Shown in pieces: positions 1 to 64,000 of a DNA stretch of 64,000 nt. The stretch is taken from assembly GCF_003363015.1 (NCBI RefSeq), contig NZ_QRAP01000006.1:248001-312000 (forward strand). The letters run 5' to 3'. Under the pieces are notes generated by a model, which did not search any database, was not told where the DNA came from, and saw only the letters and a program-made list of their open reading frames with translations. The stretch comes from Enterobacillus tribolii (GTDB lineage: Bacteria > Pseudomonadota > Gammaproteobacteria > Enterobacterales > Enterobacteriaceae). The translations under genes and the position numbers were made by a program. How positions within the stretch are numbered: position 1 is the first letter of the stretch; each line of letters starts with the position of its first letter.

Positions 1-1
1 T

Positions 2-2689
2 TATCGCCTTGCTTTGGATCCTGCCGAGGGCGCTCAACCGATCGTGGCGTTGGGCCGGCGTGATTACCCACTTTCCTGGCCGCAGATGCGGCTTTGGTAC
101 AGCGGACACCCTGATTGCGATGATGCGCTGAATCACGTACCGATGTTGTTTCGTCTGGACGAGCGGACGAACATTACCGCGCTGTGTCGTGGCATGCAAG
201 CCGTCGTTGCCCGTCACAGTTGCCTGAACAGCGTGTTTGAAACGGCGGAAAGAGGGCAGGTTCGTACCCGTTCCACCGGTGTGGCGCTGGAGGTTACCGA
301 GCGCGTCTTGTCTGATGAGGAATGGGATGCATGCCTGTGTCAGGACGTTAACGCGCCGTTTGATCCCGCCACCACGCCGCCGGTGCGAGCCGTTATTTAC
401 CGTCGTTCGGGCGTTGACGGCGTGCGCTACTATTTGCTGCTGGTGTTTCATCATCTGGTGTTCGATGACGCTTCGCGGGCCATCCTGCTGAATGAGCTGG
501 AGCATTGCTATCAGGCCTACCGCCGCGGAGAAGAACCCGCTTTGGCGCCGCTGTCGCTGCAATACGGCGACTATGCCGTGTGGCAGCGCGGCCTGCTGGG
601 GTCGGCGTCCATGCAGGCGCGCAGAGCCTGGTGGTGGGAGCGGCTGAAGGGCTGGCAACCGCTGACATTGCCTTTGGATTTCAGGCGCCCGGCGCGTTTC
701 GAGCACCGTGGCGTTAATTATGCTTTCTCACTGCCGCCTGAACTGACGGCACGCGTGGTTCAGGTTGCCCGACGGGAATGCATCACGCCGTTTGCACTTT
801 ATCTGGCTGGCTTTAACCTGCTGCTTGCCGCTTTCAGCGGACAGCGGGACATTCTGGTCGGCACGCCGGCGGCCAACCGCCCCTCGCCGCAGACGCGTCA
901 GCTCATCGGCTTTTTCGCCAATACGCTGCCGCTGCGCAGCCGCATTGACGACGATGTCTCGCCGTCGGTTTATTTACGTACGGTATTCAAATCGCTGTTG
1001 CAGGCGCGGCGGCATCAGCAACTGCCGCTGGAGCAATTGCTTGAAATGCTGAGCGTGCCGCGCGATCCGTCGGTGCATCCGCTGTTTCAGGTGATGTTTA
1101 CCCTGACTTCCGCCCAGGATGTGAAAATGCCGGAGTGGATGAATGCGGAATGCCTGCTGGAATACCATCAGGTTGCGGAGCGCGATCTGACGTTCAGCGT
1201 GATGCCCGATGACGCTTACCCGTGCGCGGTGATTAATTACGCGACGGCGTTATTTGCGCCTGACACTATCGCCTGCCTGGCCGACTATTATCTGCGCATC
1301 ATGCACCAGCTGCTCGACGAAAAAACGCGCCGTATCGGGGATATCACGCTGATACCTGCGCAGGCGATTGCGGACATGCGCACGTCGTGGCAGGACCGTC
1401 CGTATGCGTATGAGTTCGAACGTCCGATCTGGTGCGACTTCGTCACCCAGGCGCAGCATGCTCCGCAGGCCATCGCCGTTATCGATGAACTGGGGGAGTT
1501 AAGCTACGGCGATTTATACCGCGCGGCCCTGACGCTGGCCGCTCAGCTGCGAACCTCTGCCGCCATGGACGGGGAAGCGATCGCGGTGCTGGTAGATAAA
1601 GGGCGGGCGCAGGTGATCGCCATACTGGGTTGCTCGCTGGCCGGTATGGCTTTTCTGCCGATGGACAATACCTGGTCTGAAATCCGGCGGCGTGACGCAA
1701 TGCGTCAGGTAAATGCCCGCCTGGTTATCAGCAGCCATCCGTGGTCCGTCGGTGCGGAAAATACGCTGGTGATGATTTCTCCGCAGGGCCAGGTTGCTGC
1801 GCTGCCGGAACCGGAACATATTCCCGGCCCGGTGAAGTGTGCGCCGGATGATCCGGCCTACATGATTTTTTCCACGGATGCGACCGGCGTGATCACGGGT
1901 GTTGCCGTCGAACACCGCAGTGCCGTGAACAGCATTATCGATGTACTGGGGAAAATGTCCGTTAAGGCCGGAGAGCGTGGGTTTGCGGTCAGCGCGCTGA
2001 GCAGCGGCATTTCCATTTTCGCTATTTTCGGACTGCTTTCCGCAGGCGGCACGCTGATTATGCCCGGCGAGAAAACAGGTTACCAGCCGGATGCCTGGCT
2101 GCATCTGATCATCCGTCACCGGGTCAGCTTCTGGAGTTCGTCGCCGACGGCGATGACCCAACTGACAGAACATATCGAGTCTCAGCCGGTTCAGCCCGCA
2201 TGTGCGTTGAGTAAAGTGATGCTGGCGGGGGAAGCGGTGGCGGCGGGGTTGCCGGCGCGCATCCGTGACTGGGCGCCGGGCTGCCGGGTCGCCAGCGTCG
2301 GCGGAGCGCCGGAAGGAGCGGCCTGGTCGATCTATTATGAGATACCTGACGCGCCGATCGACCGGCCGGGCGTGCCCTACGGCATACCGATGTGCCATCA
2401 GCGCCTTTATGTGCTAGACCGCTGCCAGCGTCCGCTGCCTGCGGGCTTGCCGGGGGAGCTTTATATCGGCGGGGAAGGCGTGGCGCGCTGTTATCTCAAT
2501 AATCCGGCGCTGTCCGATGCGCGTTTTATCTGGCATGACGCTTTGGGTGAACGCCTGTTCCGAACCGGCGAACGCGTAAGATGGTTGCCGGATGGCCAAC
2601 TGGAACGGCTTGGGCGAATGGACGGCCGGGAGAAAAATGGCGGCGACGTTGAGCTGCCGGACATGGAACATAGTGTGCAGCTTGTTTAA
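2..2689 (+). CDS. Nonribosomal peptide synthetase, C-terminal part (condensation plus degenerate adenylation domain), cut by window edge
   Basis: The frame is open at the left edge, so the N-terminus lies outside the window. A TTG at 14 is only a fortuitous in-frame start codon. Counting from that TTG, residues about 18-450 are a condensation domain: a YPLSWPQMRLW opening, the active-site stretch HHLVFDD at 146-152 (HHxxxDG with the last Gly replaced by Asp) and RDPSVHPLFQVMF later. Residues about 480-890 resemble an adenylation domain, but its core motifs are eroded. The ATP-binding loop reads MIFSTDATGVITGVAVEH instead of a YTSGTTGxPKG-like stretch. FRTGE replaces YRTGD, and the protein stops just after the GRxD motif. 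There is no A10 lysine and no carrier or thioesterase domain. It is probably the decayed last module of a larger synthetase, or a catalytically altered terminal module. The family call is firm; activity is doubtful. Confidence 0.85.
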   Translation, partial: YRLALDPAEGAQPIVALGRRDYPLSWPQMRLWYSGHPDCDDALNHVPMLFRLDERTNITALCRGMQAVVARHSCLNSVFETAERGQVRTRSTGVALEVTERVLSDEEWDACLCQDVNAPFDPATTPPVRAVIYRRSGVDGVRYYLLLVFHHLVFDDASRAILLNELEHCYQAYRRGEEPALAPLSLQYGDYAVWQRGLLGSASMQARRAWWWERLKGWQPLTLPLDFRRPARFEHRGVNYAFSLPPELTARVVQVARRECITPFALYLAGFNLLLAAFSGQRDILVGTPAANRPSPQTRQLIGFFANTLPLRSRIDDDVSPSVYLRTVFKSLLQARRHQQLPLEQLLEMLSVPRDPSVHPLFQVMFTLTSAQDVKMPEWMNAECLLEYHQVAERDLTFSVMPDDAYPCAVINYATALFAPDTIACLADYYLRIMHQLLDEKTRRIGDITLIPAQAIADMRTSWQDRPYAYEFERPIWCDFVTQAQHAPQAIAVIDELGELSYGDLYRAALTLAAQLRTSAAMDGEAIAVLVDKGRAQVIAILGCSLAGMAFLPMDNTWSEIRRRDAMRQVNARLVISSHPWSVGAENTLVMISPQGQVAALPEPEHIPGPVKCAPDDPAYMIFSTDATGVITGVAVEHRSAVNSIIDVLGKMSVKAGERGFAVSALSSGISIFAIFGLLSAGGTLIMPGEKTGYQPDAWLHLIIRHRVSFWSSSPTAMTQLTEHIESQPVQPACALSKVMLAGEAVAAGLPARIRDWAPGCRVASVGGAPEGAAWSIYYEIPDAPIDRPGVPYGIPMCHQRLYVLDRCQRPLPAGLPGELYIGGEGVARCYLNNPALSDARFIWHDALGERLFRTGERVRWLPDGQLERLGRMDGREKNGGDVELPDMEHSVQLV

Positions 2690-2770
2690 GGCGCTCGTTA
2701 CTGGTTGAATCCATTCAGCCTGGCGTTCTGCCGGGTAAATCATCTACCGGCCGGAAGGGAGCGCCGGTAC

Positions 2771-2811
2771 TCTTTCCCGCAGGGAAGCGGGGCCGCCCCG
2801 CCGGGGAAAGA
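2771..2811. repeat. Nested inverted repeat downstream of the NRPS gene
   Basis: TCTTTCCC (2771-2778) pairs with GGGAAAGA (2804-2811). Inside it GCGGGG (2787-2792) pairs with CCCCGC (2796-2801). No T-run follows, so it is not a classical intrinsic terminator, though it may still end NRPS transcription. The rest of the 448-bp gap before pyrG shows no gene. Confidence 0.5.
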
Positions 2812-2897
2812 TGCGGTTTGCAAGGCGCAGTTATCACTTTCTTTTTCCGCACAAATCGCAAAATAGGGCAAATTCTGAGTTATAAGTCTTTTCCTGA

Positions 2898-6151
<3,254 letters not shown>

Positions 6152-6202
6152 TAACGGCGTTGTGCTGAAATAGTAGTGCTGAAATAACAGCGCTGAAAAC
6201 AT

Positions 6203-6229
6203 AAAACCCGCCGACGGCGGGTTTTTTTT
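6203..6229 (+). terminator. Intrinsic terminator of eno
   Basis: CCCGCC (6207-6212), a GAC loop, GGCGGG (6216-6221) and T8 (6222-6229), preceded by four A that can pair with the T-run. It could also serve the converging small gene at 6256. Confidence 0.93.
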
Positions 6230-6255
6230 CGGTTGAGCTTTAGCTCAGTACGCCA

Positions 6256-6489
6256 TCAGGTGGCGGTTTGATCTTCATAAGAACGCAGGATTTTATACAG
6301 TTCGTCTTTTAGTCTGAGTTTTTCCTTCTTCAGGGCCGCAATTTGGTCGTTAAATGCGTGACTCGGTTGGTTTTCTGCGCGGCGGATCTCATGATCCAAC
6401 TGATTATGCTCATGAAAAAGCGTAGCAAAACGTGCGTCTTCTGTTTTCAGGCGGGAGATGAGGTCGCGGTACTCAGGAAACATATGCAC
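6256..6489 (-). CDS. YdcH/DUF465-family small coiled-coil protein
   Basis: A 77-residue, highly charged helical protein that begins MHMFPEYRDLISRLKTEDARFATLFHEHN. This pattern and the later KKEKLRLKDELY are typical of the YdcH (DUF465) family. Members are small cytosolic proteins predicted to form helical hairpins; no biochemical role is established. There is no signal peptide. It converges on eno with the eno terminator between them. The family call rests on motif recognition; function is unknown. Confidence 0.85.
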   Translation of the reverse strand: MHMFPEYRDLISRLKTEDARFATLFHEHNQLDHEIRRAENQPSHAFNDQIAALKKEKLRLKDELYKILRSYEDQTAT

Positions 6490-6601
6490 TCCTTTTTGTC
6501 AAAACTCACAGTGAGCATGCCATAGCTTCGTTGCTGATTTTGTAATCAACCTCTCATCATGCCGATCTTATGGTTGGGAACCTTCTGATTTGCATTTTTG
6601 C

Positions 6602-7564
6602 TCAGATATCGCGCGCTTTCAGCCAGGCCATAAAGTCGTCGATAAACACCCGTGTTTTTAACGGCAGCAGGCGGTTCGGCAGCGTAATGGCATAAGCGGT
6701 GCGCGGCAGCGGGTTATTGATTCTCCACTCCGGCAGCACGCGGCGAACTTTGCCGTTGTGTAAATAGATATCGGCGATGAACGTCGGGATCAGGGCGATG
6801 CCGATGCCCTGCAGAATGGCGTCGAGCATGGCGTCGCTGTTGTTGATCATCAGGCGCGGCGTCAGCAAAACGCGTTCTTCATCCTCACCCCGCATAAATA
6901 ACCACTCTCCGCGGAACTGGCGTTCATCGGGGAAAAAAATATTGTGGCGGTGCAGTTCATCCGGTTCCAGCGGCGGGTCGGCGCGGTAGTCCGACGCGCA
7001 GACCAGAATATATTCGATCGGCATCAGCGCGCGGGCCACCATGTTCTCCGGCGGGCTTTCCGTAACGCGTACCGCCAGATCAAACGGATCGTGCGTCATG
7101 TTGATCACCCGGTCGGTCAGCAACAGCTCCACGTTGATGTCGGGGTAACGCAGTAAGAAGTCGGACATAAAAGGCGTCAGCAGAATTTTACCCAGCGTAT
7201 TGGGCGCCGTAATGCGCAGCAGGCCCTGCGGTTTATCGCTGTAGCTGCCTGCCTGGGAAAGCAGGGCGCTGGTAACGGAAATGACCGATAAGGCCTGTTG
7301 ATAGATTTCCTGCCCGGCTTCCGTGACCTGCACCGCGCGGGTGGTGCGGGTAAATAAAATCACCGAAAGCCGCTTTTCCAACCGGTCGATCATGCGGCTG
7401 ACAGAGGAGGGCGCCATTGACAGCGCGCGCCCGGCCGAAGAAAAACTCCCTTTTTCAACTACCTGAATAAAAACGGCCAGGCTGGGAAACAGCTCGGCCA
7501 GCTCATTTATGTTCTTCACGCATAGCTCTTTTGCATCGGAGTCGTCTAGCCAAACTAACATCAT
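6602..7564 (-). CDS. LysR-family transcriptional regulator, divergent from the small-molecule cluster
   Basis: An N-terminal winged helix-turn-helix (FIQVVEKGSFSSAGRALSMAPSSVSRMIDRLEKRL) is followed by a LysR substrate-binding domain (LLRITAPNTLGKILLTPFMSDFLLRYPDINVELLLTD). The ATG at 7564 has no obvious ribosome site. A GTG at 7519, preceded by AAAGAG and giving 305 residues with the HTH at the usual distance, is a likely alternative start. It is transcribed away from the biosynthetic genes across a 70-bp gap with inverted repeats, the usual arrangement for a LysR regulator and its target operon. The effector may be an amino acid or the cluster product; that is inferred. Confidence 0.9.
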   Translation of the reverse strand: MMLVWLDDSDAKELCVKNINELAELFPSLAVFIQVVEKGSFSSAGRALSMAPSSVSRMIDRLEKRLSVILFTRTTRAVQVTEAGQEIYQQALSVISVTSALLSQAGSYSDKPQGLLRITAPNTLGKILLTPFMSDFLLRYPDINVELLLTDRVINMTHDPFDLAVRVTESPPENMVARALMPIEYILVCASDYRADPPLEPDELHRHNIFFPDERQFRGEWLFMRGEDEERVLLTPRLMINNSDAMLDAILQGIGIALIPTFIADIYLHNGKVRRVLPEWRINNPLPRTAYAITLPNRLLPLKTRVFIDDFMAWLKARDI

Positions 7565-7566
7565 GA

Positions 7567-7602
7567 ATTATCATGTTCAACCGGGGCTAGCGTAGTGATA
7601 AT
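7567..7602. promoter_or_regulatory. Candidate LysR operator in the divergent promoter region
   Basis: ATTATCA (7567-7573) and TGATAAT (7596-7602) form an inverted repeat between the LysR gene and the first cluster gene. The left part extends to TTATCATGTTCAA (7569-7581), which recurs as TTATCATGTTGAA at 14881-14893 in front of the M20 peptidase gene at the other end of the cluster. Confidence 0.45.
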
Positions 7603-7634
7603 CAATTTCTTTTATCAATTTAAAGGCTTAGATC

Positions 7635-8606
7635 ATGACATACCATTCAGTCAGTGAGCGGGTACGCCAACGCAACGTGCTCAATGTGGGGGTCAGCCTG
7701 GGTTTTAAAGGGCTGTCCGTGAGGGATCCCATCCATAACCGCTGGGAAGGTTTCGACATTGATTTGGCCCGCGCGGTTGCCGCGGCGGTGCTGGGCGACA
7801 GCCGGAAGATCAACTTTATTCCGTTACAAACCAGCGACCGCTTTACCGCGCTGCGCGACGGCGTGATCGATCTGGGAACCTTCAACGCCAGCATTACCTT
7901 CCAGCGCGAAGCGGATTACGGCATCACGTTTGTGCATCCGATGCTGTTTGACGGCGAAGTGTTGATGACGCCGGTCACCAATCTGTCGGAGCCGGTTTGC
8001 GAGGCGAGAATGACGCGTAAGCGCCGCGTTGCCGCCCTGCGTGGTTCCACGACCCAGGAAAATCTGCGCAACTATTTTGACCGTCTGGGGCTGGACTGCG
8101 ACATCATGCTGTTCGACAGCCCGTTGCAGGCGCGGCAGGCTTACCAAAACGGCCTGTGCGACCTCTATTGCCTCGACTACTACCTGCTGGCCGGCGAGCG
8201 GGCGCAGTTGCCGAATAAAGAGATGCACATCATCCTGCACGATCGTATTTCGCTGGAGGCGATGTCCCCGGCGGTTTGCTCACACGATCCGGCGTGGATC
8301 AGCGCAGTGGGTTGGGTGATGAAGTCGCTGATTGAGGCGGAGTCGCTCAATATTTGCAGCAAGGTCGTTGATGAGGTCTATCGGGAGGCTGATGGTTATA
8401 CGAAAACTTTTCTGCAGCCGGGCGAAGGGCTGTGCCGCCGCCTGGGGCTGTTGCCGGAATTCACCCGCGAGGTGATTAGCCAGGTTGGAAACTACGGCGA
8501 AATATTTAACCGCAATTTAGGTGACAAATCCGCGCTCAAGCTGGAGCGTCGGGACAACTACCCCTGGGCAAGCGGCGGAATGCTTTATTCACCGCTTTTT
8601 ATCTGA
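7635..8606 (+). CDS. Leaderless AapJ-type amino-acid-binding protein homologue, possibly cytosolic
   Basis: This 323-residue protein matches the periplasmic general amino-acid-binding proteins (AapJ/YhdW type): LNVGVSLGFKGLSV, GFDIDLARAVAAAVLGD, RFTALRDGVIDLG, ALRGSTTQENLRNYF and NGLCDLYCLDYYLLAGER. The Arg in FQREADYG and the Asp in YCLDYY correspond to the residues that hold the ligand carboxylate and amino group in that family. Unlike transporters' binding proteins it has no signal peptide: it begins MTYHSVSERVRQRN, with AAAGG 10 nt upstream of the ATG, and no permease or ATPase genes are nearby. It is first in the presumed biosynthetic operon. It could be an amino-acid sensor or carrier, or an enzyme evolved from a binding protein, as cyclohexadienyl dehydratase was. 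Confidence 0.8.
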   Translation: MTYHSVSERVRQRNVLNVGVSLGFKGLSVRDPIHNRWEGFDIDLARAVAAAVLGDSRKINFIPLQTSDRFTALRDGVIDLGTFNASITFQREADYGITFVHPMLFDGEVLMTPVTNLSEPVCEARMTRKRRVAALRGSTTQENLRNYFDRLGLDCDIMLFDSPLQARQAYQNGLCDLYCLDYYLLAGERAQLPNKEMHIILHDRISLEAMSPAVCSHDPAWISAVGWVMKSLIEAESLNICSKVVDEVYREADGYTKTFLQPGEGLCRRLGLLPEFTREVISQVGNYGEIFNRNLGDKSALKLERRDNYPWASGGMLYSPLFI

Positions 8607-8639
8607 CGCCTTTTATTTAAAAAGAGGTTCACAACTATC

Positions 8640-9527
8640 ATGAGCGAAATGATCACGCAGACACCGGTTAAACTGAGCGGAAAAATTATTGAAGACTTTG
8701 GCTATTTGGAGTCAACGTCGGATGATATTAATTTCTCCGCTATCCGTAACCTGATTTTACACGGGCATCATCATGGCAACGTGGTTTATATTATCCGTAA
8801 CCATGCGAATCCATTAGTTTGCCGGGATATCGCCGACCAGTTTTACCAGAAAGTCAGCCAGATGGGCGGCGGTAATCGTGGCGATGATGGCTTTGTGCTG
8901 ACCAACCAAATAGGCGCTACGCAGTTTTCCCGCAACGGACAACAATATATTGAAGAAGTGAACCGGACAAATCACACCGTTACCGAACTGTTCGCCTCTG
9001 CGGACGGTTACGCCACGGAGTCCTTATTTATGAACCGCCGTCTGGAACGTGAGTTTCTGGATGAAAATATTCATTTCGGCCCGGCACGTTTCAAAAATGG
9101 CTATGCCTGCTTCGCTACGTTCCGCCGCTGGCTGGACAACGGCGCCATGGCGCTGATGCCGCATGAAGATCTGGCCCAGCTCAGCTTTGCCGCGCAGGAT
9201 GATTTTGAAATCGCTGCTGCGCAAACGGTTACGGCCTATAACGTCTGCCTGGATGCGGCGGGAGAAGGCGGCGAGCTGCGGGTGTGGAACTTCATTCCGG
9301 ACGGGCACTGCCGCGCCGCGCTGGGCGTGACCCAAACCGGTTATCCTTACCCGCCTGAATTGCTGGGGGATATGGAAAGTTTCTCCGTGCGGCTGAACTC
9401 CGGCGATGTCTATTTCATGAATGCCTGCCATCTGCACGGCGTACACAGCGTCAGCGCCGGCGCGCGCCTGACGGCCGGGCGCTTTATCGGCAAGCTGGAC
9501 GATCGCAAAGTCGTTTACTGGACTTAA
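8640..9527 (+). CDS. 2-oxoglutarate/Fe(II)-dependent oxygenase
   Basis: A 295-residue soluble protein with a jelly-roll oxygenase signature in its second half. H175-E-D177 (PHEDLAQL) is a candidate HxD iron-binding pair. GGELRVWNF is the common strand after it. CHLHGVHSVSAGARLT supplies the distal His (probably H266) and the 2-oxoglutarate-binding Arg (R276). An Asp at the second ligand position argues for hydroxylase-type chemistry rather than a halogenase, where that residue is usually Gly or Ala. It starts 33 nt after the preceding gene behind AAAGAGG. The substrate is unknown; an amino acid, or one held by the neighbouring binding-protein homologue, is a guess from context. Confidence 0.75.
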   Translation: MSEMITQTPVKLSGKIIEDFGYLESTSDDINFSAIRNLILHGHHHGNVVYIIRNHANPLVCRDIADQFYQKVSQMGGGNRGDDGFVLTNQIGATQFSRNGQQYIEEVNRTNHTVTELFASADGYATESLFMNRRLEREFLDENIHFGPARFKNGYACFATFRRWLDNGAMALMPHEDLAQLSFAAQDDFEIAAAQTVTAYNVCLDAAGEGGELRVWNFIPDGHCRAALGVTQTGYPYPPELLGDMESFSVRLNSGDVYFMNACHLHGVHSVSAGARLTAGRFIGKLDDRKVVYWT

Positions 9528-9633
9528 TTTACCGCGTTACGCAGCAAGGCAATAAATACCTCTTGGGTAAAACGGGTGCTTATTCAACATAAGCATCACG
9601 GGTCACCTCTTTTTTTTAGTGGCGGAAATTATT

Positions 9634-10365
9634 ATGGAATATGCACATCATTTAGCGGAACAAGGTTATGCATTTATTCCGGGTTCCTATTATAAGTCAT
9701 TACCTGATATTAATTACACACGGCAAGAACAATTTCTGGCTGACCTGGAAAATATGAAATTAGCCTATTACGGGCTGACGCTGGACCCTTATTCTCCCGG
9801 CCGCCGCTTTCGCGCCTATGCGCAATGCCGCCGGGATGAACATCAGCGCCTCTGTTTCGGCCATTTTACGCCGTATCTGCAAACGGCGAAATATAATCCG
9901 GATACCGGCGGTATTATCCGCAGCTATCCGATGTTGAGCGATGCATTAATTAATAATCCGATTCTTCATGCATTACTTCATGATGACATCCGGTTTATTG
10001 AGTCCTACCAAAAAGTAGGTTCACCCGATGCGCTGACGATAGGCATCCATTTTTTCCGTTATCAGGCGACGCCGGACATGCCGGCATACAGTTCGCCGGT
10101 ATGGCTGCATAAAGATGATGAGGACGTAGTGTTCGTTCATCTGATCGATCATTCGCCCAATATGCTGGGCGGCGACAGCCTGATCGCCGGGAATCCCAAA
10201 TGCATTGAGCGGGTGCTGAAGCTGGAGTCCCTGTTCGACACCCTGGTGGTGAACCATGACAAATACCATGCCGTGACGCCGGTAGGGTGCCGGCAGGAAG
10301 GGGAAAGCGACGTCAGTACACGCGACATCATTCTGGTGACGTTTCAACGCCGGGAGGCAGCATGA
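9634..10365 (+). CDS. PF10014-type (isoleucine dioxygenase-like) 2OG-Fe(II) dioxygenase
   Basis: This 243-residue protein resembles the family that includes bacterial L-isoleucine 4-hydroxylases: YNPDTGGIIRSYPML early, then WLHKDDEDVVFVHLID with the H159-x-D161 iron ligands, GGDSLIAG, the distal ligand H212 in YHAVTPV and R230 in STRDIILVTF. The triad spacing fits the free-amino-acid hydroxylases as I recall them. The ATG at 9634 was chosen over a GTG at 9619 because GGCGGA lies about 9 nt upstream. It is sequence-unrelated to the preceding oxygenase. The stop overlaps the next start (ATGA), implying translational coupling to the dehydrogenase. Hydroxylation of an aliphatic amino acid is a reasonable inference. 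Confidence 0.82.
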   Translation: MEYAHHLAEQGYAFIPGSYYKSLPDINYTRQEQFLADLENMKLAYYGLTLDPYSPGRRFRAYAQCRRDEHQRLCFGHFTPYLQTAKYNPDTGGIIRSYPMLSDALINNPILHALLHDDIRFIESYQKVGSPDALTIGIHFFRYQATPDMPAYSSPVWLHKDDEDVVFVHLIDHSPNMLGGDSLIAGNPKCIERVLKLESLFDTLVVNHDKYHAVTPVGCRQEGESDVSTRDIILVTFQRREAA

Positions 10366-11102
10366 CCACAACGTTTACCGGCCGTCAGGCCTTTATTACC
10401 GGAGCGTCCAGCGGTATCGGCAAGGCGCTGGTCAGTGCGTTCCTGGCGACCGGATACCAGGTTGACGGAATTGACTGCGCGCCTTCGGCGTTTATGGCGG
10501 AAACGCGCTATCGCCACCATCAGGCGGACGTTACCGAGTTCACCGCGCTGGACGCCATTTTCGAACAGGCGGAGTACGGCAGCGAAAATAATCTGCTGAT
10601 TAACTGTGCGGGAACCCGCGAGATTTGCCCGGTGAGTGAGTTATCACTTTCGCTGTGGGAGCGGGTATTCGCCGTGAACGTGACGGCCAGCTTCATCGCC
10701 GGCCGGGCGTTTTGCCAGCAGTTGGTGCGCCACGGGGTGCCCGGCAACGTCATCAACATCGCGTCGGTGTCGGGCATGATGGGCGAACCGAACCGCACGG
10801 CGTACGTCGCTTCCAAACACGCGGTACTCGGGCTGACCAAACAACTGGCCATTGAGTTCGGCGCGCAGGAAATCCGGGTGAACGCCATTGCGCCCGGCGT
10901 TATCCGCACGCCATTGACCGAACCCTATTACCACGACCCAAACCAGCTGAACAAAATCAAACGCGGGCAGTTCATTCCGCAACTGGGAGAACCGGAGGAC
11001 GTGGCCGAAGCCGCGTTGTATCTCTCATCACCCAAGGCCCGCTTCATTACCGGTTCGACGCTGGTGATGGATGGCGGCTGGACCATCGGCAAAGACCTCT
11101 GA
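10362..11102 (+). CDS. Short-chain dehydrogenase/reductase of the putative biosynthetic cluster
   Basis: A classical SDR of 246 residues with TGASSGIG (cofactor loop), NCAG, the catalytic Ser in NIASVSG, YVASK (catalytic Tyr and Lys) and a C-terminal GSTLVMDGG. Its ATG overlaps the dioxygenase stop by 4 bp, so the two are probably made together. Given the two upstream hydroxylases, the simplest role is oxidising a newly installed hydroxyl group to a ketone, as SDRs do in many amino-acid-derived antibiotics; this is inference. NAD versus NADP preference cannot be judged safely by eye. Confidence 0.9.
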   Translation: MTTTFTGRQAFITGASSGIGKALVSAFLATGYQVDGIDCAPSAFMAETRYRHHQADVTEFTALDAIFEQAEYGSENNLLINCAGTREICPVSELSLSLWERVFAVNVTASFIAGRAFCQQLVRHGVPGNVINIASVSGMMGEPNRTAYVASKHAVLGLTKQLAIEFGAQEIRVNAIAPGVIRTPLTEPYYHDPNQLNKIKRGQFIPQLGEPEDVAEAALYLSSPKARFITGSTLVMDGGWTIGKDL

Positions 11103-11131
11103 TCTTTGGCCGGACTACGGAGAATAGCAGC

Positions 11132-12388
11132 ATGAAACAAACGTACATCCTGATCCTCGGCGGGGAGTTCGCCCTGCGTGAGCGCGTGCTGGCCGGCGCG
11201 CTGCGTGCGGGCAACGGTATGAAAGTGCTTACTATGGCGAAGAACCGCCTCTCGCCGGCGATTAAATTTTTCGACGACTATATTCCCGGCGACGTCGCGG
11301 ATGCCGACGCCGTGCTGAGCGCGGTGCAGGCATATGAGCGCGAGCACAACAGCGTGCCCGTCGCGGCGATCCCGATGAATGACTTTACCGTGCGCGCCGC
11401 CGCATTGTTAACCGAGCATTACGGGCTGCACGGTAACGGTGTGGAAACCATCAATAACTGCCGCGATAAGTTCGTCATGAAGCAGCTGTTGCAGCGCGCC
11501 GGCCTGCCTGTGCCCCGCTTCGCGGCATTTTCCACGCTGGAGGAACTGAAGATGCACATCGGGCGCATCGGCCTGCCGGTGGTGATCAAACCGCGCGAAA
11601 TGGCGGGCAGCCTCGGGGTGCTGAAAATCACATCCCCGGAAGAGATTGAACCGGCTTTCCGCCGCAGCGTGGCGGACGTCATCGGGCTGAACGGTGAAGC
11701 GCACGCGCCGGAGGATCTGTTCCAGGTGGAAGAATATATTGCGGCACAGCGCGAAGTCAGCGTGGAAGTGATCAACCAGGGCAGCTACCACCGCGCGGTA
11801 GCGGTAACCGACAAATACCTCGGCGACGAGCCGCACTTCGTGGAAACCGGGCACAGTATGCCTTCGCTGCACAGCGACAATCAGGATCTGCGCCGTATTG
11901 CGGAACAGTCCTGCGCAGCGCTGGGTATCCGTCAGGGCATGGCGCACTTCGAGGCGCGCATCATGGCGGACGGCACGATCAAGATCATTGAGGTTGGCGC
12001 GCGCACCGGCGGCGACACCATCATGGATCTGATTGAACGTACCTACGGCATTAATCCATACGAACTGCACGTTCGCTCACACCTCAACCGGCTGGAACCG
12101 CTGCCGGAAACCCTGCCATCGCGCGGGCTGAGCGCGGTCGCGTTCATCAAGGCCCGTCCCGGCGTGATCGAAAAAGTTTCCCTGCCGTCCACGCTGCCCG
12201 GCTACGTAACCAATATGCAGGTCACCGCCCGTCCGTTGGATCGCTCGCGCCCTCTGGAGTCCTGGAAAACCCGCGAAGGGTCGGTGGAGTATTTCTGGCC
12301 CGGCCGCGCGCCACAGGCCGGTTTCCGCGAGCATTTGGATCATGCGGATGCCTACGCTGAAACCCTGTTTACCCTCCGGCCGGAATAA
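11132..12388 (+). CDS. ATP-grasp ligase, L-amino-acid-ligase-like
   Basis: This 418-residue protein has an N-terminal pre-ATP-grasp domain, then the ATP-grasp fold: NCRDKFVMKQLLQRAGLPVPRF, LPVVIKPREMAGSLGV (ATP-binding Lys), QVEEYI, EVSVEVI and IKIIEVGARTGGDTI with the metal-binding Glu. This layout is typical of ligases that couple a carboxylate to an amine through an acyl phosphate, including the dipeptide-forming BacD-like enzymes. With two hydroxylases and an SDR upstream it probably joins the modified amino acid to another amino acid, giving a dipeptide-type product. A carboxylase or another amide ligase is not excluded. The next gene follows after 60 bp that include a GC-rich palindrome near 12415-12434. 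Confidence 0.85.
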   Translation: MKQTYILILGGEFALRERVLAGALRAGNGMKVLTMAKNRLSPAIKFFDDYIPGDVADADAVLSAVQAYEREHNSVPVAAIPMNDFTVRAAALLTEHYGLHGNGVETINNCRDKFVMKQLLQRAGLPVPRFAAFSTLEELKMHIGRIGLPVVIKPREMAGSLGVLKITSPEEIEPAFRRSVADVIGLNGEAHAPEDLFQVEEYIAAQREVSVEVINQGSYHRAVAVTDKYLGDEPHFVETGHSMPSLHSDNQDLRRIAEQSCAALGIRQGMAHFEARIMADGTIKIIEVGARTGGDTIMDLIERTYGINPYELHVRSHLNRLEPLPETLPSRGLSAVAFIKARPGVIEKVSLPSTLPGYVTNMQVTARPLDRSRPLESWKTREGSVEYFWPGRAPQAGFREHLDHADAYAETLFTLRPE

Positions 12389-12448
12389 CGACTTTTCCGG
12401 GAATGACATATGCCGCCGGCCCGCCCGCGGGCCGGTTAAGGAGTTTCT

Positions 12449-13702
12449 ATGGATGGCGTTAAGTTTGGTTTAAAACGCTTCGTTTTTTCCCGCTTTGTCG
12501 GGTCACTGTGCGATCAGTTCTTGCTGTTCGCCGTGCCGCTGGCGATCCTGAACGCCACAGGGTCGCTGACGTTTTCTTCACTGGCCTTCGTGATTGAGTG
12601 GCTGCCGCGCATTATCTTTTTCCCCATATCCGGCTTTCTGGCCGACCGGCTTAAGCCGCGTTTTATCTTCTTTAATGTCGACACCGGCCGTTGCTTGCTG
12701 CTGCTGAGCGCGTTTCTGCTGCTGACATGGCACCCCGGAGCGACCTTCGCCACGCTGGCGGTGATGATGGCGCTGCTCTCTGTGGCTTATGTGCTGAACT
12801 TCGTCGCGACCGACGCCATGCTGCCGCGGCATCTGCCGGCGGCGGAGTTGCCGAAGGCGCACTCCATGCTGCAGGGCGTGGATCAGACCACCCAGGTGCT
12901 GGGGCCGGCGCTGGCGGTGGCGATTTCGGTGTACGGCGGGGTGACGTCGATCCTGCTGGTCGCAACGGTGCTGTTCGCGGTTTCCGCCGTGAACTACCTG
13001 TTTTTGCAAACCAAAGATCCGGTAGTGGAGGAAAAGCTGCGCCTGCGTTCGGTGATTGACGACAACCGGGTGGCGCTGAAGGTGCTGCGCCAGAATAAGA
13101 TCCTGCTGCACCTGTGCGCCCTGACCTGGGTGGTGAATCTGGTTTATGGTGCGGCGCTGGTGGTCAGTGCGGCGGTGATTTTGCAGGAATTTTCTCTGCC
13201 GGAAAGCTACTTCGGCGTGCTGCAAACCACGGCGGCCCTGACCACCATCGTTGCGTTCCTGTTCGTGCCGCGCTTTACCGCCCGCTTCGGGCTGTCGGCG
13301 CTGGGGACGGTTTCGTTCTGTACCATGATCCTGGCCGGGGCGGTGATGAGCTTCTCGCCGGATTACCTTGTCTATCTGGCAGGCTATGCGGCGCTGATGG
13401 CGTTTGACGGCGCGTTCAGCGTTTACCTGCGCACGGTGCGCAGCCAGATTATTCCACAGGCGCATCTGGGAAAAACGATGGGGCTGATTGGGCTGCTAAA
13501 CATGTGCTCCGTACCGGCCAGCGGGCTGATGGTCACGCTGCTGTCGGGAAGTTTTTCCCCATTGCAGATTATCGGGATCATTCTGGCCGGGGCATTGGTG
13601 CTGGGGCTGACGCTGGTGATCGCCGGACGCCGGATGTTTGGCTACAAGAGCTGGCTGCCGCCGGTGATGGTCTCGGAGTGCCAGGCTACAGGCCTGCAAT
13701 GA
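12449..13702 (+). CDS. MFS transporter, likely exporter of the cluster product
   Basis: A 417-residue integral inner-membrane protein with about 12 hydrophobic segments and an MFS-like loop (GFLADRLKPRFIFF) after the second one. GGAG (GTTAAGGAGTTTCT) precedes the ATG. The sequence resembles the enterobactin-exporter/macrolide-efflux type of MFS rather than sugar permeases. As the last gene of the run of biosynthetic genes it probably exports the product and gives self-protection; this is inferred from position. Its last 17 bp overlap the end of the convergent peptidase gene. Confidence 0.88.
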   Translation: MDGVKFGLKRFVFSRFVGSLCDQFLLFAVPLAILNATGSLTFSSLAFVIEWLPRIIFFPISGFLADRLKPRFIFFNVDTGRCLLLLSAFLLLTWHPGATFATLAVMMALLSVAYVLNFVATDAMLPRHLPAAELPKAHSMLQGVDQTTQVLGPALAVAISVYGGVTSILLVATVLFAVSAVNYLFLQTKDPVVEEKLRLRSVIDDNRVALKVLRQNKILLHLCALTWVVNLVYGAALVVSAAVILQEFSLPESYFGVLQTTAALTTIVAFLFVPRFTARFGLSALGTVSFCTMILAGAVMSFSPDYLVYLAGYAALMAFDGAFSVYLRTVRSQIIPQAHLGKTMGLIGLLNMCSVPASGLMVTLLSGSFSPLQIIGIILAGALVLGLTLVIAGRRMFGYKSWLPPVMVSECQATGLQ

Positions 13703-14798
13703 CGTTTTGCAGCAGGCGGACGCGCGGTTCCACGCTGGCGATCTCCAGAAACTCGCCCTGGCTGTGGAAACCGGCCCCGATGGGGCCGAAGCCGTCCAGC
13801 GTCGGGGTGCCCGTTGCGGCGCTGTGGTTGGCGTCGGACACCGCGCCGGTTTCGCGCCAGCGTATTTCCTGATTGACCGCACGGCCGGCACGCTCGACAA
13901 GCTGCATCAGCCGGTGCGTGTCGGGGGAGGGGGTCATGGCAGGCATGTAAACCTCCTGCGTCAGGCGGGTGGTCACGCCGGGCGCGAAAGGCTGACGGCA
14001 GCGGGCTTCGAGCGCCTGGTTTACCCGCTGGTACTCTTCGTTGCGCCAGAAACGGATTTCCAGCAGAGTGCCAGCCTGATCGGCGATAACGTTGGGCGCG
14101 CCGCCGCCCCACACCGAACCGAAGTTGAGCGTGGTATCGTTTTGGGCGTCGCAGAGCTGGTTGATTTCCTGGATGCAGCCGGCCAGGGCATTGATGGCGG
14201 AACGTCCGTTTTGCGGAGCATTGCCGGCATGGGCGGAGACGCCCTGAAAATTGAGCCGGTAACGCGCCATGCCCTTACGTGCATTAATCAGCGCGCCGTC
14301 CGGACGGGCGGCTTCTCCCACCAACACGCAGCCGCTGTTGCGCGCCAGCCCGCTTAACCAGTCGCGGGAGTAAACGGAGTTGATTTCCTCATCCGGGTTG
14401 AGCGCCACGGCAATGCGCAGGCGTTTGCGGTGCGCGGCGTCCAGCGTGTGCAGCGCCCAAAACATGGAAAGCAGGCCGCCCTTCATGTCGGCGACGCCGG
14501 GGCCGTAGGCCCGTCCGTCACAGACGTGAAAAGGTCTTGCTCTGGCGGTGCCTTCGGGGAAAACGGTGTCTAAATGACCGAGCAGCAACAGATCAAAATC
14601 CTGCCCGGTGGGATGGGAAGAAATGAGAAGTCCTTTCCCGGTTTGCGCGCTTAAATCAATGTCAGAGCAATACCAGCCGGCGTGATCGAATAACGCCGCA
14701 ACCATACCCGCAACGGCGTTAACGCCTGCCGGATTGTGCGTGTCGCTGTCGATATTAACCAGCTTGCGTAATTCGCAAAGATATTGCTCGACGTCCAT
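13686..14798 (-). CDS. M20-family metallopeptidase, carboxypeptidase-G2-like
   Basis: This 370-residue cytosolic protein (start MDVEQYLCELRKLVNIDSDT) has the metal and catalytic residues of the M20 family: LLGHLDTVFPEG (His and Asp), GPGVADMKGG (bridging Asp), NPDEEINS (catalytic and ligand Glu) and a dimerisation insert with GVSAHAGNAP. The upstream extension to 14867 lacks conservation-like features. It is convergent with the MFS gene, and a motif in its upstream region matches one at the LysR promoter, so it probably belongs to the cluster. Plausible jobs are hydrolysing the dipeptide product for self-resistance, removing a protecting acyl group, or reusing the product. Confidence 0.85.
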   Translation of the reverse strand: MDVEQYLCELRKLVNIDSDTHNPAGVNAVAGMVAALFDHAGWYCSDIDLSAQTGKGLLISSHPTGQDFDLLLLGHLDTVFPEGTARARPFHVCDGRAYGPGVADMKGGLLSMFWALHTLDAAHRKRLRIAVALNPDEEINSVYSRDWLSGLARNSGCVLVGEAARPDGALINARKGMARYRLNFQGVSAHAGNAPQNGRSAINALAGCIQEINQLCDAQNDTTLNFGSVWGGGAPNVIADQAGTLLEIRFWRNEEYQRVNQALEARCRQPFAPGVTTRLTQEVYMPAMTPSPDTHRLMQLVERAGRAVNQEIRWRETGAVSDANHSAATGTPTLDGFGPIGAGFHSQGEFLEIASVEPRVRLLQNVIAGL

Positions 14799-14880
14799 GG
14801 GGAGGTCATTCCTTCTGTAAGCCCGGAGAGAGCAGCCGGGTAAGATATTGCTGTGAACAAACAGCATGCTAACGGTTGCG

Positions 14881-14893
14881 TTATCATGTTGAA
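14881..14893. promoter_or_regulatory. Copy of the cluster motif upstream of the M20 peptidase
   Basis: TTATCATGTTGAA matches 12 of 13 bases of TTATCATGTTCAA at 7569-7581. It lies 83 bp from the peptidase start codon. Shared regulation by the LysR protein is inferred. Confidence 0.4.
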
Positions 14894-14992
14894 AATATGT
14901 GCGTTATCTTATGTGCTCAGATTGTTAATTTTGTGATTTTACAAAACGGAAGAGATTATATTGAGCTTGCCGATGTGAAGTAAGTGACCATG

Positions 14993-15011
14993 ATCAATAA
15001 ATTTTATTGAT
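14993..15011. repeat. 19-bp palindrome between the M20 peptidase and the LytM gene
   Basis: ATCAATAAA (14993-15001) and TTTATTGAT (15003-15011) are perfect arms around one base. A T-N11-A pattern typical of LysR operators can be placed in it, but it lies about 195 bp upstream of the peptidase start. The rest of the gap is AT-rich with no gene. Confidence 0.4.
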
Positions 15012-15121
15012 GTGGCTATGGGCTTGTATTTCTATGACCTAACGCACACCCGCCGTCATGGGGAAATAAGCAACAAAAATATTTGCGCGGCAAAAGTGTG
15101 ACTAAGATTTCATTTATTAAT

Positions 15122-15781
15122 TTAATTGTTCATGTGCGGGGGCAGGTAACGCAGCGGGTCCACCGGTTTCCCGTAGTAGTTAATCGCGAAATACAGGATC
15201 GGCTGATTTTCCCGATCGGTGCCCAGCGTGGCGAGGGTATCGCCCTGGCTGATATGATCGCCCGCTCTCACCAGAATGTTTTCGAGATTGGCGTAGGTGC
15301 TGACGTAATGCTCGTCGTTGTCATTCTCAATAATGACCAGTCGCCCAAAGCTGGAAAGGGTGCCGACGTAAATCACGTTGCCTGATTTGGACGCCGCGAC
15401 TTTCTGACCTTTCTCACCGTAGATGCCGATGCCTTTGGTGTTGCCGATCTCGGAAAACATCTCTTTGACCCTTCCCGTGAGCGGCCATTGCCAGAATTCA
15501 GAGCGGGGAAGGTGGGACGTATCTTGCGGCGCCGGGGTGGAAGACGTTGTGGTTCTCGGCGGCGGCGGCGCTTTCTTCTGTGGCGGAACGGTGGTCAGGC
15601 CGGGCAGGGAGCCTTCTTTTTGCCGGGTGATCACGTAGTTCAGCACATCCGGCGTTTCGGCTTTGTTTTTATTGCTGCTGAGTTCCCCCAGAAAAATCGC
15701 GCCGGATTCTTCACCGGCGGCGAAGGCTGGCGTAGTGAAGCAAACGATGAATGCGGACAATAGCGCGAGTTTTTTATTCAT
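15122..15781 (-). CDS. Periplasmic LytM/M23-fold protein lacking catalytic residues (possible amidase activator)
   Basis: A 219-residue exported protein: signal peptide MNKKLALLSAFIVCFTTPAFA, a Lys/Pro-rich linker (KKAPPPPRTTTSSTPAP) around residues 70-90 and a C-terminal LytM domain (WPLTGRVKEMF to LRYLPPHMN). The zinc ligands of active M23 peptidases are absent: IGIYG replaces the G-x-x-H/D motif and ILYFAI replaces HLHFE. Degenerate LytM proteins such as EnvC and NlpD activate the cell-wall amidases, so an activator role is the best guess. Unlike NlpD and YgeR it has no LysM domain. It lies next to cnoX but in a separate transcription unit. Confidence 0.8.
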   Translation of the reverse strand: MNKKLALLSAFIVCFTTPAFAAGEESGAIFLGELSSNKNKAETPDVLNYVITRQKEGSLPGLTTVPPQKKAPPPPRTTTSSTPAPQDTSHLPRSEFWQWPLTGRVKEMFSEIGNTKGIGIYGEKGQKVAASKSGNVIYVGTLSSFGRLVIIENDNDEHYVSTYANLENILVRAGDHISQGDTLATLGTDRENQPILYFAINYYGKPVDPLRYLPPHMNN

Positions 15782-15891
15782 GGGGCCGGGCGTCTCCTTG
15801 CAACCAATGGCTGGTTGATACCATACTCAAAGACAGCCCATTGATAAACAAGAAATAACCCAGAACAGCGCATAAGATCGCAGTTTTATTG

Positions 15892-15917
15892 CCGGCGGGC
15901 CGGAGGGGGCCCGCCGG
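15892..15917. repeat. GC-rich inverted repeat downstream of cnoX
   Basis: CCGGCGGGCC (15892-15901) pairs with GGCCCGCCGG (15908-15917). On the minus strand AATAAAACTG follows, not a T-run, so at best it is a Rho-dependent end or an RNA stabiliser. Confidence 0.45.
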
Positions 15918-15950
15918 AAGATGATTAATTCACCAGGTTAATGCGTTGTC

Positions 15951-16811
15951 TTAATACATCAGCGAATAGAGTTGGCGACGGTACTTCGCGGCCAGCGCAT
16001 CGCCGGTGCCGAGGGCGGCCATAATATCCAGCAGGGTCTTGCGGGCGTTACCGTCCGCCGCACCGAGATCCTTGCGCAGATGCCCCATCAGCAACTCCAG
16101 CGCCTCTTCGTTGCGGCCTACCTGATGCAGTTGCAGCGCCAGCTGGGTTGCCAGCGCGGCGTTGCCCGGATCGGCTTCGGCCTGCTGTTGCAGTTGCTGG
16201 ATTTCCGGCGTATCTGCCGCCTGCTTCATCAGCTCAATCTGGGCGATCAGCCCCTGGTAGCGGGTGTCCTGATCCTGTAACGGGATCGTGGCGAGCACGG
16301 CTTCCGCTTCTTCGCTGCGGTTGAGGGCGATTTGCACCTCCGCCAGCGTCAGCGCGATATCGCTGCGTTTCGGGTCCAGCGCCAGCGCCTCTTTCAGCAG
16401 CGGCAGCGCTTCGGCCATTTTGCCTTCCGCCATCAGCTCAGCGGCTTCTGCGGCTTTCAGTTCCTCCGGCTTCGGCAGGAAGCGGCTCAGCAAATCGCGG
16501 ATCACCTCTTCAGGCTGCGGCCCCTGGAAACCGTCCATCGGCTGGCCGTCTTTGAACAGATAAACGGTCGGAATGGCGCGCAGGCCGAACTGAGCGGCGA
16601 CCATCTGCTGAGCGTCACAGTCAACCTTCGCCAGAACGAACTGCCCCGCGTATTCGGCAGCGAGTTTTTCCAGCACCGGGGTGAGCTGCTGGCAGTGCTG
16701 GCTGCGCTCGGACCAGAAGTAAAACACGACCGGGAGGGTGGCGGACTGATCCAGGGCCTGATGGAGGTTGGCTTCGGTGATGTCAATGATGGCGGGTGTG
16801 GTATTCAGCAT
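15951..16811 (-). CDS. cnoX: CnoX (YbbN) chaperedoxin
   Basis: This 286-residue cytosolic protein has an N-terminal thioredoxin fold whose active site reads SQHC in [11 protein letters not shown], so only the second Cys remains, as in E. coli CnoX. A C-terminal TPR-like region follows ([49 protein letters not shown]). CnoX protects proteins from aggregation under bleach stress and hands them to GroEL and DnaK. It is followed on the same map by ybbO, tesA and the ybbA-ybbP pair exactly as in E. coli, which strengthens the call. Confidence 0.96.
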
Positions 16812-16975
16812 GTTTGGTCTCTCCGGGCCTGTGCGCGAGGTTATGGTTTTTTATGATGAAAGACGCGGGTTCCGTATGGCGGAAGCCGCAGCCCCAGCGG
16901 GGCTAAAGGCGTGTTTTCCATCATGTTCATTAAGGCTATATGCGGTTTATCGTGGTGAATTGCAAGGCCCGCGCG

Positions 16976-17749
16976 TTAATGGGTGCGCAGGATTTTATCC
17001 ATCATCACGCCTGGCAGTATCCTGCGCAGCACCGTCAGCGCATGCGCCACCAGGGTTACCGGATAACGCTGCCTGGGATTTTTGCTTTCCAGCGCGTGGT
17101 GTAACTTGGGCAGGATCGCGTCCGGCGGCAGGGTGAAGCGTGCGGCGATGCCGGGGTTGGTGACGGGCTTATCCTGTTCCATCTGGTGCACGTTATTGGT
17201 GAAACGGGTGTTGATCGGGCCGGGTTCAATCAGGGAAACGCGGATGCCGCTGCCGTGAAGCTCCATGCGCAGTGCGTCGGACCAGGCTTCCAGCGCAAAC
17301 TTACTGGCGGCGTAAGCGCCGCGGCCCGGCGTGGCGACCAGTCCCATGACGGAACTGGTCTGGATAATGCGGCCTTCGCCGTGGGGAAGCATGGCGGGCA
17401 GCAGCAGCTGGGTGAGCTGGTGCGTGCCGAACAGGTTGGTGGCGAACTGCTGCTCCAGCTGCGCCCGGCTGATGGTGTTCAGCGGCCCATAAAGCCCGAA
17501 ACCACCGTTGTTGAACAGCGCGTATAAACGGCCGTTGGTCTGGCGCAATACCTCTTGTGCCGCGCGTTCCACGCTGGCGGCGTCATCCAAATCCAGTTCG
17601 ATCCCCGTCATGCCCAGTTCCTGCATGATGGCGACATCCTGAGGCTTTCGGCAGGCCGCCAAAACCCGGTAGCCCCGGTTGCGCAGATCCTGCGCCGCCG
17701 TCCAGCCGATGCCGCTGGAGCAGCCGGTGATCAGGATGTTTTTTTGCAT
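16976..17749 (-). CDS. ybbO: SDR oxidoreductase YbbO
   Basis: A 257-residue short-chain dehydrogenase starting MQKNILITGCSSGIGW. Motifs are TGCSSGIG, NNGGFG, the catalytic Ser in TSSVMG and YAASK. The C-terminus ends with the basic RYPVTLVAHALTVLRRILPGVMMDKIL typical of YbbO. E. coli YbbO is an NADP-dependent aldehyde reductase. The frame reaches back to 17803, but MQK is where the conserved sequence begins. It lies between cnoX and tesA in the conserved order. Confidence 0.93.
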   Translation of the reverse strand: MQKNILITGCSSGIGWTAAQDLRNRGYRVLAACRKPQDVAIMQELGMTGIELDLDDAASVERAAQEVLRQTNGRLYALFNNGGFGLYGPLNTISRAQLEQQFATNLFGTHQLTQLLLPAMLPHGEGRIIQTSSVMGLVATPGRGAYAASKFALEAWSDALRMELHGSGIRVSLIEPGPINTRFTNNVHQMEQDKPVTNPGIAARFTLPPDAILPKLHHALESKNPRQRYPVTLVAHALTVLRRILPGVMMDKILRTH

Positions 17750-17916
17750 AACTTTACCTATATGAATATGTTGCCGCACCCATAATGATGCTATACACAT
17801 CATCCTTATCCGCAGCCTTCAGGATATCCCGGCGCGGCTTGCTGGGTGCTGCGTATATAACTGTCCCGGTATGTCGGGTTCCGGACGCTGATTCTGGACG
17901 AAAGCAGTGGGTGAAG

Positions 17917-18561
17917 TCACTCTTTTGTGTGTCCGGCGATTAAGGCGCGCAGCCGTTCACTCATCCACTGGGCGATGAAAGGTTGGGCATCTGCGTTCGG
18001 ATGAATGCCATCCTGCTGCATCCACTGCGGATTCGTCGCCACTTGTTCCATATAAAAGGGAATTAGCGGAATTTGATATTTTTCCGCCAGCGCGGGATAA
18101 ATGGCGATAAATGCATCGCCGTAGCGGCGGCCATAGTTAGGCGGTATACGGATTTGCATCAGCCAGGGTTGGGCGCCTGCCTGTTTGCTTTGCGCAATAA
18201 TTTCTCCGAGCGTGTTTTGAATGTCTGTCGTCGGGAAACCGCGCAGGCCGTCATTGGCGCCCAGTTCAATCAACACCCAGCGCGGTTTGTGCTGGCTGAG
18301 CAACCCCGGCAGGCGCGCCAGCCCCTGAGCGGAGGTGTCGCCGCTGATGCTGGCGTTCACCACGGTAACCGGCGGTTTTTCCTGCTGCCACTGGCGGGCC
18401 ATGCGCGTCGCCCAGGCGTCTTCAATGGGAAGCTGATAGCCTGCGCTCAGGCTGTCGCCGAGAATTAACAGCGTATCCTGAGCCACGGCGCGCAGGCTGC
18501 ACATACTCAGGATCAGAAGGAAAGGCAGATGCCAACGGAAAATATTCTTGAAGTTCATCAT
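17917..18561 (-). CDS. tesA: Periplasmic acyl-CoA thioesterase I / protease I / lysophospholipase L1
   Basis: This 214-residue SGNH hydrolase starts [27 protein letters not shown], a signal peptide much like E. coli TesA. The catalytic GDSLSAGY, GDTSAQG, LGANDGLRG and DGIHPNADAQP blocks supply Ser, Gly, Asn, Asp and His. A longer upstream frame exists but would run through ybbA. The first 33 bp overlap the start of the divergent ybbA, as I recall also being the case in E. coli, so both genes must share a compact regulatory region inside each other's coding sequence. Confidence 0.97.
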   Translation of the reverse strand: MMNFKNIFRWHLPFLLILSMCSLRAVAQDTLLILGDSLSAGYQLPIEDAWATRMARQWQQEKPPVTVVNASISGDTSAQGLARLPGLLSQHKPRWVLIELGANDGLRGFPTTDIQNTLGEIIAQSKQAGAQPWLMQIRIPPNYGRRYGDAFIAIYPALAEKYQIPLIPFYMEQVATNPQWMQQDGIHPNADAQPFIAQWMSERLRALIAGHTKE

Positions 18562-19215
18562 TTGATTAAGCGCGTCGGTCAGGGGGAACATGAATTGTCC
18601 ATCCTCACCGGTGTTGACCTGCTTGTCAAACCTGCACAGACCATCGCGCTGGTCGGTGAGTCCGGATCGGGCAAATCGACCCTGCTGGGCATCCTCGCCG
18701 GGCTGGACGACGGCACGGAGGGCGAAGTAAGCCTGCTGGGGCAGCGGCTGGATCGCCTGGATGAAGAGCGCCGCGCTGCGCTGCGCGCCCGCGACGTGGG
18801 CTTCGTGTTTCAGTCCTTCATGCTGGTGCCGACCCTGACCGCGCTGGAAAACGTGCAGCTTCCGGCTCTGTTGCGCGGCGACAGCGAGCGTGACAGCCGC
18901 GAGCAGGCGCAGCAGTTGCTGGCGCAACTGGGGCTGGGCAAACGCCTGCATCATCTGCCGGCGCAACTGTCCGGCGGCGAGCAGCAGCGCGTGGCGCTGG
19001 CGCGGGCATTCAGCGGCCGTCCGCGGGTGCTGTTTGCCGACGAACCGACCGGCAACCTGGATCGTCAGACCGGCGAGCGCATTGCCGACCTGCTGTTCTC
19101 GCTGAACCGCGACTTCGCCACCACCCTGATTTTAGTCACTCATGACCTGACGCTGGCGGCGCGCTGCCAGCGCTGCCTGCGTTTGCAGGACGGCACGCTG
19201 AGGGAAGAGGCATGA
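18529..19215 (+). CDS. ybbA: ABC transporter ATP-binding protein YbbA
   Basis: This 228-residue ATPase of the LolD/MacB type has Walker [11 protein letters not shown]-loop FVFQSFM, signature [15 protein letters not shown], Walker [13 protein letters not shown] and the H-loop His in LVTHDL. Its stop overlaps the start of ybbP by 4 bp, so the two proteins are likely made as one complex. The substrate is not established. The gene starts inside the tesA coding region on the other strand. Confidence 0.96.
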
Positions 19216-21629
19216 TCTGGCGTTGGTTTTGGCGTGAATGGCGCACGCCGTCGCTGCTGATCGTCTGGCTGGCGCTGACGCTGGCGGTGGCCTGCGTGCT
19301 GGCGCTGGGCAGCATCAGCGATAGGATGGAGAAAGGGCTGAGTCAGCAAAGCCGGCATCTGCTGGCGGGCGATAAAGTGCTGCGCGCCGCGCGTCCGGTC
19401 GATGAGGCGATCCTGGCGCAGGCGGGGGCGGAGGGGCTGCGCATCAGTCGTCAGCTCGCTTTCACCACCATGACCTACGCCGGCGATAAGCCGCAGCTGG
19501 CGGACGTGAAAGCGACCGATGGCGCTTATCCGCTGTACGGCGAGCTGGAAACCCGCCCGGCCGGGCTGCGTGTTAACGCGGGAGAAGTGTTGGTCGCGCC
19601 CAGGCTGCTGGCGATGCTTAACCTGAAGCCCGGCGACATGCTGGAGGTGGGCGACGCCACGCTGAAAGTGGCGGGCGAAGTGTTGCAGGAACCGGACAGC
19701 GGCTTCAACCCGTTCCGTACCGCCCCGCGCATTTTAATCAACCTGGCTGACGTGGACAAAACCGGCGCGGTGCAGCCCGGCAGCCGCCTGAACTACAGCT
19801 ATATGTTTGCCGGTTCGCCCGACGCCATCGAGCGCTTTTCTGCCGCCGTGATCCCGCGCCTGAAACCGGATCAGAAGCTGGTCAGCATGCAGGACGCCGG
19901 CGGTTCGGTGAGCAAGTCGATGCAGCGTTCGCAGCAGTTTCTGGTGCTGTCGTCCCTGCTGACGCTGCTGCTGGCGGTGGCGGCGGTCACCGTAGCGATG
20001 AATCATTATTGCCGCAGCCGTTATGACCTGGTTGCGGTGCTGAAAACCCTGGGGGCCGGGCGAAGCGCGTTGCTGCGCCTGGTGGCCGGGCAGTGGCTGT
20101 CGTTGCTGATGGTCGCGGCGCTGGCCGGCGGAGCATTAGGCGTGGCGTTTGAAGCGCTGCTGGTGCGCCTGCTGGCGCCGGTGTTGCCCGCCTCGCTGCC
20201 GCCCGCCGGCGCCTGGCCGTGGGTGTGGTCGCTGGGGGCGATGGTGCTGATTTCGCTGCTGGTGGGGCTGCGTCCTTACCGTCAGTTGCTGGCAACCCAG
20301 CCGCTGCGGGTGCTGCGTGATGACGTACAAAACGTGGTGTGGCCGCTGCGCTACTACCTGCCGGTGGTGATCCTGCTGCTGGTCGGCGGGTTGATCCTGC
20401 TGATTGGCGCCAGCCCGCTGCTGTGGTCGGTGCTGGGCGGCGTGGCGGCGCTGGCGCTGCTGCTGGGCGTGCTGGGGTGGGGCGGGCTGCTGCTGCTGCG
20501 CCGCGTTACCCTGAAAAGCCTGGCGCTGCGCCTGGCGGTGAACCGGCTGCTGCGTCAGCCGGCGGCGACCGTCAGCCAACTGGCGGCGTTTTCGCTGTCC
20601 TTCATGCTGCTGGCGTTATTGCTGGTGCTGCGCGGGGATCTGCTGGAGCGCTGGCAGCAGCAGGTGCCGCCCGACAGCCCGAACTATTTCCTGATGAACA
20701 TGACGGAGCAACAGGTTCCGCAGGTAAAAGCGTTTCTGGAAGCGCATCAGGTGGCGGCGCGCACCTTCTACCCCATCGTGCGCGTACGGCTGACGGAAAT
20801 TAACAAGCAGACGGCGGTCGATCGGGTGAAGCCGGACGAACCGGGCGGCGAGGCGCTTAACCGCGAGCTGAACCTTACCTGGCAGGCACAATTGCCCGAA
20901 CACAATCCGCTGGTGGCCGGCAACTGGCCGCCGGGCGCAGGCGGCGTTTCGGTGGATGAGGGGCTGGCCGGCCGGCTGAAGCTGCATTTGGGCGACGAAC
21001 TGACGTTCAGTGGCGATACCCAGACCTTCAAGGCCACGATCACCAGCCTGCGCAAAGTGGACTGGGAAAGCCTGCGCCCGAATTTCTACTTCATTTTCCC
21101 GCCCGGCGCGCTGGACCATCAGCCGCAGAGCTGGCTGACCAGCTTCCGCTATTACGGCGACGACAGCCTGCTGATCGCGCTCAACCGCGAGTTTCCCACC
21201 CTGAGCCTGCTGGACATCGGCGCGATGCTCAGGCAGATCGGCCAGATCCTGCAGCAGGTCAGCCGGGCGCTGGAGGTGATGGTGGTGTTGGTGCTGATTT
21301 GCGGCGTGCTGCTGTTGCTGGCGCAGGTGCAGGTCGGGCTGCAACAACGCAAACAGGAACTGGTGGTCTACCGGACGCTGGGGGCGGGAATAAAGCTCCT
21401 GCGCCGTACGCTGTGGGGCGAGTTCGCGCTGCTGGGCGTGGCGTCCGGCCTGGCGGCTGCGGCGGGCGCCGAAGCTGCGTTGTGGCTGTTGCAGCGTAAG
21501 GTGTTTGATTTCCCCTGGCAGCCGAATTACCTGATGTGGGTGGCCGTACCGGTGTGCAGCGGCGTGCTGCTGTCGCTGTGCGGCGGCGGATTGGGGCGTC
21601 GGTTGCTGAAGAAGCCGGGCAGAAAGTAA
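19212..21629 (+). CDS. ybbP: FtsX-like ABC transporter permease YbbP
   Basis: A large inner-membrane protein of 805 residues with an N-terminal transmembrane anchor (LIVWLALTLAVACVLAL), a long periplasmic region and clusters of transmembrane helices around residues 250-450 and near the C-terminus (VMVVLVLICGVLLLLAQV). This is the duplicated FtsX/MacB-type layout of YbbP. It pairs with the YbbA ATPase. Such transporters act on periplasmic or envelope substrates rather than moving solutes across the membrane; the exact role is unknown. The gene is very rich in CTG codons and G+C. Confidence 0.94.
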   Translation: MIWRWFWREWRTPSLLIVWLALTLAVACVLALGSISDRMEKGLSQQSRHLLAGDKVLRAARPVDEAILAQAGAEGLRISRQLAFTTMTYAGDKPQLADVKATDGAYPLYGELETRPAGLRVNAGEVLVAPRLLAMLNLKPGDMLEVGDATLKVAGEVLQEPDSGFNPFRTAPRILINLADVDKTGAVQPGSRLNYSYMFAGSPDAIERFSAAVIPRLKPDQKLVSMQDAGGSVSKSMQRSQQFLVLSSLLTLLLAVAAVTVAMNHYCRSRYDLVAVLKTLGAGRSALLRLVAGQWLSLLMVAALAGGALGVAFEALLVRLLAPVLPASLPPAGAWPWVWSLGAMVLISLLVGLRPYRQLLATQPLRVLRDDVQNVVWPLRYYLPVVILLLVGGLILLIGASPLLWSVLGGVAALALLLGVLGWGGLLLLRRVTLKSLALRLAVNRLLRQPAATVSQLAAFSLSFMLLALLLVLRGDLLERWQQQVPPDSPNYFLMNMTEQQVPQVKAFLEAHQVAARTFYPIVRVRLTEINKQTAVDRVKPDEPGGEALNRELNLTWQAQLPEHNPLVAGNWPPGAGGVSVDEGLAGRLKLHLGDELTFSGDTQTFKATITSLRKVDWESLRPNFYFIFPPGALDHQPQSWLTSFRYYGDDSLLIALNREFPTLSLLDIGAMLRQIGQILQQVSRALEVMVVLVLICGVLLLLAQVQVGLQQRKQELVVYRTLGAGIKLLRRTLWGEFALLGVASGLAAAAGAEAALWLLQRKVFDFPWQPNYLMWVAVPVCSGVLLSLCGGGLGRRLLKKPGRK

Positions 21630-21665
21630 AACACGGGCGGCAAAGGGGGAGATAAGCGCGGCGCG

Positions 21666-22385
21666 TTATCCCCCCAGATTCCGGCTGAAGTTCAGCCCGT
21701 CGACGCCCGCTTTCCGGCGGTACACCTTGGCCTGCCGTGCGCCCGTTACCGCCATCTTTCCGGTCTCTTCAAACATCTCGCTGGACTCAAAACGCCTTAC
21801 CAGGCTTTTGCGCTGAATCGGCTTCTGAAGGATCGCCTCAATCACGCCCTGCAATTCGGTGAGGGTGAACTCTTCCCCCAGGCAGTAAACCGGCACCATC
21901 GAATACAGCGTTTTCTGCTCCAGCCGTTCGCGCGCGACCGCAATGATCTCGCGGTGATCGAACGCGATCGGGTCGATATGCGCCAGCTCTTCTACCGGGA
22001 TCCAGCGCGCGTCGCTGACGTCGCGGATATGCGGCTGACACGTCTGCCAGCCGATCAGGGCGAAGTACGCGGTGGTCAGGCTCCAGCCGCGCGGATCGCG
22101 ATCGCGTCCGGAGAACGTCGCCAGTTGCTCCAGCCAGGCGGGTTTTACCCCGCATTTTTCCACCAGTTTACGCAGCGCGGTGTCCTGCGTTGACGCATCC
22201 GTGCGTTGATCGATAAATCCGCCCGGCAGCCCCCAATACCCTAACTGCGGGTGGTTAGCGCGCTGCACCATCAGTACGCACAATTTTTCGTCTATCAGGG
22301 TAAACAGCACGCTGTCTACCGTTACCAGCACCGCGGGGAAGTCGCCGGCGCGGTAATCGCGTAAATAGTCCGCTTCGTTTTGCAT
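21666..22385 (-). CDS. Nudix-domain transcriptional regulator, NrtR-like
   Basis: This 239-residue protein starts MQNEADYLRDYRAGDFPAVLVTVD. Residues about 15-150 form a Nudix fold (LMVQRANHPQLGYWGLPGGFID) followed by a winged-helix C-terminus (FTLTELQGVIEAILQKPIQRKSLVRRF), the NrtR architecture known for controlling NAD metabolism. The Nudix box is eroded: RKLVEKCG stands where active hydrolases have REUxEExG, so it probably senses rather than hydrolyses an ADP-ribose-like ligand. It is divergent from an SPFH protein and an NAD-kinase-like protein. Three TGTC-N5-GACA boxes lie in the shared region and are its likely operators. Confidence 0.85.
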   Translation of the reverse strand: MQNEADYLRDYRAGDFPAVLVTVDSVLFTLIDEKLCVLMVQRANHPQLGYWGLPGGFIDQRTDASTQDTALRKLVEKCGVKPAWLEQLATFSGRDRDPRGWSLTTAYFALIGWQTCQPHIRDVSDARWIPVEELAHIDPIAFDHREIIAVARERLEQKTLYSMVPVYCLGEEFTLTELQGVIEAILQKPIQRKSLVRRFESSEMFEETGKMAVTGARQAKVYRRKAGVDGLNFSRNLGG

Positions 22386-22403
22386 CGCTGTGCCGTCAGT
22401 AAA

Positions 22404-22416
22404 TGTCTTTGGGACA
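22404..22416. promoter_or_regulatory. TGTC-N5-GACA box 1, beside the regulator's own start
   Basis: TGTC (22404-22407), TTTGG, GACA (22413-22416). It sits 19 bp upstream of the regulator's start codon, suiting autoregulation. Confidence 0.6.
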
Positions 22417-22511
22417 AGAGTAGCAGTCTTTATCCGCAGCAACAACAGCGGGGTTGGGGTTTCAACTTTATTCACTGATTAATCAATCTATTAATTCATG
22501 ATGATGGTTTT

Positions 22512-22523
22512 CTGTACGTACAG
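22512..22523. repeat. Perfect 12-bp palindrome CTGTACGTACAG
   Basis: Lies midway in the divergent gap between the Nudix regulator and the SPFH gene. It is not one of the TGTC-N5-GACA boxes and may be a site for another regulator. Confidence 0.4.
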
Positions 22524-22537
22524 TGATTGACTATTAA

Positions 22538-22573
22538 TGTCTCTTGGACAATATTATAAATGTCACAGGGACA
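22538..22573. promoter_or_regulatory. TGTC-N5-GACA boxes 2 and 3 in front of the SPFH gene
   Basis: TGTC-TCTTG-GACA (22538-22550) and TGTC-ACAGG-GACA (22561-22573) repeat with a 23-bp period, about two helical turns. Each is followed by AATA. With the copy at 22404 there are three boxes in 170 bp, which strongly suggests cooperative binding by one regulator, presumably the Nudix protein. Confidence 0.65.
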
Positions 22574-22593
22574 ATAATAATCCGGAGGTTGTT

Positions 22594-23604
22594 ATGTTTG
22601 GACTGAATTTCATTAAGGCAGATGCTTCCACCTACCTGGTGGAGTTTCGCAAAGGGCGGAAAACCCGCGAGGGCGTGGGGATCAGCTTCTACTACTTCGG
22701 CATGAGCTCAACGCTGGCGGCGGTGCCGGTATCCAGCCGCGAGCTGCCGTTCATTTTCAGCCTGCAATCGGCGGACTTTCAGCCGATTAACGTGCAGGGG
22801 CAACTGACGTTTCACATCCGCGCGCCGGAGCAGGCGATGCAGATGCTGAACTTCACCATCGACAAAAAAGGGAAATACGTGACGGACGATGCGCAGTCGC
22901 TGGAAGATCGCGTGCTGCGCACCGCGCAGGTGTTGATCCGCGACTATATGCAGCAGTTGGGGCTGCGTCAGGCGCTCCTTTCTGCACCAGGGCTGATGGC
23001 CTTTTTGCTGGAACGGCTGGCGGAGTCGGAATCCCTCGCCAAGCTGGGGATCAGCGTGCTGGACGTGGCGATCACCGCCATCACGCCGTCGCCGGAAACC
23101 TCGCGGGCGCTGGAGGCCGAGGTGCGCGAGCAGTTGCTGAAAGAGTCCGATGACGCCATTTACGTCCGCCGCCTGTCAGGTATTGAGCAGGAGAAAGCGG
23201 TGAAGGAGAAAGAACTGGCGACCGAAGTGGCGATTCAGCGCAAAAAACAGGAGATCGACGAAGCGCGCATTGAGGCTGAACGCAGCGTGGCGCAGAAGCA
23301 GTTCCTGATGGATCAGGAACGTTTGCAGGCGAGTATCGGGGCGGAGAAACAACGCGGCGAGCTGATCCGGCTGGAGAGCGATAATCTGCGGGCGCAGGCG
23401 GACGCGACGGCGTACGGCATTGAACAACAGCTGAAGGCGTACCAGAGTGTGGACCCGGAGGTGCTGAAAGCGCTGACGATGGGCAAAATGACGCCGGAAC
23501 AGCTGATCGCTCAGGCGTTCGATAATCTGGCGCGCGGCGATAACCGCATCGGTAACCTGAATATCAGCCCGGACCTGCTGCAATCCCTGATGGGAGACCG
23601 ATAA
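22594..23604 (+). CDS. SPFH/band-7 domain protein
   Basis: This 336-residue protein starts MFGLNFIKADASTYLVEFRKGR behind a strong GGAGG site; frames starting at 22537 would overlap the operators. Residues about 15-190 form an SPFH/PHB domain (DNLQ-type strands, LTFHIRAPEQAMQML, RVLRTAQVLIRDYMQQLGLRQAL). Residues about 195-290 are a charged coiled coil (EQEKAVKEKELATEVAIQRKKQEIDEARIEAERS). There is no N-terminal membrane helix, so it is probably a cytosolic or peripheral oligomer, unlike HflK/HflC. It is 1 bp from the NAD-kinase-like gene and clearly co-transcribed with it. Its function is unknown; a scaffold for the partner enzyme is possible. Confidence 0.85.
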   Translation: MFGLNFIKADASTYLVEFRKGRKTREGVGISFYYFGMSSTLAAVPVSSRELPFIFSLQSADFQPINVQGQLTFHIRAPEQAMQMLNFTIDKKGKYVTDDAQSLEDRVLRTAQVLIRDYMQQLGLRQALLSAPGLMAFLLERLAESESLAKLGISVLDVAITAITPSPETSRALEAEVREQLLKESDDAIYVRRLSGIEQEKAVKEKELATEVAIQRKKQEIDEARIEAERSVAQKQFLMDQERLQASIGAEKQRGELIRLESDNLRAQADATAYGIEQQLKAYQSVDPEVLKALTMGKMTPEQLIAQAFDNLARGDNRIGNLNISPDLLQSLMGDR

Positions 23605-23605
23605 C

Positions 23606-24526
23606 ATGCTGACGGAACGCAAGCTGGTGGTGGTGACACGCCGTACCCGCTATCAGGAGTTGCTGCACAAATACGGCACCCGCGGGCAGGCAGAGTTTTA
23701 CCTGCGCCACCTGGGTGAATCCTTCGGGCACTATGAGCAAGAGCATCTGCAACTGTGCGCCGCCTATGAAAGCGTGCTGGAAACGGCACGCGCCGTCGGG
23801 CGGGTGCAGCCGCTGGAGCGCGAACTGTTGCCGTCGTACCGCTTCGCGCCGGACGATATCGTCATCGTGGCGGGGCAGGACGGCCTGGTGGCGAACACGC
23901 TGAAATACCTTGACGCACAGCCGGTAATTGCCGTGAATCCGCTGCCGCGTGCGTTCGACGGCCTGCTGTTGCCATTCGCCCCGAAGGATTTGGCGGGCGT
24001 GCTGCGCCGGCAGTTGCAGAGCCGGTTTCGCGCCAAAACCATTACTATGGCGCAAGTGAGTACTAACCGGGGGGAGCGGTTGCTGGCGGTCAACGATCTG
24101 TTTATCGGTTCAGCGGGGCACGCTTCCGCCCGTTACGCGCTGCATTCCGGCGCGCGCCAGGAGCAGCAGAGCAGCAGCGGGGTGATTGTCAGCACCGGGC
24201 TGGGGTCCACCGGCTGGCTGCGCAGTATTCTGACCGGCGCCTCCGCCGTGGCGGGGCAGGAAGCGCATCCGGAGCTGAAGGACGGATTCGCGTGGGACAG
24301 CAACTTTCTCTGTTACTCGGTGCGGGAGCCGTTTCCCAGCAAAACGACGGGCACGTCACTGGTATTCGGGCGGGTGGATGCGCAAACGCCGCTGCGCTTG
24401 CAGTCACGCATGGCGGAGCGCGGGGTGATTTTTTCCGATGGCATCGAGAGCGACTTTATCGATTTTACTGCCGGCACCGTGGCGGAGATTCGCATCAGCG
24501 ACAAAACGGGCCGGCTGGTGGTATGA
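23606..24526 (+). CDS. NAD-kinase-like protein (ATP-NAD/sphingosine kinase fold)
   Basis: This 306-residue protein resembles NAD kinases: an AGQDG turn at residues 89-93 in place of the GGDG loop, AVNPLPRAFDG, a VNDLF motif in place of NE, and STGLGSTGWLRS, the conserved Ser/Thr-rich glycine loop near residue 193. The N-terminal 80 residues are unlike NadK and may be a separate domain. It starts 1 bp after the SPFH gene with GGGAGA upstream. The NrtR-type regulator next door supports a link to NAD(P) or ADP-ribose metabolism. With the GGDG Gly altered, the substrate may not be NAD. Confidence 0.78.
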   Translation: MLTERKLVVVTRRTRYQELLHKYGTRGQAEFYLRHLGESFGHYEQEHLQLCAAYESVLETARAVGRVQPLERELLPSYRFAPDDIVIVAGQDGLVANTLKYLDAQPVIAVNPLPRAFDGLLLPFAPKDLAGVLRRQLQSRFRAKTITMAQVSTNRGERLLAVNDLFIGSAGHASARYALHSGARQEQQSSSGVIVSTGLGSTGWLRSILTGASAVAGQEAHPELKDGFAWDSNFLCYSVREPFPSKTTGTSLVFGRVDAQTPLRLQSRMAERGVIFSDGIESDFIDFTAGTVAEIRISDKTGRLVV

Positions 24527-24529
24527 GGT

Positions 24530-25057
24530 TCAGCGCCGCGCACGCCGCCAGGCGATCAGGAACAGCATCAGGAGCACGCCCGGCAACCAGACCCACAGCA
24601 GCTCTGAAATAATCACCGCGTGTCCGGCGGGCGTCAGGTAAGCCTTTAACTGGAACGGCGCGACCTTAATCACCTGCCAGGGCGCGAAGAAACGCTCGTC
24701 ACGCCACGGCCACAGCCAGCCGACGCCTTTACCGCCGGTGGTCACCGAATCCAGCAGGCTGTGCGAGAGCAGCGATACCAACAGAAAAGACCAAATCCTC
24801 ACTATTCCGGCCTTTAACTGACGATGAAACAACAGCGCCAGCGTCGGCAACATAAAGGCGAATAACAGGGAATGCGTAAAGCCGCGATGGCCGAAGGCAT
24901 TGCCGTAAGCAACGCCAAATTTAAAGGCGACGACGTCGGCGTCGGGCAATACGGAGAAGGCGATCCCGGCCAGTAACAGGCGCGGTGGAATGATTTTGCT
25001 CCCCAGGCCCAGTCCGAGGCAGAGAGGAACGGCGGCGTGCGTAACAACGGTTGGCAT
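24530..25057 (-). CDS. ybcI: YbcI inner-membrane metal-dependent hydrolase family (DUF457)
   Basis: This 175-residue membrane protein starts MPTVVTHAAVPLCLGLGLGSK and keeps the family's metal-binding residues in LPDADVVAF, GHRGFTHSLLFAF and SHSLLDSVTTGG. About four hydrophobic segments are visible. Later parts (VGWLWPWRDERFFAPWQVIKVAPF) match E. coli YbcI almost word for word. The family contains LexA-induced membrane proteins of unknown substrate. It converges on the NAD-kinase-like gene with a 3-bp gap. Confidence 0.92.
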   Translation of the reverse strand: MPTVVTHAAVPLCLGLGLGSKIIPPRLLLAGIAFSVLPDADVVAFKFGVAYGNAFGHRGFTHSLLFAFMLPTLALLFHRQLKAGIVRIWSFLLVSLLSHSLLDSVTTGGKGVGWLWPWRDERFFAPWQVIKVAPFQLKAYLTPAGHAVIISELLWVWLPGVLLMLFLIAWRRARR

Positions 25058-25168
25058 GAAATATCCCGGCTCATGTGAAAACTGAGCGCAGTCTACGCAC
25101 GCTCTGTGAAGGGAGAATGAAGTGCGTTTTTACGCTTCCCGCCGCTGCGGGCGGGAAGCGCGGCAGAG

Positions 25169-26242
25169 TCAGCAGGCTTTGAGCCGTTCCTGCGCCCAGC
25201 GGATGCCGCTTTGGTACTCCGGCGGCAACTGCGGGGCAAGGGTGGACAGGGAGTGCGTCAGCGTCGCGCGATCCGGGTGCGTCAGGTTCAGGTGACCGAC
25301 CTTACGCGCCGGGCGGACTTCCTTTTCGTACCAGTGCAGATGCACCAGCGCATCGTTCAGCCAGTCGTAGTTCACGTCGGTGCCGATCAGGTTTACCATC
25401 ACTGAGGGCGTGCTTACCACTGGTACGGGCAGCGCCAAGCCCAACACTGCGCGCAGGTGCAGTTCGAACTGGCTGATGGACGCGCCGTTTTGCGTCCAGT
25501 GCCCGCTGTTGTGTACGCGCGGGGCCAGCTCGTTGATCAACAGGCGATCGCCGACGATAAAGCATTCCATCGCCATTACGCCGACATAGCCCAGCGCGTT
25601 CATGATGGCGCTGAGCATGCTTTCGGCCTGCTGTTGCAGGCCGGGATCGGCAAGGGGGAACGCCACGCTGGTGCGCAGGATGCCCTCTTCATGCAGGTTA
25701 TGCGTCAGCGGGTAGAAGACGCAGTGTCCGTCGTGGGCGCGGGCGCCGACCAGCGACACTTCGCCGGAGAAGTTAATGCCTTGCTCCACGATGCATTCGC
25801 CGTAGGCGTCCGCCGGCAATTCGCCCTCTCCGCCGGGGCGGATGCGCCACTGACCGCGGCCGTCATAACCGCCGGTGCGGCGTTTGACGATCGCCAGTTC
25901 GCCCAGGCGGCTGAATACGCCGGGCCACTCGCCGGCGTTTGCCAGCAATTGCCATGGGGCGGTTGCCAGGCCCAGCTCGTCGAGCAGTTGTTTTTGCGTC
26001 AGGCGGTCGGCCAGACGCGGGAAAATATCCCGGTTAACGAAGCCATTATGGCCGGCGATTTCGCGCGTCAGCGCCGTTTCCGGCCAGCGCTCTATTTCAG
26101 CGGTGATAACCGCCTGACGCCACGGCACCGCCTGCGGATCGGCGTCTGGCCCTACGGGATACACCGTAATGCCCAGCGGTTCGCCTGCCTGACGCAGCAT
26201 ACGCCCCAGTTGCCCGTTACCCAGCACGCAAACCGGCTTCAT
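25169..26242 (-). CDS. purK: N5-carboxyaminoimidazole ribonucleotide synthase
   Basis: PurK converts AIR, bicarbonate and ATP to N5-CAIR in purine synthesis. It has 357 residues with an ATP-grasp fold: [15 protein letters not shown] at the N-terminus, [28 protein letters not shown] and [17 protein letters not shown]. The start overlaps the purE stop by 4 bp, the standard purEK operon. A 10-bp GC-rich stem-loop (25133-25142 with 25151-25160) lies downstream without a T-run. Confidence 0.97.
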
Positions 26243-26748
26243 GCGTCTTCCCTCGGGTCCGGATGATTCAGCACTTCATCAGTCTGGGCCTGACGCCAGG
26301 CGGCCAGGCGCGCGTTCAGTTCGCCGTCGTGCAGGGCGAGAATCTGCGCCGCCAGCAGGGCGGCGTTCGCTGCGCCCGCCTTGCCGATTGCCAGCGTCCC
26401 TACCGGGATGCCGCGCGGCATCTGGACGATGGAGTAGAGGCTGTCCACGCCGCTCAGCGCTGCGCTTTGCACCGGAACACCCAGCACCGGCACCAGGGTT
26501 TTCGCCGCCAGCATACCCGGCAGATGGGCCGCGCCGCCGGCGCCGGCAATAATCACGTCAAAGCCGCGATCTGTGGCCTGCTCGGCAAAGCTGAACAGCT
26601 TGTCGGGCGTGCGGTGAGCGGAAACCACTTCGGTATGAAACGGAACCTCAAGCTGGGTAAGAACGTCGGCGGCGAACTGCATGGTGGCCCAATCGCTTTT
26701 GGAACCCATGACGATGGCGACTTTCGCCTCCGCGGCATTGGCTGGCAT
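26239..26748 (-). CDS. purE: N5-carboxyaminoimidazole ribonucleotide mutase
   Basis: PurE moves the carboxylate of N5-CAIR to give CAIR. The 169-residue protein shows [42 protein letters not shown] and GVPVQ, the class I PurE signatures. It is co-transcribed with purK and sits behind a PurR operator. In E. coli lpxH lies directly upstream; here a foreign-looking pair and miaE separate them. Confidence 0.97.
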
Positions 26749-26820
26749 GGATGGTGTGCTCCTGTGACGGGATTATGCGTTTAACACGAGGGCGCCAAGC
26801 ATATCACGTGTCAGCGGCAA

Positions 26821-26836
26821 GGAAAACGGTTGCGCG
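26821..26836 (-). promoter_or_regulatory. PurR operator of purEK
   Basis: On the minus strand the site reads CGCGCAACCGTTTTCC, differing little from the PurR consensus ACGCAAACGTTTTCGT and, as I recall, nearly the same as the E. coli purE operator. It lies about 73 bp upstream of the purE start codon. Confidence 0.8.
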
Positions 26837-27009
26837 GGTTGGAAAAACGGGAAAAATGCGGCTTATTGCGCGCATTGGCGTTGTGGCCCGGGATGTCATC
26901 CCAGGCATCAGATTCTGCGAGTTACCCCGGCAAAATCCGGGCTGGTTCTGATTATTGCGCTGAGTAAAGGAATTGTGGAATGGGTGCGAAATTGTTTTGC
27001 TTCGGACAG

Positions 27010-27426
27010 TCAGTTGGCTGATGAAACTGCCCACTTTCCATTTTTTTCTATAATGGTGAAAGATGTTCTGAATATTCTGGCCGATGGTTGAAGACCTTTT
27101 TTATACTTATCGGGTGACACAAGTATCACAGCAACATTGTACGATTTACCAACTTCAAACCTGTAATCCAAATTGGGAACGCATTTATCTGGGGAAACAG
27201 GAACGTCAGCAAGGTCATATTTCTCTAATTTATTGTTTTCACTTCCTATTTCACTAATGCGCAATGTGTCAAATTTCTCGTCATCTTCTGGTTTAACCAT
27301 GACGCAAATGCTATCAGCAACCGTCGTTACAGATGCCCTTAGGTAGGGTATTTGCCTGCTGTCTTGTGTGAATCCGCAACCGCAGAGACAGAAGCTTAAG
27401 GCGCTAACCAATAAAATCCTTTTCAT
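27010..27426 (-). CDS. Periplasmic lipoprotein, putative T6SS immunity protein
   Basis: This 138-residue protein has a type II signal peptide MKRILLVSALSFCLCGCG with lipobox LCGC, so Cys17 is the likely lipidation site. The rest is a compact beta-rich domain with two further Cys (SICVMV and DKCVPN) that could form a disulfide. Its start is 2 bp from the stop of the zinc-protease-like gene, so they form one unit. In enterobacteria such lipoproteins accompany T6SS effectors and are annotated as periplasmic immunity proteins. The region is AT-rich compared with its neighbours, suggesting acquisition. The immunity role is inferred from pairing. Confidence 0.75.
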   Translation of the reverse strand: MKRILLVSALSFCLCGCGFTQDSRQIPYLRASVTTVADSICVMVKPEDDEKFDTLRISEIGSENNKLEKYDLADVPVSPDKCVPNLDYRFEVGKSYNVAVILVSPDKYKKGLQPSARIFRTSFTIIEKNGKWAVSSAN

Positions 27427-27428
27427 TG

Positions 27429-27968
27429 CTACCTCCTTTGCCTGATAAACTGTGAGAGCGTATATTCATATTTCCTGATAATGTCTTTATCAGTGACTCC
27501 CTGGAATCTCACACCTTTGTTGATTGCCCTTAGCCAGGCAGGATAGCCATATTTACTTAAATACCAGTAATCAGCAATGATTGAAGCCTGTTGTTCCATC
27601 CTATAGTCTTTTAATAATGTCTTCTCATCAAGTCTGTATTTATAATCGACAAATTTACTGAAGAGTCCCCTTGTCCTTACCCACATGCCTTTTTGATGTT
27701 GCCAGACATGCCCCATCTCATGAATGAATCTGTGTTGATCGCTAACATCTGCTCTTGAAAAATCAGATTGATAACCGTCTTTTCTGTACCATAGTTCACC
27801 GTTTGGAGCCATGGCATAAAACGGATCCTGTAGTCCAAAAGGGAAGTAGGAATCACAATGAACAACCACTCGTCTGTAATCAATCGAATTACCATACACC
27901 GAACGGGCCATTGCTATTTCACCAATGGTTAGCGGGCGTTTAAAACCTTCTTTCACTTCTTGTTCCAT
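27429..27968 (-). CDS. Zinc-metallopeptidase-like protein, putative orphan T6SS (VgrG-associated) effector
   Basis: A 179-residue protein without signal peptide containing HEMGHVWQHQKG (HExxH) near residues 90-100 and an EQQASIIADY stretch later that could supply a third ligand. It starts MEQEVKEGFKRPLTIGEIAMARSVYG. The pattern RPLTxGEIxMARSVYG..IDY...PFGLQ...AMxPNGE...HEMGHVWQ is what I recognise from proteins annotated as Rhs/Vgr-related in T6SS loci. No vgrG, hcp or PAAR gene lies in this window, so it would be an orphan effector. The adjacent lipoprotein fits as immunity partner. Codon use is AT-rich. Confidence 0.75.
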   Translation of the reverse strand: MEQEVKEGFKRPLTIGEIAMARSVYGNSIDYRRVVVHCDSYFPFGLQDPFYAMAPNGELWYRKDGYQSDFSRADVSDQHRFIHEMGHVWQHQKGMWVRTRGLFSKFVDYKYRLDEKTLLKDYRMEQQASIIADYWYLSKYGYPAWLRAINKGVRFQGVTDKDIIRKYEYTLSQFIRQRR

Positions 27969-28201
27969 TGCAGAGACCCCCTGTTCAGAAGAATAGGGAT
28001 ATATCTCTGTTATGGTCTAATAAGTCAACTAGAGAAGACTTACAGGAATTTAATAATTACCAGCTATGAATGTCATATACCCGTTAAGGAATTATGTATT
28101 TGATCGTGCCGGGTACATCACGCGTCAATGATCCGGGAGAGTAGGAAAAACGGCGCTGATTTGTATAATTGGCGTTATTGCCCATACAAAGGAACGGAAG
28201 C

Positions 28202-28813
28202 ATGGCTCATCAGGTTTTGTTGGCCCCGATTTACGAATTTCTTCACTGTGAAACGCCGGATGAATGGGTAAACATCGCCCTGCAAAATCAGGACGTTTTG
28301 CTGATCGATCACGCCAACTGTGAGAAGAAGGCTGCGGCGACCGCGATGAGCCTGATGACGCGCTATCTGGATCGTGCCGAACTGCTGGTGTGCTGCGCCC
28401 GCCTGGCGCGTGAGGAGCTGCACCACTTCGAGCAGGTGGTTGAGCTGATGCAAAAACGCAGTGTGCCTTACGTCTATCTGAGCGCGTCACGCTATGCCAC
28501 CGGGCTGCTCAAGCATGCGCGTCATTCCGAGCCGGAACTGCTGGTGGATAAGCTGATTATCGGCGCGTATATCGAGGCCCGCTCCTGTGAGCGCTTCGCC
28601 AAAATCGCGCCCAGCCTGGATGAGGAACTGCGCCGCTTTTACCTTTCACTGCTGCGTTCCGAAGCGCGCCACTATTCAGATTACCTGAACCTGGCGCGGC
28701 AGTATGCCGGAAAGGATATCAACGATCGAATTACGGAAATCGGCCGTATCGAGGCGGAGCTGATTTTAGCGCCGGATGAGCAGTTCCGCTTTCACAGCGG
28801 CATTCCGGCATAA
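28202..28813 (+). CDS. miaE: tRNA 2-methylthio-N6-isopentenyl adenosine hydroxylase
   Basis: MiaE is a diiron monooxygenase that hydroxylates ms2i6A37 in tRNAs reading UNN codons, an oxygen-dependent step. The 203-residue product from the ATG at 28202 (behind AAGGAACGGAAG) is the short form of the family. Diiron ligand motifs are visible: AREELHHFEQV (ExxH) and RSEARHYSDYL (ExxH), plus the Glu in IEARSCERF. It is absent from E. coli K-12 at this place; its position next to lpxH is an insertion relative to the purE-lpxH order. Confidence 0.92.
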   Translation: MAHQVLLAPIYEFLHCETPDEWVNIALQNQDVLLIDHANCEKKAAATAMSLMTRYLDRAELLVCCARLAREELHHFEQVVELMQKRSVPYVYLSASRYATGLLKHARHSEPELLVDKLIIGAYIEARSCERFAKIAPSLDEELRRFYLSLLRSEARHYSDYLNLARQYAGKDINDRITEIGRIEAELILAPDEQFRFHSGIPA

Positions 28814-28815
28814 GG

Positions 28816-29544
28816 TCAGAACGGGAAACGAACCAGTTCGACGGCGTCTTTCGTCACCCGGATCATCGATCCTTCGCTGTGCCAGGCGCCGAGTACCGCG
28901 CGGTGGCCGGTTTCGCCGTCCGGCAGCGGGAAGTGGTGGATCGCCGGGCGGTGGGTGTGGCCGTGAATCATCCAGCGTACGCGGTGCTTCATCATCTCCG
29001 CCTCCACCGTTTTCGGCGTTACGTCCATGATGGATTCGTCTTTGCCGGCGTTGCCCGACTGGCTGCGCCGGCGCATATTGTCGGCGATTTTGAGCCTGAG
29101 CTTCAGCGGCAGCCACAGGAAAATTCGTTGGATCAGCGGGTTATGCACCCGGCGCCGGTAGCGTTGGTATTCCGTGTCGTCGCTGCACAGGGTGTCGCCG
29201 TGCAAAATCAACACTTTGTGGCCGTATAGCGTCAGAACCTGCTCCTGCGGCAGCAGGGTCATGCCGCAGCGGGCGGCGAAACGCTTACCCAGCAAAAAAT
29301 CACGGTTGCCGTGGATGAAAAAGCAGGGCACGTCGTGGTCGGCGAGCGCTTTCAGGGCGTCGGCAATTTGTTGGTGCAGTGGGTCTGGGTCGTCATCGCC
29401 GATCCAGTATTCGAAGAAGTCGCCCAGAATGTACAGGGCATCGGCGCCGCGGGTTTCTTCCTGCTGCAAAAAATGCAGAAAACCGGCGGTGATCGCCGGT
29501 TCCTGAGCGCTGAGATGCAAATCTGCGATAAACAGCGTTGCCAT
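28816..29544 (-). CDS. lpxH: UDP-2,3-diacylglucosamine diphosphatase
   Basis: LpxH makes lipid X from UDP-diacylglucosamine in lipid A synthesis at the inner membrane face. The 242-residue calcineurin-fold enzyme shows [15 protein letters not shown] (DxH), [13 protein letters not shown] (GDxxE), [11 protein letters not shown] (GNHD-like), HGDTLCSDD and [12 protein letters not shown]. It follows ppiB with an 8-bp gap, the E. coli order, and converges on miaE. Confidence 0.97.
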
Positions 29545-29552
29545 GCGCGCCG

Positions 29553-30047
29553 TTATTCGCTGACGGTTACGCTTGTGATGATCACGTCTTCGCGCGGCAC
29601 GTCCTGATGCATGCCTTTATTGCCGGTGGCGACACCTTTAATCTTGTCGACGACGTCCATACCTTCGACCACTTCGGCGAATACGGCATAGCCCCAGCCG
29701 TCCGGGCGCTCGGAGCGGAAGTTCAGAAAATCGTTGTCGACGACGTTGATGAAGAACTGCGCGGTGGCGGAATGCGGATCGTTAGTGCGAGCCATCGACA
29801 GCGTGCCACGGGTGTTTTTCAGGCCGTTGTTGGCTTCGTTTTTGATCGGCGACTTGGTGTCTTTCTGTTTCATACCCGGTTCAAAGCCGCCGCCCTGAAT
29901 CATAAAGCCGTTAATCACGCGGTGAAAAATCGTGTTGTCGTAGAAGCCTTCGCGGCAGTAGTCCAGGAAATTGGCAACGGTGGCCGGAGCCTTTTCATCG
30001 AAGGTTTTGATGACGATATCGCCGTGGTTGGTGTGAAAAGTAACCAT
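29553..30047 (-). CDS. ppiB: Peptidyl-prolyl cis-trans isomerase B (cytosolic cyclophilin)
   Basis: A cyclophilin of 164 residues starting [21 protein letters not shown], the same length as in E. coli. [14 protein letters not shown] and [20 protein letters not shown] form the active site. An in-frame ATG 30 bp upstream is less likely. It is first in the ppiB-lpxH unit and divergent from cysS. Confidence 0.97.
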
Positions 30048-30266
30048 ATTTGTGATCCTGTTTGCGGTAAAAAACACGAATGGCGATTGTAGCCGAAGCC
30101 GCGGCGGCTGACATCTGTTTATGGCGGCAACGGGGTTGACCGGGAAAAAATGGGGGTATTTTCAGAAAGCCGGAAGCATCGGGGTTCATTTCCCACCGGA
30201 TCCCGATATATTATAACCACGCGTAATTTCACACTCACAGATCCTGTCATTATTACGGAAAGCCCG

Positions 30267-31652
30267 ATGCTAAAGATTTTCAACACACTCAGTCGCCAAA
30301 AAGAAGAATTCAGACCTATTCATGCCGGGGAAGTCGGTATGTACGTGTGCGGGGTAACCATTTACGATCTGTGTCACATCGGCCATGGACGCACCTTCGT
30401 TGCCTTTGACGTGGTGTCACGCTACCTGCGCTACCTGGGGTATAACCTGAAATACGTGCGCAACGTTACCGATGTGGATGACAAAATCATCAAGCGTGCG
30501 GCGGAAAACAACGAAACCTGCGACAGCCTGACCGAGCGCATGTTGGCCGAAATGCATAAAGATTTCGATGCGCTGAACATCGCGCGTCCCGACGTAGAAC
30601 CGCGCGCCACGCACCATATCGCCGAAATTATTGAGATCGTGGAGCAACTGCTGGCGCGCGATCATGCCTATGTGGCCGACAATGGCGACGTGATGTTCGC
30701 CGTTGATACCGATTCGGATTACGGCCTGCTGTCGCGCCAGGACCTGGAGCAGCTTCAGGCCGGCGCGCGCGTGGAAATTGCCGACGTGAAGCGTAACCCG
30801 ATGGACTTCGTGCTGTGGAAAATGTCCAAACCGGGCGAGCCGAGCTGGTCCTCGCCGTGGGGCGCAGGGCGTCCGGGCTGGCACATTGAGTGCTCCGCGA
30901 TGAACTGCAAGCAGCTCGGCACGCACTTTGATATTCACGGCGGCGGTTCCGATCTGATGTTCCCGCATCATGAGAATGAGATTGCCCAGTCCAGCTGCGC
31001 GCATGACGGCCCGTATGTGAATTACTGGATGCATTCCGGCATGGTGATGATTGATAAAGAGAAGATGTCCAAGTCACTGGGCAACTTCTTCACCATCCGC
31101 GACGTGCTGGCGCATTACGACGCAGAAACCGTGCGTTATTTTCTGATGTCCGGTCACTATCGCAGCCAGCTGAACTACAGCGAAGAGAACCTGAAGCAGG
31201 CCAGGGCAGCGATGGAGCGTTTATATACCGCGCTACGCGGCACCGATCCGGCTGCTCAGCCGGCGGGCGGTGACGCGTTTGACGCGCGTTTCCGTGAGGC
31301 GATGGACGACGACTTCAATACGCCGGAGGCGTATTCCGTGCTGTTTGACCTGGCGCGTGAGGTGAACCGGCTGAAGGCGGAAGATATGGGCGCCGCCAAC
31401 GCCATGGCGGCGGAGCTGCGTAAGCTGGCCGGCGTGCTGGGGCTGTTGGAGCAGGACCCGGAAGCCTTCCTGAAGAGCGGGGCGCAGACGGACGCGGATG
31501 AAGTGGCGACGATTGAGGCGCTGATTAAGCAACGCAATGACGCCCGCGCCGCCAAAGACTGGCCGCAGGCGGATGCCGCGCGCAATAAGCTGACCGAGAT
31601 GGGGATCGTGCTGGAAGACGGAGCGCAGGGCACCATTTGGCGCAGAAAATAA
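30267..31652 (+). CDS. cysS: Cysteinyl-tRNA synthetase
   Basis: A class I synthetase of 461 residues, as in E. coli, from the ATG at 30267. The zinc site and HIGH motif lie in [18 protein letters not shown], the second zinc ligand region in HIECSAM, and KMSKS follows in [12 protein letters not shown]. It charges tRNA-Cys. The frame extends 117 bp upstream without conservation-like sequence. Confidence 0.98.
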
Positions 31653-31668
31653 CGACGCTTTCGTGATG

Positions 31669-31704
31669 AAAAAAGCCGGTGCATATTACATGCCCGGCTT
31701 TTTT
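31669..31704. terminator. Bidirectional intrinsic terminator between cysS and ybcJ
   Basis: AAAAAAGCCGG (31669-31679) pairs with CCGGCTTTTTT (31694-31704). A-tract and T-tract flank the stem, so it can end both cysS and the convergent folD-ybcJ unit. Confidence 0.9.
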
Positions 31705-31730
31705 ATTGGCGCTGGCTTAAGCGGTCTGCA

Positions 31731-31946
31731 TCAGGCCTTAACGAGCACCGTTTGCCCGGCAAACGTCACGCGCTGCCCGTCGGTGATTTTACAGCGCTTG
31801 CGGGTTTCAACCTGGCCGTCGACGCTGACGTGCCCATCGGCGATTTCGTTTTTCGCCTGCGCGCCGCTTTCGCTCCACCCCTGCAGTTTCAGCAGGTCGC
31901 ACAGTTCGACATGGGGATGTTTATCTAAATGAAAGATGTCCAACAA
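31731..31946 (-). CDS. ybcJ: S4-domain RNA-binding protein YbcJ
   Basis: A 71-residue protein almost entirely made of an S4-type RNA-binding domain: HPHVELCDLLKLQGWSESGAQAKNEIADGHVSVDGQVETRKRCKI. It matches E. coli YbcJ in sequence and place, 7 bp downstream of folD and probably in its operon. YbcJ is thought to bind structured RNA; the target is unknown. Confidence 0.95.
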   Translation of the reverse strand: MLDIFHLDKHPHVELCDLLKLQGWSESGAQAKNEIADGHVSVDGQVETRKRCKITDGQRVTFAGQTVLVKA

Positions 31947-31953
31947 AGACTCC

Positions 31954-32811
31954 TTAAGCGTCGTGATATTCTTCGCACGCCTGCAGCGTGTTTTGGATCA
32001 GGGTGGCAACGGTCATCGGACCGACGCCGCCGGGAACCGGGGTAATCCAGGAAGCGCGTTGTGATGCGCTGTCGAACTCGACATCGCCGACCACTTTGCC
32101 GCTTTCCAGACGGTTGATGCCGACATCAATGACGACCGCGCCGGGTTTGATCCATTCACCGGGAATAAAGCCCGGCTTGCCGACCGCGACGACCAGCAGA
32201 TCGGCACCTTCCACGTGATGGCGTAAATCCTGGGTGAAGCGGTGGGTGACGGTGGTGGTGCATCCGGCCAGCAAAAATTCCATCGCCATCGGGCGGCCGA
32301 CGATGTTAGAGGCACCGACCACGACGGCGTTTTGCCCGTAGGTTTCGATTTCGTAGCGTTCCAGCAGCGTCATGATGCCGCGCGGCGTGCAGGGGCGCAG
32401 CTTCGGCGCGCGCTGGCACAGGCGGCCGACGTTGTAAGGGTGGAAGCCGTCAACGTCTTTGTCGGGGCTGATGCGTTCAAGCACCTTGACGTTATCAATA
32501 CCGGCCGGCAGCGGCAACTGCACCAGGATGCCGTCAATGGAGGGGTTATTATTCAAATCGTCAATCAGGGAAAGCAACTGGGCTTCGCTGGTGGAGTCGG
32601 GTAAATCATAGGATTCGGAAATAAAGCCGACCTCTTCGCAGGCGCGACGCTTGCTGCCGACATAAATTTGTGAAGCCGGGTTTTCACCCACCAGCACCAC
32701 CGCCAGGCCGGGGGCGCGCTTACCTTCCGCCAAACGTTGCTGAACCCGCGCAGCCACTTCATTTCTGACTTGCTGCGCAATCATTTTGCCATCAATAATC
32801 TTTGCTACCAT
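31954..32811 (-). CDS. folD: Bifunctional methylenetetrahydrofolate dehydrogenase / cyclohydrolase
   Basis: FolD interconverts 5,10-methylene-, methenyl- and 10-formyl-THF. The 285-residue protein contains [13 protein letters not shown] with the catalytic Lys, [35 protein letters not shown] for NADP and a C-terminal [14 protein letters not shown]. It is first in the folD-ybcJ unit, and the tRNA-Arg gene lies about 490 bp beyond its start, as in E. coli. Nothing else recognisable lies in 32812-33227. Confidence 0.98.
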
Positions 32812-33227
32812 GGGTGAGAAGGTCCGTCGAATTAGCCTGCGAGGGTGCCTATTGTGTCAGATGAGAGCGGCGCTGTCAGGCAAAGAATTTTTACGCCGCA
32901 TATCGGCAGGCAAACGATTACCTCCAGGGCCGGCGGGAGCGTGCGCGGTTGAGGCGCGGGAACGCCCCGTGATGTGTTAACCGTCGGTTTTATGCTTTCG
33001 GCTTCTTCTTTATATGTCTTTTTCGTACGTTGGTGAGGATGTTTTCAGCTGATCAGGCGGAATGGGGGCCTGAAAGGGAGGATGCCAGCGCCGCATCCGG
33101 CGATGTTTTTTCAACGCCGGAGGCAACGTATTTCACTGATTTTTCATCCGGAAAGCGCGCCGGAGGAAGGAGTGGATAAAGAGTGACCGGACAGACGCCC
33201 AAAGGGAACAGCACGGGTGAAAATGCA

Positions 33228-33255
33228 TTGACTCAGTGGGCGCTGACCGTATAAT
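33228..33255 (+). promoter_or_regulatory. Promoter of tRNA-Arg
   Basis: TTGACT (33228-33233), 16-bp spacer, perfect TATAAT (33250-33255), then a GC-rich discriminator. Placed 44 bp upstream of the mature tRNA. Confidence 0.85.
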
Positions 33256-33298
33256 CCCATGCGTTTGTGCAGTTTACTGTCCAAAGACTTTCCTCTTT

Positions 33299-33375
33299 GC
33301 GCCCTTAGCTCAGTTGGATAGAGCAACGGCCTTCTAAGCCGTAGGTCGTAGGTTCGAATCCTACAGGGCGTGCCA
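33299..33375 (+). tRNA. argU: tRNA-Arg (anticodon TCT)
   Basis: A 77-nt cloverleaf with encoded CCA. The acceptor stem GCGCCCT pairs with AGGGCGT including one G-U pair; the D-arm is AGCTCAGTTGGATAGAGC. The anticodon stem-loop CGGCCTTCTAAGCCG reads AGA/AGG, and the T-loop is GGTTCGAATCC. It is near-identical to E. coli argU and occupies the same place after folD. argU is a well-known integration site for phages and islands, and the fimbrial island begins immediately downstream. Confidence 0.98.
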
Positions 33376-33685
33376 TTACATTATCAATGTGTTATGTCTG
33401 TGCGTTATGCGCTTCTCAACCCAGCCGGATTTTCTTCTTGTGTCGTTTTTGTGTCGTTGCCTTTAAAGAAGGTATCAATTTTACGGGCGTGCCCGGTAAG
33501 ATTATGGGGCTATTCGGCGTGGTATAAAAACCGGAACGGCCCAAACGTGCGCTGGTATAATAAATAAACCTTAAACCAGCGGTATCTTTTTCTGATATTA
33601 AATCAGTAGATTCTGATATATTCATCTGTGTTTCCGCTTAAGCGTAATTTTATTTAGCATCTGGTGCGGTTTTTTCTGGTTCAGA
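33376..33685. other. Gap between tRNA-Arg and the first recombinase gene
   Basis: 310 bp with no convincing gene. The text just after the tRNA (33416-33480) contains a repeated TGTGTCGTT and could be the tail of a lost integrase, but this cannot be shown. No second copy of the tRNA 3' end was noticed further along the island. Confidence 0.3.
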
Positions 33686-34240
33686 CTAATCACCTTCGAA
33701 AGAAATACTCTTAAAGCGGGCCACGTTCGTTGCGGTATAGAGCACCGTGTGCTGAATATTGCGGTGTCCGAGATAATCCTGGATAAGTCGTGTATCCTTT
33801 CCTTTATCGGCCAGCGCAAAACCGCAGGCATGGCGAAGCATATGCGGATGAACATTAATACTCAGGTTTGCAGCCGCTCCATGCTTTTTGATTAAGTCAT
33901 AAAGCTGTTTTCTGGATAAGGGATTTCCATGTTGTGAAAGAAAAAGCCAGGGCATATCACTGTTAAGCCAGGTTTTGCGGTGCTCCAGCCATAATTGGAT
34001 GGCTTCGATTTCACGGCGTTGCAGGGGATGCGTTGTAGAAAGCCCCCTTTTTATACGGTTTATATAAATGTGGTCTTCTTGAATATCTGTCATTTTCAGT
34101 CTACATAATTCAGTAGCTCTTAATCCGTGGTAGTAGCACATCATGATTAAACAACGATCGCGATAATAATTTGTACCTTGTGGAACGGCGCTAATCATGG
34201 CGTCAACTTCATGTGCGGTCAGATATTTTCTTTGAGTCAT
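33686..34240 (-). CDS. FimB/FimE-type tyrosine recombinase (first copy)
   Basis: A 184-residue minimal tyrosine recombinase, the length of FimB and FimE. Active-site residues are visible: Arg in YHGLRATELCRL, HPHMLRHACGFAL (HxxR) and QDYLGHRNIQHTVLYT (final His and Tyr nucleophile). Such proteins invert fimbrial promoter elements. It is clearly homologous to the recombinase at 37284 but diverged, as FimB and FimE are. It faces the tRNA and its own neighbouring DNA shows no obvious inverted repeat pair, so it probably acts on the switch at 37884-38203. A G+C content lower than the chromosome fits an acquired island. Confidence 0.93.
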   Translation of the reverse strand: MTQRKYLTAHEVDAMISAVPQGTNYYRDRCLIMMCYYHGLRATELCRLKMTDIQEDHIYINRIKRGLSTTHPLQRREIEAIQLWLEHRKTWLNSDMPWLFLSQHGNPLSRKQLYDLIKKHGAAANLSINVHPHMLRHACGFALADKGKDTRLIQDYLGHRNIQHTVLYTATNVARFKSISFEGD

Positions 34241-34410
34241 AGTTTAATAAGCTCCACTAATAAGACTTAAATGTAAGAAACGTTAATGAATGATACGGAC
34301 ATTCTTGTTTCTGATAAGGCATTAATTACGACGTTAGCGTTTGATAAAAATGGAATTTTATGATTATCAATGCATTGCAGTAACGGCAATAAATGAGGCA
34401 TAGCTTTAAT

Positions 34411-35355
34411 ATGAATAATAAAATTGACTTGAACCTTGCCCGTTCTCTCTGTGAGGTCATTGATACCAGGTCGGTTAGCCTTGCCGCCTCCAGGCTTAAA
34501 ACCAATGCATCAACGATCAGTACCAATCTGGCTAAATTGCGTAAGCACTACAACAATCCTTTGTTTTTCCGGCAGGGTAATGGAATGCTGCCGACGGCGT
34601 TAGCCCTGGAGCTATATAAAAAATTCCGTCCTGCTCTGGAACTTTTTGAAGAAGCAGAAAACATCGAACTTTTATCCGGTTCTTCCCAGGAGTTACCAAA
34701 ATTACGTGTTTCTGCAGCACCGCTTATTGACCTCATTGTATCCAATATCCTTTTTTCGCAAGATGTCTACGATCTCAATATTAACTGGGATATGCTGACG
34801 CACCCGGATAATTTAGAAGAGCGTATAGAACGCGTCAAAAGGCTACAGGTTGATATAGACTTTGGCGTTGCACTTCCGACGAGTGGCGCTTATCTCAGTT
34901 ATCCAATTTATAGCTGTGGTTTAAAAGTACTCTGCCGCAAAGGACATCCCCGCCTTCAGGGGAAAATCAGTCTGGAGCAATATAAAAAAGAAAAAATTGC
35001 CGGATTAATTCCTCCCGATGAAAATTTGGGTATTGAAATACCCACCTTCACGTATAATGAAGACTTTCTGCTGGCCAGGAACTATCGCTATTCAGCAGCG
35101 CTGACTATGATTATGTTAGTCTCACAGCAAAATCTCATTACCTTTGTGCCATCGTCAATTGCGCCATGGATATGCGACAGATTTGGCCTGCAAATACTGG
35201 AGCCTGATTTTCCCGTTTCAGGAGAGCATAAACTCTGTGCACATGTTCATCGTTCCAAAAAAAATGATCCGATGCTGAAAAAAATTATTGATTCGTTTAT
35301 TCAATTGGTTTCATCGCATAAAGAAACTTATCACTATGGGGGAAACGCAATATAG
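34411..35355 (+). CDS. LysR-type transcriptional regulator of the fimbrial island
   Basis: About 314 residues from the ATG at 34411 (MNNKIDLNLARSLCEVIDTRSVSLAASRLKTNASTISTNLAKL), a LysR-type helix-turn-helix; an ATG at 34393 is an alternative. The C-terminal substrate-binding domain is recognisable (LPKLRVSAAPLIDLIVSNILF, LKVLCRKGHPRLQGKISLEQY). The gene is AT-rich like the rest of this part of the island. It lies between the first recombinase and a pair of LuxR-type genes and may regulate either; no target site was identified. Confidence 0.82.
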   Translation: MNNKIDLNLARSLCEVIDTRSVSLAASRLKTNASTISTNLAKLRKHYNNPLFFRQGNGMLPTALALELYKKFRPALELFEEAENIELLSGSSQELPKLRVSAAPLIDLIVSNILFSQDVYDLNINWDMLTHPDNLEERIERVKRLQVDIDFGVALPTSGAYLSYPIYSCGLKVLCRKGHPRLQGKISLEQYKKEKIAGLIPPDENLGIEIPTFTYNEDFLLARNYRYSAALTMIMLVSQQNLITFVPSSIAPWICDRFGLQILEPDFPVSGEHKLCAHVHRSKKNDPMLKKIIDSFIQLVSSHKETYHYGGNAI

Positions 35356-35493
35356 ATAACCGATGATCTATAACGCAGGCCTAATCAGTAAGGCCAGATT
35401 CTTTTCTCTGGTCAATGCTGTGACAGAGAATGCCGATCATTTTTAGCGTTGATATGACTTCCCTTGCTCATAACGCGCGCGCTGCGGGAAAAT

Positions 35494-36168
35494 TTATTTC
35501 CTTTGTTCCAGAGATAGACAGCGATTTATCGCAGCAAATAGATCTACTTCAGATGTGACGCTGAGTTTGTCCATGATGTGCCGCTTATGCGTGCTGATTG
35601 TTTTTACGCTCCGGCACAGTTGCCCAGCGATCTGGCTAACGCCGTATCCTGCCTGGAGTTTTTTCAGCACATGCAACTCTGCTTTACTGAGTATGGCGTT
35701 TAACGAAGCCACTTTTCGTGTTTCCCGGTGTAGATGCTGCTCTATCAGAGGGCTTATCACCCGTGTTCCCTGTAATGCTGTCGCCACCAGATGAATGCAG
35801 TTTTGCCGGGTTTCCCGCAGGGAAATGACGGACGTTGCACTATCATTCAATAATTGCCGTAAGACAGAACGATCGGTGATATCTGTTAATATGATCAGCG
35901 GACGTTGCGGCCAGCGCTGCTGTAATAACATCAATAAGTTAATATTCGCGCTGATACATTCGTCCTGACCATCAAGCTCCGTAATAATGGCATCAGCATA
36001 ATCAATCTCAGGATGTTCCAGCATATTTTTCGGTGATGCCGCCTGGCAATAAACCTCCATTTTTAGCTGCAGCAATGATAAAAGATGGCGGAAGCCCAGT
36101 TGCATAACAGGCCGTGGGTGTATGATCAGTAACTGCAAAGGTTGTGTCATGTTGTCATCTCGGTTCAT
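35494..36168 (-). CDS. LuxR-type regulator with degenerate receiver domain (left pair, second gene)
   Basis: About 224 residues. The start at 36168 (MNRDDNMTQPLQ) has AGGAG 8 nt upstream and overlaps the preceding gene by 14 bp. The first 120 residues resemble a response-regulator receiver, but the acidic pocket is missing (LLIIHPRPV) and the phosphoacceptor strand reads AIITELDG. The C-terminus is a LuxR/FixJ HTH: LSKAELHVLKKLQAGYGVSQIAGQLCRSVKTISTHKRHIMDKL. The DNA-recognition stretch RSVKT-STHKR is shared with the protein at 47014, so the two pairs are duplicates. Probably phosphorylation-independent; likely controls fimbrial genes. Confidence 0.85.
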   Translation of the reverse strand: MNRDDNMTQPLQLLIIHPRPVMQLGFRHLLSLLQLKMEVYCQAASPKNMLEHPEIDYADAIITELDGQDECISANINLLMLLQQRWPQRPLIILTDITDRSVLRQLLNDSATSVISLRETRQNCIHLVATALQGTRVISPLIEQHLHRETRKVASLNAILSKAELHVLKKLQAGYGVSQIAGQLCRSVKTISTHKRHIMDKLSVTSEVDLFAAINRCLSLEQRK

Positions 36169-36796
36169 TGTTCAATTCTCCTGCCAGGATTTGCAGTTCG
36201 CCGGTCATGTTCATATCTAATTTTGCCAGCGCCTTGCATTTTTGGGCGCTGACGGTACGTACGTTTCTGCGTGTTTGCGCAGCAATTTGTGTGAGGGTAT
36301 AACCTGACATCAGTCGCTGAATTACCTGGCACTCCCGGTATGTCAGTCGGGGTACAGGGATATCGGTGTTCTTTGCGGCGAATATATCGGTCAGGCTGTG
36401 CTGCAACTTTTGTTCAGAGACATCCGGTGAAAGCACGTTATTTGCGCCAAAGGCGAACAGCATATTCGCCAGGGAAGGGTTCTCCTGTCCCAAACATATC
36501 ACCACAGGCGTTCCGTTGCCGCTTTCTCGTTTTCTGGTCAAAAACTGCAAAACGGCGATCGCTTCATGATTATGAATGCCCGTTGAAATAAAGATGACAT
36601 CGGCAGAAAACTGGCAACTATCAGAGGCGACAGAAGATAAGTCATTTATCGAATGCTGATATAAAGTAATGCTATCTAATGATGCCAGCATATGGTTTAT
36701 TCCCATATGCGCAATGACATTTGGCTCATAAACGAGAACGTTTAATCTGGCCGGAAGTTTTTCCGATGTAAATTTAAAGGGATTTAAGTTATTCAT
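36155..36796 (-). CDS. LuxR-type regulator with degenerate receiver domain (left pair, first gene)
   Basis: About 213 residues if it starts at the ATG at 36796 (MNNLNPFKF); the frame extends to a GTG at 36913 and the start is uncertain. The N-terminal half is receiver-like (LNVLVYEPNVIAHMGINHML), but the phosphoacceptor strand reads DVIFISTG with Ser for Asp. The C-terminal HTH (LTYRECQVIQRLMSGYTLTQIAAQTRRNVRTVSAQKCKALAKL) contains VRTVSAQK, also found in the protein at 46352. It is translationally coupled to the next regulator. The gap 36797-37283 upstream is AT-rich and must hold the promoters of this pair and of the second recombinase. Confidence 0.82.
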   Translation of the reverse strand: MNNLNPFKFTSEKLPARLNVLVYEPNVIAHMGINHMLASLDSITLYQHSINDLSSVASDSCQFSADVIFISTGIHNHEAIAVLQFLTRKRESGNGTPVVICLGQENPSLANMLFAFGANNVLSPDVSEQKLQHSLTDIFAAKNTDIPVPRLTYRECQVIQRLMSGYTLTQIAAQTRRNVRTVSAQKCKALAKLDMNMTGELQILAGELNNEPR

Positions 36797-37283
36797 ATGT
36801 GTATCAACCAACTGAACAGTGTTCTCCGGAAAGTTATTATAATTATGTAAAGCTAAAACATGCTGTCTGTTACGGGTAGTAACGCATGTCTCCCTGACAT
36901 AATTAATAATCACAGATAAGTCTCGAAAAGATGAAATGAGAGTACAGAAGAGTCTTGGTTGAGAATAGTCTCAGATTACGAGAACCATTTTATGAAAAAA
37001 CATATTATGCTTTAAATACATTGGGTTAGGTGATGATTCAATAGGATGAAGTTTACATATATACATAATGGGACGGTATATATGGACGTTAATTTTTCCT
37101 TAGGAAAATACTCGGCATATAAAAACCATGCACAATGGAAGGGTAATATTTGTTTTCTAAATTTTTCTATGTGTGTTTATAATTAATATCAATGGAATGT
37201 TGCCGTAACCTCGATGAACCACAAAAGATTACGGAAAAATAGGGATGTTATTCCCCCTATGACATGACTAATAAGAGGTACCT

Positions 37284-37832
37284 ATGTCCAACCGAAAATA
37301 TCTGACCGTCTCTGAAATTGAGCAACTTCTGAATGCCGCCAGGGAGGGGACGTTTCCGGAGCGGGATACTTGTCTTATCTGGATGTGTTTCATTCATGGT
37401 TGCCGGGTGAGTGAAATCAACAGCTGGCGTCTTTCTGATATTGATTTATTGAATAACCGAATATTTATCCGGCGTTTAAAGAATGGACTCTCCACCATTC
37501 ACCCTCTCTATGAGCTTGAACGCAATGCATTGGAGGCCTGGCTGAATGTCCGTGCCCGACACCGGTGTGCGGCGAGCGAATGGCTTTTCTTATCGCAGAA
37601 AGGGAACCGGCTTTCCCGTCAGCGCATCTATGAAATACTTCGGGACTGCAGCCAGCGCGCCAGGCTTCCCGTTGATGCACATCCTCATATGCTTCGCCAT
37701 GCCTGCGGTTTTGCGCTGGCTGACAGAGGAATGGACACGCGGTTGATTCAGGACTACCTGGGGCACCGCAATATTCAGCATACGGTGCTATATACCGCTG
37801 CAAATCCGCAACGATTCCTTAGAGCCTGGTAA
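37284..37832 (+). CDS. FimB/FimE-type tyrosine recombinase (second copy, beside the switch)
   Basis: 182 residues. Catalytic residues are Arg in IHGCRVSEINSW, HPHMLRHACGFAL and QDYLGHRNIQHTVLYT. It starts MSNRKYLTVSEIEQLLNAA behind AAGAGG. The stop is only about 50 bp from the left inverted repeat of the putative invertible element, the same order as fimE-fimS-fimA in E. coli. This makes it the prime candidate for switching fimbrial expression. With the copy at 33686 it forms a two-recombinase system. Confidence 0.94.
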   Translation: MSNRKYLTVSEIEQLLNAAREGTFPERDTCLIWMCFIHGCRVSEINSWRLSDIDLLNNRIFIRRLKNGLSTIHPLYELERNALEAWLNVRARHRCAASEWLFLSQKGNRLSRQRIYEILRDCSQRARLPVDAHPHMLRHACGFALADRGMDTRLIQDYLGHRNIQHTVLYTAANPQRFLRAW

Positions 37833-37883
37833 TTAACGGAAAAACTGCTTTGGCGGGAGTGTAAAAACTTGTAACTCTACGGA

Positions 37884-38203
37884 CATATTGTCCCAAACTG
37901 TTCGAGATGTTACTTGCCCCCATTTCCGTTGTCAACAGCGCCTTTTTTTCAGAAAAAGAAATTCTTTTTTATTAACAAAATCAACGTAGTAAAAACTCTC
38001 CTTTCTTTAACACCCCCTTTATATTTACCAATAACTTTCATTTTGATAACAATCAACTTTCTTTTTCATAACCAATAACCAGAAAGTTCGGTAGTCAAAA
38101 CAACCTATTTTTGTTTATGGATAAAACAAGTTGCCAGATTTACATAATGGAAAACTCATTTTAGTAGAGTAAATCACTAAACCGGACATATTGGGACATT
38201 ATG
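37884..38203. promoter_or_regulatory. Putative invertible promoter element (fim-type switch)
   Basis: CATATTGTCCCAA (37884-37896) is the reverse complement of TTGGGACATTATG (38191-38203) at 12 of 13 positions. The enclosed AT-rich DNA makes an element of about 320 bp, very close to the E. coli fimS (314 bp), whose repeats TTGGGGCCA are similar. A recombinase gene lies just left and the major pilin gene 127 bp right. A CATAAT hexamer at 38143 is a possible rightward -10, and promoter-like text also exists on the other strand. I cannot say whether the sequenced orientation is ON or OFF. Confidence 0.75.
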
Positions 38204-38330
38204 AACGGTTTCCCGCTCATTTTGTACCCAGACCAAACCCAAAATGGAATGGCATCGCCGACTGAGGAACAGTTCGGTCGCCAATGGAATGTTTATGCGT
38301 AGCTACGCATTTATTTAAGGAAGTTTTTGT

Positions 38331-38864
38331 ATGAAAAAGAATCTGATTGTTGCTGCTCTGATTGCTGGTGCTATGTCTGCCTCCGTGGCTTCTGCTGATG
38401 ATGGAAAAATCAACTTCGTTGGCGAAATCACTGACAACGCGTGCACCGTAACCAACAGCGTTACCAATCCGCTGACCGTTACTCTGGGCAAAGTTGCCCG
38501 TACGGCGTTCACCGGTGCGGGTTCTACTGCAGCTCCGACCAAGTTCACTATCGCACTGACTAACTGCCCGGAGTCCGTGACTTCTGCTTCTGTGAAGTTC
38601 GACGGCGTAGCTGACACCAACGTCAGCTCTGTTCTGGCTCTGACTCAGGCGACTGGTGAAGACGAAACGACCGCTAGCGGCGTAGGCATTCAGATCATGG
38701 ACAAGCAGAACGTAGCAGTACCGTTGCACACCGCTTCTTCTGCTTACACGCTGGCTCAGGGCGCCAACAACCTGGATTTCGTTGCCCGTTACTATGCAAC
38801 TTCTGCAACGGTAACGTCAGGTCTGGCTAACTCTACCAGCAACTTCACCATCGTTTACAACTAA
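38331..38864 (+). CDS. Major fimbrial subunit (type 1-like pilin)
   Basis: A 177-residue pilin with signal peptide MKKNLIVAALIAGAMSASVASA and the FimA-type domain: GKINFVGEITDNACTV, second Cys in TNCPE for the conserved disulfide, and a C-terminal FTIVYN with the penultimate Tyr that chaperones bind. Codon use is strongly optimised compared with neighbouring island genes, as expected for an abundant shaft subunit. AAGGAAG precedes the ATG. It is separated from the chaperone gene by a terminator, which would make pilin mRNA more abundant than the rest. Confidence 0.93.
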   Translation: MKKNLIVAALIAGAMSASVASADDGKINFVGEITDNACTVTNSVTNPLTVTLGKVARTAFTGAGSTAAPTKFTIALTNCPESVTSASVKFDGVADTNVSSVLALTQATGEDETTASGVGIQIMDKQNVAVPLHTASSAYTLAQGANNLDFVARYYATSATVTSGLANSTSNFTIVYN

Positions 38865-38913
38865 TCCTCCCATCTCGCCCTGTGGGGCGATATGCAGGAT
38901 GTGATGTGATTAC

Positions 38914-38944
38914 GGGCTGGGCTTAGGCCCAGCCCGCCTTTTTT
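38914..38944 (+). terminator. Intrinsic terminator/attenuator after the major pilin
   Basis: GGGCTGGGC (38914-38922), TTAG loop, GCCCAGCCC (38927-38935), then GCC and T6 (38939-38944). Partial read-through would set the ratio of pilin to assembly proteins. Confidence 0.88.
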
Positions 38945-38963
38945 ATCCGGAGTACGCCATATT

Positions 38964-39647
38964 ATGAACACCTGGCTCAAAACCCTTCCCGCTGCCCTGA
39001 TGCTGGTTTGCGGCGTTGCCCAGGCCAGCGGCGGCGTTGTCGTCGGCGGTACCCGTCTTATCTATGACGGCGGCAAGAAGGAGTCTTCTCTGAGCGTCAA
39101 CAACTCGGACAAGCTGCCCTATCTCATCCAGTCCTGGGCGGAGACGCAAAATGGTGGCGCTGAGAAAGCCCCCTTTATCGTCACGCCCCCTTTGTTCCGC
39201 CTTGAAGCCGGCCAGCAGAACGTGCTGCGTATCGTACGTACCGGCGGCAACCTGCCCGAAGATCGGGAAAGTCTCTATTGGCTGAACATCAAGTCTATTC
39301 CGTCCGCACCGAAAACGGAAGACGGCGCCAATACGCTGCAGATTGCGGTCAAGACCCGTATCAAGCTGATTTACCGCCCCAAAGGGCTGAAAGGTTCGCC
39401 GGGCGAAGTGACCTCGAAACTGACCTGGTCTCAGAGCGGCAACAAGCTCACCGTCACCAACCCCACGCCGTTCTATATGAACTTCCGTGAAATCAAGGTT
39501 GGCGGACGTGAAATCAAGGATGCCACCTTCGTCGCCCCGCAGGGACAAGCCACGTTCAACGTACCGAACGGCGCGTCCGGGCAGGTGACATGGAAACTGA
39601 TTAACGATTACGGCGGCGTCGGGCCGGAACACAAAAACGGAGCCTGA
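38964..39647 (+). CDS. Periplasmic fimbrial chaperone (PapD/FimC type)
   Basis: 227 residues with a signal peptide ending CGVAQA. The two Ig-like domains show GGVVVGGTRLIYDGGKKESSLSVNN (G1/A1 edge with the conserved Arg), PPLFRLEAGQQNVLRIVR, SLYWLNIKSIP and NPTPFYMNFREIKVGGR. The short stretch between the F1 and G1 strands indicates the FGS subclass that serves rod-like pili. It would cap subunits and deliver them to the usher encoded next. Confidence 0.94.
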   Translation: MNTWLKTLPAALMLVCGVAQASGGVVVGGTRLIYDGGKKESSLSVNNSDKLPYLIQSWAETQNGGAEKAPFIVTPPLFRLEAGQQNVLRIVRTGGNLPEDRESLYWLNIKSIPSAPKTEDGANTLQIAVKTRIKLIYRPKGLKGSPGEVTSKLTWSQSGNKLTVTNPTPFYMNFREIKVGGREIKDATFVAPQGQATFNVPNGASGQVTWKLINDYGGVGPEHKNGA

Positions 39648-39782
39648 GAGGGAACCGGTTCATAACGATGTATTGCCGCAACAGCGTCCCCGTGGATGCG
39701 TAACCCAAGGACACAGGGCGGAACGGAATCGGGCAAAGAGCAAGCCTGATCGGACGACCTGCCGGATACGGAGTAATAAAGG

Positions 39783-42380
39783 ATGTGCATAAAGAACAAT
39801 ACGCCTCCCGGAAGTCGGCGCTGGCGGCTAAACCGCCTGGCCTGCTTTATCGCGGCCCAGTTGACCCTGCCGGGCATGGTCATGAGCGATGCCCTGGCGC
39901 GCGACTATTTTAACCCCGCGTTGCTGGAACTCGGCGGCGGCAACGGCGCTGACCTTTCAGCGTTTGAAGAGAAAGGGGGGCAGTTACCTGGTACTTACCG
40001 GGTTGACGTGTTCCTCAACAACGAAAAAGTGGACACCCGCGACGTTGAATTCCGCATGATGAAGGATGGTAAGGGCAAGGAAACCCTGCAACCCTGTATT
40101 CCTGTGGCCGACCTGAAGCAGTGGGGCGTCAAGACCGACTTCTACCCGCAACTGGGCGCGCCCGGCGACGCCTGCGCCAATATCACCAGCATCGAACTGG
40201 CTGACGCCGATTTTCGTTTCGGGCAGCAGCAACTGGTGCTGAGTTTTCCGCAGTCGGCGGTGAAAAGCAACGCGCGTGGCTGGGTGGACCCCAAAATGTG
40301 GGATGACGGTATTCCCGCCGTCCTGCTTAACTACAGCGTATCCGGCGCCAATAACTATGCCAAGAGCGGCAAGGGTTATGACAGCGACAGCCAGTTCGTC
40401 AACCTGCGCCCCGGTATCAACATCGGCCCCTGGCGGCTGCGCAACTACACCACCTGGAGCCGCAACAGCAGTAAAGCGCCGGGTGCGCGGACCAGCAGCA
40501 GCTGGGACACGGTCTATACCTACGCCCAGCGCAACATCGTCAGCCTGAAAAGCCAGCTGACGCTGGGTGACAGCACCACGCCGTCCGACGTGTTCGACAG
40601 CATTCCGTTCCGCGGCGCCCAGATGGCGTCCGACGACGACATGCTGCCTGAGAGTTTGCGCGGTTACGCCCCGATCGTGCGCGGTATCGCCCGCAGCAAC
40701 GCCCAGGTCACTATCCGCCAGAACGGCTACGTGATTTACCAGACCTACGTGGCGCCGGGCGCTTTTGAGATCACTGACATGTACCCCACCGGCGGCTCCG
40801 GTGACCTGCAGGTCAATATCAAAGAGTCCGACGGCAGCGAACAGAACATGGTCATTCCGTATGCGTCGGTTCCGGTGATGCAGCGTGAGGGCCGCCTTAA
40901 GTACAGCGTGACCTCCGGTGTCTACCGTGCCTATGACAGCAGTATCGAGCAGACGCCGCTGACCCAGGCCACCGCTATTTACGGCCTGTCTCACGGCATG
41001 ACTTTATACGGCGGCGGTCAGTTCGCCAGCAAGTATCAGTCGCTGTCGCTGGGCGTGGGTAAAAACCTCGGGATGCTCGGCGCGGTGTCGGCCGATGTCA
41101 CCCAGGCGTGGTCGCGCCAGCAGGACAGTGCGCGTGAGAACGGCCAGTCGTGGCGTATCCGCTACAGCAAGAACTTCGTCGAGACCGGCACCAACTTCGC
41201 CATCGCCGGTTATCGCTATGCGACCAGCGGCTACTGGGGCATGCAGGAGGTGCTGGACACCTACCGCGACAACCACAGCTACCCGTTGCAGGAACGCCGC
41301 CGTAACCGTGCGGAAATGTCACTCACCCAGAGCCTGGGCAAACTGGGCGGTTCGCTGGCCCTGAGCGCGGTGCGTGAGGATTACTGGAACAGCAGCCAGA
41401 CCATGGAGTCCTACGGCGCGAGCTACAACAACTCGTTTGCCGGCATCAGCTATGGACTGAGCTACACCTATAACCTGAACTCATACGCGACCGGCTCTAC
41501 CGGCGGCGGCAGCAGCAGCAAGGTGTACAGCCGCGATCAACTGTTCTCGCTCAACCTCAGCATCCCGATTGATAAACTGTTCGGCAAGCCGACCTACGTC
41601 AGCTACAACATGAACAGCAGCAAGAACGGCAACACCAGCCACAGTGCGGCGATCAGCGGTACGACGCTGAGCGACGACAGCCTGAGCTGGAGCGTGCTGG
41701 AAGGCTACGGCACCAAAGGGCAGGGCAACAACGGCAACGTCAACCTGGACTGGCGCGCGACTTACGGCGAAGTCACCGGGGGTTATGGCTATGACCAATA
41801 CAGTCAGCGCCTGAACTACGGCGTGCAGGGCGGTGTGCTGGTGCATGAAGACGGCATCACGCTGTCGCAACCGATGGGCGAGACGGTGGCGCTGGTTGCC
41901 GCACCGGGCGCCAAAGGCGTTGCCATCACCGGGCAGACCGGGGTGAAAACAGACTGGCGTGGCTACACGGTGATGCCGTACGCCAGCCCGTTCCGCAAAA
42001 ACGACATTAACCTGGACCCGGAAACGCTGGGCGAGGATGCGGAAATCGGCATAACGACCCAGACGGTAATCCCGACGCGTGGCGCGGTGGTGAAAGCAAA
42101 CTACCAGACCAGCATCGGCAACCGGATATTGATGGTGCTGACGCAGGCCAATGGCAAACCGGTGCCGTTCGGGGCGACGGTAAGCGAAAGCGGCAGCAAG
42201 AACACGCAGGGCTTTATCGTGGGCGACGGTGGTCAGGTCTACCTGACGGGCCTGGGTCAGAGCGGCACGCTGACGGTGCAGTGGGGCAACGGCAGCACGG
42301 AGCGTTGCAGCGTGAGCTACAGCCTGCCGGAGAGCAAGGCGCAGAGCGGTATTAATCAGCTGACGGCGCAGTGCCGGTAA
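39783..42380 (+). CDS. Outer-membrane fimbrial usher
   Basis: This 865-residue usher has a signal sequence after a basic N-terminus (SRRWRLNRLACFIAAQLTLPG). An N-terminal chaperone-binding domain follows (DYFNPALLELGGGNGADLSAFEEKGGQLPGTYRVDVFLNNEKVD), then the 24-strand barrel with plug (FRGAQMASDDDMLPESLRGYAPIVRGIARSNAQVTIRQNGYVIY) and C-terminal domains ending with a Cys pair (RCSVSY, LTAQCR). It forms the pore through which subunits are assembled. The gap of 135 bp before it holds nothing recognisable. GC-rich and rich in Ser/Gly repeats in the barrel. Confidence 0.96.
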   Translation: MCIKNNTPPGSRRWRLNRLACFIAAQLTLPGMVMSDALARDYFNPALLELGGGNGADLSAFEEKGGQLPGTYRVDVFLNNEKVDTRDVEFRMMKDGKGKETLQPCIPVADLKQWGVKTDFYPQLGAPGDACANITSIELADADFRFGQQQLVLSFPQSAVKSNARGWVDPKMWDDGIPAVLLNYSVSGANNYAKSGKGYDSDSQFVNLRPGINIGPWRLRNYTTWSRNSSKAPGARTSSSWDTVYTYAQRNIVSLKSQLTLGDSTTPSDVFDSIPFRGAQMASDDDMLPESLRGYAPIVRGIARSNAQVTIRQNGYVIYQTYVAPGAFEITDMYPTGGSGDLQVNIKESDGSEQNMVIPYASVPVMQREGRLKYSVTSGVYRAYDSSIEQTPLTQATAIYGLSHGMTLYGGGQFASKYQSLSLGVGKNLGMLGAVSADVTQAWSRQQDSARENGQSWRIRYSKNFVETGTNFAIAGYRYATSGYWGMQEVLDTYRDNHSYPLQERRRNRAEMSLTQSLGKLGGSLALSAVREDYWNSSQTMESYGASYNNSFAGISYGLSYTYNLNSYATGSTGGGSSSKVYSRDQLFSLNLSIPIDKLFGKPTYVSYNMNSSKNGNTSHSAAISGTTLSDDSLSWSVLEGYGTKGQGNNGNVNLDWRATYGEVTGGYGYDQYSQRLNYGVQGGVLVHEDGITLSQPMGETVALVAAPGAKGVAITGQTGVKTDWRGYTVMPYASPFRKNDINLDPETLGEDAEIGITTQTVIPTRGAVVKANYQTSIGNRILMVLTQANGKPVPFGATVSESGSKNTQGFIVGDGGQVYLTGLGQSGTLTVQWGNGSTERCSVSYSLPESKAQSGINQLTAQCR

Positions 42381-42398
42381 GGCGAGAGGGAATTTATC

Positions 42399-43565
42399 AT
42401 GTCCAGATTAAATGAAAGAATAAACGGATTAAAAGCAGTCGGAAATATCCGGCGTCAGTTGCGTGTTATATTCGCCGCCCTGGCGCTGCTGGCCCTGAGC
42501 GGGGTTTATCACACCACTATGGCTGCTTGTACCACCCCAGGCAGAACAGAGTATAACCTTCTGTCAGGAAGCATAAAGATTAGTCCCAGCGATCCGGTTG
42601 GCACTGTCTATGTGAACAGAACTTTATCGCTGCCCACGTATGTGACATGCACAGGGGCCTATGAATCTGACCCAAACTATTTTATTGCACGCACGAATCC
42701 TTCCGGATATTACGCCGGTAATGCGGTCGTCAGTGGTGATACCGTTACCGCAGAGCTTTACGTCGGTGATGGATATCGCGGGCTGGCGAAACCCACCGGT
42801 ATTTATGTCGTGGCAAAACTGCTTCCTGAATATAATGCCGGGATCTGCACACAAAGCAGTTTTGGAAGGAGCGCCCCGTGCCCTTCAGCCCGGTTGGACA
42901 CGATTCCGCCAACATCTAAAGACAAGAAAACGTATTTCACCTATACCGCCAATGTCCAGGTAACGGTAACTAAAAATGTGGAGCGTAATCTCGGCAGTAT
43001 TAGTGGCGGGATAGGGTTTGACAGCAATGGTTCTTACTCGAGGCAGTTAATAGAGTTTGGGATGTTATCGCAGGGTGATGTTCCCGGGAATTACTTCTTC
43101 TATGCAGGTGCAGTACTCTCCCTGCGGGACAAAGCTGTTTTTGTGACAAAAGGATGCCGTCCTAATAGCAACGATATAAATATCCCGCTGGGTACAATAC
43201 CGCTATCTCAATTTAAAGGGGTAGGCACCACTGTCGGGGAAAAAACATTCTCTGTCGGTCTGAATTGTGATGCCGGTGTCCAGGCTTCAGTCACGCTTGA
43301 AGGTATTGCTGACGCTCAGACCAGTTCCAACGCGATTCAATTAATCGGATCGGGGCATGCCGATTTTGCTTCCGGCGTGGCCGTGCAAATACTGCATAAC
43401 GGGAGTGTTATCAAGCCAAACGGCACCACAAAAATTGCCACGATTGATAGCACGACGACGGGGGCTAACTCCTTCAATATGAGCGCCCGTTATTATCAAA
43501 CAGCCGCCACGGTGACCGAAGGCAAGGCCAATGCCGTAGCCACACTGACCATCTGGTACAACTGA
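42399..43565 (+). CDS. Two-domain fimbrial tip adhesin (first copy)
   Basis: 388 residues, about twice a pilin. After a signal sequence ending TTMAA, residues about 45-235 form a unique N-terminal receptor-binding-type domain with several Cys. The C-terminal 150 residues are a pilin domain (FVTKGCRPNSNDINIPLGTI, LNCDAGVQASVTLEG) ending SARYYQTAATVTEGKANAVATLTIWYN. This two-domain plan is that of FimH-like adhesins, though the binding domain is not recognisably FimH. A paralogue with a different N-terminal domain lies at 45018. It directly follows the usher, an unusual place for an adhesin, and is more AT-rich than the usher. Confidence 0.85.
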   Translation: MSRLNERINGLKAVGNIRRQLRVIFAALALLALSGVYHTTMAACTTPGRTEYNLLSGSIKISPSDPVGTVYVNRTLSLPTYVTCTGAYESDPNYFIARTNPSGYYAGNAVVSGDTVTAELYVGDGYRGLAKPTGIYVVAKLLPEYNAGICTQSSFGRSAPCPSARLDTIPPTSKDKKTYFTYTANVQVTVTKNVERNLGSISGGIGFDSNGSYSRQLIEFGMLSQGDVPGNYFFYAGAVLSLRDKAVFVTKGCRPNSNDINIPLGTIPLSQFKGVGTTVGEKTFSVGLNCDAGVQASVTLEGIADAQTSSNAIQLIGSGHADFASGVAVQILHNGSVIKPNGTTKIATIDSTTTGANSFNMSARYYQTAATVTEGKANAVATLTIWYN

Positions 43566-43623
43566 TTAATGCGCCGGCCCCCGGGATGGGGCTGGCTGCG
43601 CACGTATTTTTAAGGAACATATC

Positions 43624-44163
43624 ATGCGTACAATTTTATTACTCTGTTATCGGCAGTACCGGCGGCTCCTGCTGGGCGGTCTGATATTGACTCCGTTTTT
43701 TGTTCAGGCTGACGCCATTAGCTTGTACGTCAACGGCAATATTATCGCCTCTCCCTGCGTCGTTGAGGGCGGCAGCGATATCAACATCGACCTCGGCCAG
43801 GAGCTCCTCACCAGCGCGGTTAACGCCATAGACTACGGCGATAAAGAGAGTGACTGGAAGAATTTCACCATCAATCTCAAAGACTGCCCCTCCAGCAAGG
43901 AGTCCGTTATCGCCACGTTTCACGGCACGCCGGGCAGCCATCCGACACTCTACGCCAATACCGGCGATGCCGGTAACGTGGAGGTAGAACTGAGAACCCA
44001 GGACGGAGAGTCTCCTATGGGGAATGGCATGGAGCACTGGGCCACTATCAAGAGTGACCGCAGCGCCGCCTTTACCCTTAAGGCCCGCGCTGTTAGCCCG
44101 GCGCGTAACGCCACCCCCGGCTCCATCGCTGCGGTGGTCACCATGTCCTTTACCTACAACTAA
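43624..44163 (+). CDS. Minor fimbrial subunit
   Basis: 179 residues with a signal sequence (LLLGGLILTPFFVQA) and a pilin domain: SPCVVEGGSDINIDLGQ, LKDCPSSKESVIATFHGTPG, ending VVTMSFTYN. The sequence fits FimF/FimG-type adaptor subunits linking shaft and tip. It lies 11 bp before another minor pilin gene, within one operon. Confidence 0.88.
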   Translation: MRTILLLCYRQYRRLLLGGLILTPFFVQADAISLYVNGNIIASPCVVEGGSDINIDLGQELLTSAVNAIDYGDKESDWKNFTINLKDCPSSKESVIATFHGTPGSHPTLYANTGDAGNVEVELRTQDGESPMGNGMEHWATIKSDRSAAFTLKARAVSPARNATPGSIAAVVTMSFTYN

Positions 44164-44174
44164 GGAAGACCAGG

Positions 44175-44714
44175 ATGATAAAGATAAACCCCGTCTCCCT
44201 GCTGGCCGCCTCTGCGCTCACTCTGTTGCTCTGCACCGGTGCTCAGGCTGACGCGACCCTGAACTTTTCCGGCAAGCTGGTGGCCCCGGCCTGTACCGTT
44301 GGCTCCACGCTGGCCGCGGGTCAGAACGTTGACCTCGGTTCTACCGGGCGGGTGCAACTGCAGCACGCCAACCAGGCCGGCGAGTGGCAGGAGTTTGATC
44401 TGGTGCTGACCAACTGCCCCACCGGCACCACCAAAAGCACCGTTACCTTTACCGGCACGCCGGATGGGGTCAACGACACGCTGTTCGCCAACGCCGAACC
44501 AACGGACACCGCCGCCACCCACGTGGCGGTGCAGATGGCCGAGCGCGGCAACCTCAGTAACGTGCTGTCTAACGGCAGCACCCTGGAGAAAAACGTCGAC
44601 AGCACGGCCAAAACCGTCACCTTCCCGCTGGCCGCCCGCCTCTACACCCCGGACGGCGGCGCCCGGGCGGGTAAGGTGAAGGCGACCGTGCTGGTGAATT
44701 TTACCTATCAATAG
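44175..44714 (+). CDS. Minor fimbrial subunit
   Basis: 179 residues: signal peptide MIKINPVSLLAASALTLLLCTGAQA, then ATLNFSGKLVAPACTVGS, LTNCPTGTTKSTVTFTGTPDG and C-terminal KATVLVNFTYQ. It is related to the preceding minor pilin, particularly around the TxxFTGTP motif, and is probably a duplicated adaptor. Very GC-rich codon use, in contrast to the adhesins. Its downstream flank contains an inverted repeat (44725-44733 with 44753-44761) and a remnant subunit. Confidence 0.88.
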   Translation: MIKINPVSLLAASALTLLLCTGAQADATLNFSGKLVAPACTVGSTLAAGQNVDLGSTGRVQLQHANQAGEWQEFDLVLTNCPTGTTKSTVTFTGTPDGVNDTLFANAEPTDTAATHVAVQMAERGNLSNVLSNGSTLEKNVDSTAKTVTFPLAARLYTPDGGARAGKVKATVLVNFTYQ

Positions 44715-44791
44715 CGCCGGACATCACCGGTACTGCGGCACCATCTTGCGCGGTACCGGTGGTTAACATCATCAAAAGGAGCGGGACGAAA

Positions 44792-44884
44792 ATGAAGACG
44801 GAACATGACCCCATCACGGTAAAACACCGCTGTTTTGGTCAGGTGAGCGCCACCGTGCCGATGAATTTTACTTGTCAGCCGTAG
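44792..44884 (+). pseudogene. Remnant of a minor pilin gene (30 codons)
   Basis: A short frame with an AAAGGAG site and an ATG at 44792 encodes a peptide ending CFGQVSATVPMNFTCQP. That end resembles the C-terminal strand of the minor pilin just upstream (GKVKATVLVNFTYQ). The peptide has no signal sequence and cannot fold as a pilin. It looks like an internally deleted subunit gene that kept its start region and its end. The stop runs straight into a perfect inverted repeat. Confidence 0.6.
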
Positions 44885-44933
44885 TTTGCATTATGCCAGG
44901 GAGAGGGAATGCCTCACCCTGGCATAATGCAAA
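44885..44933. repeat. Perfect 17-bp inverted repeat with nested stem
   Basis: TTTGCATTATGCCAGGG (44885-44901) and CCCTGGCATAATGCAAA (44917-44933) are exact complements around 15 nt, inside which GAGG pairs with CCTC. No T-run follows, so it is not a standard intrinsic terminator, although it could end the upstream operon. A recombination scar is possible. Confidence 0.7.
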
Positions 44934-45017
44934 CCACGACGAATATTAACGTGAGCGAATCATTAAATTGAAGACATAGCTCTGTTCTGTACACAATATA
45001 AAAATGAGTAAATAACA

Positions 45018-46154
45018 ATGATGGCATTTATTTTTCAGCATGATGCAAACAGGGGGAATAAACAATCCAAAGGACGGATATATCGCCTGTTGGTGTGCAT
45101 TGCGCTCCTGCTTACCGCAGGGGTTGCTAATATTTCTCCGGCAGCAGCAGCAGACGGGCCCTGCACCCTGTCGCCAACAGGCCTGATACCTGTGCTGGGA
45201 GGGGGGGTAAAATTTAGCCTGGCCGACCCGGCAGGAACGGTATATCAGGAACAATCCCGTTCGCTCCCCTTTACGGTTGAATGCAAAAATAACCGCCCGG
45301 CTTATTTGATACTGAACGTTCCGTCCACCGGCACTGATACGTATAAATATTACACGGTGTCTGGTCAGACCGTGACTTATCTGCCGTATAACTCAATATG
45401 GAGCATGAGCCCCTCGGCCGTGAGTTACGAATTAACGATGCAGAGCACTATCTGCCGACAGCAAATCGCTTTTGATGACTGGAAGAAATGTACACCCTAC
45501 GCAAATTATGCGACGGCAGTGATTACCCCCCCGGCCAACACCAGCGCAAATAATCCTTATCGCACAATGGTGTATGTCCCTGTCACGGCGCGCATGTTAC
45601 GCAGTGCTTACAGCACGGTATTTCCTAAAAGTCATCCCACCTCTGAGGATTTACTCAAGGTGAGTTTGATTGGCGAGCCTACCCCGGGGGTTTTCGGCAT
45701 AAGCTACGCCACGCTGACCACCAAAAGCTTGTACCTGGTCACCAAAGGGTGTGTTGTTACGACGCCTTCGGCGACGGTTAACCTGGGCGTAATACGGGTG
45801 AGCGACTTTAAAGGTAAAGGCACGGTTCTGGCCGAAAAACCGTTTACGCTGGGCTTTAACTGCGACCCCTCGGTAAAGGTGAGTATGACCCTGAGTGGCA
45901 AGGCTGACAGCACCGAAAGTAGCGCGCTAGCGCTTATGTCCAAGCTCCAGGGCGATGCAACTGGCGTCGCGGTTCAGATACTGGCAGGGGGCAAGGTAAT
46001 GACGCCCAATGCCACCACGGCAACGGCGGTCATTACCAATGCGGTACAGGGCATAAATGAAGTGAAGATGAGCGCCCGTTATTACCAAACCGCGGCAACG
46101 GTGACAGAAGGCGAGGCTAACGTAGTAGCAACGTTAATCATTGATTATGAGTAA
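45018..46154 (+). CDS. Two-domain fimbrial tip adhesin (second copy)
   Basis: 378 residues with a signal sequence (LLVCIALLLTAGVANISPAAAA). The N-terminal domain differs from that of the adhesin at 42399 (CTLSPTGLIPVLGGGVKFSLADPAGTVYQEQSRSLPFTVECK shares only the framework). The C-terminal pilin domain is close (LVTKGCVVTTPSATVNLGVIRVSDFKGKGTVLAEKPFTLGFNCD, ending SARYYQTAATVTEGEANVVATLIIDYE). Thus the island carries two alternative tips for one usher. A 303-bp gap with an operon-end-like inverted repeat precedes it, so it may have its own promoter. Confidence 0.83.
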   Translation: MMAFIFQHDANRGNKQSKGRIYRLLVCIALLLTAGVANISPAAAADGPCTLSPTGLIPVLGGGVKFSLADPAGTVYQEQSRSLPFTVECKNNRPAYLILNVPSTGTDTYKYYTVSGQTVTYLPYNSIWSMSPSAVSYELTMQSTICRQQIAFDDWKKCTPYANYATAVITPPANTSANNPYRTMVYVPVTARMLRSAYSTVFPKSHPTSEDLLKVSLIGEPTPGVFGISYATLTTKSLYLVTKGCVVTTPSATVNLGVIRVSDFKGKGTVLAEKPFTLGFNCDPSVKVSMTLSGKADSTESSALALMSKLQGDATGVAVQILAGGKVMTPNATTATAVITNAVQGINEVKMSARYYQTAATVTEGEANVVATLIIDYE

Positions 46155-46209
46155 CGGCGATCACGTGTGTCCATCCCCAAAGGGGAAAGCACCATGCCGC
46201 TGAGTACCC

Positions 46210-46287
46210 CGTTATTACCAGATCGCGGCGACCGTCACCGAAGGTAAGGCGGACGCTGCGGCGACACTGCTGATTTATTACAACTAA
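46210..46287 (+). pseudogene. C-terminal remnant of a third adhesin-type subunit
   Basis: The frame from 46210 to the stop at 46285-46287 reads RYYQIAATVTEGKADAAATL then LIYYN, nearly the same as the last 25 residues of both adhesins. Upstream the frame meets a stop at 46201 and there is no start codon. It is therefore a leftover of a deleted or recombined adhesin gene. Confidence 0.75.
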
Positions 46288-46351
46288 ACGCCATGCTTTC
46301 CCTTCTTCTCTTGCGGATATTAGGGAAAACGAACGTACATAAGGAGATGTT

Positions 46352-47011
46352 ATGTCGCATATGACGAAAACGCCTGCGGTCAGGGAGCCGATAACCGCAG
46401 GCACTGCGCTGAAAACTGCGCTGAAAATAGTGGTGCTGGAGCCGGCGGACATTCGCTGGCTGGGCATTCAGCAAATACTCCGTGACGCCGGCGTGGCGGA
46501 AAGCGGGTTACAGCGCATCCGCTCTGCAGATGTACTGAGCGAAACGCTGCACAGCCAACGGCCGGATATTCTGTTGCTGTCATCGGTCAGCGGCAACACG
46601 GTATCGCTGCTGAGCACCTTGCTCACCCTGCGCACCGCCTGCCCCCGGAGCTGCGTGATGGCGATTTTGCATAAAGAGGCGCCCTACCTGCGTGAACTGC
46701 TGCAGGGGTTCGGCGTGGATCAGATATTGACCACGCCGACGCTGGTCGCCGAGCTGCCCGGCCTGCTGAGTGCGCACAGCCAGATGCAGCACCTCAGATC
46801 TGTCGCCCCGCGCTTCACCCGCCAGGAGTGCTACGTGATGCAGGCGCTGCTGGCCGGGTACAGTGTCAGTCAGGTCGCCCGGACGCAGGGCAAAAATATC
46901 CGTACCGTCAGCGCCCAAAAGCAGTCGGTGCTGGGCAAAATGAAGATGATGCACAGCGGCGAGCTGCAGGTATTGGGCGGGTATCTCATGACGGCAGAAG
47001 CCGGGAGGTAA
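46352..47011 (+). CDS. LuxR-type regulator with degenerate receiver domain (right pair, first gene)
   Basis: 219 residues. The receiver-like half (LKIVVLEPADIRWLGIQQIL) lacks the acidic pair and has PDILLLSSV where the phosphoacceptor Asp should be. The C-terminal HTH reads FTRQECYVMQALLAGYSVSQVARTQGKNIRTVSAQKQSVLGKM; the RTVSAQK stretch matches the protein encoded at 36155-36796. It starts MSHMTKTPAV behind AAGGAG and is 2 bp from its partner gene. Placed right after the fimbrial structural genes, it probably feeds back on their expression; inferred. Confidence 0.87.
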   Translation: MSHMTKTPAVREPITAGTALKTALKIVVLEPADIRWLGIQQILRDAGVAESGLQRIRSADVLSETLHSQRPDILLLSSVSGNTVSLLSTLLTLRTACPRSCVMAILHKEAPYLRELLQGFGVDQILTTPTLVAELPGLLSAHSQMQHLRSVAPRFTRQECYVMQALLAGYSVSQVARTQGKNIRTVSAQKQSVLGKMKMMHSGELQVLGGYLMTAEAGR

Positions 47012-47013
47012 CG

Positions 47014-47673
47014 ATGAATAACAGTGGAAAAAAAGCGCTGAGTGAAAAAAAAGCGGTGCGCATTATTATCGGCCATGCCTGCATTCTGACCCGGCGCGGG
47101 CTGGTGCAGCTGTTTGCCGGGTTGCTGCCGCAGGCCGACATTTTGAGTGTCGGCTCACTGCTGACGGCGGGGATCTACCCGGAAATTATCATGGCGGACC
47201 TGGTGGTCAGCGATATTGGTCACGACGTCGTCTCGTCGGCCGCCGGCACGGAACAACTGCTGCTGTTGCCGCAGATACGGGAAGGTAAGCCGCTGGTGAT
47301 GATCGCGGAAGGCGAACACCCGGCGCTGTTGATGCAGCTTGCCCGCTTCTCCAACGTCTCCCTGATTTCCGCCAATGCTTCCCGGCAGAAGCTGAATGCG
47401 CAGCTCACGGAGATACTGGACGGCAAGCAGGTCATTGAGATGATGCCAGCACCGGCGCCGGCACAACAGGTTGCTGAGAAAAGAAGGGAAAAGCTGACAG
47501 CCTCAGAGCAGCGGGTGATGGCATTGTTGCGGGCTGGGTTCAGCGTGACTCAGATTGCCGGGCAACTGTGCCGGAGCGTAAAAACCGTGAGTACCCATAA
47601 GCGGCAGATCATGCGCAAGCTTGGCGTGACGTCGGAAGTGGCGCTGTTCGCGCAGAAATATGAGAACCATTGA
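47014..47673 (+). CDS. LuxR-type regulator with degenerate receiver domain (right pair, second gene)
   Basis: 219 residues from the ATG at 47014 behind GGGAGG. The receiver-like half (VRIIIGHACILTRRGLVQLFAGLL) has lost the N-terminal acidic pair although an Asp remains in LVVSDIG. The HTH reads LTASEQRVMALLRAGFSVTQIAGQLCRSVKTVSTHKRQIMRKL, matching the protein at 35494 in the recognition helix. The pair is a mirror image of the pair at 35494-36796 around the fimbrial genes. Confidence 0.87.
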   Translation: MNNSGKKALSEKKAVRIIIGHACILTRRGLVQLFAGLLPQADILSVGSLLTAGIYPEIIMADLVVSDIGHDVVSSAAGTEQLLLLPQIREGKPLVMIAEGEHPALLMQLARFSNVSLISANASRQKLNAQLTEILDGKQVIEMMPAPAPAQQVAEKRREKLTASEQRVMALLRAGFSVTQIAGQLCRSVKTVSTHKRQIMRKLGVTSEVALFAQKYENH

Positions 47674-47766
47674 GTACTTTTCGCAATAATTGGCGACCGG
47701 CTTGAGCCCGGACGGTTTAATAGCATATTGGCTGTAGAGCGTTGCCTGATACATGGCCTCGTCACT

Positions 47767-48030
47767 CACGGAGAGAAAATGAACCACGCCTGAAATATGA
47801 ACCAGGCGTTGCGGCTCTTTTTTAAGTTCGGTCTGTGCGAGGCTGTAAGCCGTATTTAAATGCGCTATATGTACTCTTTCCGGAAACCTCTGTACCCATT
47901 GCCCGTTCATCAATAACAAAATAACGACTGGCTCAGGCAGTAACGCGATGCCTGTGCCATGAATTGCCGCTGCTTGTTGTACCTGTTGTACCCGCCCGCC
48001 ACTGAAAATCCCCCTTGCGCAGGGATGCAT
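47767..48030 (-). pseudogene. Probable remnant of a LysR regulator C-terminus
   Basis: On the minus strand a frame reads QQVQQAAAIHGTGIALLPEP then a stretch around GQWVQRFPERVHIAHLNTAYSLAQTE. This resembles the last part of LysR effector domains (A..G.GIALLPE..V...L..G.LV..FP......Y.L). No HTH or proper end is present, and the frame runs on into antisense of the LuxR gene. It is read as a truncated gene at the island edge. The remaining gap up to 48178 shows only the region upstream of cpdB. Confidence 0.45.
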
Positions 48031-48178
48031 ATCATAATAACGCTCGCTATCCGCATGTAATAAGTTTCAGGATGCAGTATCTTATCGCTTTCCTCATTGC
48101 TTTCTCTGCCTCCAGAGAGGGCGTTGTTGTTTGTTACTTTGATCATTACTGCGTATGAATTCATTGAGAGAGGGCTAT

Positions 48179-50131
48179 ATGCTGCTTAAATTTTCCGTTA
48201 GAACAGCAATATTCGCGTTGGGGGGTATTTTTTCGGTAAATGCCGCGACGCTTGATTTGCGAATAATGGAAACAACCGATATGCACGGCAATATGATGGA
48301 CTATGACTATTATCAGGATAAGGCGACGGATAAATTTGGTTTAGTCAGAGCCGCGTCGTTGATTGACGCCGCCCGCAAGGAGGTGCCCAACAGCGTGTTG
48401 GTTGATAACGGCGACGTTATTCAGGGCAGCCCGATGGCTGATTACCGGGCGGCAAAGGGGCTGAAAAACGGAGAGGTTCACCCCGTTTATAAAGCCATGA
48501 ACCGGCTGGACTACGTGGTCGGCAGCCTGGGCAATCATGAATTCAACTATGGCCTGGATTATCTCAGCGCCGCCATCAAAGGGGCAAAATTCCCCTACAT
48601 CAACGCCAACGTATTTGATGCGAAAACCAATCAGCCTTATTTTCGCCAATATCTGATCGTCGAAACGCCGCTGAAAGATCGCGATGGCAAAACGCATAAT
48701 GTCCGTATCGGCTATATCGGATTCGTTCCGCCGCAAATCGTGTCGTGGGATAAAGACAAACTTGCCGGAAAAGTGACTGCAAAAGATATTACCGAAACGG
48801 CCCGGGAGTTGATTCCGCAAATGCGCAAAGAAGGGGCTGACGTTATCGTTGCCATTGCGCATTCGGGTTTCTCTTCCGATCCTTATAAAGCGTTGGCTGA
48901 AAACTCGGTGTATTACCTCTCTGAGGTGCAGGGCATTAATGCCATTATGTTCGGCCACTCGCACGGCGTGTTCCCCGGTGAGGATTTTGCGGCAATTAAA
49001 GGCGTAGATATCCGGCAGGGAACGATTAACGGCGTTCCCGCGGTTATGCCCGGCCGCTGGGCCGATCACATCGGCGTTGTGGATCTGGTGCTGGACGGCG
49101 AAGCCGGGAACTGGAAAGTGGTTGCGGGGAAAGCCGAAGCGCGCCCGGTATTTGATAAAGAGAGCAAGAAATCCGTTGCCGCTCCCGATATGGCAATGAG
49201 AGAGGCGCTGGCCGAGGATCATAAAGCGACGCTGAGTTTCGTCAGCGATTCCATCGGCAAGAGCACGACCAACGTGAATACTTATCTCTCTCTGGTTCAG
49301 GACGGGCCGGCAGTGCAGATTATTCAGGACGCGCAAAAAGCTTACGTCGAACATTATATTCAGGGCGATCCGGATTTGGCCGATCTGCCCGTATTGTCCG
49401 CCGCTGCGCCGTTTAAAGCCGGCGGCCGTAAGAACGATCCTGAGGCCTATGTGGATATCAGGAAGGGGGAACTGAGTTTCCGTAATGCCGCAGATCTGTA
49501 TCAATATCCCAATACGCTGGTCGCCGTGAAGGTAAAAGGCCGGGACGTCAAAGAGTGGCTGGAATGTTCCGCAGGAATGTACAACCAGATTGACGTCAAC
49601 AGCCGCCAGCCGCAGTCGCTGTTTAACTGGGACGGTTTCAGAACGTATAACTTTGACGCTTTTGACGACGTCAGTTACCAGATCGACGTTACCCAGCCCG
49701 CGCGTTATGACGGCGAATGCAGCTTGATCAACCCTGACGCCCAGCGTATTCAGTCGCTCAGCTACAAAAATAAGCCGTTGGACCCGGATGCGGATTTCCT
49801 CGTCGCGGTGAATAACTACCGGGCCTATACCGGAAAATTTGCCGGTACGGGCGAGAAAAACGTCGTTATTTCATCGCCGGATGAAGTGCGTTCCATCATT
49901 GCGCAATACATAGAAAAGCAGACGCAAGAGCGGGGCGCCTATACGCCGGAAAACAGAACCCGCTGGCGTATCGCGAAAATCAACGCCGACCATCCGCTGG
50001 ATATCCGGATAGAAACGTCGCCGGGTAAAGAGGCTGCCGACTATATCCGGGAGAATGCCGCGCATCCCATGACGCCGGTAGGAAAGGACGACATCGGATT
50101 TGCTGTTTATAAAATAGATTTACAGCAATAA
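48179..50131 (+). CDS. cpdB: 2',3'-cyclic-nucleotide 2'-phosphodiesterase / 3'-nucleotidase
   Basis: This periplasmic enzyme of 650 residues salvages nucleotides by hydrolysing 2',3'-cyclic nucleotides and 3'-nucleotides. The start is the ATG at 48179 ([22 protein letters not shown], a signal peptide) behind GAGAGAGGG. Metal-site motifs are [48 protein letters not shown] and [12 protein letters not shown]. The C-terminal nucleotide-binding domain has the aromatic residues expected ([32 protein letters not shown]). Length and layout match E. coli CpdB. Confidence 0.95.
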
Positions 50132-50255
50132 AGGGCGCGTAACGCCACCCGGCTTATGCGGGTGGCGTTGAATGAGAAATGCCGCGCAGGCATTCAGGAA
50201 TGCACGGCCGTAAAATAACGGCGCATATTCAATATAGTTAAATCCGGAGGAACAC

Positions 50256-50747
50256 ATGGACAGACCGGTTTTCCGTAATGCCACGGCGTCAGACGTGGAT
50301 CGCTGTTATGAGATTGAGTCCGCCGCTTATCCGGCGGATGAGGCGGCAACCCGGGAGAAAATTGCCGTGCGCATTGCACAGTATCCGGAAGGATTTCTCT
50401 GCATGGCGTTGGGCGGCGTTCTCATCGGTTTTATTAATTGCGGCTGCGCGTGGAACGTCGATATGTCGGCCGAAGAATTTAAGCAACTGATCGGGCACGA
50501 TCCGGCGGCGCCGAACGCGGTGATTATGTCCGTAGTGCTGCATCCCGACTGGCAGGGCAAAGGGTATTCAACCCTGATGATGCGGGAGTTTGTCAGCCGG
50601 ATGCGTCAGGCAGGAAAAGAAACTATCCATCTGATGTGTAAAGAAAACTACCTGAAAATGTATGAGAAGTTCGGCTATCGCTATGTAAAACCTTCCGACT
50701 CTACGCACGGCGGGGTGAAGTGGCTGGAAATGGTCATGACGTTGTAG
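50256..50747 (+). CDS. GNAT-family N-acetyltransferase
   Basis: A 163-residue cytosolic protein with the GNAT fold: VFRNATASDVDRCYEIESAAYP, the acetyl-CoA loop VVLHPDWQGKGYSTLMM (QGKGY) and NYLKMYEKFGYRYV. It most resembles the arylalkylamine (serotonin-type) acetyltransferase-like subgroup. The substrate is unknown. GGAGGA stands 7 nt before the ATG. It stands alone between cpdB and a convergent transferase gene. Confidence 0.88.
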   Translation: MDRPVFRNATASDVDRCYEIESAAYPADEAATREKIAVRIAQYPEGFLCMALGGVLIGFINCGCAWNVDMSAEEFKQLIGHDPAAPNAVIMSVVLHPDWQGKGYSTLMMREFVSRMRQAGKETIHLMCKENYLKMYEKFGYRYVKPSDSTHGGVKWLEMVMTL

Positions 50748-50796
50748 CGGCCTGTGTTCCGGCACAATGCGCGGCAGCATCCGCGCTGCCGGGGCT

Positions 50797-52425
50797 TCAT
50801 GGCGTGCTCTCCGCCGCCGTGGTTATCCCGGGCGGAGGCGGCGCTTCTGCACGCAGCTCTGCCCAGCGATACACTTCTCCTGTGGTATCGACCACGCAAA
50901 CCTCCGTGTTCCGCCGTTCAAGCAACTGGGTGAACGTTAATGGCGGACGGTGCCGGAGGGTAATTCCCATCCACTGACTTATCAGCGCGTTATTATCCAC
51001 AGTCGAATAAGGCGCGGAAACGGTGCCTTCAGGCAACCAGCCGGACGTGACCTGAGGGCTGCGCCAGAGAAACATCGGCACCTGAAACGCCGCCTGCGTT
51101 GGTTTTGCGCCGCCGTGCCGCCAGCCGTTTTTCTTCCCGCTCACCCGCTCCAGCCCGTGGTCGGAGAAATAGAGCAACGACGCGCGTTTTTGGCGCAGGC
51201 GGCTGAAAATCTGCCCCAGCAACGTGTCGGTGAAACGGATGGCGTTGTCGTAGCTGTCGTCGGGATCACCGGGCTCCGGGAAGTAACGTTCTTCTTCCGG
51301 ATAGCGCTCGCCGGCGGGCGGGTGGCTGCCGTACAGATGTAAAACAATCAGCTTTTTGCCGGGGCGTTGCAGCGCCAGGTCCAGCGGCGCCAGTAAAGCA
51401 TCGTCGTAACGTCCGTTCACCCATTGGCGGAAATGGGCGTTCATCGCGATGCCGGTGATGGCGTTGCTGTAATCGCCGTACATCCCCTGATTGCTGTACC
51501 AGTGGGTTTCGAACCCGGCCTGGTTGGCGATATTGATGACGTTGTCGGCATAATGGTGGACATTCATGTCCGTGACGGTTGCGGCGCTCAGCGCCAGCGG
51601 TACGGCGGTGGCCGTGACCGGCGCGCCGCTGATAGCGTGGGTGAACAGCAGCATGTTGGGCCGTTCCTTGCCGGCTGCCGGCGTGGTCGGGCGCGAGTAG
51701 CCGTAAAGATGCATATTGGCCGGGCGGGCGGATTCCCCGATCACCACAACGTAGGTGTCGATGCCGGTGTCGTGCCGCATTAAATCATAAACCGGAACCC
51801 GGCGGGATACCGACGCGATCATCCTTTTGTCCCGGAGCGCCTGAAGAAAGGGGTTCAGGTTACTGACCGGCAGGTTGGAAACGACGCGTTGCAGCGGATC
51901 GCTGATGTTATTTTTACGCCACTGGTGCGCCACGGCCTGCAAAGTATAAATGCCGAGAGCGGCGCTCATGATTATCAGCGGCAGGGTGTTCAGGCGGGCG
52001 GGCAAGCGGGGCGCCAGATTAATTGCGGCAAACATAATGGCGGCGACGGCGATAAAAAACAAAACGTAACGCCGGTAAACCGTCAGCATTCCCACCGCCT
52101 CCCGGCGCTGGGTTTCCAGTACGCTCAGGGCGAAGCCGTAGCTGAAGCGACCGCGGTACTCCAGCCAGGAAAAGAGCGACAGGGACATATCCGCAGCAAT
52201 GAGCAGAACAGGCGCCAGCGCGAGCAGGTTACGCAGCAGCGGATGATTGACCTGGGCCAGCGCCAGCAGCAGCGGAACCATCACCAACATCTGATGCAGC
52301 AGCTTATGCGGACGGGTCGTCAATGCCCCGACGCAGAGATACAGCACGCCGGTCGCCAGCAATGGCGACAGGCGCAGCAATATCAGCCATACGCCGCTTT
52401 TCGGTGTTAATAATTCATTCAGCAT
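50797..52425 (-). CDS. Phosphoethanolamine-transferase-like inner-membrane protein (sulfatase fold)
   Basis: 542 residues: about five N-terminal transmembrane helices (residues about 13-165), then a periplasmic alkaline-phosphatase/sulfatase domain. Metal and catalytic motifs are VVVIGESARPANMHLYGYSRPTTP, the candidate nucleophile Thr in SGAPVTATAVPL, VLHLYGSHPP and LLYFSDHGLE. Such enzymes add phosphoethanolamine to lipid A, LPS core or osmoregulated glucans. Which target applies cannot be decided; the sequence is closer to the CptA/OpgE-like group than I would expect for classical EptA, but this is weak. Convergent with the GNAT gene. Confidence 0.88.
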   Translation of the reverse strand: MLNELLTPKSGVWLILLRLSPLLATGVLYLCVGALTTRPHKLLHQMLVMVPLLLALAQVNHPLLRNLLALAPVLLIAADMSLSLFSWLEYRGRFSYGFALSVLETQRREAVGMLTVYRRYVLFFIAVAAIMFAAINLAPRLPARLNTLPLIIMSAALGIYTLQAVAHQWRKNNISDPLQRVVSNLPVSNLNPFLQALRDKRMIASVSRRVPVYDLMRHDTGIDTYVVVIGESARPANMHLYGYSRPTTPAAGKERPNMLLFTHAISGAPVTATAVPLALSAATVTDMNVHHYADNVINIANQAGFETHWYSNQGMYGDYSNAITGIAMNAHFRQWVNGRYDDALLAPLDLALQRPGKKLIVLHLYGSHPPAGERYPEEERYFPEPGDPDDSYDNAIRFTDTLLGQIFSRLRQKRASLLYFSDHGLERVSGKKNGWRHGGAKPTQAAFQVPMFLWRSPQVTSGWLPEGTVSAPYSTVDNNALISQWMGITLRHRPPLTFTQLLERRNTEVCVVDTTGEVYRWAELRAEAPPPPGITTAAESTP

Positions 52426-52590
52426 AGTTTTACGTTTGCGTTTATTACCGGCACGCCGTTTGCGGGGCGCAGCAAGGCCCGGTCACGTAAGTGACCGTAA
52501 TGAAAGAAGTTTTATCCGTAATTAACTGTCTGGAAGAATAACGGCTGGGGTGAGGTAAAGATAATTGTTTTTATAGATCGTTTTTCAATT

Positions 52591-52613
52591 ATTGATCGTT
52601 TCCGTCGATCAAT
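52591..52613. promoter_or_regulatory. Inverted repeat upstream of the transferase gene
   Basis: ATTGATCG (52591-52598) and CGATCAAT (52606-52613) around 7 nt. A second one, GGTCAC-GTAA-GTGACC, lies at 52481-52496, nearer the start codon. Both are possible operators in the 363-bp gap, which otherwise shows no gene. Confidence 0.4.
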
Positions 52614-52788
52614 ATTAATAGGGGAAAGCAGAGCGGGAAGTTAACGCCGGTATTATTTATGGATGAAATAACGGTCATGGGGAACAGGAGAATTAGGCAA
52701 TATTACCGGCGCAATCCGGGCGCTGGCTATCACCCGGATTATCATCGTCACCGCCTTGGCCGGCAGAGGGCGCTTTAGTGGCGGCGAA

Positions 52789-53160
52789 TTACATGTTGCA
52801 GCCGGCGTAAACCCGCAGGCGGTGCCCGTCTGGATCGGCCGCCGTGAAGGTGTAACCGAAGTCCATGTGCGTGGGTTCCTGCAAAATAGTCAGGCCGCGT
52901 GCGCGCCAGTCGGCCAGCGTGGCATCGACGTCTTTTGCGCCGGCGAGGGAGAACGCCAGCTCGCATCCGCCTGCCGGGGCAGTGGCGGGCGGCTCGACGT
53001 CCTGCTTCAGCCACAGGCCGAGCTTTGCGCCGGACGCCAGAACGAACATGGCGAAGGTCGGGGCGCTTTCGACCGGCGCGACGCCGAACAATCCGGCATA
53101 GAATTCGGCGCTGGTGGCCGGGTTATCGACATAGAGAATGCAAAAGTCCGGGTTCATCAT
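52789..53160 (-). CDS. VOC-family (glyoxalase/bleomycin resistance-like) protein
   Basis: A 123-residue single-module vicinal-oxygen-chelate protein: FCILYVDNPATSAEFYAGLFG at the start, LGLWLKQDVEP, the TILQEPTHMDFGYTFTAADPDGHRLRVY metal-ligand region at the end. Members bind or modify small molecules, including some antibiotics. It lies about 100 bp downstream of the WYL-domain regulator gene on the same strand, which probably controls it. The substrate is unknown. Confidence 0.88.
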   Translation of the reverse strand: MMNPDFCILYVDNPATSAEFYAGLFGVAPVESAPTFAMFVLASGAKLGLWLKQDVEPPATAPAGGCELAFSLAGAKDVDATLADWRARGLTILQEPTHMDFGYTFTAADPDGHRLRVYAGCNM

Positions 53161-53259
53161 TTTTACTGCTCCTTGGGTGGCGTTGAGGGAGGCGCAACGG
53201 CGTCTCCGGTACGGATACCTTAGGGGCAGGGAGTGACAGATTTTGTCAGCAGTCGCGCT

Positions 53260-53949
53260 TTATTGAGGGGGAATGCCTTCGCACTCGCGCCATTCCCTGA
53301 GCAGCGCCTGCCGTGAGCGGGGGTAGCGCTGCTCGGCGACGGACAGCTTCCCGATGCGGTCCGTGCGGAAGTTCCTGAAATCCTGACGCAGCTCGCACCA
53401 GGCAACCAGCAGGCGCATGTTGTCGAAGAAGCCCAGCGCGAAGGGCCAGACGGTGCGCGCTGAGCATGCATCGTTTGCATCGCGGTAGTCGAACGTTAAT
53501 TTTCGTTCCGCCCGGATGGCGCGGCGTAATACGGCGAGATCCGCGCCGCCGCTGATGCGTTCAGGCGAGGGGCCGATAAGCAACGTGGTGGCATCGGGAG
53601 TATGACGCAATGCTTCCGGCAGCACGGCGGTGATTTTGCCGAGGGTGTGGCGGGCGGCATCGGCAAGGTATTCATCCCCGCAGTGCGCAACCCAGCGTGC
53701 GCCGAGCACCAGCGCTTCGATTTCATCTTTGGAAAACATCAGCGGGGGAAGCAAAAAACCGGGGCGCAGTACGTACCCGAGGCCAGCTTCGCCTTCAATG
53801 GGCGCGCCCTGCTCCTGCAACGTGGCGATATCGCGGTACAGGGTGCGCAGGGAGATCCCCAGTTCGCCGGCCAGATGCGCGCCGGTCACCGGGTAGCGGT
53901 GGTTACGCAGGATTTGAATCAGGGTTAACAGGCGTTGGGCACGGGTCAT
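53260..53949 (-). CDS. YafY-type transcriptional regulator (HTH plus WYL domain)
   Basis: 229 residues. The N-terminal DeoR-like winged helix (RAQRLLTLIQILRNHRYPVTGAHLAGELGISLRTLYRDIATLQEQGAPI) is followed by a WYL-type ligand-binding domain (LRRAIRAERKLTFDYRDAND, TVWPFALGFFDNMRLLVAWCELRQDFRNFRTDRI). Such proteins act as one-component switches sensing small ligands or nucleic acids. Likely target: the VOC gene downstream. Confidence 0.9.
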   Translation of the reverse strand: MTRAQRLLTLIQILRNHRYPVTGAHLAGELGISLRTLYRDIATLQEQGAPIEGEAGLGYVLRPGFLLPPLMFSKDEIEALVLGARWVAHCGDEYLADAARHTLGKITAVLPEALRHTPDATTLLIGPSPERISGGADLAVLRRAIRAERKLTFDYRDANDACSARTVWPFALGFFDNMRLLVAWCELRQDFRNFRTDRIGKLSVAEQRYPRSRQALLREWRECEGIPPQ

Positions 53950-54034
53950 GGCGTATTTTTGTCCGGGATGAATGGAGAGAGTGTGCCAAAGATTGAACAG
54001 GAAGGGGAGGAGTATTGCGGGAGGGAAAACTCAC

Positions 54035-54069
54035 AAAAAATCCGCCCGCGGCTGATTTCGCGGGCGGAT
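54035..54069 (-). terminator. Intrinsic terminator of the kduD-isomerase unit
   Basis: On the minus strand ATCCGCCCGCG (54059-54069) pairs with CGCGGGCGGAT (54040-54050), followed by T6 (54040-54035). It ends just 15 bp beyond the isomerase stop. Confidence 0.9.
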
Positions 54070-54083
54070 CTTTCAAAAACCGG

Positions 54084-54722
54084 TTACGCCAGAACGCTGC
54101 GAACGTAATCGATGATTTCTTTGTTCTGTCCGTTTTCGAACAGGCACTTCTGGAAACGCTCACCGCTCACTGCGGTTTTCACCAGCTCAGGATCGATGCT
54201 GCGCAGCGTGTCCAGGTAGTTGTCCTTGATTACCGCGGCTTTCACCTGGTTCAGAATACCGGCGTTGCGTACCTGCGGTTCGCGGCGGTCCAGCGGATAG
54301 CCCTGACCACGCTCGCCGTCGAAGGCTTTTTCGAAGATGTAACGGACGTTCAGCTCCGCGCCCCAGCCGAAGCCTTTGGCGAAGGGCAGGGACAGCGCGT
54401 TGCCGTTGTTGATCTGAGCGAACAAAAACGCGTCCGCCGGATCGATGCAGTAGCCGCACACCACGCCCGGATGAACGTTCAGCGACATCAGCGCGCCCTG
54501 GCCGGTGCCGCAACCGGTGACCACGAAGTCAACGGCTTTGGCGTTCAGCAGGATGCTGGCCATGATGCCCAGATGGATGTAGGTCAGGTGATGATCTTTG
54601 TCGTCGCTCATGCCGACGTTGTGCACGCTGTGCTGCCTGGCATGTGCTACGGTTTCCAGTTGTTCCAGAACAATGGCGTTCTTCGCCGCCTGGCTGTTTT
54701 CCATCATCAGTGCGATTTTCAT
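54084..54722 (-). CDS. RpiB/LacAB-fold sugar isomerase, DhuI-like (4-deoxy-5-dehydro-uronate isomerase)
   Basis: This 212-residue protein starts MKIALMMENSQAAKN and contains AVDFVVTGCGTGQGALMSLN (active-site Cys region of RpiB-type isomerases), FPGVVCG-like HPGVVCGYCIDP, and FAQINNGNALSLPFAKGFGWGAEL. It is strikingly like the streptococcal DhuI proteins that isomerise unsaturated-uronate-derived DKI before the SDR DhuD. Here it is co-directional with kduD, 70 bp apart, and no KduI-type gene is visible in the window. It probably converts DKI to the KduD substrate. A pentose-phosphate isomerase role is the alternative. Confidence 0.85.
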   Translation of the reverse strand: MKIALMMENSQAAKNAIVLEQLETVAHARQHSVHNVGMSDDKDHHLTYIHLGIMASILLNAKAVDFVVTGCGTGQGALMSLNVHPGVVCGYCIDPADAFLFAQINNGNALSLPFAKGFGWGAELNVRYIFEKAFDGERGQGYPLDRREPQVRNAGILNQVKAAVIKDNYLDTLRSIDPELVKTAVSGERFQKCLFENGQNKEIIDYVRSVLA

Positions 54723-54792
54723 CTTGAGTCCTTAATACCTGTATCAAATCGGAAAAGCTTCCGGCGCGCGTTGGTGCGCCGGAGTGGGGTTA

Positions 54793-55554
54793 TCAGCGTG
54801 CCAGCCAGCCGCCGTCAACGGCCAGCGTGTAGCCGTTTACGTAGTCGGAGGCGGAAGAGGACAGGAAGACCACCGGCCCCTTCAGATCCTGCGGCAGACC
54901 CCAGCGGTCGGCCGGGATACGGTCGAGAATTTCGCGGCTGCGGGCTTCATCGGCGCGCAGCTGCTGGGTGTTGTTGGTGGACATGTAGCCCGGCGCGATG
55001 GCGTTAACGTTGATGTTGTGCTTGGCCCACTCGTTGGCCATCAGGCGGGTTACGCCCATTACCGCGCTTTTCGACGCCGTATATGAAGGGACGCGGATAC
55101 CGCCCTGGAAAGAGAGCATGGAGGCGATGTTGATGATTTTGCCGCCCTTGCCCTGGGCGATGAACTGCTTCGCAACCGCCTGCGACATAAAGAACACGGT
55201 CTTAATGTTGAGATTCATGACGTCGTCCCAGTCTTTTTCGCTGAATGCGATCGCGTCCTGACGGCGGATGATGCCCGCGTTGTTGACCAGAATATCAATG
55301 TGGCCGTATTCGGCAACGGCTTTCTCCAGCAGTTCGGGAATGACGTGCATGTCGCCCAGGTTGGCCGTCAGGTTAAGGAAACGGCGGCCGAGCGCGGTGA
55401 CTTTTTCAATGGTGTCTTTCGGATCAACAATGTTGATGCCAACGATGTCGCAACCGGCTTCAGCCAGGCCGATCGCCATTCCCTGACCCAGCCCGGTGTC
55501 ACATCCGGTGACGATGGCGACTTTGCCCGCAAGAGAGAAATTATCAAGAATCAT
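54793..55554 (-). CDS. kduD: 2-deoxy-D-gluconate 3-dehydrogenase / 2,5-diketo-3-deoxygluconate reductase
   Basis: KduD reduces 2,5-diketo-3-deoxygluconate to KDG in pectin breakdown. 253 residues, an SDR starting MILDNFSLAGKVAIVTGCDTGLGQGMA. Further motifs are VNNAGIIRRQDAIAFSEKDWDDV, NIASMLSFQGGIRVPSYTASK with the catalytic Ser, Tyr and Lys, and C-terminal DGGWLAR, all typical of KduD. A KdgR-like box at 55743 lies about 190 bp upstream. It precedes the DhuI-like isomerase in one unit. Confidence 0.95.
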   Translation of the reverse strand: MILDNFSLAGKVAIVTGCDTGLGQGMAIGLAEAGCDIVGINIVDPKDTIEKVTALGRRFLNLTANLGDMHVIPELLEKAVAEYGHIDILVNNAGIIRRQDAIAFSEKDWDDVMNLNIKTVFFMSQAVAKQFIAQGKGGKIINIASMLSFQGGIRVPSYTASKSAVMGVTRLMANEWAKHNINVNAIAPGYMSTNNTQQLRADEARSREILDRIPADRWGLPQDLKGPVVFLSSSASDYVNGYTLAVDGGWLAR

Positions 55555-55742
55555 GAGCAGTACCTTTTCCTTTGTTGCTGAAGCCGGGGGAACCGGGCCT
55601 CGTGAAGCTAAAAAGTGCCGGGAAGACGTTTACCGCGCGGTGGGGTGAAGTGTGTCCCGGATTGTTTAATGCCTGTAATTAACAATGTCTGTATTTAGCA
55701 ATGGCTCTAGTGTAATGCTGTTACGTCATTTATTCAATGCAT

Positions 55743-55761
55743 TTTAAAACAATGTTTCATT
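55743..55761. promoter_or_regulatory. KdgR-like operator upstream of kduD
   Basis: TTTAAAACAATGTTTCATT agrees with the KdgR consensus AATRAAAYRNYRTTTYATT, as I recall it, at 17 of 19 positions. KdgR represses pectin genes until KDG is present. Confidence 0.72.
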
Positions 55762-55786
55762 TTTATCGTTTTCGTATTTTACAGAT

Positions 55787-55830
55787 AAACGGAGAACGTT
55801 TCACTGAGGGTGATAAAGCGTTCTCCGTTT
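55787..55830. terminator. Stem-loop downstream of kdgM
   Basis: AAACGGAGAACG (55787-55798) pairs with CGTTCTCCGTTT (55819-55830). On the minus strand a weak T-containing stretch follows (ATCTG). It probably ends kdgM transcription before the kduD promoter region. Confidence 0.6.
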
Positions 55831-55886
55831 GCGGCGGCCGCACAGGTTTGCCGCCGTTAGACGGTAATATTAACGACGTGACTTAC

Positions 55887-56579
55887 TCAGAATACGTACT
55901 GAATGCCGACGCGATAACGGGTCTGGCGCTCGTCGGTATATTTAGACGGGCCGGATACGTTGGCGATGGCGGCGTAAGGACGCCAGTTTTTATCCCACTT
56001 ATAGGTAATTTTCCCTTCGTACAACCAGTCGTCTTTATCGCCGTCCCAAAGAATGGCGTTCTCCGCATGTTTATATTCAAACTCGTTGGTAAAGGTATAG
56101 TCCGTGAGGAAGTTATAGCTGACTACCAGGTTAAACTGATGACCGCGCTCATCTTCTCCCGCGCCGCTGGCTACGCGCTTATAATAAGGACGGTAGCGGA
56201 AGGTGGCGGATAAGTCCTTGTTAAACTTGATGCCCGGGCGCAGGTACGGGCGATAGTTGTTGGTGGAGGAGCTGGACTCCATCGCCATACCGCCTTCCAG
56301 CGAGTAGGTGTCGTCGAACTTATACAGATAGCTGGCGACGATTTCGGTGCCGTTGCTGACGACGTCGTTATAGGCTTTATCCGGCTTATTGTCACCGGAC
56401 TTCCATTTCACTTCAGAAGAAAGGCCGAAACCGTTGGCGAAACGATGGGAGATTAACAGACGATCGGCGTGGTTACGTTTAGAGGTGTCGCGCATTTCGT
56501 GACGATAATCAATGGTCACGGCCAGGGCATTAACGCTAAGCAATGACGTTACGGCTAAGGCAATCAGTTTACATTTCAT
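55887..56579 (-). CDS. kdgM: Oligogalacturonate-specific outer-membrane porin (KdgM family)
   Basis: 230 residues: signal peptide MKCKLIALAVTSLLSVNALA, then VTIDYRHEMRDTSKRNHADRLLISHRFANGFGLSSEVKWK, the hallmark start of KdgM-type porins. A small 12-stranded barrel follows and ends RQTRYRVGIQYVF with the C-terminal Phe of outer-membrane proteins. It lets acidic oligogalacturonides into the periplasm, where TogB binds them. The neighbouring togMNAB genes confirm the role. KdgM and KdgN subtypes cannot be separated by eye. Confidence 0.94.
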   Translation of the reverse strand: MKCKLIALAVTSLLSVNALAVTIDYRHEMRDTSKRNHADRLLISHRFANGFGLSSEVKWKSGDNKPDKAYNDVVSNGTEIVASYLYKFDDTYSLEGGMAMESSSSTNNYRPYLRPGIKFNKDLSATFRYRPYYKRVASGAGEDERGHQFNLVVSYNFLTDYTFTNEFEYKHAENAILWDGDKDDWLYEGKITYKWDKNWRPYAAIANVSGPSKYTDERQTRYRVGIQYVF

Positions 56580-56719
56580 CTTTGTTTATCCCACTTAATT
56601 ATTAACACGTTAGATTAATATTTATATTCGTGCAGTGTCTTACTTGACGTAACTTATTATTATCTGATGCTTTAAATATAAAGTTTGAAAGCTTATTGAC
56701 GTGCTTTATCCTTCCAGTT

Positions 56720-56738
56720 AAAGAAATATTGATTTAAG
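56720..56738. promoter_or_regulatory. Weak KdgR-like operator upstream of kdgM
   Basis: AAAGAAATATTGATTTAAG fits the KdgR consensus at about 15 of 19 positions. It lies about 140 bp upstream of the kdgM start in an AT-rich region. Confidence 0.45.
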
Positions 56739-56813
56739 TGTTAGGTTTTAATTTAAAATATTAATGGTGAATTTTTATTTCCTTTAATTAATGATGAATC
56801 CTTGTGGTATTTA

Positions 56814-56837
56814 CGGTCGCCGGTGTTCCGGCGACCG
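56814..56837 (-). terminator. Stem-loop after togB
   Basis: CGGTCGCCGG (56814-56823) pairs with CCGGCGACCG (56828-56837) with a 4-nt loop, 13 bp beyond the togB stop. Only a short AT-rich stretch follows. Confidence 0.6.
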
Positions 56838-56849
56838 CAGGCGCCAACA

Positions 56850-58136
56850 TTAACGCATTGCGCGTTTCAGTATACGGTTGCTCTGGCGTTCGAAGTGCGT
56901 GGTCGCTTCTTCGATGGACTTCTGGCCGTAGTCAATGGACTGAATAGTTTCACCGAACAGGGCGACGATTTGCGGATCGTCGAAGTAGGGCGAGGTTTTC
57001 AGCTCATGCGGCAGTTCCAGCGCCAGACGCATGCCGGCGACGGAAGGATCGTTCTCTTTGATCACGCCTTGTTCCGTCAGCTGCGTTACCGCCGCTTTGC
57101 TCAGCGGCACGCCGCGCTCGAGGCCGAGTGCGTCAATCCCTTCTTTGCTGTTAAGCAGGAAGTTGATCAGCAGGGCCGCTTCTTTCGGATGCTTGGTGGA
57201 TTTACCGATAGAGAACATCTGCGCCGGTTTGAAGAACAGACCTGCGTCTTTGGCTTCCGGCATCATCGGGTAAGGGCCCAGATCCAGCTTCGCCGGCGGC
57301 TTCAGGTTGTTGGAATATTTGGTGATGGTGGAGTTCCACATGTAGGTCCCCGCCCATTCGCCGTTGATCCAGGGCTTCATCTCATACATGTTGCTCTTGC
57401 CGAACGAGGCATAATATTTCGAAGAAGGCATGACGTGGGCGTCAACCATCTTCTTATATTGGGTGAACAGCTCAACCCACTGCTCGTGGCTCCAGGCCAG
57501 CTTTGAGTTTTTCTCGTCTACCGCCGGCTGATTGTATTTCTGAATCATCCAGGAGCTGAGCAGCGCCAGCACGTCCTGATGCTCCAGCACCACCGGGAAA
57601 TAGTTATCGCCCAGCTTCGTTTTAAACGTTTCACCGGCGCTGAGCAACGCATCCCAGTTTTTCGGGTAGTCAATGCCGGCCTGCTTCCAGGTCACGTCGT
57701 TGAAATAGAACACCCTGGCGGTGACCGAGGTGGGGATGCCGTTCAGCTTGCCGTTTACCGTGGTGAGCTGAAGGTCGTTAGGATCGAACTGCGTCAGGTC
57801 GAGCTTGTCGCCGACGGTGTTCAGATCGTAAAACCCGTCGCCGGCTTTGGAGAAAATCGGCAGCCAGTTCCAGTTCGTCTGCATGACGTCCGGCTCGGTG
57901 CGGCCGGCGATCTGGGTGGTCAGGCGCGACAGGTGGCCGTCCCAACCGGTGTATTCGGCTTTAACCTTGATATCCGGATACTGCTTGTGAAACTCCTCCA
58001 GCGCTTTCAGGGTGACCTGATGGCGGGCGTTACCGCCCCACCAGGACATGCGCAGGTTAACCTGTTCGGCCAGCGACTGCGCGGTAAACATCATCAGGGA
58101 GGAGGCTACGAGCGTCGTTATTAATTTTCTTTTCAT
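56850..58136 (-). CDS. togB: Oligogalacturonide ABC transporter, periplasmic binding protein
   Basis: 428 residues with signal peptide MKRKLITTLVASSLMMFTAQSLA and a family-1 sugar-binding-protein fold: NLRMSWWGGNARHQVTLKALEEFHKQYPDIKVKAEYTGWDGHLSRLTTQIAGRTEPDVMQTNWNW is the TogB start. It binds oligogalacturonides in the periplasm and passes them to TogMN. It is last in the togMNAB unit, 14 bp after togA. Confidence 0.94.
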   Translation of the reverse strand: MKRKLITTLVASSLMMFTAQSLAEQVNLRMSWWGGNARHQVTLKALEEFHKQYPDIKVKAEYTGWDGHLSRLTTQIAGRTEPDVMQTNWNWLPIFSKAGDGFYDLNTVGDKLDLTQFDPNDLQLTTVNGKLNGIPTSVTARVFYFNDVTWKQAGIDYPKNWDALLSAGETFKTKLGDNYFPVVLEHQDVLALLSSWMIQKYNQPAVDEKNSKLAWSHEQWVELFTQYKKMVDAHVMPSSKYYASFGKSNMYEMKPWINGEWAGTYMWNSTITKYSNNLKPPAKLDLGPYPMMPEAKDAGLFFKPAQMFSIGKSTKHPKEAALLINFLLNSKEGIDALGLERGVPLSKAAVTQLTEQGVIKENDPSVAGMRLALELPHELKTSPYFDDPQIVALFGETIQSIDYGQKSIEEATTHFERQSNRILKRAMR

Positions 58137-58150
58137 GAGGTTCCATCCTG

Positions 58151-59278
58151 TTACAGGGTAAGGTTTGCTTCGGTTTCAGCATCAAAAATATGGCAGCGGT
58201 CCATTTCAAAAGTGAACCACACCGGGCGGTTCAGGCCGGCAGACAGCAGCTCCCGCGCCTCTTCTGACGGCATACGGCTGGTGATTTCCTCATTACCGAC
58301 TTTGATATAGAGGAAAAATTCGTGGCCCATGTTCTCTGCGCGCACCAGGCTGCCGTAGCCGCTCTGGCCTTCGCCGGGCTGTGCATGCACGCTGACGTAT
58401 TCCGGGCGTACGCCGTAGAACACCGCTTTGTTCAGGTGACCGGCGACCTTCTCTTTCTGCGCCGGCGTCAGGTTGAGCACCGCGTCGCCGACGCGAATCG
58501 CCACGTCATCGCCGTTACTGACCAGTTCGGTCTTTTTGATATTCATTTCCGGCGCGCCGATAAAGCCCGCGACGAACATATTCTTCGGGTAGTGGTAGAG
58601 GTTGTCCGGCGTATCGACCTGCATGATATGGCCCAGCTTCATCACGCAGATGCGGTCGCCCATGGTCATCGCCTCGGTCTGGTCATGGGTGACGTACACG
58701 GACGTCGCCGCTTTGCCGCTCTGCTTGAGCTGCTTGTGCAGGTCGGAGATGCGGATACGCATTGAGGCGCGCAGCTTGGCGTCGAGGTTGGACAGCGGTT
58801 CGTCGAACAGGAACACGTCCGGCTTTTTCACGATGGCGCGGCCGACCGCCACGCGCTGGGCCTGACCGCCGGACAACTGGCGCGGCAGGCGATCCATCAG
58901 CTCTTCCAGCTCCAGAATGCGCGCGGCTTCGTTGACCTGCTCGTCGATCTTATCCTTCGGCAGCTTGCTCAGCTTCAGGCCGAACGCCAGGTTTTCCCGT
59001 ACCGTCATGTGCGGATAGAGAGCGTAGTTCTGGAACACCATCGCAATGCCGCGATCTTTGGGCGCCAGGTTGTTGACCACGCGTGAACCGATGCGGACTT
59101 CGCCGCCGCTGATGGTTTCCAGCCCGGCCAGCATGCGCAGCGTGGTGGACTTGGCGCAGCCGGACGGTCCGACGATCACCATGAATTCACCGTCTTTAAT
59201 CGTCAGGTCAATACCGTGTACCGCCTTGAAACCGTTGCTGTACACTTTTTCCAGTTTGTTGAAAGTAACTTCAGCCAT
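58151..59278 (-). CDS. togA: Oligogalacturonide ABC transporter, ATPase
   Basis: 375 residues of the MalK/UgpC type: Walker A GPSGCAKST (Ala in the fourth-last place instead of the usual Gly), Q-loop FQNYALYPHMTV, signature LSGGQAQRVAVGRAIV, Walker B VFLFDEPLSNLDAKLR, H-loop TSVYVTHDQTEAM and a C-terminal TOBE-like regulatory domain (FYGVRPEYVSVHA). It powers TogMN. The GCAKST variant is common in this family and does not suggest loss of activity. Confidence 0.95.
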   Translation of the reverse strand: MAEVTFNKLEKVYSNGFKAVHGIDLTIKDGEFMVIVGPSGCAKSTTLRMLAGLETISGGEVRIGSRVVNNLAPKDRGIAMVFQNYALYPHMTVRENLAFGLKLSKLPKDKIDEQVNEAARILELEELMDRLPRQLSGGQAQRVAVGRAIVKKPDVFLFDEPLSNLDAKLRASMRIRISDLHKQLKQSGKAATSVYVTHDQTEAMTMGDRICVMKLGHIMQVDTPDNLYHYPKNMFVAGFIGAPEMNIKKTELVSNGDDVAIRVGDAVLNLTPAQKEKVAGHLNKAVFYGVRPEYVSVHAQPGEGQSGYGSLVRAENMGHEFFLYIKVGNEEITSRMPSEEARELLSAGLNRPVWFTFEMDRCHIFDAETEANLTL

Positions 59279-59293
59279 GATGAGATTCCTTTA

Positions 59294-60193
59294 TTAACCT
59301 TTGATACCGCTGCTGGTGACGCCCTGCACGAAGTAACGCTGCGCCAGGAAGAAGACGATGATAGACGGCAGAATCGAGATGCTGGCCATAGCCAGGATTT
59401 CGTTCCACGGCGCGCCTTCAGTCACGTCGATAGACATCTTAAGGGCCAGCGCAATCGGATATTTTTCAACGCTGTATACGTAAATCAGCGGGCCGATGAA
59501 GTCGTTCATTGACCACATGAACTGGAACAGAGCCACGGAAATAATGGCCGGGCGCAGAATCGGCACAACCACGTACCACAGCACCTGCCAGGAGTTACAG
59601 CCGTCGATCTGCGCCGCTTCTTCCATGTCACGCGGTACGCCGCGCAGGAACTGAATCAGCATGAAGACGAAGAACCCCTGCGTGGCGAACGCCAGCGGCA
59701 GGTAAAGCGGCAGATAGCTGTCCAGCAGGCCCATCTCACGGAACATGATGTACTGGGGGATCAGCAGCACCGTGCTCGGCAGCAGCATGGTGGCGATCAG
59801 GGTCGCGAACCAGAACTTCTTCCACGGGATCTCGAAGCGGGCAAAGCCGTAAGCCACGATGGTGGAGGAGATAATGGTCAGCAACACCTTGGGAATCACG
59901 TACTTGAACGTGTTCAGCATATAGTGGCCGAAGGTGTACTCCGTACCGGTTTTCCAGCCGTTAACGAAACCATCGGACGTCGGGTTGGACGGCCACAGCC
60001 CCAGGGTGGTAAAGATTTCGTGATTCGGCTTAAACGATGCCGAGAACATCCATGCCAGCGGGTAGAGCATCAGCAAACCGACCAGGATCAACACGATATA
60101 GCGGAAGAGGGCGTTGAGCTTCTGGCGGCGCTCGGTGCGCCGGACTTCTTCTGCCGCGCTCAGCAGCGCATCGTTTTGCGATAAATCAGCCAT
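59294..60193 (-). CDS. togN: Oligogalacturonide ABC transporter, permease
   Basis: 299 residues starting MADLSQNDALLSAAEEVRRTERRQK; the frame's upstream extension runs into togM. Six transmembrane helices and the EAA loop MEEAAQIDGCNSWQVLWYVVVPILRPA place it with the MalG-like permeases. It overlaps the end of togM by 8 bp, so the two membrane partners are translationally coupled. Confidence 0.94.
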   Translation of the reverse strand: MADLSQNDALLSAAEEVRRTERRQKLNALFRYIVLILVGLLMLYPLAWMFSASFKPNHEIFTTLGLWPSNPTSDGFVNGWKTGTEYTFGHYMLNTFKYVIPKVLLTIISSTIVAYGFARFEIPWKKFWFATLIATMLLPSTVLLIPQYIMFREMGLLDSYLPLYLPLAFATQGFFVFMLIQFLRGVPRDMEEAAQIDGCNSWQVLWYVVVPILRPAIISVALFQFMWSMNDFIGPLIYVYSVEKYPIALALKMSIDVTEGAPWNEILAMASISILPSIIVFFLAQRYFVQGVTSSGIKG

Positions 60194-61076
60194 TTTTTCC
60201 TCCTTTATCGGCGGAGTAGAACACCCAGTACTTCGACGACTTAAAGGCGACGGAAGCAAACAGTGCGACAACCAGGAACAGGACCCACGCCAGCGCGGCG
60301 CCGTAACCCATATCGAAATATTTGAACGCGGTGTCGTAGATATAGAGTGAGAACAAATAGGTGTAGTGGGTTGGTCCCCCGCCGGTAATGACGTACGGCG
60401 CGGTAAATTCCTGGAACGCCTGGGTGGTCTGCATGATGAAGTTGAAGAAGATCACCGGGGTAATCAGCGGCACGGTCACCTTGGTGAACATCTGCCACTT
60501 GGAGGCGCCGTCGATCATCGCCGCTTCATACTGCGACTGCGGCACGTTTTGCAGCGCGGCGAGGAAGATAACCATGGCGGAGCCGAACTGCCATACGCGC
60601 AGCAGGGTCACGGACATCAGCGCCAGGGAGGGTTCGCCCAGCCAGTTGACCGGGTCCAGGCCGAACACGCCGATAAAGCTGTTGAGCAGGCCGTCAATGG
60701 CGAACAGGGCGCGCCACAGCACGGCGATAGCGACGCTGCTGCCCAGGATGGACGGAATATAGTAAGCGGTACGGAACATGCCGATGCCGCGCAGGTTGAA
60801 GTTCAGCACGAACGCGATGAACAGGGCGAATGCCAGCTTGAGCGGCACGGTCAGAAATACGTAGGCAAACGTGATGCCCATCGATTTCCAGAACAGCCCG
60901 TCTTCCAGCAGCATGTGCCGGTAGTTTTCCACGCCGTTGAACACCGGCGGCGACATCAGGTCGTAGTCGGTGAAACTCAGTACGAAGGATGAAATAAATG
61001 GAAAGGCGGTAAATACTAATAGCCCAATTATGTATGGTGCGATGTACGCCAGCCCCAGCACTCTGTTCTCGTTCAT
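60186..61076 (-). CDS. togM: Oligogalacturonide ABC transporter, permease
   Basis: 296 residues starting MNENRVLGLAYIAPYIIGLLVFTAFPFISSFVLSF; longer starts upstream lack conserved character. A MalF-like permease with six helices and EAA loop YEAAMIDGASKWQMFTKVTVPLITP. First gene of togMNAB, preceded by two KdgR-like boxes. Confidence 0.94.
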   Translation of the reverse strand: MNENRVLGLAYIAPYIIGLLVFTAFPFISSFVLSFTDYDLMSPPVFNGVENYRHMLLEDGLFWKSMGITFAYVFLTVPLKLAFALFIAFVLNFNLRGIGMFRTAYYIPSILGSSVAIAVLWRALFAIDGLLNSFIGVFGLDPVNWLGEPSLALMSVTLLRVWQFGSAMVIFLAALQNVPQSQYEAAMIDGASKWQMFTKVTVPLITPVIFFNFIMQTTQAFQEFTAPYVITGGGPTHYTYLFSLYIYDTAFKYFDMGYGAALAWVLFLVVALFASVAFKSSKYWVFYSADKGGKNG

Positions 61077-61193
61077 TTCCTTAATCCTTGAGTAGATCCT
61101 GAATGATGCATCAAATGCGTTTGTCGTTGCCTGACGTTTTCCTCCTTGCCTGTGTAGTCGCGGCATCATCAGGTAAAACAAAATTTGTAAAAA

Positions 61194-61212
61194 TCAGAAA
61201 CGCTGTTTCAAA
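61194..61212. promoter_or_regulatory. KdgR-like operator 1 upstream of togM
   Basis: TCAGAAACGCTGTTTCAAA: the 14-bp core GAAACGCTGTTTCA (61197-61210) is a perfect fit and a palindrome; the flanks deviate from consensus. Confidence 0.6.
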
Positions 61213-61272
61213 AAGATGCTAAGCGAAATTTTTTACCCCGTCATGTTCTATTTTGTGAAAATGTGATCAAGA

Positions 61273-61291
61273 ATTGAAACGTTGTTTTATT
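61273..61291. promoter_or_regulatory. KdgR-like operator 2 upstream of togM
   Basis: ATTGAAACGTTGTTTTATT matches the KdgR consensus at 18 of 19 positions. AAATGTGATCAAG just upstream resembles a CRP half-site, which would fit the known joint control of pectin genes by CRP and KdgR. Confidence 0.72.
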
Positions 61292-61415
61292 TATTTTTTC
61301 TGCTAAATTTGTGTTAAAAAAGAACAACACCTAAATAAGACCTTTAATCGTTAGCAGTGTATATTTTTGCGTTGGTTGAATAATTACTGAATTACGTATT
61401 AACTTTGATTTTATG

Positions 61416-61450
61416 AAAAAAAATGCCCGGATAAGTTGTCCTATCCGGGC
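61416..61450 (-). terminator. Intrinsic terminator of ogl-kdgF
   Basis: On the minus strand GCCCGGATA (61442-61450) pairs with TATCCGGGC (61425-61433), followed by A and T8 (61423-61416). Confidence 0.92.
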
Positions 61451-61490
61451 TTTCGTAAGAATTAGCTTTGTCTGTTAGTAAAAACGTTCG

Positions 61491-61814
61491 TCAGGAGAGA
61501 AAGTCCTGCCGCTGCGGCGTAAAGGTGTCGAGTAATACGCCTTTCTCCAGGCAAACGCAGCCGTGCATAATATCCGGTTGTTTATACAGGGTATCGCCGG
61601 CGCGCACCACGTGAGTTTCCCCGCCGATGGTGAACTCAAATACGCCGGATAATACATAGGTCAGCTGTTCGTGCGGATGGGAATGCATCGCGCCGACCGC
61701 GCCGGTTTCGAAGAACACCTTCACGCCCATCATGGCGCCGCCGTGCGCCAGAATGCGGCGGCTGACGCCGTTGCCCAGATCTTCCAGCCGGGTGTCTTGT
61801 TCAAAGGTAAACAT
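61491..61814 (-). CDS. kdgF: Cupin protein KdgF, linearises unsaturated uronates
   Basis: 107 residues forming one cupin barrel: GGAMMGVKVFFETGAVGAMHSHPHEQLTYVLSGVFEFTIGG holds the metal ligands (HSHPHEQ), and DTLYKQPDIMHGCVCLEKGVLLDTFTPQR the last His. KdgF speeds conversion of unsaturated galacturonate to the linear ketone DKI. It is 3 bp after ogl, so the enzyme that makes the monomer and the one that opens it are co-expressed. In many relatives kdgF instead follows kduI, so this pairing is a rearrangement. Confidence 0.92.
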   Translation of the reverse strand: MFTFEQDTRLEDLGNGVSRRILAHGGAMMGVKVFFETGAVGAMHSHPHEQLTYVLSGVFEFTIGGETHVVRAGDTLYKQPDIMHGCVCLEKGVLLDTFTPQRQDFLS

Positions 61815-61817
61815 CGG

Positions 61818-62999
61818 TTATTCCTCTTTCAGGGAAAGCAAAAAATCGTCCGGCAGGGTGGCGAGATACATCGCGGGCTGCCCTTCGAAGTCGGAGGTAA
61901 ACAACACCTGACGGTTATCCGGGGAGAACGACGGGTGCGGGTGAGTAACCTGGCGATCGCCGTTCAGCACACGCCAGCTGCTGTTGTGCATAACCAGCGG
62001 CGCATAGTTCTTGCTCTGCGCGTCGAAGATATAAATCCACGGATCGTTTTCGATTTTATGCGCGCCGGTGTCCTTAACGTCCGCCGGGGTGCCGGAACCA
62101 TCGCCGACCAGCAGGGTGCCGTCGTAGTTGCTCATCAGGTGGGAACAGGCCGGCATCTGCATCATCAGGGCGTCTTCGCCGCTGACCGGGTCGAAGCGGC
62201 GGATATAGCGATCCTGTTCGCCCTTCAGGTAAGAGACGTAGATCATCGCCGAGCCGTCAGGCACCCAGAATTCATGGGTGCAGCTTTCGCCCGGCGCGTG
62301 CTCTTTCACCTTGCGCACGTTGCTGCCGTCTTCGTTCACCAGCCACATGCGCGCATCGACCATGTCGTGCGGGCCTTCATGACAGAAGGCGACGGTGTTG
62401 TCGTCGAAGGGGCGGTAAATCGGGTGGCCGAGCCACTCATTGCCTTCCAGGATGACGCGTGCGTCGCCGCTGCGCAGATCGACGCGCAGCAGGCGGCAGT
62501 GCGGGTTGCTGGTATAGAACTCGCGGAAAACCTGCCAGCCGGTCAGCGGGCGCCAGTCGCTTTTCGCGATCTCGATGCCGACCAGGCTGGTGCAGTCGCT
62601 GTTGGCAACCCAGGTGCCGTAGCCGACCCACGCTTCCGGCACCTGATAAAGGGTGACTTCGCTCTGGTCCTCAAGGCGCACGCGTTGCAGGCTGCGCTCG
62701 TTCTTTACATAGTACAGATACTGATCGTCCGGCGACAAAAAGCCGCCGAAGGTGTTGTCACCCTTACCTTCGGTAAGTTGCACGGCGCTTTGCCCGTTCA
62801 GGTCCATCAGGTAATAGTTACGGTTTCCGTCGAATTCACCGGCGAACAGCAGCTTATCGCCCGCGCGGGTGAAACACTTCTGATAGAAATAGTTACGGTG
62901 GCACAGTACGTCCGGCGGCGTCAAACGGGTAACCTGAGCGCCTGTCCCTTCGTCGGAATAAGAATGAAAATTGAGTTTAACGATATCGCCCTTGGCCAT
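61818..62999 (-). CDS. ogl: Oligogalacturonate lyase
   Basis: 393 residues, a cytosolic seven-bladed beta-propeller enzyme that cleaves (unsaturated) digalacturonate to monomers. It starts MAKGDIVKLNFHSYSDEGTGAQVTRLTPPDVLCHRNYFYQKCF. Further blocks GKGDNTFGGFLSPDDQYLYYVKN, FCHEGPHDMVDARMWLVN, CTHEFWVPDGSAMIYVSYLKG and THPHPSFSPDNRQVLFTSDFEG match the family and provide the His and Gln metal ligands. A KdgR-like box lies 55 bp upstream. Confidence 0.96.
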   Translation of the reverse strand: MAKGDIVKLNFHSYSDEGTGAQVTRLTPPDVLCHRNYFYQKCFTRAGDKLLFAGEFDGNRNYYLMDLNGQSAVQLTEGKGDNTFGGFLSPDDQYLYYVKNERSLQRVRLEDQSEVTLYQVPEAWVGYGTWVANSDCTSLVGIEIAKSDWRPLTGWQVFREFYTSNPHCRLLRVDLRSGDARVILEGNEWLGHPIYRPFDDNTVAFCHEGPHDMVDARMWLVNEDGSNVRKVKEHAPGESCTHEFWVPDGSAMIYVSYLKGEQDRYIRRFDPVSGEDALMMQMPACSHLMSNYDGTLLVGDGSGTPADVKDTGAHKIENDPWIYIFDAQSKNYAPLVMHNSSWRVLNGDRQVTHPHPSFSPDNRQVLFTSDFEGQPAMYLATLPDDFLLSLKEE

Positions 63000-63053
63000 A
63001 ATACACTCCGGTGAATTAGTCGATCCCTTTCATGCCCAAATCAGTCGCCAGTT

Positions 63054-63072
63054 ATTAAAACATCATTTCATT
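63054..63072. promoter_or_regulatory. KdgR-like operator upstream of ogl
   Basis: ATTAAAACATCATTTCATT matches the consensus at 18 of 19 positions and sits 55 bp before the ogl start codon, the right place for repression. Confidence 0.75.
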
Positions 63073-63210
63073 ATTATGAAAACATAATATCACTTCAAGT
63101 TTGACGCAGTCCGCAGATAAGTGAAAAACGGGAGAAAAAGGGAACAGCAAAAAGAGGGGATAAACGGAAAATAGGGGCGCGGAGGAGTTTCTCCGGGAGG
63201 ATGAAATAAA

Positions 63211-63239
63211 CCGTCAGGCCCGGAAGCCGGGCCTGACGG
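63211..63239 (-). terminator. Intrinsic terminator of narL
   Basis: A perfect 13-bp stem, CCGTCAGGCCCGG (63211-63223) with CCGGGCCTGACGG (63227-63239), lies 5 bp beyond the narL stop. On the minus strand TTTATTT follows. Confidence 0.85.
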
Positions 63240-63244
63240 TGTGC

Positions 63245-63910
63245 TTAAAACACTTTTTCCTGCAAGGCCCAAACCGCGGCTTCTACCCGCGATTTGAACC
63301 CCATTTTTTTCAGCAGGTGCTTCACATGCACTTTCACGGTGCTTTCGGTAATGTCCAGCTTACGTGCGATCACTTTGTTCGCCAGCCCCTGGGCGATCAG
63401 GCGCAAAATGTCGCCTTCCCGCGGCGTCAGTTGCCGGATGTCGCGCCCCGGCGCAGGTTTGCTGCTGCGCAGGCTGGCGGCCAGCACCGGCGTCAGTGTT
63501 TCGCTCAGCACCATCTGCCCGCCGGCGGCCTGCATCAGCGCCGGCAGCAGTTCCTCCGGCTCCATGTCTTTGAGCAAATATCCGTCCGCCCCGCGTTTCA
63601 GCGCGCTGATCACATCGTCTTCATGATTGGAAACGGTGAACACCACCACGCGTCCGGAGAGCGTGCGCAGGCGCAGCTGATCGAGGGTATCAAGGCCGTT
63701 CATACCGGGCATGTTGAGGTCGAGCAGGATCAGATCCGGATCGAGCTGTTCCGCCAGGGCGATACCCTGCTCGCCGTTGCTGGCTTCGCCGATCACCTTC
63801 AGGCGTGGCTCCAGGCTGATAAGCTGCTTAACGCCGTTGCGCAGCATCGGATGGTCATCGATCAACAGAAGGGTGTAGATGTCGTCCTGTGATCCAGCGT
63901 TCTGGGTCAT
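63245..63910 (-). CDS. narL: Nitrate/nitrite response regulator NarL
   Basis: 221 residues. The receiver has the acidic pair ([17 protein letters not shown]), phosphoacceptor Asp in [17 protein letters not shown] and the conserved Lys in [13 protein letters not shown]. The C-terminal LuxR/FixJ HTH reads [43 protein letters not shown]. It is nearly collinear with E. coli NarL and lies next to narX, which confirms NarL rather than NarP. It controls anaerobic nitrate and nitrite respiration genes. Confidence 0.96.
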
Positions 63911-63924
63911 GGATATTTCTCCTT

Positions 63925-64000
63925 TAACCGTTCACGCCGGACTCGGCGGGGAAGCGAATACGGACTTCGGTTCCTCCCGTTTCGCGGCGTGAGATAGAAA
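63925..64000 (-). CDS. narX: Nitrate/nitrite sensor kinase NarX, C-terminal end only
   Basis: The last 24 codons are inside the window: [20 protein letters not shown] then VNG and stop at 63925. The GGTEV...F pattern is the end of the histidine-kinase ATPase domain of NarX. The narL start follows after 14 bp behind AAAGGAG. Confidence 0.85.

Follow-up and report, generated by a model that had tools for sequence, protein, structure and literature searches.

A putative fimS-type invertible promoter upstream of a pilin gene of Enterobacillus tribolii and a site frame common to related switches

Introduction

In the genome of Enterobacillus tribolii, a FimB/FimE-type recombinase gene and a major pilin gene are separated by an AT-rich intergenic region which recalls the phase switch fimS of E. 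coli in size and layout, while its repeats carry a different core. This locus raises two questions, namely whether the region is an invertible promoter, and what recombinases of this family could be reading in repeats so unlike one another. Recognition of dissimilar repeats by Fim recombinases is described as an open question in a passage of a 2019 paper (PMC6458436). Here we analysed the 64,000-nucleotide stretch of DNA containing the locus (hereafter the window), which is part of contig C6 of the 4.93-Mb genome, and compared it with loci adjoining related recombinase genes. As argued below, the window element is very probably a fimS-type invertible promoter.

The inverted repeat and its genetic context

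An initial annotation of this DNA had reported a 12/13 inverted repeat enclosing about 320 bp of AT-rich DNA between a FimB/E recombinase and the pilin gene, and this description was borne out. Read as its reverse complement, the left arm (37884-37896) is TTGGGACAATATG, and it agrees with the right arm, TTGGGACATTATG (38191-38203), at 12 of 13 positions. The arms are separated by 294 bp and span 320 bp over their outer ends, with a GC content of about 0.32-0.33, and the whole repeat lies between the recombinase stop (37832) and the pilin start (38331). Taken alone, the repeat is modest evidence for a switch: when the 498-bp region was resampled 150 times under a Markov-1 model, 4.7% of the resamples contained a 12/13 inverted repeat with a span of 280-350 bp; the switch pair ranked fifth in one repeat scan of the region; and by length it is outranked by a chance pair with perfect 12-bp arms (38059-38070/38330-38341), one of which overlaps the pilin start. 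When family genomes were searched exactly for this core pair with its spacing unchanged, only 1 of 392 matched, the source genome itself, and the other 391 contained no same-core switch at exact match; a backwards control pattern likewise matched one genome.

The gene adjoining the repeat (37284..37832, + strand) encodes a 182-aa FimB/FimE-type tyrosine DNA invertase (NF007370, 247 bits versus a cut-off of 221; Pfam PF00589), sharing 57% identity with FimB of E. coli and 52% with FimE. Residues R41, K66, H135, R138, H161 and Y170, which we take to be the catalytic ones, were invariant among 8 aligned sequences. On the other side of the repeat, and also on the + strand, lies the gene for the major pilin (38331..38864, 177 aa; Fimbrial domain, PF00419), identified by domain search, as were two long proteins whose Fimbrial domain is C-terminal (42399-43565 and 45018-46154). 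Reading of the translations added a periplasmic chaperone-like ORF (38964..39647, 227 aa), an outer-membrane usher-like ORF (39783..42380, 865 aa) and two minor-pilin-like ORFs (43624-44163 and 44175-44714), all in the same orientation. Pairs of LuxR-type regulator ORFs flank the fimbrial operon at 35494-36913 (- strand) and 46352-47673 (+ strand), the one at 46828-47673 being recognised by reading only.

Profile search and alignment revealed a second FimB/FimE-type invertase (33686..34240, - strand), 53% identical to the first, for which no site pair of its own was found in the window. In Limnobaculum allomyrinae, its ortholog (79% identity) is found next to the orthologous locus, and recombinase gene pairs about 1 to 12 kb apart were recurrent in our genome search. 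Whereas the E. coli recombinases are arranged in tandem, the second one of the window is divergently oriented at a distance of about 3 kb; it may possibly be a partner acting on the same switch.

Anatomy of the recombination sites

Given that a ranking by length only missed the switch pair of the window, we adopted a 21-bp site frame, obtained by aligning the window sites with E. coli fimS and relatives. It consists of GWCANNT, seven central bases and AANTGWC, its core being CA-N13-TG around the central 7 bp. The predicted left site, GACATATTGTCCCAAACTGTT (37882..37902, + strand), comprises an outer half-site (37882-37888), the central block TGTCCCA (37889-37895) and an inner half-site (37896-37902). 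The predicted right site, TTCATAATGTCCCAATATGTC (38185..38205, - strand), comprises an inner half-site (38185-38191), the central block (38192-38198, TGGGACA on the + strand) and an outer half-site (38199-38205). By sequence, four half-sites flanking and overlapping the repeats are present, and outside the central block the left and right sites differ from each other. The segment predicted to invert (37896..38191) corresponds to the 296 bp separating the two 7-bp blocks, exactly as in fimS of E. coli KO11, and over the outer ends of the 21-bp sites the span is 324 bp in both. A passage of PMC5903667 likewise gives fimS as 296 bp without its repeats.

The window pair reached a frame score of 37, compared with a maximum of 33 among 1660 resampled regions, a control which is not fully independent because the frame was partly drawn from the tested loci. 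Within the 64-kb window, at least 13 of the 17 frame positions were reached by the two switch sites only. Unlike the repeat alone, this fuller site anatomy constitutes strong evidence.

The same anatomy explains the direct copies of CGGACATATTG that had been noticed in both repeat regions (37880-37890 and 38183-38193) and tentatively read as a recombinase half-site or an accessory site. The copies are there and the half-site reading stood, since they cover the left outer (37880) and right inner (38183) half-sites; it replaced the idea of an extra accessory site, which was dropped. The observation that the repeat core departs from that of E. coli fimS proved correct as well: TTGGGGCCA is not the core of these repeats, its place being taken by TGTCCCA. 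Such a departure is normal, and not a defining trait of this switch, because 21 central versions exist among the 77 switches described below. No ORF of at least 90 aa lies wholly inside the enclosed 296 bp. An IHF-like match at 37979..37991 (+ strand) is weak, with one mismatch.

A catalogue of related switches and the central 7-bp block

Related loci were gathered in two sets. The first comprised 83 regions: 77 of 80 relative loci (without L012, L064 and L075), two from E. coli, the window and three loci of its own genome. Downstream of the related recombinases, 33 of these 83 regions scored at least 33. The Proteus (nine recombinases), Providencia, Photorhabdus and Xenorhabdus loci of this set yielded no downstream site pair; their switch is presumably located on the opposite side of the gene. 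The mrp switch of Proteus mirabilis lies on the 5' side of its recombinase gene. Like the putative window switch, it is a short intergenic invertible promoter, but both window sites are 3' of the recombinase, which distinguishes them from a switch of the mrp/MrpI type; the mrp invertible promoter is given as 251 bp in a passage of PMC5903667. The second set comprised 103 loci, i.e. 100 regions around 148 genome-search matches plus E. coli fimS, ipuS and hyxS, and 59 of them cleared a less stringent threshold (a score of 31 or more and identity at 6 or 7 of the 7 central bases). Both sets together yielded 91 switches, reduced to 78 by removal of 13 identical segments and to 77 by removal of a second E. 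coli copy. The 21-bp frame is thus common to the window, E. coli fimS and 75 further switches beside related recombinases.

In 75 of these 77 switches the central 7 bp were identical between the left and right sites, despite occurring in 21 versions; a permutation over the 21 class representatives gave 7.0 observed versus at most 5.5 in 20000. The figure of 75/77 is partly built in, because the catalogue score rewards left-right identity, and for this reason the site choice was repeated with outer positions only. Using eight outer positions, the 77 regions gave 64 unique best pairs (13 were tied), 57 of which were identical at all seven central positions, a less biased test even though the regions were those already catalogued. 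Left-right identity in this test was 0.91-0.95 at the seven central positions and 0.86 and 0.53 at the adjoining two. Adding three flank positions raised the count to 61/69, and in the first 32 switches it was 28/29. The dyad of the CA...TG half-sites lies at the centre of these seven positions. Within the block, the second position was G in 149 of 154 sites and the last was A in all 154, a partial conservation indicating that the exchange block is not wholly free.

We propose that the dissimilar part of the repeats is an exchange block for which identity between left and right is the sole requirement, and that the seven bases swapped in such switches have probably been located by comparing many of them. 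It seems somewhat better than an even bet that all Fim-family switches follow one grammar, in which CA...TG half-sites 13 bp apart surround a barely read 7-bp exchange block that is the same on both sides. If true, this would explain how the FimX, FimE and Ipu recombinases act on the unlike repeats of fimS, ipuS and hyxS; it would also imply that the same new block on both sides keeps a switch working, and that a change on one side locks it. The 77 natural switches provide, in testable form, a map of the bases read and the bases swapped by Fim recombinases, and the site rule bears on the question of Fim recombinase specificity left open in the above-mentioned passage (PMC6458436). The E. coli ipuS and hyxS switches themselves (L151 and L152) have the same 21-bp frame and 7/7 central identity. 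Their central blocks differ from that of the window (TGACCCA and TGATTCA), and the genes under their control are not pilin genes but those for a LuxR regulator and an autotransporter, or the hyx genes; our promoter caller gave no call for them. They have been described with 7-bp (ipuS) and 16-bp (hyxS) repeats, according to a portion of PMC6083910.

Two switches, L153 (G154:C2:117775-119400) and L205, showed left-right identity at no more than 6 of the 7 central positions, which makes them candidates for natural locked switches. The idea that the block could work as a barcode, differing within a genome and preventing cross-recombination, was discarded: a block was shared in 3 of 19 within-genome pairs and in 212 of 1934 between-genome pairs.

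The internal promoter and the orientation of the switch

Inside the segment, a predicted promoter TTGACA-17-TAACAT (37907..37935, - strand) points to the recombinase gene. About one promoter of such quality is expected by chance (1.3 in the shuffled region), so the argument lies in its conserved position: in relatives called OFF, the -10 end was mostly 14-15 bp from the centre of the left site. As the internal promoter points away from the pilin gene, this assembly was called OFF, and the pilus is predicted to be off in it. With the 324-bp span, the NF007370 recombinase, the four half-sites and this internal promoter all fitting, the likeness to E. coli fimS in size and layout suggested by the initial annotation holds. 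The two elements share the recombinase-switch-pilin order, the CA-N13-TG frame and an OFF state in most assemblies, and they differ in their central block (GGGGCCA in E. coli) and in the promoter spacer, of 18 in E. coli and 17 in the window.

Over 78 switches, 59 were called OFF, 3 ON and 16 remained unclear; in a control of the caller on four E. coli genomes, two were called OFF and two ON. In assemblies, a functional fim switch gives just such an excess of OFF. When a 481-bp KO11 sequence was used as a query, at least 4,411 of the 4,678 matching E. coli genomes covered at least 80% of it in one place and must be colinear with this OFF reference, as an inverted copy cannot give such coverage. 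The remaining genomes were not all ON: among three low-coverage matches listed, two were ON and the third matched the fimA end only. Between KO11 (OFF) and SC487 (ON), the inner half-sites are swapped around an unchanged GGGGCCA. In E. coli S3 (L253, ON) the swap came with a one-base shift, one T of the repeat flank being found at the left site instead of the right one, as though the exchange had been displaced by one base. Searched with the window itself, 4710 of 5426 E. coli genomes matched, none covering 80%, and the best 20 listed were recombinase genes; similarly, 69 plasmid records matched, none covering 80% of the query, and the best 20 listed were recombinase or pilin fragments.

The nearest homologues found were the fim-like switches of Limnobaculum (L007, and by genus handle L153 and L154), which occupy the same place and were OFF in 3 of 3 genomes, with recombinases 84-85% identical to that of the window. 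Limnobaculum allomyrinae was the closest named relative at the locus (84%). Their central block differs, being TGTTCCA, except that the right-hand block of L153 is TGCTCCA. The window segment aligned with L007 and L154 in the same orientation, scoring 140 and 144.5, respectively, versus 83 and 77 when inverted and at most 107 and 106 in shuffles. The score with L153 (113) was hardly above shuffles (at most 109), and the alignment with the switch of contig C10 of the same genome was not above them. For the window switch, the orientation in its species and genus comes from one genome.

For inverted versions in related assemblies, proposed at the outset as a check, there was one candidate. Among the three ON calls, L180 and L222 were based on poor promoters, and only L015, from a single metagenome-assembled genome of Buttiauxella, had a good one (12.4). 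The internal DNA of L015 fitted better when inverted against 15 of 19 same-block switches, compared with 0-3 of 19 for four controls, and its segment gave inverted matches to those of L014 and L017 (E about 1e-5). These inverted matches were absent at the stricter cut of a segment-pair test, in which 118 of 119 similar pairs had the same orientation and the sole inverted pair, L166/L233, involved two switches called OFF. L015 appears, credibly, to be in the opposite (ON) orientation.

Alternative explanations

The best-surviving alternative, to which we grant a small probability, is a locked or decaying former switch whose sites and promoter are relics, the pilin being permanently off or under another promoter. 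The OFF state of this assembly and of 59 of the 78 switches would fit it, as would the differences between the left and right sites outside the central block and the loss of 7/7 identity in a near relative, L153. On the other hand, the central 7 bp are intact, the recombinase frame is open with all its invariant residues, and a near-consensus promoter occupies the conserved place; besides, a working switch looks alike in assemblies, as the E. coli genomes colinear with the OFF reference illustrate.

Much less credible is a repeat that arose by chance, or that serves the nearby regulators as paired operators, with no recombination at all. The rate at which the 12/13 repeat arose in resampled regions and the presence of LuxR- and LysR-type genes at 34393-36913 speak for it. 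Yet many genera carry such sites 3' of the recombinase gene, their span in the window is the same as in fimS, and 21 central blocks in which left equals right are unlike one conserved operator. Attachment sites of an integrating element, suggested by the kinship of tyrosine recombinases with integrases and by a tRNA-Arg at 33299 (Rfam returned tRNA only on 32500-48500), are just as improbable, given that the sites are inverted and not direct and that the enclosed 296 bp are promoter-like, hold no ORF of at least 90 aa and adjoin the pilin gene.

A model for the switch

The window element is, in our view, an ordinary switch of the fimS type and a newly added member of that type. We infer that the product of the recombinase gene at 37284, and perhaps that of the gene at 33686 as well, would bind the four half-sites, two per TGTCCCA block, and would cut and exchange strands within the blocks 37889-37895 and 38192-38198. 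This exchange would invert the 296 bp between the two blocks, so that the promoter at 37907-37935 would read either back into the recombinase gene (OFF) or through the right site and on into the pilin operon (ON).

Other switches of the same genome

The source genome contains three such switches in all. Besides that of the window, a complete switch precedes a pilin gene on contig C10 (block TGTTCCA, recombinase 78% identical) and another on contig C5 (block TGAACTA, recombinase 68%), both called OFF. Two further recombinase genes had no recognisable site pair, one on C1 (74%, G000:C1:23332-23877), with no pilin ORF seen adjoining it, and one on C4 (56%, G000:C4:366565-367092). The bacterium is consequently predicted to phase-vary three different pili, each with its own adjacent recombinase and central block.

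The leaders of these pilin genes offered two minor observations. In the window, a hairpin ATGCGTAGCTACGCAT (38295-38310) is found directly upstream of the pilin ribosome-binding site, and a stem with different yet pairing bases occurs at about the same place in the C10 and C5 switches, L014 and L159. This comparison covered 17 leaders, of which four had no start found and one a wrong start, and the others did not clearly show the stem. The C10 leader (L109) contains, between the right site and the pilin gene, a run of ten C that might be a slippage tract.
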